Shown here: positions 1-64,000 of the stretch, in pieces | Position numbering within the stretch: the stretch's first letter is position 1 | Layout of the letters: the number at the start of each line of letters is the position of its first letter | Source: Costus lasius | Lineage: Eukaryota > Streptophyta > Magnoliopsida > Zingiberales > Costaceae | Direction: 5' to 3' | NCBI GenBank assembly: GCA_027563935.2 | Contig: CM050451.1 | Location: 27,295,565 to 27,359,564, forward strand | Length of the DNA: 64,000 nucleotides | The notes under the pieces: generated by a model | What the model was told of the DNA's origin: nothing | Database searches by the model: none | The model's input: the letters and a program-made list of their open reading frames with translations, nothing else | Made by a program: the position numbers and the translations under genes

Positions 1-3000
1 AGAGGGATGCTTATGATAAGCATCAGGTTGATACTTTGGAGGTTGCTAACCAACATGTCACTTGAATTTAAAGGGTGATATGAATCGAAGAGTGCCTCTG
101 AAATTATTTTAATCTAAGGCAGCTCTTCGATGAATTGGTTGAGCTCAATCCTGCTAAAGTTGATATTCAGTGTGTTGAGCCGAAAGGCTTGACCAAGGAA
201 CTGAAATTAAAGATGGATATGATCAGGAATAATAGGTGCTATTCATGTGGAGGGCCACCTCACATGTTGAAGGACATGTTGCAACTTCAGAATGAGGAGA
301 AGAAAGGCAAGGCCTTGTCTTCATGCTCAGGTATTTATGTTACCGAAGTCAACCTTTCTACTCCTATGACATGGGTATTGGATACCGCATGTGGAAGTAC
401 AAATATGCAAAGGCTCAGAAAGGATAGATCGGTAAGGCCTAGAGAGATTAACCTACGGATAGGTAACAGGGCACAAGTTGCTGCTGTTGCTGTAGGAGTT
501 TTTCTCCCTGCCTTCTGGACTTCAGTTAAAGCTAGACAATTGCTATTATGTACCTTCCCTTACCAAAACATTGTATCCACTCCTTGCTTGGCAAAGAAAG
601 GATTTAGGTTTGAAATAAAAGAGAACTTATGTTCTTTTTCTTTTGCAAACATGTTTTATGGGAAGGGTACTTTGTGCAATAGTCCGCATGTCTTGGACAT
701 GGTTAGCTCTATTTGTAACATAAATATTAAAAGGACCAAACTGAGTGGTTCAGTTGGTGCTTTCCTACGGCATTGTCGATTAGCCCATATAAACAAGAAT
801 CGCATTCGACAACTCCATGCAAATGGGTTGCTAGATTCGAGTTCCTTGGAGGAACTTGATACATGTGAGACTTGTTTATTAGGGAAAATGACAAAGACGC
901 CCTTCACCAAGATTGGTGAGAGGGCAGGAGGTTTGTTGGATCTCATACATAGTGATGTGTGTGGGCTATTCAATAAACAAGCCAAAGGAGGGTATAACTA
1001 CTTCATCACATTTACTGATGACTTCAGTAGATATGGTTATGATTACATGAAGTAGAGAACCAGCTTGGTAGATCCTTTAAGAATCTTCGATCAGATCGTG
1101 ATGGAGAGCACCTGAGCAGTGTATTCTTTGACTATCTGAGTAAGTGTGGGATCCTATCCCAACTCACTCCTCCTAGAGCACCTCGGTAGAATGGTGTATC
1201 TGAAAGGAGAAATCAAACCTTGTTGGACATAGTTCGGTCTATGATGAGTCATGCAACTCTACCTCCCTCATTCTGGGGACATGCACTTGAAAAAGCTTCT
1301 CTAATACTGAATATGTTCCATCTAAGAGTGTCTCAAAGATTCCATACGAGGTATGGAATGGGAGACGCCCTAATCTCACTTTTATCAGGATCTAGGGATG
1401 TGAGGCTTATGTCAAACGTCAGGATTCTAGCAAGCTAGAACCTAGATCTGATAAGTGTATGTTTATGGGGTACCCTAAGGAGACTAAGGGTTACTACTTC
1501 TATATTCCCACCGAGAACAAAGTTTTTGTTGCTCGGGGTGCGGTCTTTCTAGAGAAAGAATTTCTCATGAAAGAAGTAAGTGGGAGGAAGTTTGACTTGG
1601 ACAAGGTCCAAGTGCAACCACAAGACATAGAGATGGGAACCTGAGCCACCTGCACCGGTTGCTAGGCAGCCTGAGGCTCAGACACAGGCCCTATGTAGGT
1701 CTGGGAGGTTTCGTCGTACACCTGAGAGGTATGGGTCGCTGCCGACCCAACACGACGGGATCTTCATCATGGAGGATGAACCCAGGACTTATGATGAGGT
1801 GGTCAGTGGACCGGACTCCGAGAGATGGCTTGAGGCCATGCGATCCAAGATGGATTCCATGTCGGCTAACCAAGTCTGGGATTTGGTTGAGCTGCCTGAT
1901 GGGGTAAAACCCATAGGGTGTAAATGGGTCTTCAAGAGGAAGACAGACATGGATGGCAAAATAGTTACCTATAAGGGTAGACTAGTGGCTAAAGGATTTA
2001 AACAAGTCCACGGGGTGGACTATGATGAAACCTTCTCGCCAGTTGCCATGATCAAATCCATTCGGATTCTGCTTGCTATAGCTGCATGTCATGAGATATG
2101 GCGGATGGATGTGAAGACAGCGTTCCTTAACAGGAAGCTAACTAAGGATGTGTATATGACACAACCTAATGACTTCACCCATCCTGCAGATACTAGTAAA
2201 GTCTGCAGGCTAAAGAAATCCATTTACGGATTAAAGCAAGCATCTCGAAGTTAGAATCTTCAGTTTGATGAAGCTGTGAGAGATTATAGCTTTATCAAAA
2301 GCGAAGATGACGCCTGTGTATACAGAAAATTCAGTGGGAGCTTGGTGACTTTTCTGGTCATGTATGTCGATGACATACTGCTCATCCGAAACGACATCCC
2401 TAGTCTTCAAGCTGTGAAGACATGGTTAGGGGAGTGTTTCGAGATGAAGGACTTAGGGGAGGCCGCCTATATTCTAGGCGTGAGGATCTACCGGGATAGA
2501 TCCAAGAGGCTCTTGGCCCTTAGTCAGAGTACCCACATTGATAAGGTCCTGGAGAGGTTCAACTTGGAGCAATCCAAGAAGGGATACCTTCCAGTGAGAC
2601 ATGGCCTTACTCTCTCAAAGAACCAGTGTACCAACACAGAGCCTGAGAGAGATGACATGAGTCGAGTGTCCTATGCTTTGGTGGTGGGATCGATCATGTA
2701 TGCAATGTTGTGTACTAGACCAGTTGTGGCTTATGCTGTGAGCATAACCAGCCGATACCAATCCAATCCTAGTTTACAGCACTAGGTGGCTGTAAAGAAT
2801 ATCCTTGAGTATCCTGAAAGGGACTAAGGATTTATTCTATAAAGTCTACGGGGGACAGGAAGAACTCAGTGTGCAGGGCTTCACTGATGAGTCGTTCCAG
2901 TCTGATCCTGACGACTTCAGATCGCAGACCAGCTATTAGTTTAAGATGGTTGGAGGTGCTGTATGCTGGAAGAGCTTCAAGCAATCCACCATAGCTAATT

Positions 3001-3348
3001 CTACAACCGAAGCTGAGTATGTGGTTGCTTCTGAGGCAGCCAATGAAGCCGTTTGGATCAGGAAGTTCTTTTCTGAACTTCAGGTGGTTCCAAGTGCAAT
3101 GAATCCCATTGAGCTCTACTATGACAACAATGGGAACTGCACATACTAAGGAACCACGGTCTCATCAAAGGTCCAAACACATACTCAAGAGATTTTGCCT
3201 GATCAAAGAGATCATTGATCGAGGTGATGTCAAGATTAGCAGAATTGACACAGAGAGCAATCTAGCAGACCCACTGACCAAGGCTTTGGCGCAGCAGAAG
3301 CATGATGGTCGTACTAGAGATATGGGGTTGAGGTTGCTCAACCTCTAG
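1..3348 (+). pseudogene. Copia A gag-pol remnant (5' end outside window)
   Basis: Decayed Ty1/copia polyprotein in the order gag tail, protease, integrase, reverse transcriptase, RNase H. Visible pieces are a broken zinc knuckle CYSCGGPPHMLKDM near 238 (last Cys replaced by Met), a WVLDTAC protease-type motif near 373, integrase core FTDDFSRYG near 1013, RT palm YVDDILLI near 2362, and the RNase H tail with EAEYV near 3013. A stop at 1053-1055 follows a deletion of roughly 70 bp relative to copia C, and further stops or frameshifts lie near 1436, 1642, 2252, 2783, 2937 and 3147. It matches the gag-pol of C at 37.0-40.6 kb base for base over long stretches, so A and C are one family. The gag is shortened between NLRQ and the knuckle, as in C. 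It cannot encode a working polyprotein. Confidence 0.93.
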
Positions 3349-3360
3349 GTCTTAGTGCAA

Positions 3361-3369
3361 GTGGGAGAT
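3361..3369 (+). other. Polypurine tract of copia A
   Basis: GTGGGAGAT lies directly before the TGTTGG start of the 3' LTR, the position where plus-strand DNA synthesis is primed. The surrounding 20 bases are identical in copias A, B, C and D. Confidence 0.8.
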
Positions 3370-3569
3370 TGTTGGTGTATATGCCCTAGGACCTAGTTTT
3401 GGTCCATCTTTGTACTACTTGACTCTGATATTAATATATATCTTTCTGGCATTGTCGTTATCATTGTTTGTCTACACCTGCGATTGTGTACTTACATGAT
3501 AATGTCCCTGGAGACAGATTGGATCTGTGCTCGAACTATAGTCCCCAGTCGATGTACCTGAGTGGATAT
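3370..3569 (+). repeat. Copia A 3' LTR, part 1
   Basis: Begins TGTTGGTGTATATGCCCTAG right after the polypurine tract and matches the start of both LTRs of copia C (24439 and 40656). It breaks off at GTGGATAT, where copia B is inserted, and resumes at 12659. Confidence 0.92.
3565..3569. other. Target site duplication of copia B (left)
   Basis: GATAT directly before the B LTR is repeated at 12654-12658 directly after it. The uninterrupted sequence (GTGGATATGGGACA) is seen in the related C LTR at 24631-24645, which confirms the insertion point. Confidence 0.95.
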
Positions 3570-5245
3570 TGTTGGGGTATGCCCTTAAGGCTAATGTTTG
3601 AGGCCTATGGGAATGTATCAGTATCATGTAATAAACTCTTATGTTTATAAAGGCATGGTTGTTATTCAGTTAAGTTACATTGTCTGCTGCAATATATGTT
3701 CTTCTGAATAATGTCTCAAAGCTGTTCAGCTAGGCTGACATGCTATTATGTCCTTAGTCGATATATCTTGGTGAACATGAGACAGCCTTGATATGATTGA
3801 GACTAATATGTGTTCTAATCTTATAGGATGCTTCGAGCATGGAATAAGATGTAGACTCATGGGTACATTGGATGTGCTGGACAGACCCTACTAGGATGTT
3901 CAATTGTTTGTCACAATGTGAATATTCCTTGAATGTGACAAGTGGCACATTTCCTTTGACTTGAGATCACTTGTGTTTTCTAAATGATGATTGTCATTGT
4001 TTTGAGGTAGTTCAATATCATTTGAAACATAATGATTATAGACTATCTTGGATGGTGAGCTTGAATCAGGTTAGGGCACTAGTGATAGACATAGGATTGC
4101 CGTCTCCTTGTTTAAGGAGTGTGATGTTCTAAAGGGGCCCCATGGATGAGATGATTGAGAGAGTGTATGGCCATACCCAGGTGACTGTGTTCATCTGATC
4201 TAATCATGCTTATCATATTGGAGTTACAAGCTTGACAAGCTTGTCCAATAAGAACATCTAGTGGCAAAGGAAATATGCATGCCTTGTGAGTTGATTCACA
4301 CTTGTGCTGTGGTTTGGGTGTAGTCTTGGAAGACTCTTTCCTTTATATCGGGAGACAGTGATGTGTTGCTAGATACCCCTCACTGATCGTGATAATGAGA
4401 ATTATCGTTACCGACATTTAGAGGAAACCCTCAGGGTCGCACAATTTGATGATATGGCTTACTTAAGTCAGATCGTGTGGACTGAATTGTTCAGGTTCAG
4501 TTTAAAGGGATTTAATCTCTGATTGTAAGTGAGATCTGGTCTGATCATGTTTGATTGATTAGGGCTTGAGATCGGTAAGCTTCGATCGAGAGAATGGATG
4601 CTAGATCGGTCAGATCAAGAGCATCAAAGAGATCGACGGTTAGATCTGAAGCCTTAGGGTTTAATTAAGATCTAGACCATATTGCTTGGGATAATTGGTC
4701 TTGGACCAAACCGTGAAGAACCGGCTCATGAATGAGCGCATGGTTCAAAGTGAAGAGAAGTTTGCGCTTGGGTAAAACCGAAGTCGCATGAGAGCATGAA
4801 CGTGGGAGTGGTTTTCTATTTTTAGAAACCACGACTCCTAAGCGTGGTCACATCTCTCTCGCTTCATTCACACCTTGTCGCCGCGCTTGGCTAGAGGGTC
4901 TTGAGGCATTCTCGCGTGGAGGAGAAGCTAAGACGACAAGGAAGTTTTCGCCAAGGAGATCTCTCATCCTTTTCCACTCGACAAGAACCTTTGGAGAACC
5001 TTGCTAGCACAAGGATCAACAAAGAGTAGGCGACATCACCTTGTGTGCGCCACCTAAGGAGGAGATCCATTTCGCTCTCTCATTCCAAGACACCATCCAA
5101 GTGATGGCAATGGTGAGTATCGCTTTTCATTATAAGTTGATCATATTACATGCTTTAAGATCGCATAGGAAACCCTAGATTCCGCTAGAAATTTTGTTGC
5201 GCCTCCTATTAGGGTTTCGCCCCCTCTTGAAAGGGGTTCCCTGCA
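3570..5245 (+). repeat. Copia B 5' LTR
   Basis: Starts TGTTGGGGTATGCCC and ends GGTTCCCTGCA, followed by the primer-binding site. It holds the 12-bp palindrome GTATGGCCATAC (4165-4176), a second dyad GATAAT-GAGA-ATTATC (4391-4406), a partly self-complementary stretch around CTATTTTTAG at 4816 that may serve as a TATA-like box, and the mini-exon with splice donor at 5104-5118. Confidence 0.96.
5104..5118 (+). promoter_or_regulatory. Putative LTR mini-exon end and splice donor (B)
   Basis: ATGGCAATG is followed by GTGAGT, a consensus plant 5' splice site. The exon ends on a codon boundary at 5112. Joined to the acceptor at 7053 it enters the gag frame in phase 0, giving gag a Met-Ala-Met start encoded in the LTR. 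The same arrangement occurs at 12511, 22601, 26684 and 32236, and on the minus strand ending at 33501 and 27775. Splicing is inferred, not shown. Confidence 0.6.
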
Positions 5246-5247
5246 AT

Positions 5248-5259
5248 TGGTATCAGAGC
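5248..5259 (+). other. Primer-binding site of copia B
   Basis: TGGTATCAGAGC, two bases after the LTR end, complements the 3' end of plant initiator tRNA-Met and primes minus-strand DNA synthesis. Confidence 0.95.
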
Positions 5260-6541
5260 GAAGGTTCATGCATGATAATATGATTGCTTTGATTTTGTGT
5301 TCCATGAATGCTTAGATCTATATCATGCGAAATTTTATCATGTTGATTTGTTTCATACCGAAACCTATTTCATGTTTCATTTGCGCATGTATGATGATAT
5401 ATTGGCGCATCTTGGTTTTCTCAAAACTATTTTACATGCGCGACTCACTATAGATCTAAGGCCCTCCTATAAACCCTTAGACGGGTTATTAGGGTTGAAG
5501 TCACCCCCTGAGTTAGATCCAAACGGTCTGATCAGACTATCTGACAGCCTGAATGGGTCGACCAGATAGCACCTTGGCGCAAGCCTGTGGTGGCTATAGG
5601 TCGACTGCAGACAGGTGTGTAGCGATGTCTGATTGAGACAACCTATGAACACACATGAGTTAGGCCCGGGGTCACACCCGCTTGCCAGACCTCAATGTGG
5701 TTGTTCAGCCCTGACGCAAGCATGGTTGACCTTATGGTCGACTCAAGTCAATTAGGACTTGGTGCATGCTAGGGCAGTGGATCTGACTAGGTTGGATGAG
5801 TGGATCCCTGGTAATGGACCGTTGTAAGGTTGAAGGGCGAATAAGGAAATTAAATTGATACCTATGGGGTTTTTTCAAAATTTTAATTTTCTTCGTTGGA
5901 TCACATGTTTGAATGATGCATATGTTTGTCTATTTAGTCTTATGTGGGCTGCCCATATTAATTGTGTACTGTGCTGGGGCCTGCGTGCCTGGGATTTACA
6001 ATTGTAAATTAATTGTTATTTTTGTGATCTGCGAATCACAGTTTAATTAATTTATAATGTCATATTGACCTGCGTGTCAATCTTGTCTAGATAGTTAAAT
6101 TTGTAATTTAATTAGACAAGAGCACTGAGCACACTTGGCAGAGGCGCATGCAGCAGTGGCTGGACCAGGTGGGAGGTCTAGGGTTCGACCCTAGGACCTG
6201 GCGCAATTTTCCTGGTGGGTGCACCAGAGCTGCAATTGGCGCTTGGGCCCTGTTTTGGGCCAGATGAGCAGCAAAAGACCCATGAACAGCAAGTGAAGAC
6301 TTGATTTAGGTTAAGGTCTCACTAGGGCTATGGGCTTTTACCACATAAGATTCATGCTTTCTTTTATTTACTGTTTAAATATTAGAATTGCATGATTAAG
6401 TTTATCTTCTGCTATCACCATAGGAATTGCATGATAGTGAAAGAAGATAAAAGACCGTTAAAATCCAACGCTAAATATCAAGCTCGTAAGCCTTCTGACG
6501 CGAAACCTCACTATTCTGATTATCGTTGGAGCCGTGTTGTA

Positions 6542-6879
6542 CCCACTCAGTGGGCACGTCCATCTATCTTCAGACGGTGCGGGATTACACCTGTGTGTTA
6601 CAGAGTGGGGATTTATCCCTTCTCGTTGCTCAGCATAGCACATGGTGGTCCAGGGAGTAGGTCGGGTCAGCTTGACCGTGTGGGCTACATATGTGGCGCA
6701 TATGGTAGCACATGGAGGCAGCCATCTGTGGGGTCAGAGACTGTGTTGTACCAACTCAGTTGGCACAGTCTGCTGGATTGCCCAGATGAAGGGGAATCGC
6801 ACGGGTTGGCGATCGGCAGGGAATGCCTACCGGAGATTAGTGCTTGTACTCTCTGTGCATCTTATCTCGCCTGAGCGGG
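6542..6879 (+). other. Three conserved leader hairpins (B)
   Basis: Hairpin 1 is CCCAC-TCA-GTGGG (6542-6554), hairpin 2 is CCAAC-TCA-GTTGG (6751-6763), and hairpin 3 is CTCGC-CTGA-GCGGG with one G-U pair (6866-6879). Spacing is 209 and 115 nt. The same three positions in C, D and E carry hairpins with altered but still paired stems. Confidence 0.75.
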
Positions 6880-7033
6880 ACGCGGAGACCAAGTATGAAA
6901 TCCGGATCCCATCTCACTAAAAGAATACTACTCTTTCGGGCTGTTTTGCTGGATTTTTCAGCCAGATAAAAATAGTGAGAAAAGGAATCTTTCTTAAGTC
7001 CTGATTGATTCTTATACATTGATACTGACCTTG

Positions 7034-7053
7034 CTGTTCTTGCATTGTTGTAG
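7034..7053 (+). promoter_or_regulatory. Putative splice acceptor before gag (B)
   Basis: A T-rich tract ending TTGCATTGTTGTAG. The terminal TAG is also an in-frame stop for gag, so the conserved gag frame cannot extend upstream unless the intron is removed. Confidence 0.6.
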
Positions 7054-7074
7054 ATACCTGCAGCAACGAACACC

Positions 7075-10000
7075 ATGAACTTCAATGTGCGATCCCTACT
7101 GGAAAGGGAGAAGTTTGCTGGGCCGAACTTCTCTGACTGGTTTGGACACCTTAAGATCGTTCTTAAGGCAGAGAGGAAACTGTATGTCCTCGAGACGGCG
7201 ATACCGCCGCAGCCCGCTCCGAACGCCGCAAGGGCGGTTCGGGAAGCCTATGAAAAGCACGTCAATGATAGCATTGATGTCGCTTGCCTGATGCTAGCGT
7301 CTATGACGCCACCGCTGCAGCGTCAGCATGAGGATATGTCAGCTATACAGATTATAGCGAACCTCAAGATGCTGTATGCTGCACAGGCAAGGACTGAGCG
7401 CTACAATTTGACGAAGCTCTTCTTTCAGAGCAAACTGGCTGAAGGGAGCCCAGTGGGAGCTCACGTGCTCAAGATGATTGGGCACAAGGAGGCTCTAGAG
7501 AAACTGGGGCATACCATCAACCAGGAGCTTGCTGTGGACATTATTCTGCAGTCTCTCCCGCCTTCATTCGACGCGTTCATTATTAATTTTAATATGAACA
7601 AAATCGATTGTACTCCGGCAGAGCTGCTGAATATGCTCTTGACCACTGAGGAGACTCTGAAGGGTAAGCCTTCGACCTCTGTCTTAATGGTTCCTTCTAG
7701 GAACAAGAAGAAGGGGAAGAAGGGCAAGGCCACTGTCAAGAGCTACAGCAAGGCTCTGAAGCAAAAGGTCAAGCGGTCTAAGGAATACAGGTGTTTCCAC
7801 TGTGGCCAGCTGGGTCACTGGAAAAAGGACTGTAAAGCGCTCCAAGGAGATAAGAGGGGAAGCATTGCTTCTGGCTCAGGTATATTCGTGACTGAGGTCA
7901 TGTTTTCTTCTTCTATATCATGGGTGTTGGACACTGCATGTGGAGTTCACATTTGTTCAAATGTACAGGAACTCAAGAGAAGAAGGCAGGTGGGACAGCA
8001 TGAGGTGGACCTACGCGTTGGAAACGGAGCACGGGTTGCTGCTGTTGCTGTAGGAGACTACTTCATTTCTTTACCATCTGGCATTGTATTGGAACTAGAC
8101 AATTGTTACTTTGTTCCCAGTATTACTAAAAATATTATCTCCATTCCTGCTCTTGTCAGGAAGGGATTTTCCTTTGAATGCAATATTTCAAAGTGTGTTT
8201 TATCTTTAGATAATATTGTTTATGCAACTGGTTCAATTAGCAATGGGTTATTCATGTTGGACATGGAATGTTCGATACAGCAAATTGATATTAAGAAAGC
8301 CAAGTATGCTGATGACAGCACCTTGTTATGGCATAGTCGTTTAGGCCATATTAACGAGAAACGCATTAAGCGGTTGCATGATAATGGACTGCTGGGATCA
8401 TTCTCCTACAAGGAGATTGATACATGCAAATCTTGTTTGATGGGTAAAATGACGAAGTCACCTTTTCTTCATAAAGGTCAAAGGGCTTCAGGTTTACTTG
8501 ACCTTATACACAGTGATGTGTGTGGGCCATTTAGTAAACATGCCAGAGGTGGCTATCAGTACTTCATTACCTTTACTGATGATTTCAGTAGGTATGGTTA
8601 TGTCTATCTGATGAGACATAAAAGTGAATCTTTTGACAAGTTCAAAGAATTCAAAAATGAAGTACAGAATCAGTTAGGCCGAAATATCAAGGCACTTCGC
8701 TCAGATCGAGGTGGTGAATACCTAAGTCATGCATTTACTGACTATCTAAAGGAGTGTGGGATTATCTCACAGCTCACTCCGCCAGGAACACCGCAATGGA
8801 ATGGTGTGTCCGAGAGGAGAAATAGAACGTTACTTGATATGGTTCGTTCTATGATGAGTCAGGCTTCTTTACCCAACTCCTTTTGGGGTTTTGCGCTGGA
8901 AACAGCTGCAAAGGTACTAAACCGAGTGCCATCCAAGGCAGTTTCTAAGACTCCATATGAGTTATAATATGGGAAACAGCCGAGCTTGACATTTATCAGG
9001 ATCTGGGGCTGCGAGGCTTATGTCAAAAAGCTCGCCTCTGGGAAACTAGAGAGCAGATCTGACAAATGTATCTTTGTCGGTTACCCTAAGGAAACTAAGG
9101 GTTATTATTTCTACGATCCCAAGGAGAACAAGGTTTTTGTTGCTCGGACGGCCATATTTCTTGAGAAGGAGTTTCTTCTGCAAGAGGCCAGTGGGAGAGA
9201 AATAAAGCTGGATGAGAATCCAGAAGAAGGACAAAGTGACCAAGCAGAGTTGGATGAGCCTGAGCCGGTAGAACAGGTTATTGAACAACCTGAGGCTCAG
9301 ATATCACGGGAACCGCGAAGATCGGGAAGGATCCGTCGACAGCCTGAGCGCTATGACGGAGTCTACATCATTGATCATGATGAACCCCTCACTTATGCGG
9401 ATGCGGTCAGTGGACCGGATTCAGCGAGATGGCTTGAAGCTATGCGCGCCGAGATGGACTCCATGTCAGATAACCAAGTTTGGGATTTGGTTGATCCGCC
9501 TCCGGGAGTTATCCCTATAGGCTGTAAATGGATCTTCAAGAAGAAGATTGACATGGATGGTAACGTAGTTACCTATAAAGGCAGGCTAGTTGCGAAAGGT
9601 TTCAAACAAATCTACGGGATAGATTATGATGAAACTTTCTCACCTGTAGCCATGTTTAAGTCTATTCGGATTCTTTTCGCGATAGCTGCATACTATGATT
9701 ATGAGATCTGGCAGATGGATGTGAAAACAGCTTTCCTTAATGGAAATCTGGATGAGGATGTGTACATGACACAACCAGAGGGTTTCACTAATCCAGCAGA
9801 TCGTCATAAGATATGCAAGTTAAAGAAGTCTATTTATGGACTTAAGCAAGCATCTAGAAGCTGGAATATTCGTTTTGATGAATCAGTCACCGAATTTGGT
9901 TTCATCAAGAACGAGGATGACCCGTGTGTATATAAGAGGTTTAGTGGGAGCGTAATTACTTTTCTAGTCCTCTACGTCGATGACATCTTGATCATTGGAA

Positions 10001-10956
10001 ATGACATTCCTGAAATGCATGCTGTTAAGGCATGGCTGAGGAAATGTTTCCAGATGAAAGATTTAGGAGAAGCAGCCTATGTATTAGGTGTGAAGATCTA
10101 CAGGGATAGATCTAAGAGGCTTCTCGGGCTGTGCCAGAGTACTTACATCGATAAAGTCCTGGAGAGATTTCATTTAGAGAATTCTAAACGAGGATATCTT
10201 CCAGTCAGACATGGTCTGAATCTTTCGAAGAGTCAGTGTCCACAAACACAGACTGAGAAAGATGAAATGGACAATACGCCTTATGCTTCGGCTATTGGTT
10301 CCATTATGTATGCGATGTTGTGTACTCGCCCAGACGTCGCTTACGGGTTAAGCGTGACCAGTCGTTTCCAAAGTAATCCAGGTATGGCGCACTGGATTGC
10401 AGTCAAGAACATTTTAAAATATCTGCGGAGGACCAAAGATATGTTCTTGATATATGGTGGTCAGGAAGAACTCAGTATTGAAGGATATACTGACGCTTCG
10501 TTCCAGTCTGACCAGGATGATTTCCGATCGCAATCAGGCTATGTTTTTAGCTTGAATGGAGGTGCAGTGGTGTGGAAGAGTTTCAAACAGTCAACTGTTG
10601 CTGATTCCACAACAGAAGCCGAGTATGTTGCAGCCTCGGAAGCATCCAAGGAGGCAGTGTGGATTCGTAAGTTCGTGAGAGAACTTGGTGTTGTTCCTTC
10701 GAGTGCAGATCCTTTGGTTATCTTCTGTGATAACACTGGAGCAATTGCACAAGCAAAGGAACCACGGTCGCACCAGAAGTCCAAGCACATACAGAGACGG
10801 TTTCATTTGATCAGGGAGATCATAGATCGTGGCGAGATCAAAATCTGCAAGGTTCATACAGATGACAATCTGGCAGACCCGCTTACCAAGCCTCTGGCGC
10901 AGCAGAAGCATGAGAAGCACTGTAATAATATGGGTTTGAGATTTCTCAACCATTAG
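7075..10956 (+). CDS. Copia B gag-pol polyprotein, one in-frame stop
   Basis: One continuous frame of about 1,293 codons interrupted only by TAA at 8965-8967, between integrase and RT, where relatives have Trp. Domains: capsid-like gag (residues 1-230), zinc knuckle CFHCGQLGHWKKDC (240-253), protease with WVLDTAC (around 283; the family usually has DSG), GAG-pre-integrase LLWHSRLGH (about 417), integrase catalytic core with D in HSDVCGPF, D in RSDRGGEY and E in GVSERRN, RT with YVDDILIIGND (about 966), and RNase H with YTDASF, EAEYVAASEA and DNTGAIA. Every catalytic block is present. The frame is open from 7054, and ATG 7075 is the first internal ATG, but the true start may be the LTR mini-exon. 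The stop probably blocks RT synthesis from this copy. Confidence 0.95.
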
Positions 10957-10967
10957 ATTAAGTGCAA

Positions 10968-10976
10968 GTGGGAGAT
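10968..10976 (+). other. Polypurine tract of copia B
   Basis: GTGGGAGAT immediately before the 3' LTR; the flanking 20 bases are identical to those of A, C and D. Confidence 0.85.
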
Positions 10977-12653
10977 TGTTGGGGTATGCCCTTAAGGCTA
11001 ATGTTTGAGGCCTATGGGAATGTATCAGTATCATGTAATAAACTCTTATGTTTATAAAGGCATGGTTGTTATTCAGTTAAGTTACATTGTCTGCTGCAAT
11101 ATATGTTCTTCTGAATAATGTCTCAAAGCTGTTCAGCTAGGCTGACATGCTATTATGTCCTTAGTCGATATATCTTGGTGAACATGAGACAGCCTTGATA
11201 TGATTGAGACTAATATGTGTTCTAATCTTATAGGATGCTTCGAGCATGGAATAAGATGTAGACTCATGGGTACATTGGATGTGCTGGACAGACCCTACTA
11301 GGATGTTCAATTGTTTGTCACAATGTGAATATTCCTTGAATGTGACAAGTGGCACATTTCCTTTGACTTGAGATCACTTGTGTTTTCTAAATGATGATTG
11401 TCATTGTTTTGAGGTAGTTCAATATCATTTGAAACATAATGATTATAGACTATCTTGGATGGTGAGCTTGAATCAGGTTAGGGCACTAGTGATAGACATA
11501 GGATTGCCGTCTCCTTGTTTAAGGAGTGTGATGTTCTAAAGGGGCCCCATGGATGAGATGATTGAGAGAGTGTATGGCCATACCCAGGTGACTGTGTTCA
11601 TCTGATCTAATCATGCTTATCATATTGGAGTTACAAGCTTGACAAGCTTGTCCAATAAGAACATCCAGTGGCAAAGGAAATATGCATGCCTTGTGAGTTG
11701 ATTCACACTTGTGCTGTGGTTTGGGTGTAGTCTTGGAAGACTCTTTCCTTTATATCGGGAGACAGTGATGTGTTGCTAGATACCCCTCACTGATCGTGAT
11801 AATGAGAATTATCGTTACCGACATTTAGAGGAAACCCTCAGGGTCGCACAATTTGATGATATGGCTTACTTAAGTCAGATCGTGTGGACTGAATTGTTCA
11901 GGTTCAGTTTAAAGGGATTTAATCTCTGATTGTAAGTGAGATCTGGTCTGATCATGTTTGATTGATTAGGGCTTGAGATCGGTAAGCTTCGATCGAGAGA
12001 ATGGATGCTAGATCGGTCAGATCAAGAGCATCAAAGAGATCGACGGTTAGATCTGAAGCCTTAGGGTTTAATTAAGATCTAGACCATATTGCTTGGGATA
12101 ATTGGTCTTGGACCAAACCGTGAAGAACCGGCTCATGAATGAGCGCATGGTTCAAAGTGAAGAGAAGTTTGCGCTTGGGTAAAACCGAAGTCGCATGAGA
12201 GCATGAACGTGGGAGTGGTTTTCTATTTTTAGAAACCACGACTCCTAAGCGTGGTCACATCTCTCTCGCTTCATTCACACCTTGTCGCCACGCTTGGCTA
12301 GAGGGTCTTGAGGCATTCTCGCGTGGAGGAGAAGCTAAGACGACAAGGAAGTTTTCGCCAAGGAGATCTCTCATCCTTTTCCACTCGACAAGAACCTTTG
12401 GAGAACCTTGCTAGCACAAGGATCAACAAAGAGTAGGCGACATCACCTTGTGTGCGCCACCTAAGGAGGAGATCCATTTCGCTCTCTCATTCCAAGACAC
12501 CATCCAAGTGATGGCAATGGTGAGTATCGCTTTTCATTATAAGTTGATCATATTACATGCTTTAAGATCGCATAGGAAACCCTAGATTCCGCTAGAAATT
12601 TTGTTGCGCCTCCTATTAGGGTTTCGCCCCCCTCTTGAAAGGGGTTCCCTGCA
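10977..12653 (+). repeat. Copia B 3' LTR
   Basis: Near-identical partner of 3570-5245. I find two substitutions (C at 11665 against T in the 5' LTR, A at 12290 against G) and one extra C in the run near 12627-12632. It carries the palindrome at 11572-11583, the second dyad at 11798-11813 and the ATG/donor at 12511-12525. Confidence 0.96.
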
Positions 12654-12658
12654 GATAT
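12654..12658. other. Target site duplication of copia B (right)
   Basis: GATAT, identical to 3565-3569, with the A LTR resuming immediately after it. Confidence 0.95.
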
Positions 12659-14525
12659 GGGACAACTCTGGTACTTGAGAGACTGGTATGTGGGCTGGTT
12701 AGGCACGTGGTGCTAACGCAGACACATGGGTATATCATTGGAGGATATACTGGACAGACCCGCTGTGAGGCTATGACTTGGTGTCATGAGTTATCCTCAC
12801 AAGTGACAGGAGATGCATTGATCCCTTGACTTGAGGTCATTGGCCATTCTATATGGTTAGGGATATGCTTTGATACAACCTAACACCTCGCCGTAGTTTG
12901 GGGGTAATAACGGTTGTCATTGAGCATGTCACGACCCATATGAGAAGGTCAATGGACAGACAAAGGATTTGCCCCTTCATGAAGGAAGCTTGATATCCAT
13001 GGAGCTCCTCTATGGTTCTATGACTGAAAGTGTATGGCCATACCCAGGTGCGAACCTGATTTAGTCATAGCCATGTGATTGGATGAAAACAAGTGGTGAC
13101 ACACTTGTCCAATCGGATATCAGTACGACAAAGAGACTGTAATGCATCTGTACCTAGTTGCGATGATGGGGATGTCGATGTCAATATCCATTCCGATGAC
13201 TTGGGTAGTAGTGATGCACTGCTAGGTGCCACTCACTGCTTGTGGTGACATTTGGTCAGCACTGCCAACGTCAGAGGGACCTACAGGGTCGCACACCTTG
13301 ATACTCGAGTTCTCGTATTGATCGGGAAGCCTTATGATCGAGTTATTGGATAACTCGGATCTATTTGGGAGATTTCATCAGCGCCAATGGGCCTAATGAG
13401 ATGGAAGAATGTTATTGGAGCCAAACTTCATTTTTGGCAGGTTGACCCGTATTTGACCATGGTTGGCCACATTTGAATTAGGGTTGCATTGGATTGGATC
13501 CAAGTGCTTAATCAACCCATGTAATGAAGTTTGGGCTAGCTCGTTATCCAATGAGGCCCGATAACAAGTTCTCATGAAGTGAGAAAAGGTTAAAAGGGTA
13601 TAATGGGGACAAAACTTCTCCCCTAGGCGCCTATGGGCATAATGGGGAGAAGTGGCGCAATTTGCTTCATTAGGAAGCTTTAGGCGCCTTGCCCCTCTAC
13701 CTTGGATGGTATGCTTGCTTCTATGGCAAGTCTTGGGGCTGATATGGCTTGATAGACTTCTTTGGAAGGTCTCATGCGCATATGGATAATTAGGAGAGGT
13801 TTATGGTAAAGTCTTGGAGACTTTCCTTACCTCAAACCCTAATTACTCTCTCCCCTTTACCCTAGCCGCCTCCTCCTTTGAGAATTGCGCCCACACCCTA
13901 TTATTGCTGCCCCCTCTTGCCTCTCTATATATACATGGGTATATGCGTGAGCAAGGGATTGATTTTTTGGCGTGAGCAAGAATTAGAAGGGTAAAGAGGG
14001 AGGCTTTGGCGAAAGTCTTCTCTTCCATCTTCATCCTAGTCACAAGTCTCATCTATCCTTCTTCTCTTGGAGCAAGGACGGATAGGACTTGGTGTCTTCA
14101 CCCTCTTGCCTCTTATCTTGGCGCACCTTCTCTAGGAGTTGGCGCAAATAAGGATGAGGAATTGAAGACATGGCGGCAACATCTCCATCTTTCTTCTTCA
14201 TTGGCGCTTCTACTTTAGAAGTGGCGCAAGGGTTGAAGAAAGTGCACGAAGGCTTGGATCTTCTTCCCGAGGCTAGCACCGGGCGTGGAAGAAGAGGACT
14301 CGAGGAATCCGTGTGTGCGAGACTGCAGAGGGCGAACACTTGGGCGCCTTCATCGACATCGACCTCATCTTGCTCTGAGGTATTTTCTAACTCATCGTGT
14401 CGACCCCCTTGCATGCGATCTTCACTGGTTTTTTGGGACCGGCCTGTTTCGGGGACATTCTTCCGCTGTGCAATGTATGTATGTGTCTCTGAAAAATTGT
14501 AAAATGTCCCCGGGGTTTCCTAACA
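12659..14525 (+). repeat. Copia A 3' LTR, part 2
   Basis: Continues the LTR split by copia B; the reunited LTR is about 2.07 kb. It carries GTATGGCCATAC at 13032-13043, a TATA box CTATATATAC at 13925-13934 and a donor-like GTATTT at 14380. It ends GGTTTCCTAACA at 14525. The next bases, ACCTC, are the likely target duplication, whose partner lies left of the window. Small open frames inside have no recognisable product. Confidence 0.9.
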
Positions 14526-14526
14526 A

Positions 14527-17500
14527 CCTCACCGTAAGCCTTATAGCATTTCCTAGGTCAACCAGACTAGCGTTCCTGTCTCTCATAGGTGCCTTGTCCC
14601 ACTCTAATTTGGTGCCTACCAAGGAGCAATATGGTGTGACATCATCACAATGGATGTCGCCCAAATTCTCCTAGGTTGCCCTTGGATTTTTGATATGGAT
14701 GTTGTCCACTACGGTAGGACCAACACTTATGTCTTCAATCACAATGGGCAGAAAATCAGGCTTAAGCCCTCCTTACCTAAGGAACTTAGAGCCTCCACTA
14801 GCAAAGGTAAGATAGAGGAACCCAAACAACCAAAGCCAACCATCCAACTTATCCAACCCCAAACCTTTGCTAAGGAATGCTTAGAAGACCAACCTCTCTA
14901 TACCCTTATCATTAAAGAGGCTACACCTGAGACTGAAACCAAAACCCCTCCTGAGGTAGAGAGCATCCTGGAAGACTATAGTGAGCTTATCCCAGAAGAC
15001 TTACCCAATGGTCTACCTCCACTTAGGGATATCCAACATGTTATAGACCTTGTCCCTGGGTCCACTTTACCCAACCTTCCTCATTATAGGATGAACCCTA
15101 CTGAGCACACCGAACTTAAAAGACAGGTAGATGATCTCTTAGCCAAGGGTTACATTAGGGAAAGCCTTAGCCCATGTGCCGTTCCAGCCCTCTTGACCCC
15201 CAAGAAGGATGGCAGCTGGCACATGTGTATAGACTACCGTGCCATAAACAAGATAACTGTGAAGTATAGATTCCCTATTCCTAGGTTGGATGATATGTTA
15301 GACATGCTAGTTGGGTCTAGATGGTTCACCAAACTTGATCTTAGGAGTGGATACCATCAAGTTAGAGTTAGAGAAGGAGATGAATAGAAAACCGCTTTCA
15401 AAACGAAAGATGGTTTATATGAGTGGTTAGTGATGCCCTTTGGCTTAACTAACGCCCCTTCCACTTTTATGAGGCTGATGACACAGGTCCTGAAACCTTA
15501 TATAGGTCGATTCCTAGTTGTTTATTTTGATGACATCTTAATTTTTAGCAAAACTAAGGAAGCTCACCTAGATCATCTCAGAAGAACCCTTGACCTACTT
15601 AGGAAAGAGAAGCTTTACATTAACTTGAAGAAATGTTCTTTCCTCTCTAGCAGTGTTGTCTTTCTAGGGTTCATAGTGTCTGAACATGGCCTTCAAGCTG
15701 ACCCATCTAAGGTCCAAGCTATCCTAGATTGGCCAGAACCCAAAACTCTCACTGAAGTTAGGAGCTTCCATGGCTTAGCTACCTTCTACCGAAGGTTTAT
15801 TAAAAACTTCAGTACTATTGTTGCCCCTATTACTAGTTGCTTAAAACTAGGAGACTTTACTTGGACTAAAGCTGCTAGCCGAGCCTTTAGTGAACTCAAG
15901 GTTATGATGACCACAACCCCAGTCCTCAGACTTCCTGACTTCAGTAAAGTCTTTGAGGTTGACTGTGATGCCTCTGGGATTGGCATAGGAGGGACCCTCA
16001 GTCAAGAAGGTCACCCTGTTGCCTTTTTCAGTGAAAAACTCAATGAGGCAAAATAGAAGTATTCAACTTATGACAAGGAATTCTATGCTGTAGTACAATC
16101 TCTTAGATATTGGAGGCATTACCTGATCCATAATGAGTTTATCCTTAATAGTGACCATCAGGCTTTGTCCTACCTTAGTGATCAAAAGAAGTTAAACTTT
16201 AGGCATGCCAAGTGGGTAGAGTATATCCAGCAATACACCTTTGTCTTAAAATACAAATCAGGAAAGGAAAACAAAGTAGCTGATGCTTTAAGTAGGGTTA
16301 CTTTACTTATGCAAAAATTACATGTTCAAGTTACTGGTTTTGAAAATATGAAAACTGCATATATTGATTGTCCTGATTTTGCTTCTATACATGCTGCCCT
16401 TAGTGTTGACCCCCTAAGTCATCCTTTATTTACCCTTAGGGATGGGTTCTTATTTCTTGGACCTATACTTTGTGTCCCTAAGACCTCAATCCGAGAATTC
16501 CTTATTTGGGAATTGCACGGAGGAGGGTCTGCAGGTCACCATGGTCGGGATAAAACCCAAACCTTGGTTGAGGAGAGGTTTTTTTGGCCGAACCTCAACA
16601 GGGATGTTGCTAAGGTGGTTAGCCACTGTAGGACATGCCAGATAACTAAGACCCATAAGCATAGTGCTGGCCTCTACACCCCGCTACCCATTCCTCAAGC
16701 TCCATGGCAAGACCTAAGCATGGATTTTATCCTAGGGCAACCCAGAACATCTAGCAAGCATGACTCCATCTTTGTAGTAGTAGATAGATTCACTAAGATG
16801 GCCCATTTCATTCCCTGCTATAAAACCTCTGATGCCTCTCACATAGCCAAATTATTTTTTAAGGAGGTTGTTAGGCTACATGGTACCCCCCTTACCATAG
16901 TTTCTGATAGGGACACCCGATTTGTTAGTTATTTTTGGAAGACTTTGTGGACCTTACTAGGCACCAAACTGAAGTTCTCTACAGCCTATCATCCCCAAAC
17001 GGATGGTCAGACTGAGGTGGTCAACCGATCACTAGGGAACATCCTTAGAAGCCTTGTAGGTGAACACCCAGGCACTTGGGACAAACTTTTGCCCACCGCC
17101 GAGTTCTCCTACAATAGTGTTGTAAATAGGACTACAGGTCTCTCCTCCTTTCAGGCCAACTTAGGGTATCAGCCTAAGAAACCCATTGATCTGATTGCCT
17201 TACCCAAAAGTTTAAAACCTTCTTTATCAGCTCGTGATTATGCTTTCAATATTTCGCAATTGCACCATGAGATTCTTAGCAAAATTCTAGACTCTACTGT
17301 TTCCTATTGCGAAGCTGCTAACAAGAAACGCCGAGAAAGGTTATTCAATATAGGTGATCAGGTGATTCTGCGAGTCCGTGAGGAGCGTATCCAAGGACAC
17401 GGACGCAAACTGGATGCAAAGGGTTTGGGACCCTTCACCATAGTGGGCAAGATCAACAACAACGCATACGTGCTCGATCTGTCTCCAGAATTGAGGATCC

Positions 17501-17847
17501 CCACCACTGCAAACGTGGAGGATCTCACAGCTTACAAGGAGCCTCTCTCACTCCAAGAACCAGAGGCCCCTTTCGATCCAGAGATAGTGGATATCCTTGA
17601 GGACCAGACTCGACTCACCCCTGACGAGGTACAACTGTTTTACCGCGTTAAGTTTTCTAATGGTGAGGAGGCATGGCTCCCCGAGGCAGAGCTAGCCCTG
17701 GCTACTCCAGATTTCCTCCAAGGATTCAAGGATAATTCTCCTGAGGAGAATTTTTCCAACCCGGGGAGAAATGATGGAGGGCCTAACACAGCTCTTAGAA
17801 GATCCACTAGGGCTCGGAGGAAGCCCATCAGGTATGGCTTCACTTAG
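14527..17847 (+). pseudogene. Gypsy F chromovirus pol (protease end to integrase), four stops
   Basis: One frame throughout with stops at 14554, 14605, 15385 and 16054, three of which fit single-base decay of Trp or Gln codons. The start is cut by copia A within the protease domain, so gag and the protease active site lie left of the window. RT has [11 protein letters not shown] intact; RNase H has [15 protein letters not shown]. Integrase has the zinc-binding H..HHGRDKT...HCRTCQ, catalytic D in MDFILGQP, D in SDRDTRF and E in GQTEVVNR. A chromodomain-like tail contains YRVKFSNGEEAWLPEAEL. It resembles the CRM/Reina side of chromoviruses. Inactive because of the stops. Confidence 0.93.
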
Positions 17848-19400
17848 AGTCCACTTTCCTTTTCAGTACTTTCCTTATTTGCATTGCATGGCATGATAGG
17901 TTAGTTCCACCCCAAAGTCTATCATGTAGTTTACTTTTATAAATGTTGTTGGTAGGTTGTGCATTGTAATGTCATGGTAGGTTAGTGCATGTAGTTTGGA
18001 TACATTAATATTCAGCTCAAGGGATACAAATCAGCTAGCTCACCACACTCCAAGAAGCTAGCTCCCATTTTGGAAGGTTCACTTCAAAGTAGTTCAAAGA
18101 GAGACTTCTAACTCAACTCAACATCAAGCTCCACTTCAATTATTCCCTTCCAATTGAAGAGAGGCCACCCCATGGAATCATTTCCGCCATCTACAACAAC
18201 AAGGCTCATCTAGATCCACAATTCAAGGAGGCGCCCATCTAGATCCACAAATCAAGGAGGGGCCCATCTAGATCCACAATTAGGGGAAGGCTTATTTCCT
18301 TCTTCTCATTGCCGCCCAAGACAACAAGGAAGGTTTTCAAAATTCAAACTCTCCCTCATATGCACCAACACCTCCAAGGAAGATAGCCATTTTGAATTCA
18401 AAGACTTACCATTTCAGCCATCCAAAGAAGGCAACAAGATCAGCCCACTTAATGCCTTGTCTCCATTTTTGAATTTTCTCCAATTATGTAAGGGGCGCAA
18501 GGGGCCAATGACCACCTTGCCCTCATCTTATCCTCATCCCTAAGCTGCCTATAAATGTATCCCCATCGCATCATGTGCATAGCATTGTTGAATATATTGT
18601 TGAATAGTTTCTTAGCCAAACTATGGGTGCTTGTGTCGCCTAGGGTGCTTGTGTCGCCCACACCTTCTTCTTTGGGTGCTTGTGTCGCCCAAGTCCCCTC
18701 ATCTTCCCCTTTCTTACTTCAAGATCCGAGCCTCCCTTCTTCTTCTCCTCGCCCTCCATTCATCAAAGCAAGGCCGAGAGTCACCACCTTCAAGGCAATA
18801 GCATCAAAGAGAACAAGAGCTCAAGATGGCGCAAAGAACATGGATGCATCTCTTGGTCTCCTTCAAGGCGATTCTCTAAGTTAAGTATTCCATCTCCTTG
18901 TGTCTTCTCTTTATACATCTTAAGAACATCTTACTACACATCTCTTGGATTTGTAGGACTTGGCGCAAGGAAGCTTGGCGCATCCCACTCTCTTGATCTT
19001 CCCTCCTTAGATAGTCCTTTACCTTGTTAGCAAGAGAACTTGGAGGATTAGCCTCCCTCTTGACTTTAAGCATTGTTGAGTTTTAATCTGCTTTATAACT
19101 CACCCACGCCTGTGTGGGGTTGCTGAATGCCCTGTGTGTAACCTGCACCTTTCATCAGAGTAGGACCGGTGAAGAACGGGAAGGACGGTCCTTCTATTCT
19201 CAAGGACCGCAAGGTGAGTCTTCTTTAAGTTATTGTCATTTCTTTCTTGCAAGTAGTTAATATTCGGTTTTCCTATTTAAAAATACAAAAACATTATTTT
19301 CCAACTTCGTTAGTTAAATCGGTTTTCTCTAGTTTATGATAATACCAAAAATATTTTCAAAACTCGTTGTTTGCATGCTTGTGACTTACCCCTACATCAC
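17848..19400 (+). repeat. Gypsy F 3' UTR and probable 3' LTR, limits unresolved
   Basis: No protein-like frame follows the F integrase stop. The stretch has LTR-like signals: a TATA box CTATAAAT at 18549-18556, a splice-donor-like AAGGTGAGTC at 19211-19220, three 29-bp tandem units around CATCTAGATCCACAA (18207, 18236, 18265) and three copies of GGGTGCTTGTGTCGCC (from about 18624 to 18689). I could not fix the LTR start or end because no second copy lies in the window. Confidence 0.5.
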
Positions 19401-20814
19401 CAGCAGGCCACTAGAGACTACTCATCATCACTCTACTGTGGGCACCATCATCATTGCTAGCAGCTCTTTAGCTAGCACCTATTCCACCTCTGCCTCTCAC
19501 CTGCATTAGATCTTTCTACCAGCACGCTTTTGGACCATCGATATCTCTGACTCTTCTTTAAGAAAATTATTTTTATCATTATTATTATTTTAGAGACTAT
19601 TTTTAGAACTGAGCCTTATGTACTTAAAATTATGCAGGAAAATTCTCAGAAGGCACATCTTTGGACCTAGCTGCATCTGCCCTAATTCTATACCCCAGAC
19701 GATGATTGAGCTTGCTATATCGTTTTGTGAGTATTGTTTGCATTTGCTTGTGATTTGATTTGACATGATTGCCTACACTTTTCTTCTCCTAAAATTTCTA
19801 TCACTTTACACCATTTGCATTGTTTGAGCCTTATGTGATTATACGGATCTATCACTTTACATCTATTGATTGTATGATTTAACGCTTCACATCCTTTTAC
19901 ATTGATTTTGACATTCTTGATGTTTAAAATTTTTTATGACTTGAATCCATTTGATAAGAGATGTGTGGATTTTTCTATGTGTATGCATGTCATTACCTGT
20001 GAATGGAGATATACCCATTATGCTGAATTTATTTCTTCAATATATATCTACTTGTTGAAATTCTTCATTGATTGATGCATAAGGTTTTTGGGTAGGTATG
20101 TTGTTTGATGAATGTAATCTAAGGGTAAAGCATCTTACTTGAATAAAATGAGCATATAAGTGTAATTTTTGAATTGATGTCAATTGATTAACCTAGTTGG
20201 TGTTTTGTCTATTTTTTTATTTGTTGGGAAGAAAGAATCCAAGATCCAAAAATAGTGAGAGACTCCCCTACTTGGCACTGTGTAAAATTGACAGTGGTAC
20301 CTAAGACATGGGTTGAAGTCTATAAAAAAGAGAGAGAGAGAAAAAGAAAATGACTCATCTACTTGGTGCTGTGTAAAATTGACAGTGGTACTGAAGATAA
20401 GAGTTGAAGTCCAAATAAAAAATTATATATGTATCTATGTGGGTACATGCCATAAAAAAAAGAAGAGGAAGAGAAATAGAAAAGAAAAAAAAATTTATGT
20501 AAAAAAAGATTTTGGATATCCTATTCCTGTAAACAAAGGTAAGATAGATTTAAACTGAAAATTGTGTGAAATCATGAGACTGAGATTCTGTTTATTATGC
20601 GAGTTGTAAAGTTTTATTCGATCAAAGCTGTGAATCTTAAAGACTAAATTCAAAGGATGATGTATTTATCTGAAATTTTGTGCAAAAAGTTAGTGGAAAA
20701 TTTCATGAGTGATTATATTTTAGAAATTTATTTTTCATGAAAAGGCATATTTTCCATAGTAGAGTTCTTTATTCTATCTATTTGCTTGAGGACAAGCAAA
20801 GTTTGAGCCTTATG
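19400..20814 (+). repeat. Athila/Tat-like gypsy H, 3' untranslated region
   Basis: AT-rich with no recognisable frame. A roughly 60-bp block containing CTGTGTAAAATTGACAGTGG occurs twice (20263-20322 and 20350-20411), separated by an AG-rich run. CTTGAGGACAAGCAAAG at 20785-20801 matches the hallmark sequence found just upstream of the 3' LTR in Athila/Tat-type elements. The left boundary with F is a guess. Confidence 0.5.
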
Positions 20815-21102
20815 TGTTTGATGACACCGAAATTTATAGTAAATTTCATGCCATTTTATATATCTTTTTGTGTTATATTATTACTACTTTGCTTATTTTT
20901 ATGCCTTTTTTTTATCAAACATTGCAAAATCTACTTCTATTTTAGTTTTTCATGATTGTCAAGTAAAAGGGTACGATTTTAAGGCGTTTTCGAGCAAAAT
21001 TAACTACATAGAAGAATTATCATCATCAAGAAGAAGATACATAACAAATTTCACGCAAATCCAAGCAAAAAACCAAATTACGGTAGTGCCGTAATATCCA
21101 TT

Positions 21103-22731
21103 TGTTGGGGTATGCCCTTAAGGCTAATGTTTGAGGCCTTAGGTTATTTTCAGTATCATGTATGAACTATGTTTATAAAGGCAATTGTTGTTATTCAGAT
21201 TGTTACATTATCTGCTGTATGTATACTTCTGAGTAATGTCTTAATGGTGTTCAGCTTAGCTGACATTTAGTGTTGTCCTTAGTCGAGATATCTCGGTGAA
21301 CATGAGACAGCCTTGATATGATTGAGACTAATATGTGATCTAATCTTATAGGATGCTTCGAGCATGGAATAAGATTTAGACACATAGGTGCATTGGATGT
21401 ACTGGACTGACCCTATTTAGGATATTCAATTGTTTGTCACAATGTGAATAATCCTTATATGCAAGCAAGTGGCATATTCCCTCTGACTTGAGATCACTTG
21501 TGTTTCTAAGTGATGATTGGCATTATCTTGAGGTAGTTCAATATCATTTGAAAGATAATGGTTAAGGACTATCTTGGATAGTGAGCATGAGTCATGTTAG
21601 GGCACTAGTGATAGATATAGGATTGCCTCTCCTAGTAGGAGTGTGATGTTCTAAGGGCCCCCTGGATGAGATGGTTGAGAATGTGTATGGCCATACCCAG
21701 ACGACTATGTTCGTCTGATCTAATCATTTTCATCATGTTGGAATCACAGGCTTGACACGCTTGTCCAACGGGAACATCCAGTGGCAAAGGGAAACATGTA
21801 TGCCAAGTGAATTAGATTCACACTTATGCTGTGGTTTGGGAGTAGTCTTGGAAGACTCTTTCCTTCATATCGGGAGACAGTGATGTGTTGCTAGATACCT
21901 CTCTCTGATCGTGATAACGTAAGTTATCGTTACCGACATTGAAGGAAACCCTAAGGGTCGCACAATTTGATGATTTGGCTTACTTATGTCAGATCGTGTG
22001 GACTGGGATTATTCTAGTTCAGTTTAAAGCAATTTAAACTCTGATTGGAAGTGAGATCTAGTCTAATCATGTTTGATTGGTTAGGGCATATGATCGGTAA
22101 GCTTCGATCGGGAGAATTGATGCTTGATCATAAAGATCAAGAGGTTCAATGAGATGTGTGGTTAGATCTTGAGCCACTTGGTTCAAAGAGATCTTAACCA
22201 GGGCTGGTTCAATTTGGTGCTTGAACCAAATTGGGATTGAACCAGTTCACTTAGTGAACGCATGGTTCAATTAAGAGGGAAGTTTCGATTGCAAAGAAGG
22301 GAGTTACATTTCGGTTTTACCATGTGTGGTAGTGGCCGAACTTTCCTTTCTTGGTCTCTCCCCTCACGGTTTCGAAACTCTCTAGTGTGCTTCCTCTTTT
22401 TCGCCTCTTCATCATCTTCACGACAAGGAAGAAAGTCGACCAGCCAAGAGTGCACATCTCCTCTCCAAGACACGATCAAAGACTCCTTAGTGTCTTTGCT
22501 AGCACAAGGAGCACAAGGAAGAAGCAAACTTCATCTTATGTGTGATACTTTTGGAGGAGAGGCACTCGCCCCTTTCTTCTTCCAAGCCACCACTCAAAGC
22601 ATGGCAATGGTAATGCTCTAACTTATCCTTTCAAAGTTGATCATATGTTTAAGTCATGCGATCTTTGAAACCTAGTATTTCCGCCGCTGCAAAATTTTCG
22701 AATGCGCATGTGACCTAGGTTTCCACTTTCA
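21103..22731 (+). mobile_element. Solo B-family copia LTR 1
   Basis: A 1629-bp LTR, TGTTGGGG...TTTCA, flanked by CCATT at 21098-21102 and 22732-22736, with no internal region. It is a solo LTR left by recombination between the two LTRs of a former element. It keeps the palindrome (21685-21696), the dyad GATAAC-GTAA-GTTATC (21913-21928) and the mini-exon ATGGCAATG with GTAATG at 22601-22615. Confidence 0.95.
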
Positions 22732-23420
22732 CCATTACGGTACCATAATTTCCAGGTAGTGCCATAATTTCGGAGCCCTGCCATAATTTGGAAAGTTTTC
22801 ATACAGACGATTTTATGGCACCGCCGTAACCATCTTTACGGTGCCGTAATTACAGATGATTTTCCACCCGAGAGATTTCAGAGATTACAGCACTGCCGTA
22901 ATGATCTTTACAAGCCGTATTTTGGTCTAGAAACATACAGAAGAAAATACGGCATGGCCATAACCATTTTTACGGGCCATAATCTTGACAAATAATTCAC
23001 AGAGCAAAAATTACGGCACTGCTGTAAAGACCATTACGGCCGTAATTACAATTTAAAAACGCGAGTTTTATGGGCCTGAATCTTGCATAGACCATATCTT
23101 TTGATCCAGACCTCCAAATTAGGATCCGAAAGATGATGCAGACTCGTCTCAAAGAGGAGACGACGAAAGAAGTGAAAGTACCAATTTTTATCGATTATTG
23201 AGGGAGCAATTGACAGAGAGGCGCTTAGGGTTTGGCCTCACGCCGAGAGGCGTAGAGACCACCTCAGGCTGTGAAATTTACACCAAAGCTTCGTCTAGAG
23301 TAGGAGAGTACAAACCAGAATTTTTAGAGCATTTGGAGTCCGATCGGAGGAGAAATCAACAAAACAGCGGTGACAGCGCTGTTCAAAGGCAATTACGGTG
23401 TGTAATTTCATTACAGCACC
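22732..23420 (+). repeat. Cluster of ACGG/CCGT palindromes in LTR H
   Basis: Diverged copies of a TTACGGCACTGCCGTAA-like inverted repeat. Examples are TTACGG-TAGTG-CCGTAA at 21078-21094 (left of the solo LTR), the paired GGCACCG/CGGTGCC at about 22817-22850 and the perfect ATTACGGCCGTAAT at 23033-23046. At least seven related units are visible. Confidence 0.7.
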
Positions 23421-24340
23421 TATTTTGTAACTTTTCTTCCTTTTTTAGATTTCTAATCCTCTAAAATTATGGTTTATTGTAATCCTTTCACCATGCAAGC
23501 TTAGATCTTTTTATGGGATATGGGGTGTAATCCCCTTGGTTTGTTAATGACTAGAAAACATTAACTTTTGTCATGATAATTTTATTATGATAATTTTACT
23601 TTTGTGATTGATTGTTCTTTGATTCTCCTTAGTTTTATAAACATTTGCATGTTTTAGAATTTTGCGAAATAGACCGAGAGGTTGATTATGAAATTTGGAA
23701 CCCTAAGAATTGTTGAGTTTGGAACTATCGTAAGAGATTAGGTAGTTATTCGAATTCTGATTTTTAGTGACTTTATTGCCATGTTAATTTTCTAATTCTT
23801 TGGATTGAGTTAATGTGTTAGACGTGAAGATCCTACACGAGAGTGAGGATCGGAACTTCGGAAAACCTTAAGTAGAACTTGTGATGAGTTTCAGGATGCA
23901 CGAGAGTGATCCTTGAGTTTCCACATGAGATGTTTGATTTAGAATTCGGATGCACGAGAGTGATCCTTGAGTTCTTTGTTCAATGATTTACTTATTTTCA
24001 GCATTGGATAGATCTTGCACGAGAGTGAGGATAGGTCCTTTTTATGATTGTCTGCACGAGAGCGAGATGATCCTTTTATGAAGTAAATTAAATCTTTATC
24101 GTAATGAAATTTGACTGACAACCTTTATTTCCTTCTAGCCATTAGAATTAAGGTGGATGAACCCCTTGTCCCAGTTTCTCTCTAATATACTTTTCCATGT
24201 TCTTTTTGATCGATTGTTTAACACTATTCAGTTTGCTTAGCTAGTGAGAAAACATTTATTTGGTACTTAACACGTAGGTCTCTGTGGTTTGATATCTATT
24301 TTATTACTTCGAAGTATCCGTGCACTTGCGGATAACAACA

Positions 24341-24438
24341 CTTATCAACCCAAGAGATACTGTAGGGTCTCGGGTGCTTTTCTTGTTCTAATCCAAACTT
24401 GCTTACAGCTTGTTTTGGTATAACATTAAGGCTACCCC
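24341..24438 (-). pseudogene. Gypsy G protease fragment
   Basis: Read on the minus strand this continues, in frame, the protease sequence that stops at 42319. It encodes SLNV...KQAV...KFGL...HPRPYSISWVDK, which aligns with SSLNVISKQAVERFGL and ISWVDK of gypsy I. It is cut on the right by copia C at the active-site Asp-Asn-Gly and on the left by LTR H. The last five bases, ACCCC (24434-24438), are the target duplication of C. Confidence 0.9.
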
Positions 24439-25158
24439 TGTTGGTGTATATGCCCTAAGACCTATATTTGGTCAACCTATGTACTACTTGACTTTGATAC
24501 TTGTATATCATTCTGGCATTGCCGTTATCATTGTTTGTCTACATTTGCGATTATGTACTTACATGATAATGTCCTTGGAGACAGATTGGATCTATGCTCA
24601 AATGATTATCCCCAGTCAATGTACCTGAGTGGATATGGGACAGCTCTGGCACTTGTGAGACTAGTATATGGGCTAGTTAGGCACGAGGTGCTAATGCAGA
24701 CATATGGGTGTATCAGTGGTGATATGCTGGATTAACCCGCTGTGAGGTAATGACTTGGTGTCATGAGTTATCCTCACAAGTGATAAGAGATGCATTGATC
24801 CTTAGACTTGAGCTCATTGACTCTTCTATATGGTTAGGGACATGCTTTGATGCAACCTAACACCTCGCCGTAGTTGGGAGGTTATAAAGGCTGTTATTGA
24901 GTATGTCACAACCCATATATGAAGATCAATGTATAGACAAAGGATTTGCCCCTTCCTAAGGGAAGCATGATATCCATGGAGCTCCTCTATGGTTCTGTGA
25001 CTGAAAGTGTATGGCCATACCCAGGTGAAAACCTGATTTAGTCATGACCATGTGATTGGGTGAAAACAAGTGATGACACACTTGTCCAATCGGATATCAG
25101 TTCGGCAAAGGGACTGTAATGTATCTGTACCTAGTTGCGATAATGGGGATGTCGATGT
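24439..25158 (+). repeat. Copia C 5' LTR, part 1
   Basis: TGTTGGTGTATATGCCCTAA start; aligns with A (3370) and the 3' LTR of C (40656). Carries the palindrome GTATGGCCATAC at 25009-25020. Interrupted by solo LTR 2, whose duplication GATGT occupies 25154-25158. Confidence 0.92.
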
Positions 25159-26815
25159 TGTTGGGGTATGCCCTTAAGGCTAATGTTTGAGGCCTTGGGT
25201 TGTTATCAGTATCATGTATAAACTCTATGTTTATAAAGGCAATGGTTGTTATTCAGGTTGTTACATTATCTGCTGCTATATGTATACTACTGAATAATGT
25301 CTCAATTGTGTTCAGCTTAGCTGACATGCAGAAATGTCCTTAGTCGAGATATCTTGGTGAACATGAGACAGCCTTGATATGATTGAGACTAATATGTGTT
25401 CTAATCTTATAGGATGCTTCGAGCATGGAATAAGATGTAGACTCATAGGTACATTGGATGTACTGGACAGATCCTACTTAGGATATTCAATTGCTTGTCA
25501 CAATGTGAATAATCCTTATATGCAAGCAAGTGGCATATTTCCTCTGACTTGAGATCACTTGTGTTTCTAAATGATGATTGGCATTGTCTTGAGGTAGTTC
25601 AATATCATTTGAAATATAATGGTTATAGATTATCTTGGATAATGAACATGAGTCATGTTAGGGCACTAGTGATATATATAGGATTGCCTTCTCCTTGTTT
25701 GGAGTGTGATGTTCTAAAGGGGCCCCCTGGATGAGATGGTTGAGAAAGTGTATGGCCATACCCAGATGACTATGTTCATCTGATCTAACCACTCTCATCA
25801 TATTGGAATTACAGGCTTGACACGCTTGTCTAATAAGAACATCCAGTGGCAAAGGAAACACATATGTCATGTGACTTGGGTTCACACTTGTGCTATGGTT
25901 TGGGTGTAGTCTTGGAAGACTCTTTCCTTTATATCGGGAGACAGTGATGTGTTGCTAGATACCCCTCTCTGTTCATGATAACGTAAGTTATCGTTACCGA
26001 CATTTAAAGGAAACCCTTAGGGTCGCACAATTTGATGATATGGCTTACTTATGTCAGATCGTGTGGACTGAATTGTTCTGATTCAGTTTAATAGGAGTTT
26101 AAACTCTGATTGGAAGTGAGATCTGGTCTGATCATGTTTGATTGATTAGGGCTTGAGATCGGTAAGCTTCGATCGAGAGAATTGATGCTTGATCGGTGAG
26201 ATCAAGAGCATCAAGAGATATGTGGTTAGATCTTGAGCCATTTGGTTCATATGAGATCTAGATCATGGCTTGGTTCGGTTTGGTCTTTGAACCAAATGCA
26301 AAAGAACCGGTTCACATAAGTGAACGCATGGTTCATTGTGAGAAAGTATTTTGGTTAGAAACGTGAGCGCATGGCTTGATGGCTTTCTATTTTTGGAAAC
26401 CCATGAAGCGTTCCCACGTTGGATAACGCCTTAACGCCTCCCTCTCTCTCGCTTGAAGTTTTTTCCTCTCGTGTGTGTGTGTCTTAGAGATACGAAAGAG
26501 GAAGAGAAGGAGAGAGCTTTCGGCCAGCAAGATTAACATCTCATCTCCTCCATTCGATTAGGGGATCTTGGCGTCTTTGCTAGCACAAGGTTAACGCGCA
26601 AGGAGGATGCCATCATCACCTTTGTGTGAGTCCACTTTGGAGGAAAGCCGCGTCGCCTTCTTCTTCCAAGTCGCCATCCAATCATGGCTATGGTATGATC
26701 TTTTATTTGATCTTGGCAAATTCTTAAGTTGATCATATATTCATGCCTTATGCGATCTTCATGAAACCCAAGAAAAATTTTTATATGCGCCTGCTTAGGG
26801 TTTCTCTATCTTACA
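25159..26815 (+). mobile_element. Solo B-family copia LTR 2
   Basis: A 1657-bp LTR, TGTTGGGG...CTTACA, with GATGT at 25154-25158 and 26816-26820. Palindrome at 25750-25761, dyad GATAAC-GTAA-GTTATC at 25977-25992, and mini-exon ATGGCTATG with donor GTATGA at 26684-26698. Confidence 0.95.
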
Positions 26816-26820
26816 GATGT

Positions 26821-27643
26821 CAATATCCATTCCAATGACTTGGGTAGCAGCGATGCACTGCTAGGTGCCACTCACTACTTGTGGTGACCTTAGGTCAGCA
26901 CTGCCAACATCAGAGGAACCTACAGGGTCGCACACCAAGATACTCAAGTTCTCGTATTGATCGGGAAGCCTTATGATCGAGTTATTAGATAACTCGGATC
27001 TATTTTGGAGATTTCATCAGTGCCAATGGTCCTGATGAGATGGAAGAGAGTTATTGAAGCCAAACTTCATTTATGGTAGGTTGACCCGTATTTGACCATG
27101 GTTGGTCACATTTGGATTAGGGGTGTATTGGATTAGATCCAATGGCTTAATGAACCTATGCAATGGAGTTTGGGCTTGCTCATTACCCAATGAGGCCCAA
27201 TAACTAGTTGTAATGAAGAAGTAATGGGCTAAAAGGGTATAATGGGGAGAAATCATCCCCATTGGCACCTAAGCGGTATAATGGGGTAAAGGAGGAGCCC
27301 TTTGCTTCATTTGGAAGCATTATGCGCCTAGCCCTTTCATCCATTGATGTCTAAAGGCTGATATGGTTCTTAGGCGCATATGGCAAGGTTGAATGAGGTA
27401 TATGGAAATGTCTTGGAGACTTTCCTTACCTCAAACCCTAATTTCTCCCATGCCCTAACCCTAGCCGATTTCTCCTTATGAAACTTGCGCCAACCCCTTG
27501 CTTTGCCACCGCCTCTTGCTTCTATATAATAGAGGATGCATGAGCCCCTCAAGAGACATGAGATTGGCATGTCTAAAGGGTGAAGGGCGAGAGCAACAAA
27601 GGGTGGTGCATCCCTCTTCCTCCATAGCCGCAAGCTTCCTCTT
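26821..27643 (+). repeat. Copia C 5' LTR, part 2
   Basis: Resumes the LTR after solo LTR 2. It contains the dyad TGACC-TTA-GGTCA (26885-26897) and TATA box CTATATAAT at 27522-27530. Broken at CTCTT (27639-27643) by element E. Confidence 0.9.
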
Positions 27644-28971
27644 TGAAAGTGGGGGGCGAAAACCCTAAACGCATGCGCTTCTAAAATTTGCATGGGCGGA
27701 AATAGGGATTTCATGAAGATCGCATGTGGCATGAACATATGATTAACCTTATGTTCGCAAAGATCAAGTTGTGATCTTACCAAAGCCATTGTTTGGATGG
27801 CGACTTGGAAGCAAGAGGGCAAGCGGCTCTCCTCCAAAGTGGACGCACACAAGGTGATGATGGCTTTCTCCCTTGGCGTAAACCTTGTGCTAGCAAAGCT
27901 CTTCAAGGAGTCCTCGATGCGTGAAGGAGATGAGATGCTTTTCTTGGCTGACCGAATCTCCTTCTTGGCGTGAAGACAACCCAAGACGAGAGGAGAAGAG
28001 GCGAGAGCACGATGACGTTAGAACGTGGGAGCGTTTCTTTTCTCAAAGAAAAACGCCTTCCAAATATAGTATGTTCACAACTCCACTTGAAGCCACCACT
28101 TAAAGCCATCGATAACTCCTCTCCTCTTTGAAGCATGCGTTCACATAAGTGAACCGGTTCAATTTAATTCGGTTCAATTGCATTTGGTTCAAAGACCAAA
28201 TCAAACCAGCATTGGTTCAGATCTTGTCAAACCAAATGGCTCAAGATCTAACCATTCATCTCTTGATACTCCTGATCTCATCGATCAAGCATCAATTCTC
28301 TCGATCGAAGCTTACCGATCTCAAGCCCTAATCAATCAAACATGATCAGACCAGATCTCACTTACAATCAGAGTTTAAACTCCTTTAAACTGAACCAAAA
28401 CAATTCAGTCCACACGATCTGACATAAGTAAGCCATATCATCAAATTGTGCGACCCTAAGGGTTTCCTTTAATGTCGGTAACGATAACTTACGTTATCAC
28501 GAACAGAGAGGGGTATCTAGCAACACATCACTGTCTCCCGATATAAAAGAAAGAGTCTTCCAAGACCACACCCAAACACAGCACAAGTGTGAATTCAATT
28601 CACTAGGCATACATGTTTCCTTTGCCACTGGATGTTCTCGTTGGACAAGCGTGTCAAGCCTGTAACTCCAACATGATGAGAGTGGTTAGATCAGATGAAC
28701 ATAGTCATCTGGGTATGGCCATACACTTTCACAACCATCTCATACAGGGGGCCCCTTTAGAACATCACACTCCAAACAAGGAGAGGCAATCCTATATCTA
28801 TCACTAATGCCCTAACATGACTCCTGCCCATTATCCAAGATAATCTATAACCATTATATTTCAAATGATATTGAACTACCTCAAGACAATGCCAATCCTC
28901 AGTTAGAAACACAAGTGATCTCAAGTCAGAGGAAATATGCCACTTGTTTGCACATAAGGAAATATGCCACT
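27644..28971 (-). repeat. Element E 3' LTR, truncated
   Basis: Matches 33370-34685 closely, but the first 355 bp of the LTR (element orientation) are missing at the deletion junction near 28960-28971. Palindrome at 28715-28726 and dyad GATAAC-TTAC-GTTATC at 28483-28498. ATG/donor equivalent on the minus strand at 27789-27775. Confidence 0.9.
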
Positions 28972-28975
28972 CCAC
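28944..28975. other. Deletion junction with copied filler (element E)
   Basis: The motif GGAAATATGCCACT occurs in its normal LTR place (28931-28944) and again at the junction (28959-28972), directly against protease codons for VLDTAC. The other LTR has a single copy followed by GATTATTCAC. The extra copy therefore looks like templated filler. Confidence 0.75.
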
Positions 28976-29023
28976 ATGCAGTGTCCAACACCCATGAAAT
29001 AGAAGAAGATACCATGACTTCAG

Positions 29024-29869
29024 TCACAAAATACCTGAGCCAGAAGCGAAAGGCTTGCTTCCCTTCTTATCTCCTTGGAGCGCTTTACAGTCCTTCTTCC
29101 AGTGACCCAGCTGGCCACAATGGAAGCATCTGTTGTCCTTCGACCGCTTCATCTTTTGTTTCAGAGCTTTGTTATAGCTCTTGATAGGGGCTTTGCCCTT
29201 CTTCCCCTTCTTCTTGTTCCTTGAAGGAACCATCAAGACAGAGGATGAAGGCTTTCCCTTTTCAAGAGTCTGCTCTGTAGTACAGAGCATGTTCAGTAAC
29301 TCTGCCGGTGTACAGTCGATCTTGTTCATATTAAAATTAATGATGAACGGATCGAAAGAGACCGGGAGAGACTGCAAGATAATGTCTACAACAAGTTCCT
29401 GATTGATGGTGTGTCCCAGTTTCTCTAGAGCCTCTTTGTACCCAATCATCTTGAGTACGTGAGCTCCTACTGGACTCCCTTCAGTCAGTTTGCTCTGAAA
29501 GAAAAGTTTTGTCAAGTTATAGCGTTCTGTCCTTGCTTGTGCAGCATACAGCATTTTGAGATTTGCTATAATTTCAATAGCAGATAAATCCTCATGCTGA
29601 CGCTGCAGCTCTGGCGTCATAGACGCAAGCATAAGGCAAGCGACATCAATGCTATCATTGACATGCTTCTCATAAGCATCCCGAACCGCCCTTGCGGCGT
29701 TCGCAGCGGGTTGAGGCGGTATTGCCGTCTCAAGGACATACAGCTTCCTCTCAGCCTTAAGAACAATCTTAAGGTGTCCGTACCAGTCTGAGAAGTTTGG
29801 CCCAGCAAACTTCTCCCTTTCCAATAAGGATCGCACATTGAACCCTGTGGTGTTCGTTGCTGCAGGAAT
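29024..29869 (-). CDS. Element E gag (intact, no ATG of its own)
   Basis: About 281 codons open from the acceptor at 29870 to a stop at 29024. The protein is very close to gag of copia B, with capsid-like region, basic linker and zinc knuckle CFHCGQLGHWKKDC. The stop comes from a one-base loss in the protease start relative to B. The position of the ATG of B (7075) is ACA here. The first in-frame ATG lies about 60 codons into the conserved protein, and TAG stands directly upstream at the acceptor. A start supplied by the spliced LTR exon (minus strand, 33515) is the simplest way to express it. Gag would package RNA; pol is absent. Confidence 0.85.
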   Translation of the reverse strand: MPAATNTTGFNVRSLLEREKFAGPNFSDWYGHLKIVLKAERKLYVLETAIPPQPAANAARAVRDAYEKHVNDSIDVACLMLASMTPELQRQHEDLSAIEIIANLKMLYAAQARTERYNLTKLFFQSKLTEGSPVGAHVLKMIGYKEALEKLGHTINQELVVDIILQSLPVSFDPFIINFNMNKIDCTPAELLNMLCTTEQTLEKGKPSSSVLMVPSRNKKKGKKGKAPIKSYNKALKQKMKRSKDNRCFHCGQLGHWKKDCKALQGDKKGSKPFASGSGIL

Positions 29870-30040
29870 CTACAACATAGCAAGAACAACAAGGTCAGTA
29901 TCCATGTTAGAATCATTCCAGGACTTAAGAGTGATTCTTTTCTCACTATTTTATCTGACTGAAAAATCCAATAAAACAGTCCGAAATAGTAAAACTCTTT
30001 TAGTGAGATGGGATCCAGATTTCATACTTGGTCTCCGCGT

Positions 30041-30377
30041 CCCGCTCAGGCGAGATAAGATGCACAGAGAGTTCAAGCACTAATCACTGGTAGGCTATGC
30101 ATGCCAATCGCCAACCCGTGCGATTCCCCTTCATCTAGGCAATCCAGAAAACTGTGCCAACTGAGTTGGTACAACACAGTTTCTGATTCCACAGATGGCT
30201 GCCTCCATATAGCTAACATATGCTCAATATGTAGCCTACATGGTCAAGCTGACCTGACCTACTCCCTGGACCACCATGTGCTATGCTGAGCAACGAGAAG
30301 CGATAAATCCCTTCTCTGTAACACGCAGGTGTAACCACACACCGTCTGAAGATAGCTGGGCGTGCCCACTGAGTGGG
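30041..30377 (-). other. Three conserved leader hairpins (E)
   Basis: On the plus strand: CCCGC-TCAG-GCGAG (30041-30054, hairpin 3), CCAAC-TGA-GTTGG (30157-30169, hairpin 2) and CCCAC-TGA-GTGGG (30365-30377, hairpin 1). Spacing of 208 and 115 nt matches copia B. Confidence 0.75.
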
Positions 30378-30706
30378 TACAACACGGCCCCAACGATAGT
30401 CAGAACAGTGAGGTTTCGCGTCAGAAGGCTTACGTGCTTGATATTTAACGTTGGATTTTAACGGTCCTTTTTATCTTCTTACTAACATGCATATCCTATG
30501 GTGATAGCAGAAGATTAACTCATGCAGGTGCTAATATTACTTAAACAGTAAATAGAAAGCACAATGATCTTATGTGGTAAACGCCCATTAAGCCTAAGTA
30601 AAACCCTAGTTTTACACAAGTCTTCACTTGTGCTCTTCATGGGTCTTTTGCACTTCATCTGGCTCAGCCCGGGCCCAAGCACCCTCTGCAGCTCAGATGC
30701 GCCCAC

Positions 30707-32404
30707 TGTTGGGGTATGCCCTTAAGGCTAATGTTTGAGGCCTTGGGATTCTATGTGTATCATGTATATAAACTCTTATGTTTATAAAGGCAATGGTTGT
30801 TATTCAGTATGTTACATTGTCTGCTGCAATAAGTGTGCTTCTGAATAATGTCTCAATGCTGTTCAGCTAGGCTGACATGCTGTAATGTCCTTAGTCGAGA
30901 TATCTTGGTGAACATGAGACAGCCTTGATATGATTGAGACTAATATGTGCTCTAATCTTATAGGATGCTTCGAGCATGGAATAAGATGTAGACTCATGGG
31001 TACATTGGATGTACTGGACAGACCCTACTAGGATGTTCAATTGCTTGTCACAATGTGAATAATCCTTGTTTGCAACAAGTGGCACATGTCCTCTGACTTG
31101 AGATCACTTGTGTTTCTAAATGATGATTGTCATTGTTTTGAGGTAGTTCAATATCATTTGAAAAAGAATGATTATAGACTATCTTGGATAATGATCATGA
31201 GTCAGGTTAGGACTCTAGTGATAGATATAGGATTGCCGTCTCCTTGTTTAAGGAGTGTGATGTTCTAAAGGGGCCCCCGCCTAAATGAGATGATTGAGAA
31301 AGTGTATGGCCATACCCAGGTGACTATGTTCATCTGATCTAATCATGCTCATCATATTGGAGCTACAGGCTTGACACGCTTGTCCAATAAGAACATCCAG
31401 TGGCAAAGGAAACATGTATGCCTCGTGAAGTGATTTCACACTTGTGCTGTGATTTGGGAGTAGTCTTGGAAGACTCTTTCCTTTATATCGGGAGACAGTG
31501 ATGTGTTGCTAGATACCCCTCACTGATCGTGATAACATAAGTTATCATTACCGACATTTAAAGGAAACCCTCAGGGTCGCACAATTTGAAGATATGGCTT
31601 ACTTGAGTCAGATCGTGTGGACTGAATTATTTGGGTTCAGTTTAAAGGGATTTAATCTCTGATTGTAAGTGAGATCTGGTCTGATCATGTTTGATTGATT
31701 AGGGCTTGAGATCGGTACGCTTCGATCGAGAGAGATGATGCTAGATCGGTGAGATCAGGAGCATCAAGAGATAAACGGTTAGATCTGGAACCATAGGGTT
31801 TGATATGATCTAGACCATGGCTTGGGCTTATTTGATTTGGTTTTCTTTGAACCAAATGCAATTGAACCAAAAGGGAGAACCGGTTCACTTATGTGAACAC
31901 ATGGTTTGAAAGGGTGAAGGCGTTTTGGTTGTTTATGAGTGCATGCTTCCATTTATGGTAAGTCATCAAGACCTCTTCTTCAAAACGCCTAACGCCAAGA
32001 CGTTCACGACTTCACTTCACTTGTCTTCTTGCATTTTTGCGTGTGGAGAAGGCGTGGACGAAGAAGTGGAGCTCTCGCCCGAGCAAGATCTCATCTTTCA
32101 TCCCTTCCATTCGGCAAGGACACTTGAAGATCTTTGCTAGCACAAAGATCAACAAGAGGAAGCCATCTCTCTTCTTGTGTGCGTCACTTGTGGAGAAGAT
32201 CTCTCTTGGTCTTTGTTTCCAAGCCGCATCCACTCATGGCTATGGTATGAACTTCCGCTTGATCCATTCAATCATTTGAAGTTGATCATAAGAATATATT
32301 ACATGCGATTTTGGTGAAAACCCTAGCATCTTCATGCGAAAATGTTATATGCGCCACCCTTAGGGTTTCACCCCCTTGCGCTCCCCCTTGAAGGGGACTC
32401 AACA
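30707..32404 (+). mobile_element. Solo B-family copia LTR 3
   Basis: A 1698-bp LTR, TGTTGGGG...CTCAACA, with CCCAC at 30702-30706 and 32405-32409. Lies in the leader of E in the opposite orientation. Palindrome 31304-31315, dyad GATAAC-ATAA-GTTATC 31531-31546, mini-exon ATGGCTATG with donor GTATGA at 32236-32250. Confidence 0.95.
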
Positions 32405-33355
32405 CCCACCAGGTAGCATGCGCCTGTACTAGAGTCGAACTCTAGGCCTCCCACTTGCTGCATGCGCCTCTGCCATGTATGCTCTGTGCTCATGTCTGAT
32501 TAATTTACATTTAATCTATCTAGACATGATTTGACTCGCAGGTCAATTACACATTAACATAAATTAAAATGTGATTCGCAGATCACAAAAATAATTTACA
32601 ATTAATTAATCCAGGCACGCAGGCCCCAGCACAGCACATAAATAGGGCAGCCCACATAAGATGAAATAGACATGCAATCAGGTTAAACAAACAACATGTG
32701 ATCCAAACAGGAAAGTAAAATTTTTGAAAAACCCCATGGTATCAATTTTATTTCCTTATGTGCCCTACTACCTTACAACGGTCCATTAATAGGGATCCAC
32801 TCATCAGACCAAGTCAGACCCACTGCCCTTGCATGCACCAAGTCATAACTGACTTGCGTCGACCTCATGGTCAACAATGCATGCCTTAAGGGCTGAACGT
32901 CCCACATGATTTCTGGCAAGCGGGTGTGACCCCGGGCCTTAATCATGATCGTTCACTGGTTGCCTCAATCAGACATCGCTACATGCCTTTCTGCAGTCGA
33001 CCTATAGCCACCTCATGCTTGCACATAGGTGCTATCTGGTCGACCCATCTAGGCTGTCAGATGGTCTGATCAGGCTGTTGGGTCCAGACTAGACTGACGA
33101 CTTCAACCCTAGTAACCCGTCTAAGTATTTCAAGTAGGCGCCGATAGATCTATATGGAATCGCGCATGAAATAAATATTGTTTGAAAACAACTATGAAAA
33201 ATGCGCACACTTCTTATAACAATGATACATGCACAAACATTTTATGTAAACATAGCATCAAGTAAGCGCATGTAACTGTAAAGAAGATCTATCCTATAAC
33301 TCAAGCATGGATCACAATCAAATCATGGCAATCATATGAATCATACCGAAACTAA

Positions 33356-33367
33356 GCTCTGATACCA
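33356..33367 (-). other. Primer-binding site of element E
   Basis: Minus-strand TGGTATCAGAGC (plus GCTCTGATACCA), two bases inside the 5' LTR, matching initiator tRNA-Met. Confidence 0.93.
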
Positions 33368-33369
33368 AT

Positions 33370-35040
33370 TGAAAGTGGGGGGCGAAAACCCTGAACGCAT
33401 GCGCTTCTAAAATTTGCATGGGCGGAAATAGGGATTTCATGAAGATCGCATGTGGCATGAACATATGATTAACCTTATGTTCGCAAAGATCAAGTTGTGA
33501 TCTTACCAAAGCCATTGTTTGGATGGCGACTTGGAAGCAAGAGGGCAAGCGGCTCTCCTCCAAAGTGGACGCACACAAGGTGATGATGGCTTTCTCCCTT
33601 GGCGTAAACCTTGTGCTAGCAAAGCTCTTCAAGGAGTCCTCGATGCGTGAAGGAGATGAGATGCTTTTCTTGGCTGACCGAATCTCCTTCTTGGCGTGAA
33701 GACAACCCAAGACGAGAGGAGAAGAGGCGAGAGCACGATGACGTTAGAACGTGGGAGCGTTTCTTTTCTCAAAGAAAAACGCCTTCCAAATATAGTATGT
33801 TCACAACTCCACTTGAAGCCACCACTTAAAGCCATCGATAACTCCTCTCCTCTTTGAAGCATGCGTTCACATAAGTGAACCGGTTCAATTTAATTCGGTT
33901 CAATTGCATTTGGTTCAAAGACCAAATCAAACCAGCATTGGTTCAGATCTTGTCAAACCAAATGGCTCAAGATCTAACCATTCATCTCTTGATGCTCCTG
34001 ATCTCATCGATCAAGCATCAATTCTCTCGATCGAAGCTTACCGATCTCAAGCCCTAATCAATCAAACATGATCAGACCAGATCTCACTTACAATCAGAGT
34101 TTAAACTCCTTTAAACTGAACCAAAACAATTCAGTCCACACGATCTGACATAAGTAAGCCATATCATCAAATTGTGAGACCCTAAGGGTTTTCTTTAATG
34201 TCGGTAACGATAACTTACGTTACCACGAACAGAGAGGGGTATCTAGAAACACATCACTGTCTCCCGATATAAAGGAAAGAGTCTTCCAAGACCACACCCA
34301 AACACAGCACAAGTGTGAATTCAATTCACTAGGCATACATGTTTCCTTTGCCACTGGATGTTCTCGTTGGATAAGCGTGTCAAGCCTGTAACTCCAACAT
34401 GATGAGAGTGGTTAGATCAGATGAACATAGTCATCTGGGTATGGCCATACACTTTCACAACCATCTCATACAGGGGGCCCCTTTAGAACATCACACTCCA
34501 AACAAGGAGAGGCAATCCTATATCTATCACTAATGCCCTAACATGACTCATGCCCATTATCCAAGATAATCTATAACCATTATATTTCAAATGATATTGA
34601 ACTACCTCAAGACAATGCCAATCCTCATTTAGAAACACAAGTGATCTCAAGTCAAAGGAAATATGCCACTTGTTTGCACATAAGGATTATTCACATTGTG
34701 ACAAGCAATTGAATATCCTAAGTAGGGTCAGTCCAGTACATCCAATGTACCTATGAGTCTACATCTTATTCCATGTTCGAAGCATCCTATAAGATTAGAA
34801 CACATATTAGTCTCAATCATATCAAGGTTGTCTCATGTTCACCAAGATATTTCGACTAAGGACAATACTGCATGTCAGCCAAGCTGAACACCATTGAGAC
34901 ATTATTCAGAAGTATACATATAGCAGCAGATAATGCAACACCCTGAATAACAACCATTGCCTTTATAAACATAGAGTTTATACATGATACTGATAACAAC
35001 CCAAGGCCTCAAACATTAGCCTTAAGGGCATACCCCAACA
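33370..35040 (-). repeat. Element E 5' LTR
   Basis: A 1671-bp LTR whose plus-strand ends are TGAAAGTGGGG and TACCCCAACA. Holds the palindrome at 34439-34450 and, on the minus strand, ATGGCTTTG followed by donor GTAAGA at 33515-33501. Confidence 0.95.
33501..33515 (-). promoter_or_regulatory. Putative LTR mini-exon and splice donor (E)
   Basis: Minus strand ATGGCTTTG then GTAAGA. The codon-boundary exon would join the acceptor at 29870 in phase 0 with gag. Met-Ala is kept and the third codon is Leu here. The predicted intron carries the PBS, the hairpins and solo LTR 3. Confidence 0.6.
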
Positions 35041-35045
35041 CTCTT

Positions 35046-35449
35046 TGCTTCCTCCTCTTGGCACAACAAGTTGGAAGGCTTGGCGGCATCTTCTTGTTGT
35101 CCTCTTCCTTCTCTTCCATTGGTGCAACTCTTCTTGAAGGTGGCGCAAGGGTTGAAGAAGGAGGAACAAAGGCTTGGATCTTCTTCCCGAGGCTAGCACC
35201 AAGTGTGGAAGAAGAGAGCTCGAGGCATCCGTGTGTGTGAGACTGCAGAGGGCGAACACTTGGGCGCCTACCCCGACATCGATCTTCACGCTTGCTCTAG
35301 GTTTTTACTAACTCATCGTGTCGACCCCCTCGCAAGAGATCTTCACTGGGTTTTTGGGACCGGCCTGTTTCGGGGATATTCTTCCGCTGTGCAATGTAAT
35401 CTGTAATGTCTATCTCTAAAAAATTATAAAACATCCACGAGGTTTCTCA
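35046..35449 (+). repeat. Copia C 5' LTR, part 3
   Basis: Resumes after E with CTTCCTCCTCTTGGC and ends GGTTTCTCA before the PBS. Together the three LTR pieces make about 1.95 kb. A weak donor-like CTAG/GTTTTT lies at 35301; the position equivalent to the ATG exon of D reads ATC. Confidence 0.9.
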
Positions 35450-35453
35450 ATAG

Positions 35454-35465
35454 TGGTATCAGAGT
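35454..35465 (+). other. Primer-binding site of copia C
   Basis: TGGTATCAGAGT, four bases after the LTR end, complementary to initiator tRNA-Met with one terminal mismatch. Confidence 0.9.
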
Positions 35466-37033
35466 GACTTACGTGCCTCGAACAATGTTCTTTCATGCTC
35501 GCATGCCATATTTCAATTTTTGCAAATTGCATATCAGTGTGGCACATGTTTTTCTTTAAGTAGAAAAATTGTAGTTTCTTGTTCCTATCCACTTTTCAAT
35601 CTCTTTTGGATTTTTGGGTTATTTTTCTTGGTTGATTTAAGATCAAAGGTGCACGTAGTTTTGTCAAGTAGGACGGGCATTGTGTTTTCGGACTAGCCAA
35701 GTCTCTTGATCTGACAAAATTGTCAACCGATAGGATCTATGAAATCATCATGAAAAGTTAATCGCAAATAACCAAAAGATTTGTGAGAAGAAGATGAGGA
35801 AAGGAGACTTGTTTTATGAAAAAGTAAAATTTTAGATTTTATGTTTTTCATGAGCATGTAGAATTGCATGAGTTAGTGCCTTGTTTGTGCTTGGTGTTGT
35901 GATCATGAGTCAAGCCCCTTTGCATGCCTGTGATGTATCCTTGTGAGGCCTACGTGCCACTTTTCTTTTCCTTTTAACTAAGAAGAAGATTAGAGTGGCG
36001 CATCTACTTGGAGTTTGGTGCATGCATGAAGTTTACACACCTTGCATGGTGGCGCAACAAGCATCAAAGGTTGTGGCACAAGCTTGCTTGTTGACGCAAG
36101 AGAGCATCGCCGAGCCTTAGGGCTTGTGAGCTAGCTTTCTTGGCCCTTGCAAGGTGGCGGTTCACCCTTGGAGGACCTTGAAGCCAACCTTAAAGGTCAA
36201 GCTAGAGGTCGGCTAGGTTAGGTCTTGTTTTGGGGCTTGAGTCCTAGGTCAAGAGTTGAACCTCCTTTTGGCATGGTTTAGTTCAATGTCTTGAATGAGC
36301 TATGATCACATTATCCTTTACTGCTTTCCATATCTGCCAAGCATGCCTGTGATGTTTTATCGTTATGTTATCACTATAGGATTGCATGCCTGTAATGTTA
36401 GACATAAGATAAAACTAAGTTGATGAGACCTCAAAAACCCTAAATAAAAATATCAAGTCTAGAAGCCTTCTAATGCGTAGCCATCATCAAACTATCGATC
36501 AGTGGTGTTGTTAACTATTTCCCACCCTCGTGGGACACACCCACTTATCTTTAGATGGTGTGTGGTAACAATGGTTTCCCCAGTGCATTTTAACCGGGCG
36601 CGCCTTCGCAAGGAAACTCGTTGGCCCTAGGCATAACGATTAGGAATGGACTTCACTAGATTTTCATATGTGTTGGGCACATGATGAAACTCTAGAGGCA
36701 TCATTGAGAGGTTAGGGTTTCATGCTATATCCAGCCCTCGCTGGACATGAAATGCCTAGCTATCTCAATAAGGGGAATTGCTTGGAGCAATCGGCCGGCG
36801 TGCCCACCTTAGGAAGCATGGGTCACTTTGTACATTTCATCCCACCCTCGTGGGACGCAAAGCCTCATGTGGAATAAGGATCCCATCTCACTAGGAAATC
36901 TTAAAATTTCCCGATTGACTTTGTGAGTTGTCAATTCGATTAAAATAGTGGGAGCCATGGTCATTTAATACAAGTCCAAATTAAATGATCTGATAGTAGT
37001 ACTAATCTGCTGTTTCTTGGTTGTTATAGAACA
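35466..37033 (+). other. Copia C leader with three hairpins
   Basis: No protein-like frame. Hairpins CCCAC-CCTC-GTGGG (36521-36534), CCAGC-CCTC-GCTGG (36731-36744) and CCCAC-CCTC-GTGGG (36841-36854) occupy the same places as in B, D and E, at spacings of 210 and 110 nt. A T-rich tract ending GGTTGTTATAG (37029) resembles a splice acceptor. Confidence 0.75.
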
Positions 37034-40000
37034 ATGGCTGTAAACAATGGCAAATAGTCACTACGATCTACCCTGGAAAGGGATAAGTTGGTTGGATCCA
37101 ACTTACTGGATTGGTATATGAACTTGAGAAATGTGCTCAAACTCGAGAGGAAGCTCTATGTCTTTGAGCAGCCAATTCCTGAGCCACTTCCATACTCGGC
37201 CTCAGCGGTTGAGAAGGATGCTTATGATAAGCATTAGGTTGATACTTTGGAGGTTGCTAATTTGATGCTAACCAACATGTCGCCCGAATTAAGAGGGCAA
37301 TATGAATCTAAGAGTGCCTCTGAGATTATTTCTAATCTAAGGCAGTTCTTTGATGAATTGGTTGAGCTCAACCTTCCTAAAGTAGACATTCAATATGTTG
37401 AGCCCAAAGGCTTAACTAAAACATTGAAGATAAAGATGGAAAGAGTCAAGAATAACAAGTGCTACTCATGTGGAGGACCACCTCACATCATAAAGGACAT
37501 AGTGCGACTTCAGAATGAGAAGGAGAGAGGCAAGGCTTCGTCTTCATGCTCAGGTATTTATGTTACTGAAGTCAACCTATCTACTTTTATATCATGGGTA
37601 TTGGATACTGCATGTGGAGCTCATATTTGTACAAATATGCAGGGGCTTAAGAAGAGTAGATCGGTGTGGGCTGGGGAGATTGACCTACGAGTAGGAAATG
37701 GAGCACAAGTTGCTGCTGTTGCTGTAGGAGTTTTGACTCTCTCCCTGCCTTTTGGACTTCAATAAGAGCTAGACAATTGCTATTATGTACCTTCATTAAC
37801 CAAAAATATTATATCTATTCCTTGCTTAGCAAGGAAAGGTTTTATATTTGAAATAAAGGAGAACTCCTATTCTTTTTCATTTGCAAATATGTTTTATGGG
37901 AAGGGTACATTGTGGAATGGTTTGTCTTGGACATGAATAGTTCTATTTGTAACGTAAATAGTAAGAGGACCAAACTGAGTGGTTCAATTGGTGCCTTCTT
38001 GTGGCATTGTCGATTGGCCCATATAAACAAGAATCGCATTCAATAACTCCATGCAAATGGATTATTAGATTCAAGTTCCTTGGAGGAATTTGACACATGT
38101 GAGCCTTGTTTATTAGGGAAAATGACAAAAGCACCCTTCACCAAAACTGGTGAGAGAGCACAAGGTTTGTTGGATCTCATTCATACTGATGTGTGTCGGC
38201 CATTCAATAAACAAGCCAGAGGAGGACACAGCTACTTCATTACCTTCACTGATGACTTCAGTAGGTATAGTTATGTCTACTTAATGAGACATAAATCTGA
38301 ATCCTTTGAGAAATTCAAGAAATTCAAAAATGAATTGGAGAACCAGCTTGGAAGATCCATCAAAGCTCTTTGATCTGATCGAGGTGGACAGTACCTGAGC
38401 AGTGAGTTCTTTGACTATCTGAGACAGTGTGGGATTATATCCCAACTCACTCCTCCTGGAACACCTCAATGGAATGGTGTGTCTGAGAGGAGAAATCGAA
38501 CCCTGCTGGACATGGTTCGATCTATGATGAGTCATGCAACTCTACCACCCTCATTCTGGGGTCATGCACTTGAGACAACTTCTCTAATACTGAATAACGT
38601 TCCATCTAAGAGTGTCTCTAAGATACCATATGAGGTATGGAGTGGGAGACGCCCTAACCTCTCTTTTATCAGGATATGAGGATGTGAGGCTTATGTCAAA
38701 CGTCAGGATTCTAGCAAGCTAGAACCTAGATCTGATAAATGTGTCTTTGTGTGGTATCCTAAGGAAACTAAAGGATACTACTTCTATGTTCCCACCGAGA
38801 ACAAGGTTTTTGTTGCTCTAGGTGCTGTTTTTCTAAAGAAAGAATTTCTCATGAAAGAAGTTAGTGGGAGCAAGTTTGACTTGGACAAGGTCCAAGTGCA
38901 ACCACAAGACGAAGAGATGGAACCTGAGCCACCTGCACCGGTTACTTGGCAACATGAGGCTCAGACATAGGTCCCACGTTGGTCTAGGAGGATTCGTCGT
39001 GCACTTGAGAGGTATGGGTCACTACCGACCCAACACGACGAGATCTTCATCATTGAGGATGAACCCAGAACCTATGATGAGGCGGCAAGTGGACCGGACT
39101 CCGAGAGATGACTTGATGCCATGCAGTCCGAGATGGATTCCATGTCAGCTAACCAAGTCTGGGATTTGGTTGAGCTGCCTGATGGGGTAAAACCCATAGG
39201 GTGTAAATGGGTCTTCAAGAGGAAGACTGACATGGATGGCAACATAGTTACCTATAAAGGTAAACTTGTGGCTAAAGGATTCAAACAGATCCACAGGGTG
39301 GACTATGATGAAACCTTCTCACCAGTTGCCATGATCAAATCCATTTGGATTCTGCTTGCTATAGCTACATATCATGATTATGAGATATGACAGATGGATG
39401 TTAAGACAACATTCCTTAACGGAAAGCTAACAGAGGATGTGTATATGACACAACCTGATGGCTTCATCCATCTTGCAGAAGCCAATAAGGACTGTAGGCT
39501 AAAGAAATCCATTTATAGATTAAAGCAAATATCTCGAAGTTGGAATCTTCAATTTGATGAAGCTGTGAGAGAGTATGGCTTTATCAAAAGTGAAGATGAC
39601 GCCTGTGTATACAGAAAATTCAGTGGGAGCTTGGTGACCTTTTTGGTTTGGTATGTCGATGAAATACTGCTTATTGGAAACGACATCCCTATTCTTCAGT
39701 CTGTGAAGATATGGTTGGGGAAGTGTTTCGAGATAAAAGACTTAGGGGAGACCGCCTATATCTTAGGCGTGAAGATCTACCGAGATAGATCCAAGAGACT
39801 CCTTGCCCTTAGTCAAAGTACCTACATTGATAAGGTCTTGGAAAGGTTATATTTGGAGCAATCCAAGAAGGGATACCTTCCAGTGAGACATGGCCTTACT
39901 CTCTCAAAGAGCCAATGTCCTACCACACAGGCTGAGTGGGATGACATGAGTCGAGTGCCTTATGCTTCGGCAGTGGGCTCGATCATGTATGCAATGTTGT

Positions 40001-40634
40001 GTACTAGCCAGATGTGGCTTATGCTGTGAGCATAACTAGCCGATACCAATCCAATCCAGGACTGCAGCACAGGGTGGCTGTAAAGAACATCCTAAAGTAT
40101 CTAAGAAGAACTAAGGATCTGTTCTTAGTCTATGAGGGACTGGAAGAGCTTAGTGTTCAGGGCTACACTAATGCGTCATTCCAGTCTGACCCTGACGACT
40201 TTAGATCGCAGGCCGGCTATGTGTTCAAATTAAATGGAGGCGCTGTTTGCTGGAAAAGCTTCAAGCAGTCCACCATAGCTGATTCTACAACGGAGGTCGA
40301 GTATGTTGCTGCTTCTGAGGCAGCTAAAGAAGCTATTTGGATAAGGAAGTTCATATTTGATCTTCAAGTGGTTCCAACTGCTGTGGATCCCATTGAGCTC
40401 TATTGTGACAACAATGGAGCCATTGCACCAGCAAAGGAACCACGGTCTCATCAAAGGTCCAAACACATACTCAGGAGATTTCACCTGATCAAAGAAATTA
40501 TTGATCGAGGTGATGTCAAGATTAGCAGAGTTGATACAGAGAACAATCTAGCAGATCCACTGACCAAGGCTTTGGCGCAGTAGAAGCATGATGGTCATGC
40601 CAGGGATATGGGGTTGAGAATCCTCGACCTCTAG
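37034..40634 (+). pseudogene. Copia C gag-pol remnant
   Basis: Decayed polyprotein from an ATG at 37034 (stop TAG eight codons later) to TAG at 40632-40634. Gag is short: the segment between NLRQFF and the knuckle is about 45 residues against roughly 140 in copia B, and the knuckle CYSCGGPPHIIKDI lacks its last Cys, as in A. Protease motif WVLDTACGAHIC near 37600; integrase FTDDFSRYSYVYLM near 38250; RT palm reads YVDEILLI near 39650 (second Asp changed to Glu); RNase H with DNNGAIAPAKEPRSHQ near 40410. Stops or frameshifts near 37763, 38043, 38373, 38679, 38970, 39110, 39390 and 40010. Non-functional. Confidence 0.93.
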
Positions 40635-40646
40635 GTCTAAGTGCAA

Positions 40647-40655
40647 GTGGGAGAT
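40647..40655 (+). other. Polypurine tract of copia C
   Basis: GTGGGAGAT immediately before the 3' LTR, in the same 20-base context as A, B and D. Confidence 0.85.
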
Positions 40656-42318
40656 TGTTGGTGTATATGCCCTGGGACCTATATTTGGTCAACCTATGTA
40701 CTACTTGCCTTTGATACTTATATATCATTCAGGCATTGTCATTATCATTGTTTGTCTACATCTGCGATTATGTACTTACATGATAATGTCCCTTGAGACA
40801 GATTGGATCTGTGCTCAAATGATTGTCCCCAATCAATGTACCTGAGTGGATATGGGATAGTTTTAGTACTTGTGAGACTAGTATATGGGCTGGTTAGGCA
40901 CGAGGTGCTAACGCAGACATATGGGTGTATCAGTTGTGATATGCTGGATTGACCCGCTGTGAGGTAATGACTTAGTGTCATGAGTACAGACCATGTGATT
41001 GGGTGAAAACAAATGATGACACACTTGTCCAATCGGATATCAGTTCAGCAAAGGGACTGTAATGTATCTGTACCTAGTTGCGATAATGGGGATGCCGATG
41101 TCGATATCCATTCCGATGACTTGGGTAGCAGCGATGCACTGCTAGGTGCCATTCACTGCTTGTGGTGAGCTTAGGTCAGCACTGCCAACGTCAGAGGAAC
41201 ACAGGGTTGCACACCAAGATACTCGAGTTCTCGTATTGATCGGGAAGCCTTATTATCGAGTTATTGGATAACTTGGATCTATTTTGGAGATTTCATCAGC
41301 GCCAATGGGCCTGATGAGATGGAAGAGAGTTATTGAAGCCAAACTTTATTTATGGCAGGTTGACTCGTATTTGACCATGGTTGGTCACATTTGGATTAGG
41401 AGTGCATTGGATTGGATCCAATGGCTTAATCAACCTATGCAATGGAGTTTGAGCTTGCTCATTACCCAATGAGGCCCAATAACTAGTTGTCATGAAGAAG
41501 TGATGGGCTAAAAGGGTATAATGGGGAGAAATCATCCCCATTGGCGCCTAAGGGGTATAATGGGGTAAAGGAGGCACCTTTTGCTTCATTTGGAAGCATT
41601 ATGCACCTAGCCCTTTCATCCATTGATGTCTAAAGGCTGATATGGTTCTTAGGCGCATATGGCAAGGTTGAATGAGGTATATGGAAATGTCTTGGAGACT
41701 TTCCGTACCTCAAACCCTAATTTCTCCCATGCCCTAACCCTAGCCGATTTCTCCTTATGAAACTTGGGCCAACCCTTTGCTTTGCCACCGCCTATTGCTT
41801 CTATATAATAGAGGATGTGTGAGCCCCTCAAGAGACATGAGATTGGCGTGTCTAAAGGGTGAAGGGCGAGAGCAACAAATGGTGGCGCATCCCTCTTCCT
41901 CCATAGCCACAAGCTTCCTCCTCTTGGCGCAACAAGTTGGAAGGCTTGGCGGCATCTTCTTCTTCTCCTCTTCCTTCTCTTCCATTGTCACAACTCTTCT
42001 TGAAGGTGGCACAAGGGTTGAAGAAGGAGGAACAAAGGCTTGGATTTTCTTCCTGAGGCTAGCACCAAGCATGGAAGAAGAGAGCTCGAGGCATCAGTGT
42101 GTGTGAGATTGCAGAGGGCGAACACTTGAGCCCCTACCCCAACATCGATCTTCACACTTGCTCTAGGTATTTACTAAGTCATCGTGTCGACCCCCTCACA
42201 AGAGATCTTCACTGGGTTTTTGGGACCGGCCTGTTTCGGGGATATTTTTCCACTGTGTAATGTAATCTATAATGTCTATCTCTAAAAAATTATAAAATAT
42301 CCCCGCGGTTTCCCATCA
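40656..42318 (+). repeat. Copia C 3' LTR, internally deleted
   Basis: TGTTGGTGTATATGCCCTGG to CCCATCA, 1663 bp. Relative to the 5' LTR it lacks about 280 bp at 40987 (equivalent to 24768-25045), including the GTATGGCCATAC palindrome. TATA box CTATATAATA at 41801. Followed by ACCCC and then gypsy G. Confidence 0.92.
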
Positions 42319-43006
42319 ACCCCCGTTGTCTATAATTATCTTACACACCTTTCCATTGCATTGGGTATAGGTATAGAAGAGACTAGTTCTCTTCCAATCT
42401 TCAGCTGGGGCATTCTTAATATAGGTACATCTCACAATTGCCATGGTAGAAGGGGGTTCTTCTTCACTATTATATTCAGGAGCATAGGCAACCGATTCTA
42501 TTTCAGCTCTCTCGGGTTCAACTTCTTCCACCTCTTCTATGAGTAGCCGGGTCTGAAGGCCTCTTATCTCTAGTGGTACTCTCAACCTGGGGTGCCTTAG
42601 TTGATGGTTGACCAGGATTGGTGGGGGCTGAAACAGTAGGGGTGTTGATCCTTGGTTGGGTGATTCTCATTTGTTGCAAGTCATATTCAATATCCATAAC
42701 AAAGTGATATGCTTCTTGTAGAGTCTCACATCTATGGTGTATTAAAGCCCTCTTCATATCTGGCCTCAAACCTCCTTCAAACCGATTTAAAGTCAACCAT
42801 TGATCTTCATGTAAGTAACGTTTAATCAAAAGATTCTCAAATTTTTGCACATATTCAGCAGCTGAATCATTTCCTTGAGTTAATCGAGATAGCTGGTCAT
42901 ATATCCTTTGTCTATAATTAGGAGAGACATACTTTTCCCTCAACTTCCATTTCATGTCATCCCAAGTGGTAATAGGTGGTATGCCACTTCTAGCTAATTT
43001 GACTTC
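42319..43006 (-). pseudogene. Gypsy G gag C-terminus and protease start
   Basis: Minus strand. The capsid-type gag part reads KLARSGIPPITTWDDMKWKL then YVSPNYRQRIYDQL, closely matching gypsy I. The frame breaks near 42520-42585, where the zinc-knuckle stretch present in I is missing. It then continues with YTQCNGKVCKIIIDNG, where the protease Asp-Ser-Gly reads Asp-Asn-Gly. Copia C is inserted right there and the protease continues at 24438. ACTTC at 43002-43006 is the duplication of solo LTR J. Confidence 0.88.
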
Positions 43007-46000
43007 TGTAACATCCCACATTCTTAACCCCAAACAAATGGCACAATTCACAAATGATACAGGATGTTTCATATAAGATCGATCATATGCTAGGTAAAAC
43101 CGAGTTCAAGAAAACACGATCTGAAAAATTTCCATAAATCCATACACACAAATTCACAAAACTCAAATCTCATAAGGGTACCTGCCACCACGCAATCCTT
43201 GCACTAGACATATGCAAGGCAACAGTTATATCAAAACCGATTCAAATTCATAAAATCCATAAAGGTACCTGCCACCAGGCAATACTTGCACTAGACATAT
43301 GCAAGTTACAGGGTATATCAAAACCGATTGCACAGAATATACAACAAGCCGAAATTCAAAACAAAATCACAAAATCGATTTTATAAACTCATACCAAACA
43401 CCGAAACCAGGCTGAAGCCCGCGGTGACACAAAAATCAAACTCATAAGACTGCCATAACTGGCAACATACTTCACATAGTTCACATAGTCTCATGATTCA
43501 CATAGTTCATATAGTTTATGTTAAGGCCACAACCGGCCCCAAGAATTAAGCATAAAAATTCTTAAAACAGCAAACAGCATAATTATCCACGCCAATGCAC
43601 TCAAGACATGCGCCCCTGCTCTATGCCTGAAAATAGTGAGGGGTGAGCTACACAGCCCAGTGAGTGGATAGTCTAAATCGACTATCCATAACATACATTC
43701 AAAAATATAGGCAGATTATTTTTAAAAATATTTAACAGAACATTATGTCAACATATAACAAAATAAAGAAACAGAAGTCATATAGACAGTTAAATGTACA
43801 CACTAGCATATAACAATTTCAGGTTCTAGAGTTTTACTCTAACCCAATTAAACACATATATTCTAAACCAACTAAACACACCATACTTAATTAACCTAGT
43901 TGTCCAGCATATTCAGTAGTGACCAATATGGTCTAACCCGGCTTGGCCAAAGCACTGGGAGCTGCAAAATCTCGTGCAACACATAAACATGGATAGTGAG
44001 TAGAATCAAGAGGTGGCCCCCGTCAGGTCACGACGTGGCACTTTGCTCTATCACCCCATAACACATCAGAGTGATGACATCAAGAGGTGGCCCCTGTCTG
44101 ATCAAGACATGGCACTTTGCGTCTTATATCACCCCGTCACATAAAAGAGTAATGACATCAAGAGGTGGCCCCTGTCTGATCAAGACATGGCACTTTGCGT
44201 CTTATATTACCCCATCACATAAAAGAGTAATGACATCAAGAGGTGGCCCCTGTCTGACCAAGACATGGCACTTTGCGTCAAAACCCGTTCTCCCAAAAGG
44301 TTCCTACTGGACAACAGACATATCTTATTTCATATTTCACAAAGGTGGACTCCTAAGTGTCAACTAGACTCTAGGATAGTCATTACAAAAATCATATCGG
44401 GCAGGCTTAACATCAACCCCCATCACAATAATCATAATAGGCAGGCTGAACATCAACCTCCTCACATATCACAATACAGGGCTGAAATTCAAACCCTTAA
44501 CATAACACATAAGGACTATCCCCTTGAGTTCATAGTTACACCTAGCCTTAGTCCTAACCATCACATAATCACATAATTTTCCAAATTCACATAACCCATA
44601 ATTTTCCAAATTCACATAATCACACATGTTGTTCAAAATTCACAAGATCACACATAATGTTCAAAATTCACATGATCACACATATTGTTCAAAATTATAT
44701 AACATAACACATAATATTTTATATTCGAATATCACCGAATATAGTGTAGTCCTTAAATTTCATGCTGATTAGTTTAATCAAACCTTGCTATGTTGTCACT
44801 CAAGTTTCTCAAATACAGATACTTAGCCATAAATATAACACCATAATTATTTAACATATTACACACACCAAGAAACAGTCATATCAAGCATCCATAAAAT
44901 CAACTTAAAATTTAAAACAAGTATTCATATAAATTACTTTACAAATTACCACATGTAACATATTAACTACAAACACCAAAATTCGGTTTTCATAGACAAT
45001 TATCAAGGTCATCAAGGTTTCGGTTTTCATGTTAACTACAAACATCAATTTCGGTTTTCATAAACAATTATCAAGAACATCAAGATTTCGGTTTTCATGT
45101 TAACTACAAACATCATTGATTTAATGTTACCAAAATTGATTTCGGTTTAACTATAATTAACAAGAATTTCATACCCAAAATTCAATGATTTAATGCTACC
45201 AAAATTCCTATAAAAATACCTTAAATTTCATACAAATTTTCGGTTAAATAATCATCATATAATCACCTTTGAAAAATTCGGTTTTCATGATATATTCAAC
45301 TTTACAGAATTCGGTTTTCATCATAGTGAAGTCTTGAATTTCGGTTTTAGCATGGTAAGATTTCCAACAAGCGAATATATCATCTAACTCATCAATTAAC
45401 ACAAACAAATAGATAGAAATCAATTAGACAACCCACTCACCTTGAACCGAGAACACAAGGTGAAAAAAAAACCCTCCAACAATTTCGTCTAAAGCCTTTA
45501 AGCCGCCCAAAAATCTTCAAGAACTCGCCAAGGAAGTTTCTTCACTTCAAGGAAAATCACCAAGGGAAGAAGATGAAGAAAATCACCTCAAAATTCCAAG
45601 AACACCAAAGTCGCCTCCTTCTTCCTAGCCGTCGCCCAAAGTTTTCTCTCAAGCCAAAATCTCGCCCAAAAATTCCACCCTAACTGAAATATCAATTTGA
45701 ATTTTCGGTTTTAACTCTTAACCCATTAACCCATTAATTCAAATAGGGTTTAACCATTTAACTAACTAAATTTGAATTTTAAACCCAATAACCCATGGTT
45801 TAATTGACAATCCAATAAGAACTTAAATTAACATCCACTTAATGAATTCACTTAAACGCAAATCCAATAAGGATGTAATTAATATCCAATAAGGATTTAA
45901 TTAACCAATAGCTCCAATTAATTAACAATTAATTAACTTACAATTTACAACCCATAAATCCTAATTAATTTATCATGAACTACCAATAATAATTTATCAT

Positions 46001-46181
46001 AAATTAACAGCCAATAATCAAACAAATAATCCCTAATTAATTTACAATAATTTAACAACCAAAAATCTCTAATTAATTTATCATAAATTAACAATCAATA
46101 CACAGGAATAATAACACAGTCAATAATTTTATTTAAATCAAAAATAATGCTTACCAGGACTCAAGATCCTTGGATCTTACA
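43007..46181 (-). mobile_element. Solo LTR J (3.2 kb, gypsy-type)
   Basis: Plus-strand ends TGTAACATCCCACA and GGATCTTACA, flanked by ACTTC at 43002-43006 and 46182-46186, splitting a gag frame that reads on either side. No internal region remains. On the minus strand it begins TGTAAGATCC and ends GGGATGTTACA, and a donor-like CAAGGTGAGTGGG lies near 45430-45445. I therefore place it on the minus strand, probably a Tekay/Del- or Tat-type LTR. It is rich in short repeats: a duplicated block of about 85 bp at 43180-43330, the 78-bp array, and several TTCGGTTTTCAT blocks at 44985-45340. Confidence 0.88.
44007..44279. repeat. 78-bp tandem repeat in LTR J
   Basis: Units begin CAAGAGGTGGCCCC at 44007, 44081, 44159 and 44237, spaced 74, 78 and 78 bp. 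Because 78 is a multiple of three, a frame stays open through the array (44071-44367); I regard this as incidental. Confidence 0.9.
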
Positions 46182-46186
46182 ACTTC

Positions 46187-46800
46187 AACACTGTTCCAAT
46201 ACATTTGAGCAGATCCTCTCAAGAGGAATTTGACACATTGTACTTTCCTAGCATCCGGTATCTTACCCCACTCAAAGTATTGCTCAATGTTAGCTTGCCA
46301 ATTCAGAAACTCTTGTGTGTCTAAACCTCCTTCAAAGATAGGTGGACTAAGTCTGATGGTCCTAGATATCTCATCATCCTCCGTAGGGGCTCTACCGACT
46401 GGTTCTTCTACTTGTTGGTCTTCTAGAATGGCTACGGACCTCCTCTGATTGTTGTTCCTATAATGGTTCCCATGCTCTCTTTCAGGTCTTTGGATTGCTC
46501 GATTTCCTTGGTTGGTTCTGCTAGTGCCCTCCCTACAAATGTTTTCATTAGTCCTTCTAGGAGAAAGGGTTGGTTGCTGGTGAGTGTCTTCAATAGGGAA
46601 ATCAGGTTCAGGATTGGTCTGGGCAGAGTTATGTCTAGGTGCAGTTTCTAAATGTCCCACTCTCAAATTTAAAGTGTTTAGTGATTTTTTAATGGCCTTA
46701 GAGTCAGCTCTCATTTTCTACTAACATGATCAGGACATCAGCTAAGGTTGCTTGTTCAGGTTCGGGGTCATCAACTAGAGGGGTATTCCTAGTGCGCACC
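46187..46800 (-). pseudogene. Gypsy G gag N-terminal part
   Basis: Minus strand. The start region resembles the gag start of gypsy I (VRTRN), but the ATG position reads AAG. A frameshift near 46713 leads into a frame containing LSPPIFEGGLDTQEFLNWQ and CVKFLLRGSAQMYWNSVEV, the conserved gypsy capsid. It is cut at 46187 by solo LTR J and continues at 43001. Confidence 0.88.
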
Positions 46801-46993
46801 TTGGTGATAGGCGGGTGAATTTTAACACAAAGACAATAACAACAAGAGCAAGCCAGTCACAAAGTACAGATCAACGCAAACAAGTAAATTATAATGCAAC
46901 ATCAGACCTGAGGTTAATGAGGCTAGAATAAAGAACACATGTAGCAGATCCCAGGTATAAGGCAATGATAAATAATGCCTTACATTTTAGTAG
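46801..46993 (-). other. Gypsy G leader fragment
   Basis: A-rich sequence upstream of gag G on the minus strand, comparable to the leader of I at 54135-54300. No gene seen. No G primer-binding site or 5' LTR is visible; the region K follows instead. Confidence 0.45.
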
Positions 46994-48231
46994 TGATTTT
47001 TACTGATATTCCATGATGAATTTGGGCCTATTTGAATGTTTTTACACTCCTTTAAGAATTATTTAGTTAAAAACTTTAGAATCTTTACTTTTCATCTATC
47101 TTATTGAATTTCAGGTAAAATCACCCAATTCTAAAGTCTTTTTGAAGAATCTGAGAGCATGGGGTGATTCCTTATGAGAAGACGAAGCTGCCCGTAAAAT
47201 TTGGGCTCAATCAGAGCTTTTTCTAGACTTCGGGGTTCACCTGTGATCTTGCCGAAGGACGGAATTCACCACGCGCTTCACTGCCTAGTGAACCCGGCGG
47301 GGTTCACCGATGATGTCAGGGTATCCGAAAGTCGCCGTGCATTTCACTGGCAGGTGACCCCCATGGGGTTCACCCGTGATTCCGCCTAATGAAATCTGCG
47401 TGGAAATATTTTGAGGACTTCACTGGTAGGTGAACCGGCGGGGTTCACCTATGATTATTTCTCAACAGAACTGCACCGTGCACTTCACCACCTGGTGAAC
47501 CCGGTGGGGTTCACCCGTGAAGCTATCGGAGCAGCCCGACCTTCACTCGGTTTTTCATCGATTCCGGGCCCGATTCAAGTCCAAAATTAGCAAGTGAGGA
47601 CTTTTTGGAAAGCTTATTCAAAAGCGAAGAGATAGAATATAAAAGCCCCAATTTCCGTGACCTAATTATCGAGGAATCTGGTGATGAAGTGGCTAGGGCG
47701 GATGGACACAGCGAACAGGCGACTTTGGGGTGATTTTTGGAGATTCGAGCGTCGGAACTTAGCAATCCTTGGTTATTTCATTCGGTTCATCGTCTCCTCC
47801 CTCTTAGAAACCTTTTCCTGTGATTTTCCTATGTACAAAGAGAGATCTTTTAATGTTTCGACGATGGTTGTAGCGTAAACTCTATTTCAGGGCTAGGTTG
47901 AAGCCCTCTGACGATTTTTATCTACAAATCATGTTTTAATCTTGTTATTCAGATCATATCTTAAGTATATTTCACTTGATGTATTTATTTCTTGATATTT
48001 ACTCTGGCCAAGTATTATCATGTCATAGTTGTTACGGTTCATAACGAGAGTAGGACCATAACGACCGAACCTCATTGTGAATCTTGCGAAGGCTCGACAC
48101 GAAAGTGCTTGTTCTTTGCTCGAGGGTTCATAATCTACCACGGAACCCATTGGGTTTGTCTAGAGCGGTCCACTGCAAAAGTAGGAGATGTTCTGGGTAA
48201 ATACCAGGGTGTACACTCGAAAGAGGGAACC
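46994..48231 (+). repeat. LTR-like remnant K (Athila/Tat-type?)
   Basis: No protein-like frame. Phrases such as ATTCCATGATGAATTTGGGCC at its start, TATAAAAGCCCC near 47638 (TATA-like) and ACACGAAAGTGC in its second half resemble long Athila/Tat LTRs. Neither end is resolved; gypsy I begins at 48232. It contains four long palindromes. Confidence 0.45.
47288..47515. repeat. Four GGTGAACC/GGTTCACC hairpins in K
   Basis: Perfect or nearly perfect inverted repeats at 47288-47307, 47353-47374, 47428-47450 and 47494-47515, spaced 65-75 bp. The best, at 47428, is AGGTGAACC-GGCGG-GGTTCACCT. Confidence 0.85.
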
Positions 48232-49144
48232 TGATGAAGGACGTTAATCCTAGCCCAAGAATCACCCTAGGTATGTAGCTCTACACGCAAGAGAATGCTA
48301 GATTTTAATAAGTTAGGGATTGGTACACCTGGACCCCCTAAAGATAAGGGGGTCAAACTCCTTCGACTATTCTTGACAGTGGTTGTCGTCCAAAGATCCT
48401 TCAGCCTTTTGATGAAGTTTAGTTCAACGGTAGCCACTTGAACCGAGAGAAGATCGATGGAAAGATGATGCCGGCAATGGAACAGTACTCGATCCGGTAA
48501 GGAACAGTAACCGCGTTTTGTTTTGATGGAAGAGGATGATCGGTAGTGGATTGTATGGAAACGTGGAATGATTAGCAACCGGTGGAGAGCAAGCTCAATC
48601 CAAAGAGGAGCACGCTCAACTCTCACAAACGCAAACACAAGGTTTTCAGATTTCCCAAAATATTTGACCTCCTGTGCAAAGTGAACCAAGCTAGCTTAAA
48701 ACCTTTCCTCCCAACATAGAAACGACCCTTGGCATTCTTCACTTGCTGGCGCCTCCTCGTTTTGGTCTACTCTGGTAGGCTGGTTCTTACACTGAGTTGG
48801 AAGTGGATATTTGCGCAAGCTATCTTCAATTTATCTTGATGGCTGACTTAGTGTTGCATTGAATACTTCATGGGATCTCCATTTGGTTTTTTTTTTTTTG
48901 GATTGAATGCGTCATGTGATCTCCATGGGTTTGATTGAATGATGTGGATGAACTTGGATTGAATTGCTAGACATGAACTCGAGTTAACCTTGGGCTGGTG
49001 TGTTGAAGTTGACACTTGAGCTGTGTCTGATCACGAGCCGGTTTGTCTTTGACATTGGTGCTTAAATTGACTTTTCTCCATGGGCTGATTTGAGCTGAAC
49101 TTTCATTATGCCAAGGTCACTTCAGGGTTGGGAGGTCAGGTGCA
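48232..49144 (-). repeat. Gypsy I 3' LTR
   Basis: Plus-strand start TGATGAAGGACG matches 54795 onward, with 25-30 differences over 0.9 kb. The outer end near GGTCAGGTGCA (49144) is estimated, because the partner LTR is cut before that point. Confidence 0.85.
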
Positions 49145-49165
49145 GCATGTGCAATACAGGTGTGC

Positions 49166-49290
49166 ATAAACCTAGACTATGACGACCTATCACAACCATT
49201 ACAAAATAACATAAAGTCTGTGAAATAAACCTAGGCTATGACGACCTATCACAACCATTACAAAATAACATAAAGTATGTGAAATAAACC
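49166..49290. repeat. 59-bp tandem duplication beside LTR I
   Basis: ATAAACCTAG recurs at 49166, 49225 and 49284; two full units plus a partial third lie between the LTR and the end of pol. Confidence 0.9.
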
Positions 49291-49300
49291 TAGGCTAGTC

Positions 49301-50908
49301 CTAACTACAACCACATATCAAATGCTGAAAATAGAAATAAAGTCTTGTTACATATTTCAATGTATCAAAATAATAAACTTCCAATAAGTTCACAAAATAG
49401 CAAGGTGTCATGCGTTCATCCCATAGCGGATGGGAGTCTTCTTGATCCTTGTTGACCTTCTCGGTGGTGTCCCCTACATCAGCTTTCTCGGGGCTGGAAG
49501 AACTCTCCTCCGGAGAGTTAAATGAGAAGCTCTCAAGTTCGGCAGGTAATTGTGCGCGTGCTTCGTCCTCCGATAACCATTCTTCTTCTCCATCTTCCCA
49601 TTGAACGAGATAATAGTGCTGAATTTCCTTATTGATGCAGCGTTGTTGTCCCTCACGTATATGCCCGGTCCTCTTGGCTGGAGCTGGAACCTCAATGTGG
49701 AGCGGTGCCTTGTAAGGTGTCAGATCTTCTATGTTGATGGTGTGATGTATCCCAAGGGCCTGTGGTAAGTCCAACATATAAGCATTATCATTTATTTTTT
49801 TCAATATTCGGAAAGGACCCATGGATCTTGGTTGGAGTTTGTGGTTGGGGCCATGTTGCCTCTCCTTCCTATTCCTCAGCATGACTAAATCTCCTTCCTG
49901 CAATTTCACAACACGACGATGGGGGTTAGCAGCCAGCTCATAGTTAAGGGTGTTCTTTGCAATCTGGTCTTTCACTTCATTGTGAATCTTGACAATGTGT
50001 TGAGCAAAAGACAAGGCTGAGTGATTTTGCTTAAAGGGTGTTGGTAGGGGGGCTAGGTCAATGGGTTTTCGTGGCCGAAAACCATAGTTAAGCTGGAAAG
50101 GACTAGCGCCAGTAGTACGATTCACAGCATTGTTAAAAGCAAACTCCGCAGTTGGTAAAAGCCTATCCCATGTACCTGGGTGTTCACCCACTAAACACCT
50201 CAAGATATTCCCTAAGGACCGGTTTTCTACTTCAGTTTGTCCATCCGATTGTGGATGATAAGCAGTGGAAAAATTAAGCTTGGTGCCCATTAGTTTCCAT
50301 AAGGTGAGCCAAAAATGCCCCACGAATTTAACATCTCTATCAGACACAATGGTGCGGGGCAGACCATGTAAGCGCACCACATTTTTAAAGAAGAACCTTG
50401 CTACATGAGAAGCATCTGTGGTCTTGGTACACGGGATGAAGTGAGCCATTTTAGTGAACATATCCACCACCACAAAGATAGAGTCATAATGAGCACTCGT
50501 GCGCGGGAGGCCAAGCACAAAATCCATACTCAGAGCTTGCCAAGGTCCCTCGGGTATTGATAAAGGCATGTATAACCCGGTATTGTGCCTCGTTACCTTG
50601 GACACTTGACAAGTTTGATAATGCCCGACCACCTTAGATACATCTTTAAACATGTTGGGCCAATAGAATCGTTCTTCCACTAAAGTTAAAGTCTTATCCC
50701 GCCCATGATGGCCAGCGGTACCTCCTCCATGTAGTTCCCAAACCAAGAATTCCCTCAAGGAGGTTCGTGGAATACATAGCTTTCCTCTCCTAAATAGGTA
50801 GCCTTCCCTAATCTCAAAGTCAAGATTGCAGGTAAGTTCGGCTTCCAGGGTGGTAAACACACTTTTAAAGTCCAGACACTCCTTGTACTCACCCTTGATT
50901 TTTCTCAA
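49301..50908 (-). pseudogene. Gypsy I integrase with chromodomain-like tail
   Basis: 535 codons in a frame one base off the RT frame; the offset lies in a run of five A (plus strand T, 50899-50903). The zinc-binding region has HHGRDKT, but the first Cys of the pair is Tyr (HYQTCQ; F has HCRTCQ). Catalytic D, D and E blocks (MDFVLGLP, SDRDVKF, GQTEVENR) are present. The C-terminal part holds YYLVQWEDGEEEWLSEDEA, chromodomain-like, as in F. The lost Cys and the frame offset argue against activity. Confidence 0.92.
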
Positions 50909-53078
50909 ATCCTGTGACCGAGGCTTGGAGTGTATTCAGTAATAGTAACTCTCGGCTAAGGGCATCAGCTACCTTGTTTTGTACTCTAGTTTTGTGCTTT
51001 AAAACAAAGGTGTATTGTTGCAACAGTTCTACCCACTTTGCATGTCTCGGATTTAGCTTAACCTGACTGCTCAAGTAAATGAGAGCTTGGTGGTCACTAT
51101 TGAGAATGAACTCCTTATGTATAAGATAATGCCTCCAATGTTTAAGGGCTTGAACTATGGCATAAAACTCTTTATCATAAGTGGAGTATCGTTGTCTGGC
51201 CTCATTTAGCTTCTCACTATAAAATGCGATAAGATGTCCTTCCTGACTAAGTGTTCCACCAATTCCAACTCCCGAAGCATCACAATCCATGATGAACACC
51301 TTATTAACGTCAGGTAATCTTAAAACCGGTGTGGTAGTGATTTTTACTTTGAGGTCCTGAAAAGCCCTGTCGGCTGACGGTGTCCACTCAAAACTTCCTT
51401 TGCGCAAACAGTTGGTTATGGGCGCCACTAGGGTACTAAAACCGTGTATGAACCTCCTATAGAATGTTGCTAGACCATGGAAACTCCTAGCTTCGGTGAT
51501 AGAGGTCGGGGTGGGCCAATTAACAATGGCTTCAACCTTTAAGGGGTCGGCTTTCAGTCCTTGTTCATTAATAATGAAACCTAGAAATTCAACTTCTTGG
51601 ACCAAAAAGGCACATTTCTTCAAATTCAGCAATAAGTGTTCCTTCCTCAACAGATCGAGAGTGGCCCTTAGATGGTTTAGGTGCTCTTCCTCAGTCTTAC
51701 TAAAGATTAGAATACCATCAAAGTATACCACAAGGAATTTATCAATATACAGCTTTAAGACATGATGCATCAATCTCAGGAAAGTAGATGGAGCATTGGT
51801 TAATCCAAAGGGCATAACCATCCACTCAAATAGTCCATCTTGTGTTTTAAAACCCGTTTTCCATTCATCTCCTTCCCTAATCCTCACCTGGTGATATCCA
51901 CTACGAAGGTCCACTTTGGAAAACCAAGCGGACCCCACAATCATGTCAAGGAGGTCATCTAGCCTTGGGATGGGGAAACGGTATTTAACAGTGATCTTGT
52001 TAATGGCTCTGCAGTCAATGCACATTCTCCATGTACCATCCTTTTTGGGTGTTAATAAAGCTGGAACCGCACATGGACTCAGACTCTCCCTAATCAGCCC
52101 CTTGCTTAGCAGCTCATCTACTTGTCTCCTCAACTCGGCATGCTCTAGGGGACTCATACGGTAATGAGATAAATGAGGTAACGTGGCACCCGGCACAAGA
52201 TCAATAGCATGCTGAATTCCTCTCTCAGGAGGTAACTCCTTGGGTAGTTCAGCCGGAGTAATAGTGGGATAGTCCTTGAGCAACTCGGTTATAATGGGGG
52301 AGTGTTGAGATTCAGGTTCTAGATTTACCTGTTGCACTAAGAGGGTATAGAGGAGGCCGGTTTCTCTAACATCTTGCATGAAGGTCTGAGGTCTTAAAAG
52401 GGTGATGGATTTTTTTGATTCAACTGCTTTACCTTTCTTATGTGATGTCCTCAACTCCCTAGGCAGACTAGGTATAAGGGTGATCTTATCTCTGCCCACG
52501 GTAAACTCATATGTATTACTTCTCCCATAGTGGATGACATCCATATCGTACAACCATGGTCGTCCAAGGAGCACATCAGCCACGTCCATTTCAGTGATGT
52601 CACACCATACACTTCCTTGATGATTTGCTAATTTCAGTGGGACTTCACACCTGAAAGCGACTGGTATGCTAGTCTTATCAACCCATGATATGTTATATGG
52701 TTTAGGGTGTCTCTCTTGAGTTAATCCAAACCTCTCGACAGCTTGTTTAGAGATCACATTCAGGCTACTTCCACTATCTATCACAATTTTGCAGACTTTG
52801 CCATTGCACTGAGTGTAGGTGTAAAATAGGCTAGTGCGTCTCCAATCTTCGGTGGTAACTTCCCTGATATAGTTACATCTTACTACCATGGTAAATTGGG
52901 AAGGTTCCTCCTCACTATTGTATTCAGGGTGATGTTCTACTTCATTTATAATAGGGATCTCGTTTTCTTCCTCTTCCACTACTTCTTCCATCAGTAAAGT
53001 CTTCTTGGGACAGTTCCTAGAGAGGTGACCGGGTTGATGACAATTATAGCAGGCCACCTTAGTTGTTTGGGTAGGCAT
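50889..53078 (-). pseudogene. Gypsy I knuckle, protease, RT and RNase H
   Basis: 729 open codons. Zinc knuckle CYNCHQPGHLSRNC at residues 9-22, protease VIDSGSS at about 105, RT with WRMCIDCRAIN and [12 protein letters not shown], RNase H with [15 protein letters not shown]. The RT active site reads YFDG instead of YFDD (F has YFDD), which removes a metal-binding Asp. It ends in a stop because of the one-base offset before integrase. Confidence 0.94.
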
Positions 53079-54134
53079 TCTTATATCTCTCTAGTTACCC
53101 TCTATGGTTGGTACTTTGGGTGACGTATTGGGAGCAAGCGGCTTGTTGATAGAAGTCATGGTACTAGGCTTCGGTGCGGTAAATCTATATTGTTGTTGCA
53201 AGTCATATTCGATGTCCATAGCTAATTGATAAGCGTTAGCTAGGGTCTCACACCTATGATGGATAAATGCTTTCTTGACATCACTCCGCAGCCCTCCTTT
53301 ATACCTATTTAAAGATAATTAGGGTTCCTCATTCAAGTTGCACCGAAGTAATAGATCCTCAAATTTCCTGTTATACTCAATGATTGAGTCATTACCTTGG
53401 ATAAGCCTGGTGAGCTGATCATATAGCTTTTGCCTATAATGTGGAGACACATACTTCTCCCTCAGTTTCCACTTCATTTCTTCCCAAGTGGTTATGGGAG
53501 GTAGACCATTTCTAGCTATCTTGAGCTCTAGGCTGTTCCAGTACATCTGGGCTGATCCCCTTAGTAGGAACTTAACGCACTAGACCTTACCATGTTCAGG
53601 CACCCGACTCCATATGAAATAATTTTCAACCTGAGTTTGCCATTCTAGGAAAGTCTGGGTATGTAGGCTTCCCTCAAAGATGGGAGTACTAAGCCTAAGG
53701 TTCCGATACATATCCTCCTCTTCTCAGTGCTGGTGATATGCTCTGGGGTGGGAGTCTCCTGAATGATACCCATGGGAGGTATAAAGTTGATTTCTATGAT
53801 GGCCACCTCTACTTCCAGGATTATTTTCCAAGTCAGGTCTGGGACTACCCCTGGGTTCATGGGGTTGCCTACTAGTACCTTCCCCCCACTGATGATTTGG
53901 GGGCCTCCCAAGGTTTAGTGGTTGGGTTTCAACTAGACCATCTAAGTGTGAATAAGCTAAAGGGCTATGTTGTGTGTTTGGGTCACTATTAGTCTTCTCT
54001 AACTCTCCTACCAGTTGTCTCAAGTCGCGTATGTCAGCCTGAAGTTCAGTGAACATACGGACGATAGCATCCATTTGAGTGGAATGACTTTCAGGTTCTT
54101 CCGGATTCTGGTTGTTCCTAGTGCGAACAACCAT
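53079..54134 (-). pseudogene. Gypsy I gag, broken
   Basis: ATG at 54134 opens a frame with a helical-looking N-terminus (MDAIVRMFTELQADIRDLRQL). It shifts frame near 53725 and continues with LSTPIFEG, CVKFLLRGSAQMYWNSLEL and WKLREKYVSPHYRQ, with a stop near 53580 and another at 53319. The order matches gag of G. Non-functional. Confidence 0.88.
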
Positions 54135-54781
54135 GGTGTAGGTTGATGAAGGCTAACACAAATCACAGCGAGGACAAGTTCAGAAAACTACAGTAATAGG
54201 AATTTCAACAAAGAGTTCAGTGCAGAGATAGATATATGATGAATAAACTAGCAGTGAACTATGCAAGCAAACCAGATGAGGTAGCAATACAATTACAGCA
54301 ATGTAAATGCAGTTGCGCAAGAATCTCAGCACAAACGGTAAGTAACAGTTCTATAGAATATCAGAAAATCAGAGTGCAGAGCAGAGTGCAGATCAGCCTA
54401 TTACTGAAGGAGAAATCACACCCAAATATGCTTCGAAACTCAGGGTATTCTATTAGATTAGAATAGCTGAGTTTGTGGAAACATACACCAATAGTTCGAC
54501 TGACCTGGTAAGCTACAGTACCCAGGTCGAGATCAACAAACCAACACAGATTTCCGAAAAATTGCAAGAATTTTAAGTAAAAGCTTTAGTGCAGGTTTGT
54601 AATCAGATGCAGTTTTCAGAAATTTTCCCACACAAAGAAACTCAAACCTAGCAACAATCAGAGAGGTGAGGAGAAATAGCAGATTCAGAAAATCAGTAGG
54701 TGATGATATTTTAGAAAACTCAACAAACGTGAGGAGGATAGAAAAACAAATCAGAAATTTCAAACTGAGCACCTAAGGTTT
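54135..54781 (-). other. Gypsy I leader
   Basis: A-rich untranslated region between PBS and gag on the minus strand. The small frames in it (54236-54772) resemble nothing known. Confidence 0.75.
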
Positions 54782-54793
54782 GCTCTGATACCA
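54782..54793 (-). other. Primer-binding site of gypsy I
   Basis: Plus GCTCTGATACCA, the complement of TGGTATCAGAGC, one base from the LTR; initiator tRNA-Met. Confidence 0.93.
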
Positions 54794-54794
54794 C

Positions 54795-55701
54795 TGATGA
54801 AGGACGTTAATCCTAGCCCAAGAATCACCCTAGGTATGTAGCTCTATGCGCAAGAGAATGATAGATTTTAAGAAGTTAGGGATTGGTGCACCTGGACCCT
54901 CTAAAGATAAGAGGGTCGAACTCCTTCGACTATTCTTGACAGTGGTTGTCGTCCAAAGATCCTTCAGCCTTTTGATGAAGTTTAGTTCAACGGTAGCCAC
55001 TTGAACCGAGAGAAGATCGATGGAAAGATGATGCCAGCAATGGAATAGTACTCGATCCGGTAAGGAACAGTAACCGCATTTTGTGTTGATGGAAGAGGAT
55101 GATCGGCAGTGGATTGTATGGAAACGTGGAATGATTAGCAACCGGTAGAGAGCAAGCTCAATCCAAAGAGGAGCACGCTAAACTCTCATAAACACAAACA
55201 CAAGGTTTTCAGATTTCCCAAAATATTCGACCTCCTGTGCAAAGTGAACCAAGCTAGCTTAAAACCTTTCCTCCCAACATAGAAACGACCCTTGGCATTC
55301 TTCACTTGCTGGCGCCTCCTCGTTTTCGTCTACTCTGGTAGGCTGGTTCTTACGCTGAGTTGGAAGTGGATATTTGCGCAAGCTATCTTCAATTTATCTT
55401 GATGGCTGACTTAGTGTTGCATTGAATACTTCATGGGATCTCCATTTGTTTTTTTTTTTTTTTTTTGGATTGAATGAGTCATGTGATCTCCATGGGTTTG
55501 ATTGAATGATGTGGATGAACTTGGATTGAATTGCTGGACATGAACTCGAGTTAACCATGGGCTGGTGTGTTGAAGTTGACACTTGAACTGAGTCTGATCA
55601 TGAGCCAGTTTGTCTTTGACATTGGTGCTTAAATTGACTTTTCTCCATGGGCTGATTTGAGCTGAACTTTCATTATGCCAAGGTCACTTCAGGGTTGGGA
55701 G
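54795..55701 (-). repeat. Gypsy I 5' LTR, cut by copia D
   Basis: Matches 48232-49138 and stops at GGGTTGGGAG, where copia D begins. GGGAG (55697-55701) is the expected duplication of D. Contains a T run of about 17 at 55449-55466. Confidence 0.9.
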
Positions 55702-57929
55702 TGTTGGTGTATATGCCCTAAAGACCAATGTATGGACATGGTCAGGCATTGTTTGAATGTACTTTGATAGAACTATTACTCTTTATATAGGCATGGTCGT
55801 TATTATGCAGACTACTCTACCTGCGTTGATGTATTGAGTTGCATAAATAATGTCCCAGGAGTTTGGATTGGATCCATTCTCATAAGCTATCCCCAGACAA
55901 GGTACCTTAGCAGATATGGGACAACTTTGGTACATATGAGACTGGTGTATGGGCTGGTTAGGTGCGGGGCACAGTAACGCAGACATACTGGTGCATTGGA
56001 TGCACTGGAGTGATCCACCGTGAGGATTGACTTATCTAGTCAACAAGTCAATCTCACATGCAAGAGGTTTGCATTGATCCTTAGACTTGAGGTATTCATG
56101 TCTAGACTTGATGAAGGGTATGCTTTAATACAGTCTTACGTCTCTCCGTAATTGGGAGATCAAAACGACTGTCATTGGGCATGTCATAAGTCACGTAGAG
56201 ACATGGATGACCAATAGTAGGATTTGCCCCTTCCTTCCGAGGAAGCATGATATCCACCTCGGGGCGCCCCACCTTATTGGTGCATGACAGGAAAGTGTGG
56301 CCACACTTGTTGAGTCATGACCAATGCATTGGATAATAAACTTGAGACTAATCCAATGGCAGGATATCAGCTTAGGCAAAGGGATCTGTAATGCAATAGG
56401 AATCCTCGTTGCTTGTTAGGAGTTGTTGCCATAATGACTTAAGTCCTATGACATGGGTAGTAGTGATGTGTTGCTAGATACCCCTCACTACTTATGATGT
56501 TTACATCATTGCCATCGTCATATGGATCCTACGGGGTCACACGCAATAGACTCTTGACGTTCCTTTAATCAGAAGCCTTAGGATCAAGTTATTGGATAAC
56601 TTGGATCCATTTGGAAGATTTCATCAGCGCCAATGGGCCTGATGAGTTGGAAGAAAGTTATTGGAGCCAAACTTCATTTTTGGCAGGTTGACCCAAAATT
56701 GACCTAGATTGGTCACATTTGGATTAGGGTTGCATTGGATTAGATCCAATGGCTTAATCAACCCATGCCATGAAGTTTGGGCTAGCTCATTATCCAATGA
56801 GGCCCAATAATTAGTTGTCATGAAGAGGAATTAGCTTAAAAGGGTATAATAGGGAGAAATCTCACCCCATTGGCGCCTAGGGGCATAATGGGGTGAGGGA
56901 GGCGCCTTTGCTTCATTATGGAAGTAAAGGGCGCCTAGCCCTTCTTCCTTGGAAGGAATACTTGCCTCTAAGGTAAGTCTTGGGGCTGATATGGCTTGAT
57001 GGCTCTTTTGGAAAGAGCTTGGGCGCATATGGATACTAGGGTAAGGTATATGGTAATGTCTTAGAGACTTACCTTACCTAAAACCCTAGTTTCTCTCAAA
57101 ATTCTTACCCTAGCCGAAACTCCTCATGCTTGTTGCGCCTTGCCCTTCCCTTGGATGGAATGCATGCATCTAAGGCATGTCTTGGGCTGATATGGCCATT
57201 GGGAAAATTAGGATAGGTTGAATGAGGTTTATGGTAAAGTCTTGGAGACTTTCCTTACCTCAAGACCCCTTTATCCTAGCCGCCCACTTGGCATGATCTT
57301 AGCCATTGCCTTGCCGCCTCTTGTCCTATTTATAGGACCCCTTACCGCCCCTTCCATGGTTGGACTTTAAGGAGGCGTGAACACACATAGAAGGGAGAGA
57401 GAGCAAAGCATAGGGCGACAACAAGGTGGTGCAAACTTCTTCCTTGGAGCCGCAAGTTCTTCCTCTTCCTCTCTTCTTTGGCGCAAGGATTCTTTGTGCT
57501 TGGTGGCGTCTTCTTGTCACAAGCCCTCATCGTCCCTTGGCCATAGGCGCACCTTGGAGGTGGCGCAAGCAAAGAAGAAGAGGGAAGTCCTTGGCGGCAT
57601 CATCTTCCCTATCCCCTCCTTGGCGCAACTTCTCTTGAAGGTGGCGCAAGTGGAAGTGAAGGCTTGATTCTCCTCCCGAGGCTAGCACCGAGCGTGGAAG
57701 GGAGCAACGATCAAGGAGTCGACGCGTGGATACTTGTAGAGGGCAAACACTTGGGCGCCTTCAACATGGCTTCGACATCTAAACAAGTAAAAGAGGTACA
57801 TCTCTAACACATCCTTGTGTCTTCTCTCTCGCATGGATCCTTGGGAAAGGAATGTGTTTCGGGTGTAATGCTTCTTCCGCTGCGTCCTGGGACTGCAAAA
57901 TTTAAAATTACACCCGGCATTCCCCAACA
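55702..57929 (+). repeat. Copia D 5' LTR
   Basis: 2228 bp, ending CCCCAACA. Palindrome GTGTGGCCACAC (56295-56306) where other families have GTATGGCCATAC; dyad ATGATGT-TT-ACATCAT (56494-56509); TATA box CTATTTATAGG (57326-57336); mini-exon with donor at 57766-57801. Confidence 0.93.
57766..57801 (+). promoter_or_regulatory. Putative LTR mini-exon and splice donor (D)
   Basis: An ATG at 57766 opens ten codons ending at 57795, followed by GTACAT. Joined to the acceptor at 59429 it enters the gag frame in phase 0. It lies about 440 nt downstream of the TATA box. The donor is weaker than that of B. Confidence 0.5.
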
Positions 57930-57930
57930 G

Positions 57931-57942
57931 TGGTATCAGAGG
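57931..57942 (+). other. Primer-binding site of copia D
   Basis: TGGTATCAGAGG one base after the LTR, matching initiator tRNA-Met except for the last base. Confidence 0.92.
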
Positions 57943-59429
57943 TACTTGCGAGAAACACAAGGTGTACGTTTTCTTGTGTGAAAAATGTTTGAAATTTTTC
58001 TTCTATCCATGCGTGTTTCACGTAGAAAGCGTTTTCATCCAATCTTCTCTTCTCAACTCTATGGCCGAAACTTGGATTGTGTTTATGCTTGATTTAAGAC
58101 CAAAGGCGCACGTAAGTTTTGTCAAGTAGGACCGGCATTGTGTCTTCGGACTGGCCGGGTCTCTTGATCTGACAAAACTGCCAGCCGATAGGGTCTATGA
58201 AATCATCATGGAACTTGATCTAAATTTTGGCATGGAATTGGTTAAGAGAATGCCTTGGATGATATTGGCGCATAAGGTGCTAAAATTTGATTTTTCCGGA
58301 TTTTCAAATTTTACATGCGCCACTTGATTGGGTTGATATGGTCATAGCGAGTGCCCTCCTGTGTTGTGATGTGGAAGCATGTTTCCACCTGTGATGAATG
58401 CTTGTAAAATCTTTCTACCACCTGCGTGTGGTTCTCCCCCCTTCTTGATGTAAAATTTTCATCTTTCCTTAGAATAGATGTAGAATTGTTTACATGAGAT
58501 AGGTTAAGGTTCATCAAAGACAACAAGGAGCCTTCATCAATTGGAGTCAGAAGTGGCGCCAGCTTTGGAAGCGTGGTGATGGACTTGCGATTGAAGGAAG
58601 GACACATGCTTTCGGCTTCTGGCATGGGCTGATTTGCTTCAGGGACTCGCAACCCTTGGATGCACAATAACATGTCACATGGCTCGTGACAAGTTATGTG
58701 TATGAAAAGGGCTATGACCATATCGACCAAAAATAGCATGCCTGTGATGGTTTATTATTTTGTCCATAGCATGCCTGTGATGTTTTTCCTTTGCTGCCAT
58801 AACCATAGGAAAACTGCATGGTAGAAAAGAATAAAAACATGCAAAAACTCTCAATACAATATCAAGTCGATAGCCTTCTAACGCGTAGCCCTCATCAAAC
58901 TATCGATCGGTGGTGTTGTGAACTGTTTCCCACCCTCGTGGGACACACCCACTTATCTTTAGAAGGTGTGCGGTGACAATGATTTCCCCAGTCCAGTTTT
59001 AACCTGGGCGTGCCTTCGCAAGGAAATTTGTTGGCCCTGGGCATAACGGTTAGGACCAGACTTGACTAGTTTTTCATATGTCACTGACATGATGAATCAC
59101 TAGAGGCAGCTGTTGAGAGGATAGGGTTCTGTGTTGTATCCAGCCCTCGCTGGACACAGGGCGCCTAGTCTGTCTTAACTAAGAGGAATTGTGCGCGGCA
59201 CAATTGGCTGGCATGCCTACCTAAGGAAGCATGAGACTCTCTGTGCATCTCAACTCACCCTCGTGAGTCGCGGAGACCTCATGTGAAATTAGGATCCTAC
59301 TCACTCATTTCTATGTTGAGTTTGAGAGTCCTCAACTTGTTTTGGAAATAGTGGGAGCATAGCATTTAATTTAAAGTCCTTGTTAAATGCTTTATCATAG
59401 TACTTATTTTACTTATTTGCTTATTGTAG
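57943..59429 (+). other. Copia D leader with three hairpins and acceptor
   Basis: Hairpins CCCAC-CCTC-GTGGG (58929-58942), CCAGC-CCTC-GCTGG (59140-59153) and ACTCAC-CCTC-GTGAGT (59253-59268), spaced 211 and 113 nt. A T-rich tract ends TTTGCTTATTGTAG at 59429; its TAG is an in-frame stop for gag. No protein-like frame. Confidence 0.75.
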
Positions 59430-62400
59430 AAGGCATCTCCTGATCTAAGATTGAAACTTTATAAACATAAACTGGATGGGACAAATTGGACAAAATGGTT
59501 CAAGACTTTGTCCAAGATACTGGAACAAGAACATAAGGTGCATCTTCTTGAAAGACCTCCATCCCAGCCCAGTGTGTATTTCACTAATGACTGGGAGTGG
59601 AATGTCTATCTTGAACATTGTGAAGATAACGAACAGTACACTGCTCTTGTCTTAGAGTGCATGACCCCAGAGGTCAAGGTTGAATGTGATGAGATGGGGA
59701 TCTATGATCTAATCATACATCTCAAAGGTCTCTTCACACCATGCTCTATAGACAATGATCAGGAGAGTTCTGTTGGATCTTCAGAATGTGTGCCTGAATC
59801 TGAGAAAGACCATGGTTCTGTATCTTCGAAGCTAATACTTCGGAAGACTGGGAATGCATGGGTATTTCGAAGAGGATTGATGGCCAAGAAGAGCATGACA
59901 AAGAAGAAGGGATGTAATCCATCCGCTTCAGGTATTGTGTTACCGAGGTCTTTTGTCTACTTCTTATTCATGGGTACTGGGTACCGTATGTGAGGCTCAC
60001 ATATGTTTTACATGTGCAGGAGCTCAAAAGAAGTAGGACGAAGAGGCTTGATGGGATCGACTCTCGGGTCAGGGACGGAGCATTGGATGCTGCTGTTGAT
60101 ATCATATCACTGCCTTGAAGACTTTATATAGAACTTTGCTATTATTGTATCAGCTTATGTATTAGAACATCATTCCTTTTGGAAAGGACTTCAGTTTGAA
60201 ATAATAAATAATATTTTTCTTTAATCTGAGATGTTCTATTGAAGTGATACAATTGACAATAGTTTGTGGTTCTATATGTGACACAAGATCAGATCTAATG
60301 ATTCAATAAACTTCCTCTTATAGCATTGTCTCTTGAACCATAGAACAATGGTCACATCCGAAAGTCCATGGACTATTGGGATCATTGTCCTTTCAGGATT
60401 ATGATACATGTGAGCCTAGTTCAAAGGAACAATATGACAGATGCTGCTTTCACCAAAAGGGTGGAAAGGAGTAGTGACTTGTTGGATCTATTACACAACG
60501 ATGTAAGTGGACCCATGCAAGCAAGCACTAAGAGGAGTTATATATACTTCATTGAGTGTGGGTATGCCTTACGCAACCCAAGAACTTTGGAAAATTCCAA
60601 GAAGTTCACAAATGAAGTATTGAGTCAAATTGAAGGATCTATTAAAGCACCTTGATTGGATCAAGATGATTAGTGGAGAATTTGATGACCTTCCTAAGAA
60701 GTGTGGAGTGATCTCACAGCTTTCTTAGTACACCACTGTGTGGTAAATTTCAAAGAAAGAAAAGGAACACATTAAATGTGGTTCCAACTTTGAATAAGTC
60801 ATGCAAATATACTACTATGTTGCCATGCAAACAGATGTACTGCTACTCCATAAGAAAATGTCTAAGTTAGCTTTTGAGTTGAGAACTGCAAATATCCCAT
60901 TTCTTCAATGGAATTGGGAATGTAATGCGTAGTAATTCAAAAGTATGTGTGGTGCACTATAGAGTGCTAATTCTATCCCATGGAGAACAAAACATTTGTT
61001 GCTCAAAATGCTGTCTCTCTTGAGAAAGTATTTCTTTTGAAAGAAGCTAGTGGGAGTAGATTTGATTTGGACAAGGTCCAGAATCAACCACAATATAATT
61101 AGACACACATGGAGAGCAAGATCTTACATACAGGTTGAAAGTCAACCTGAGGTTCAAGTAACACAGGAATAACATAAGTCTGGATCGATTCGATATGCTA
61201 GGCATGACGAATTTTTCATCAACCATGAACATAAGACTTATGAGGAAATGGAAGCAGTCGGTGGACTAGATTCCAAGATATGGCTAAGGGCCATGAAAAC
61301 CATAATGGACTCCATGTCTGCTAATCAAGTCTGGGACTTGGATAAGCTGCCAAAAAGGGTAAATCCCACAGGCTATAATAAATCTTCTAGGAAGATAGAC
61401 ATGGAAGATAACATTGTTATCTTAAAAGACAAGCTAGTGAACAATAATTTCAGGCAAATCCACTGGGTGGATAATAATGAAATTTTCACCAATAGCTGAG
61501 CTTTAAGTCCATTAGGGATCTGCTGTAATTGCATGATCAATTATGGCATCTTGTTATGATAACTGCTCTTCTTGCAAGGACATCTGAAAAGATATCTAAA
61601 GGGAAGTAGCCAAAAGGTTTTCATATCAAGGCCATATAGATATGCATGATGTTATACAAGCATGGTTGAAAAGCCTGTGTTTACAAGAAGATCAGTGGGA
61701 GCACCTTAATAGTATTTCTTGTCTAGATGATTGATGATAATTCTCCTCACATGGAATGACATCTCAGCTCTTCACATGGTGAAGAAAAAGTTTGATATGT
61801 ATTTCGAGAAGAATGATCTAGGGAATGATGCCTACATCCTAGGCATGAGGATCTATAGAAATCCAAGAAAGTCATTGCCCTTTAGTCAATCTATGTTCAT
61901 CCAAGAGTTTCTGGAGAGGATTATATTGGATGATTCCAAATATTGATACCTTCCAGGAAGATATGGTCTGAGTTTCTCAAAGAAGTTGTGTCTTATGGCA
62001 CAGCTGGAGAGTATTAACATGGGTTCAAAGTCCTGATACATTGTATGTAGGATGGATCATGTTTTGAAGACCATTTCTGGCAAATGCTTGGAGCATAGCC
62101 AGCAAGTTTCAATCATATCTTAGTATTTGACACTAGATAGCTGTGAAAGCAATCCTTATACATATACTTGGGAAGTATAAAGGATTGGAGTCTAGTCTAT
62201 GATAGACATGAAGGAATTTTGTGTACTGGGGTACACTGACACTTCGTTCCAGTCTAGTGACTATTGATCACAGCCATGATTTGCGCTTTGCCTTGTTATG
62301 GTGTTGTGTGCTGAAAAAGCATTATACAAACCAAAGTGGCAAGGTTCTACAAATAAGGCTGAGTACATTGCAGCTCCTTGTGGCAACCAAGGAGGCAGCT

Positions 62401-62663
62401 TCATTCATTTGAACTTGATCTAGTTCATAGTGCTTAATGGTCCAGTGTAGTCCTTACTGGGACCATAGCATGACAGAAGGAACTTAATGCTCAAGTATGT
62501 ACTGCAGCATATCATCTGATCTTAGAGATCATGGATAAGGATGATGATCAAATTTGATAAAATAAACACAGATAGCAATCTGGAAAAACCCACTGATCCA
62601 GCCTCTGGCGCAGCGGAAGCTAAATGGGTCATACTAGAGACATTGGAACTGACTAAACATCAG
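59430..62663 (+). pseudogene. Copia D gag-pol, heavily decayed
   Basis: The gag frame is open from the acceptor to 59993 but has no ATG for more than 60 codons. It aligns at its start with B (DGTNWTKW against GPNFSDW), then loses most of the capsid region and the whole zinc knuckle. Downstream, scattered matches follow: integrase LLDLLHNDVSGP near 60480, RT around WDLDKLPK near 61330 and the LGMRIYRNPRKSLPFSQ segment near 61850, and an RNase H tail near 62580. Stops and frameshifts fall every 100-300 bases and the RT palm motif is not recognisable. No functional product. Confidence 0.88.
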
Positions 62664-62684
62664 TTGTCCTTGGTCTTAGTGCAA

Positions 62685-62693
62685 GTGGGAGAT
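62685..62693 (+). other. Polypurine tract of copia D
   Basis: GTGGGAGAT before the 3' LTR, intact although the coding sequence beside it is ruined. Confidence 0.85.
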
Positions 62694-64000
62694 TGTTGGT
62701 GTATATGCCCTAAAGACCAATGTATGGACATGGTCAGGCATTGTTTGAATGTACTTTGATAGAACTATTACTCTTTATATAGGAATGGTCGTTATTATGC
62801 AGACTACTCTACCTGCGTTGATGTATTGAGTTGCATAAATAATGTCCCAGGAGTTTGGATTAGATCCATTCTCATAAGCTATCCCCAGACAAGGTACCTT
62901 AGCAGATATGGGACAACTTTGGTACATATGAGGCTGGTGTATGGGCTGGTTAGGTGCGGGGCACAGTAACGCAGACATACAGGTGCATTGGATGCACTAG
63001 AGTGATCCACCGTGAGGATTGACTTATCTAGTCAACAAGTCAATCTCACATGCAAGAGGTTTGCATTGATCCTTAGACTTGAGGTATTCATGTCTAGACT
63101 TGATGAAGGGTATGCTTTAATACAGTCTTACGTCTCTCCGTAATTGGGAGATCAAAACGACTGTCATTGGGCATGTCATAAGTCACGTAGAGACATGGAT
63201 GACCAATAGTAGGATTTTCCCCTTCCTTCCGAGGAAGCATGATATCCACCTCGGGGCGCCCCACCTTATTGGTGCATGACAGGAAAGTGTGGCCACACTT
63301 GTTGAGTCATGACCAATGCATTGGATAATAAACTTGAGACTAATCCAATGGCAGGATATCAGCTTAGGCAAAGGGATCTGTAATGCAATAGGAATCCTCG
63401 TTGCTTGTTAGGAGTTGTTGCCATAATGACTTAAGTCCTATGACATGGGTAGTAGTGATGTGTTGCTAGATACCCCCCACTACTTATGATGTTTACATCA
63501 TTGCCATCGTCATATGGATCCTACGGGGTCACACGCAATAGACTCTTGACGTTCCTTTAATCAGAAGCCTTAGGATCAAGTTATTGGATAACTTGGATCC
63601 ATTTGGAAGATTTCATCAGCGCCAATGGGCCTGATGAGTTGGAAGAAAGTTATTGGAGCCAAACTTCATTTTTGGCAGGTTGACCCAAAATTGACCTAGA
63701 TTGGTCACATTTGGATTAGGGTTGCATTGGATTAGATCCAATGGCTTAATCAACCCATGCCATGAAGTTTGGGCTAGCTCATTATCCAATGAGGCCCAAT
63801 AATTAGTTGTCATGAAGAGGAATTAGCTTAAAAGGGTATAATGGGGAGAAATCTCACCCCATTGGCGCCTAGGGGCATAATGGGGTGAGGGAGGCGCCTT
63901 TGCTTCATTATGGAAGTAAAGGGCGCCTAGCCCTTCTTCCTTGGAAGGAATACTTGCCTCTAAGGTAAGTCTTGGGGCTGATATGGCTTGATGGCTCTTT
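62694..64000 (+). repeat. Copia D 3' LTR (truncated by window)
   Basis: Matches 55702-57008 with about eight substitutions. Palindrome GTGTGGCCACAC at 63287-63298. The remaining 0.9 kb lies beyond the window. Confidence 0.93.

Follow-up and report, generated by a model that had tools for sequence, protein, structure and literature searches.

The dual role of the retroelement transcript as messenger and genome is a long-standing question. The env mRNA of ASLV acquires its start codon through splicing, the gag start of yeast Ty1 lies inside the LTR, and foamy virus as well as HTLV-1 carry a splice donor inside the LTR. How one retroelement transcript can be both messenger and genome is also asked in the BARE paper, as far as its excerpted text goes (PMC3735527). 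In the plant copia elements BARE1 and EVADE, an intron located over the protease or where gag ends gives rise to a gag-only RNA, according to the excerpts available of the respective papers (PMC3735527, PMC12786077, PMC8892269). For Diaspora, a Ty3-gypsy element of Glycine max, a paper of 2005 predicted splice donors within the LTR, along with acceptors close to the start codon of gag; its authors left the relevance open and, in the excerpted part, noted that introns upstream of gag were unreported at that time (PMC1142308). In rice tungro bacilliform virus (RTBV), splicing joins a short leader ORF to a distal ORF, which is then translated as P4 (excerpts of PMC5902531). The text of a paper on CRM elements does not mention splicing, introns or the start codon (PMC3059260).

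The window analyzed here is a stretch of 64,000 nt from Costus lasius (GCA_027563935.2, contig CM050451.1, 27,295,565-27,359,564 of the forward strand). In one of its retrotransposon families, called B, the sequence makes it quite likely that the translated RNA is spliced from an LTR exon across a leader intron that includes the primer binding site (PBS) to gag, with the LTR supplying the initiator codon. Family B is a Ty1/copia LTR retrotransposon with the integrase before the reverse transcriptase, a copia-type gag and RVT_2. The copy B1 has a TG...CA LTR pair, a 5-bp target duplication and a tRNA primer site; its Pfam domains follow the order copia gag, zinc knuckle, gag_pre-integrs and integrase, with RVT_2 in the next ORF piece. 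Caulimovirids, which are pararetroviruses, are not known to have LTRs or an integrase, whereas B1 has LTRs and an integrase core. The seven B LTRs represent five independent insertions, each with its own target duplication (TSD), because two sets are 5'/3' pairs of one element. The features of family B are as follows:

3570..5245, forward strand: 5' LTR of B1, TG...CA, part of an LTR pair, TSD GATAT
5104..5112, forward strand: ATGGCAATG, the predicted last coding bases of LTR exon 1, kept in 7/7 B LTRs
5113..5118, forward strand: GTGAGT, predicted splice donor, ranking first among the 16 GTs of R/U5
5113..7053, forward strand: predicted leader intron of B1, 1941 nt, with 44 ATGs inside and containing the PBS
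5248..5259, forward strand: PBS of B1, TGGTATCAGAGC, within the predicted intron
7023..7053, forward strand: TAG acceptor preceded by a pyrimidine-rich tract and the branch-like TACTGAC (7023-7029), sole site in 5246-7100 that passes the acceptor criterion described below
7054..8967, forward strand: gag-to-integrase ORF piece of B1, 637 aa, starting at the acceptor and with an in-frame stop at its end
8968..10956, forward strand: second ORF piece of B1, reverse transcriptase, in the frame of the gag-integrase piece
10977..12653, forward strand: 3' LTR of B1, ATG/donor copy at 12511
21103..22731, forward strand: solo LTR S6, TSD CCATT, ATG/donor at 22601 (GTAATG)
25159..26815, forward strand: solo LTR S4, TSD GATGT, ATG/donor at 26684
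27644..28961, minus strand: 3' LTR of B2, 5'-truncated, ATG/donor at 27789
29024..29869, minus strand: gag ORF of B2, immediately 3' of TTGTAG
30707..32404, forward strand: solo LTR S3, TSD CCCAC, ATG/donor at 32236
33370..35040, minus strand: 5' LTR of B2, TSD AAGAG, PBS start at 33367
33515-33507, minus strand: ATG block of B2, ATGGCTTTG, donor GTAAGA at 33506

The sequence-only reading had placed an ATG block followed by a GTGAGT donor in the LTR, and B1 indeed has ATGGCAATG at 5104-5112 and GTGAGT from 5113. This donor matches MAG/GTRAGT at 8/9 positions and is the top one among the 16 GT sites of the B1 R/U5; counting against the splicing model, the donor of B2 ranks no higher than second among the GTs of its own R/U5. 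With both strands of the window searched, the motif ATGGCWWTGGTR occurs 7 times compared to 0.10 expected (100 shuffles), and all of these matches fall into family-B LTRs. The further claim that all seven LTRs keep the block together with a GTRWG donor was correct for the block (7/7), whereas GTRWG occurs in 6/7 and is absent at 22601 (GTAATG). Across the five insertions, whose R/U5 regions have diverged to pairwise identities of 0.51-0.69, 9 of the 11 columns of the ATG/donor block are invariant, a level reached by 12 of 530 eleven-column windows of R/U5. The block is one of three strongly conserved R/U5 blocks, the others being equal or better; hence, its status as the single most conserved block was rejected. 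In B1, 305 nt upstream of the LTR ATG are free of any ATG, but S4 and S6 contain an extra ATG 74 and 60 nt upstream of the block, respectively, that of S6 in frame, which speaks against the model.

At the gag side, an acceptor ending at 7053 in an in-frame TAG and a phase-0 join had been claimed. Both were confirmed in the sequence, since TTGTAG ends at 7053 with the gag ORF starting at 7054, and the predicted exon 1 of B1 ends at a codon boundary. The ORF starts exactly at the TAG acceptor in both B copies with gag, B1 and B2. In the B2 gag, no in-frame ATG precedes codon 80; B1 possesses its own ATG at 7075 (codon 8 of exon 2), which is potentially usable and counts against the model. A plain gag start at this ATG was rejected, because B2 is without it. 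The two gag genes have diverged under purifying selection, with a dN/dS of 0.089 over 278 codons. Moreover, the residues IPAATNT upstream of the B1 gag ATG are kept in B2 and resemble MAPAASNT and similar gag N-termini of relatives among the matches listed. An initial protein search found 47 proteins, the top scorer being 53% identical, and the N-termini of all 47 were inspected; of the 2165 proteins from a second search the best 120 were taken, and those 113 among them that were new (P0048-P0160) were inspected over their N-terminal 55 residues. Gene models fusing an LTR exon to gag were absent from these 47 + 113 N-termini (best 120 of 2165), and the part of the 2165 beyond the best 120 may include close, full-length relatives of B. 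Scans of viral contigs found no relatives.

At the sequence level, a second family, C, independently repeats the B design, with an LTR ATG ORF in predicted phase 0 and a gag starting at a putative TAG acceptor. A third family, A', shows a related arrangement:

55696..57929, forward strand: 5' LTR of C (start approximate), PBS following at 57931
57766..57795, forward strand: LTR ATG ORF of C, open into the donor GAG/GTACAT at 57796
59430..59990, forward strand: gag ORF of C, 187 codons, immediately 3' of TTGTAG, with copia gag homology
37005..37036, forward strand: branch-like motif, acceptor TTATAG and gag ATG (at 37034) of A', sole passing acceptor in 35454-37100

The C 5' LTR is 99.2% identical over 1315 nt to its 3' partner, which runs past the window end. 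An alternative C donor, CAA/GTAAAA, lies at 57787, and both donors are in phase 0. The LTR ATG of C is preceded by 407 nt without ATG, and in its gag no ATG precedes codon 78. Among the points against the splicing model, C pol matches are spread over several frames and the B1 gag-pol is interrupted by an in-frame stop, so both copies may be inactive. In family A and three outside contigs, an acceptor-like AG was found beside gag with the ATG just downstream; in each of the three whose sequence extends to the start of gag (L001, L002, L003), a YAG lies 0-6 nt upstream of its ATG. By this comparison, a PBS-spanning leader intron is probably common to this copia group; the AUG would follow the acceptor in some families, and in B and C it would have moved into the LTR exon. 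A composite acceptor criterion, which was drawn up after the sites had been seen, is passed by 6/7 gag starts (L002 fails) versus 76/127830 window positions. The gag acceptor is the one passing site in four leaders (B1, C, A' and L001); against this, the B2 leader holds a second one, the C donors tie with three other GTs, and the donor of L002 is not the best.

Collectively, the sequence tests mostly agree with the earlier claim of a spliced RNA whose first gag codons lie in the LTR. This reading is supported because B2 lacks a usable gag ATG though its gag diverged from that of B1 under purifying selection, because the codons before the internal ATG of B1 resemble the gag N-termini of relatives, because no site of the B1 leader other than the gag-adjoining acceptor passes, and because family C repeats the arrangement in phase 0. 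The predicted B1 intron contains 30.9% U versus 23.6% and 21.2% in the flanking exons. Transcription would start within the LTR upstream of 5104, and the LTR exon (ATGGCAATG followed by GTGAGT) would be joined over the ~1.9-kb leader intron to the acceptor adjoining gag. Splicing would thereby turn the LTR ATG into the first AUG, and the product would begin with Met-Ala-Met followed by Ile-Pro-Ala-Ala-Thr-Asn-Thr of gag. The spliced RNA would make protein and could not be primed for reverse transcription, because the primer binding site is removed with the intron. The unspliced RNA would start with a short closed ORF and act as genome.

It is also conceivable, but unlikely, that the leader is spliced with exon 1 serving only as 5' UTR. 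Translation of gag would then begin, as in A', at an ATG downstream of the acceptor (that at 7075 for B1), and the LTR ATG would be an incidental or regulatory upstream ORF. The ATG at codon 8 of B1 exon 2 and the gag ATGs 0-6 nt past the acceptor in A', L001, L002 and L003 would fit such a start, yet an ATG is missing before codon 80 in B2 and codon 78 in C, the codons before 7075 are conserved and similar to the N-termini of relatives, and in each of the two families the ATG of the LTR shares phase 0 with gag. It seems quite improbable that the RNA stays unspliced and gag is reached by ribosome shunting or internal entry, the shunt being promoted, in the manner of plant pararetroviruses, by a short upstream ORF starting at the LTR ATG. 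In unspliced RNA this ATG does start a short ORF (24 codons in B1), and pararetroviruses shunt past a long leader after such an ORF, as described in the excerpts of PMC5902531. However, this alternative was rejected, because B2 and C offer no early gag AUG to a shunted ribosome; it also leaves the acceptor-like site at the gag boundary unexplained. Chance and decay, by which the LTR block is kept for integration or reverse transcription and degenerate copies have lost their gag start codon, are highly unlikely: other R/U5 blocks are equally conserved, the comparison covers five B insertions only, B1 gag-pol has an in-frame stop and C pol matches lie in several frames, but neither the exact phase-0 frame opening at an acceptor-like site in two families nor the gag acceptor as sole passing site in four leaders would be explained.

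If gag of family B is indeed translated from the spliced RNA, a PBS-spanning intron upstream of gag would make the messenger and genome roles mutually exclusive at splicing. The long ATG-rich leaders and the seemingly start-less gag of some copies would then be explained. Solo LTRs could serve nearby genes as first exons carrying a start codon, and this codon with its donor could give host exons a new N-terminus. Whether an entire group of plant copia elements makes all of its protein from spliced RNA without PBS, with at least two families having the gag AUG in the LTR and the solo LTR acting as a mobile promoter with start codon and donor, appears evenly balanced from the sequences. Leader splicing with the gag AUG in the LTR would be a new arrangement, whereas spliced plant copia RNAs were already known. 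We know of no element that combines a gag made from spliced RNA with an AUG in the LTR.

As far as the excerpts of the cited papers allow a comparison, Diaspora shares with B the long leader, the predicted LTR donors and the acceptors near the gag start, but it is a gypsy and not a copia element, and its putative gag start codon lies downstream of the leader (PMC1142308). BARE1 and EVADE belong, like B, to the plant copia elements; their RNA is spliced, with distinct RNAs for protein and replication, as is predicted for B (PMC3735527, PMC12786077, PMC8892269). Unlike their intron, which sits at or after the gag end, the one predicted for B (5113-7053) precedes gag entirely and includes the PBS. 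The P4 RNA of RTBV resembles the RNA predicted for B in that a short 5' ORF is fused by splicing to a distal ORF (PMC5902531), and in both B and C an upstream ATG ORF is in phase 0 across the predicted donor and acceptor. However, RTBV is a pararetrovirus, its distal ORF is ORF IV and not gag, and the upstream ORF comes from the leader and not from an LTR (PMC5902531).

Sequence evidence supports the proposal of the sequence-only reading that the first gag codons of the copia element B1 are supplied from its LTR by splicing. The element lies within a nest of plant LTR retrotransposons, comprising copia and gypsy families, that makes up the window.

Features of B1
3570-5245 and 10977-12653, plus strand: LTRs of this copia element, target duplication GATAT
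5104, plus strand: LTR ATG and predicted donor, ATGGCAATG/GTGAGT
5248, plus strand: primer binding site (PBS), TGGTATCAGAGC
7048-7065, plus strand: predicted acceptor and gag opening, TTGTAG/ATACCTGCAGCA
7054-8964, plus strand: first ORF piece of gag-pol, copia-type Pfam domains
8968-10953, plus strand: second ORF piece of gag-pol, copia-type Pfam domains

The two gag-pol pieces share one frame with a stop between them, and a leader of about 1.8 kb separates the PBS from gag. The predicted donor at 5113 behind the LTR ATG and the acceptor-like site ending in TAG at 7053, directly before the gag opening, are both present as described. The motif ATGGCWWTGGTR has seven matches in the window (0.10 expected), all of them in family-B LTRs. 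These LTRs represent five independent insertions (B1, the second gag-bearing copy B2 and three solo elements), distinguished by separate 5-bp target duplications. The earlier statement that all seven LTRs keep the motif plus GTRWG holds for the motif; GTRWG follows it in six, the exception at 22601 reading GTAATG. Across the five insertions, the R/U5 region carrying ATG and donor has a pairwise identity of 51-69%, and 9 of the 11 motif columns are invariant, a level reached by 12 of 530 eleven-column segments of R/U5 that group in three blocks, of which the motif is one, though not the best conserved. Both variable columns are A/T exchanges, one being synonymous in GCN (Ala). The most conserved block is GCTAGCAC, which the LTRs of families A, B and C have in common and which always precedes the predicted donor (B1, about 5010-5017; C, about 57682-57689; A, about 14281-14288); the third, GTTGATCATA, lies just within the predicted intron (about 5136-5146 in B1, and homologous sites).

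The predicted intron 5113-7053 contains 44 ATGs, which together with two in the LTR exon make 46 ahead of the ATG at 7075. The 305 nt upstream of 5104 contain none, and an ATG-free stretch of at least 270 nt precedes 1.2% of sampled window positions. The corresponding stretches measure 278 nt in the solo LTR S3, 317 in B2 and 407 in family C, a second copia family of the same predicted design, and just 74 and 60 nt in the solo LTRs S4 and S6; the additional upstream ATG of S6 is in frame and open.

Features of B2
35040-33370, minus strand: 5' LTR
from 29869, minus strand: gag, opening exactly after a TAG acceptor

The B2 gag opening reads IPAATNTTGFNV, and its earliest in-frame ATG is codon 80, so that initiation would need a start codon from another place. 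Comparison with B1 gave dS 0.557 and dN 0.050 over 278 codons, and the ratio of 0.089 suggests that gag probably retained its function along the lineages separating the two copies. The segment IPAATNT before the internal ATG of B1 differs from B2 by one synonymous base change and is similar to gag N-termini of relatives, e.g. MAPAASNTSSFNLRS in P0102 and MAAPAPSSFNLRS in an Oryza protein. Among the relatives listed, many protein sequences have an N-terminal Met a few residues ahead of the conserved block. Several Trifolium repens copia polyproteins among P0068-P0088 are named 'secreted RxLR effector protein' in the database, apparently in error.

Features of family C
about 55696 to 57929, plus strand: 5' LTR
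57931, plus strand: PBS
from 59430, plus strand: gag ORF of 187 codons, opening directly after TTGTAG

The family C LTR carries ATGGCTTCGACATCTAAACAAGTAAAAGAG/GTACAT, and either of its two candidate donors would join gag in phase 0. By sequence comparison the ORF is recognisable as gag (hhalign probability 98.5% against alignment A3; 29/99 residues identical to B1 gag), and no ATG occurs ahead of codon 78. Its first 140 residues gave no Pfam match and pol matches are spread over several frames, hence the element may be degenerate. The LTR pair is 99.2% identical over the 1315 nt of the partner within the window; nearly identical LTRs yet scattered pol frames in element C (55696-64000) look as if a helper had recently mobilised a defective copy. 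In an alignment with three family A LTR segments, the family C ATG sits in an 8-column insertion; the family A segments have no ATG at that place and retain AG/GTATTT or AG/GTTTTT. In A', a family A element, gag has its own ATG 4 nt downstream of the acceptor.

One scan of prokaryote genome contigs yielded five plant-like copia loci (L001-L005), filed under Streptomyces, Labilibacter, Bradyrhizobium and Solirubrobacter records and probably representing contamination. Three of them (L001, L002, L003) reach the gag start, all with YAG 0-6 nt before the gag ATG. The L001 LTR has the donor CAAG/GTATGG preceded by 176 ATG-free nt, and its PBS falls within the predicted intron; the L005 LTR has a donor-like site, and L004 held nothing bearing on a leader intron. 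Since family A and these three outside loci have an acceptor-like AG followed by the gag ATG, the usual condition may be a leader intron whose LTR exon is non-coding, with the start codon in the LTR as a derived feature, as far as few elements can indicate.

Donors were scored against the consensus MAG/GTRAGT. The B1 donor matches at 8/9 positions and is top of 16 GTs in R/U5, the L001 donor ranks first of 24, that of L005 is tied for first of 19, the B2 donor is second of 18, the two family C candidates are tied with three other GTs for first of 28, and the L002 donor is not top of 27. For acceptors, a criterion drawn up after the sites had been seen combined YAG with a CTNAY branch-like motif (the A lying 18-45 nt ahead of the exon), no intervening AG and at least 60% pyrimidine; counting the two strands of the window together, it is passed by 76 of 127830 positions, among them the sites described in this text. 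Six of seven gag starts pass (B1, B2, C, A', L001 and L003), the failure being L002, where the stretch 60-1300 scanned contained no passing acceptor. For B1, C, A' and L001, the gag-abutting acceptor is the sole passing site of the leader, one further site passes in B2, and the L003 scan covered 140 nt only. The U content of the predicted intron is 30.9% in B1 (flanking exons 23.6% and 21.2%), 31.3% in family C (flanking exons 22.7% and 28.0%) and 35.2% in L001 (24.7% and 24.0%), similar to the intron/exon composition contrast reported for BARE1 in the text available (PMC3735527).

In the proposed mechanism, splicing of the LTR-driven RNA would link the LTR exon with gag, and the spliced product would act as messenger, with the LTR AUG first. 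This product would not be primable, as the intron takes the PBS with it. Unspliced B1 RNA, in which a closed 24-codon ORF comes first, would be the genomic form.

The open-access literature searched yielded no description of an LTR that provides the start codon of gag through splicing. According to the accessible part of a 2025 review, plant LTR retrotransposons are generally intron-less; the review names Ogre and EVADE as exceptions and also mentions BARE1 (PMC12786077). The arrangement proposed here would represent a new form of spliced expression in plant copia elements. The nearest precedent is the gypsy element Diaspora, for which the available sections predict LTR splice donors as well as acceptors flanking the gag start, and state that up to then the literature contained no intron upstream of gag (PMC1142308). 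Furthermore, the predicted joining of a start codon in the LTR exon to a distal frame resembles RTBV P4, whose production, as the available text describes it, requires a leader uORF to be spliced onto a distal ORF (PMC5902531).
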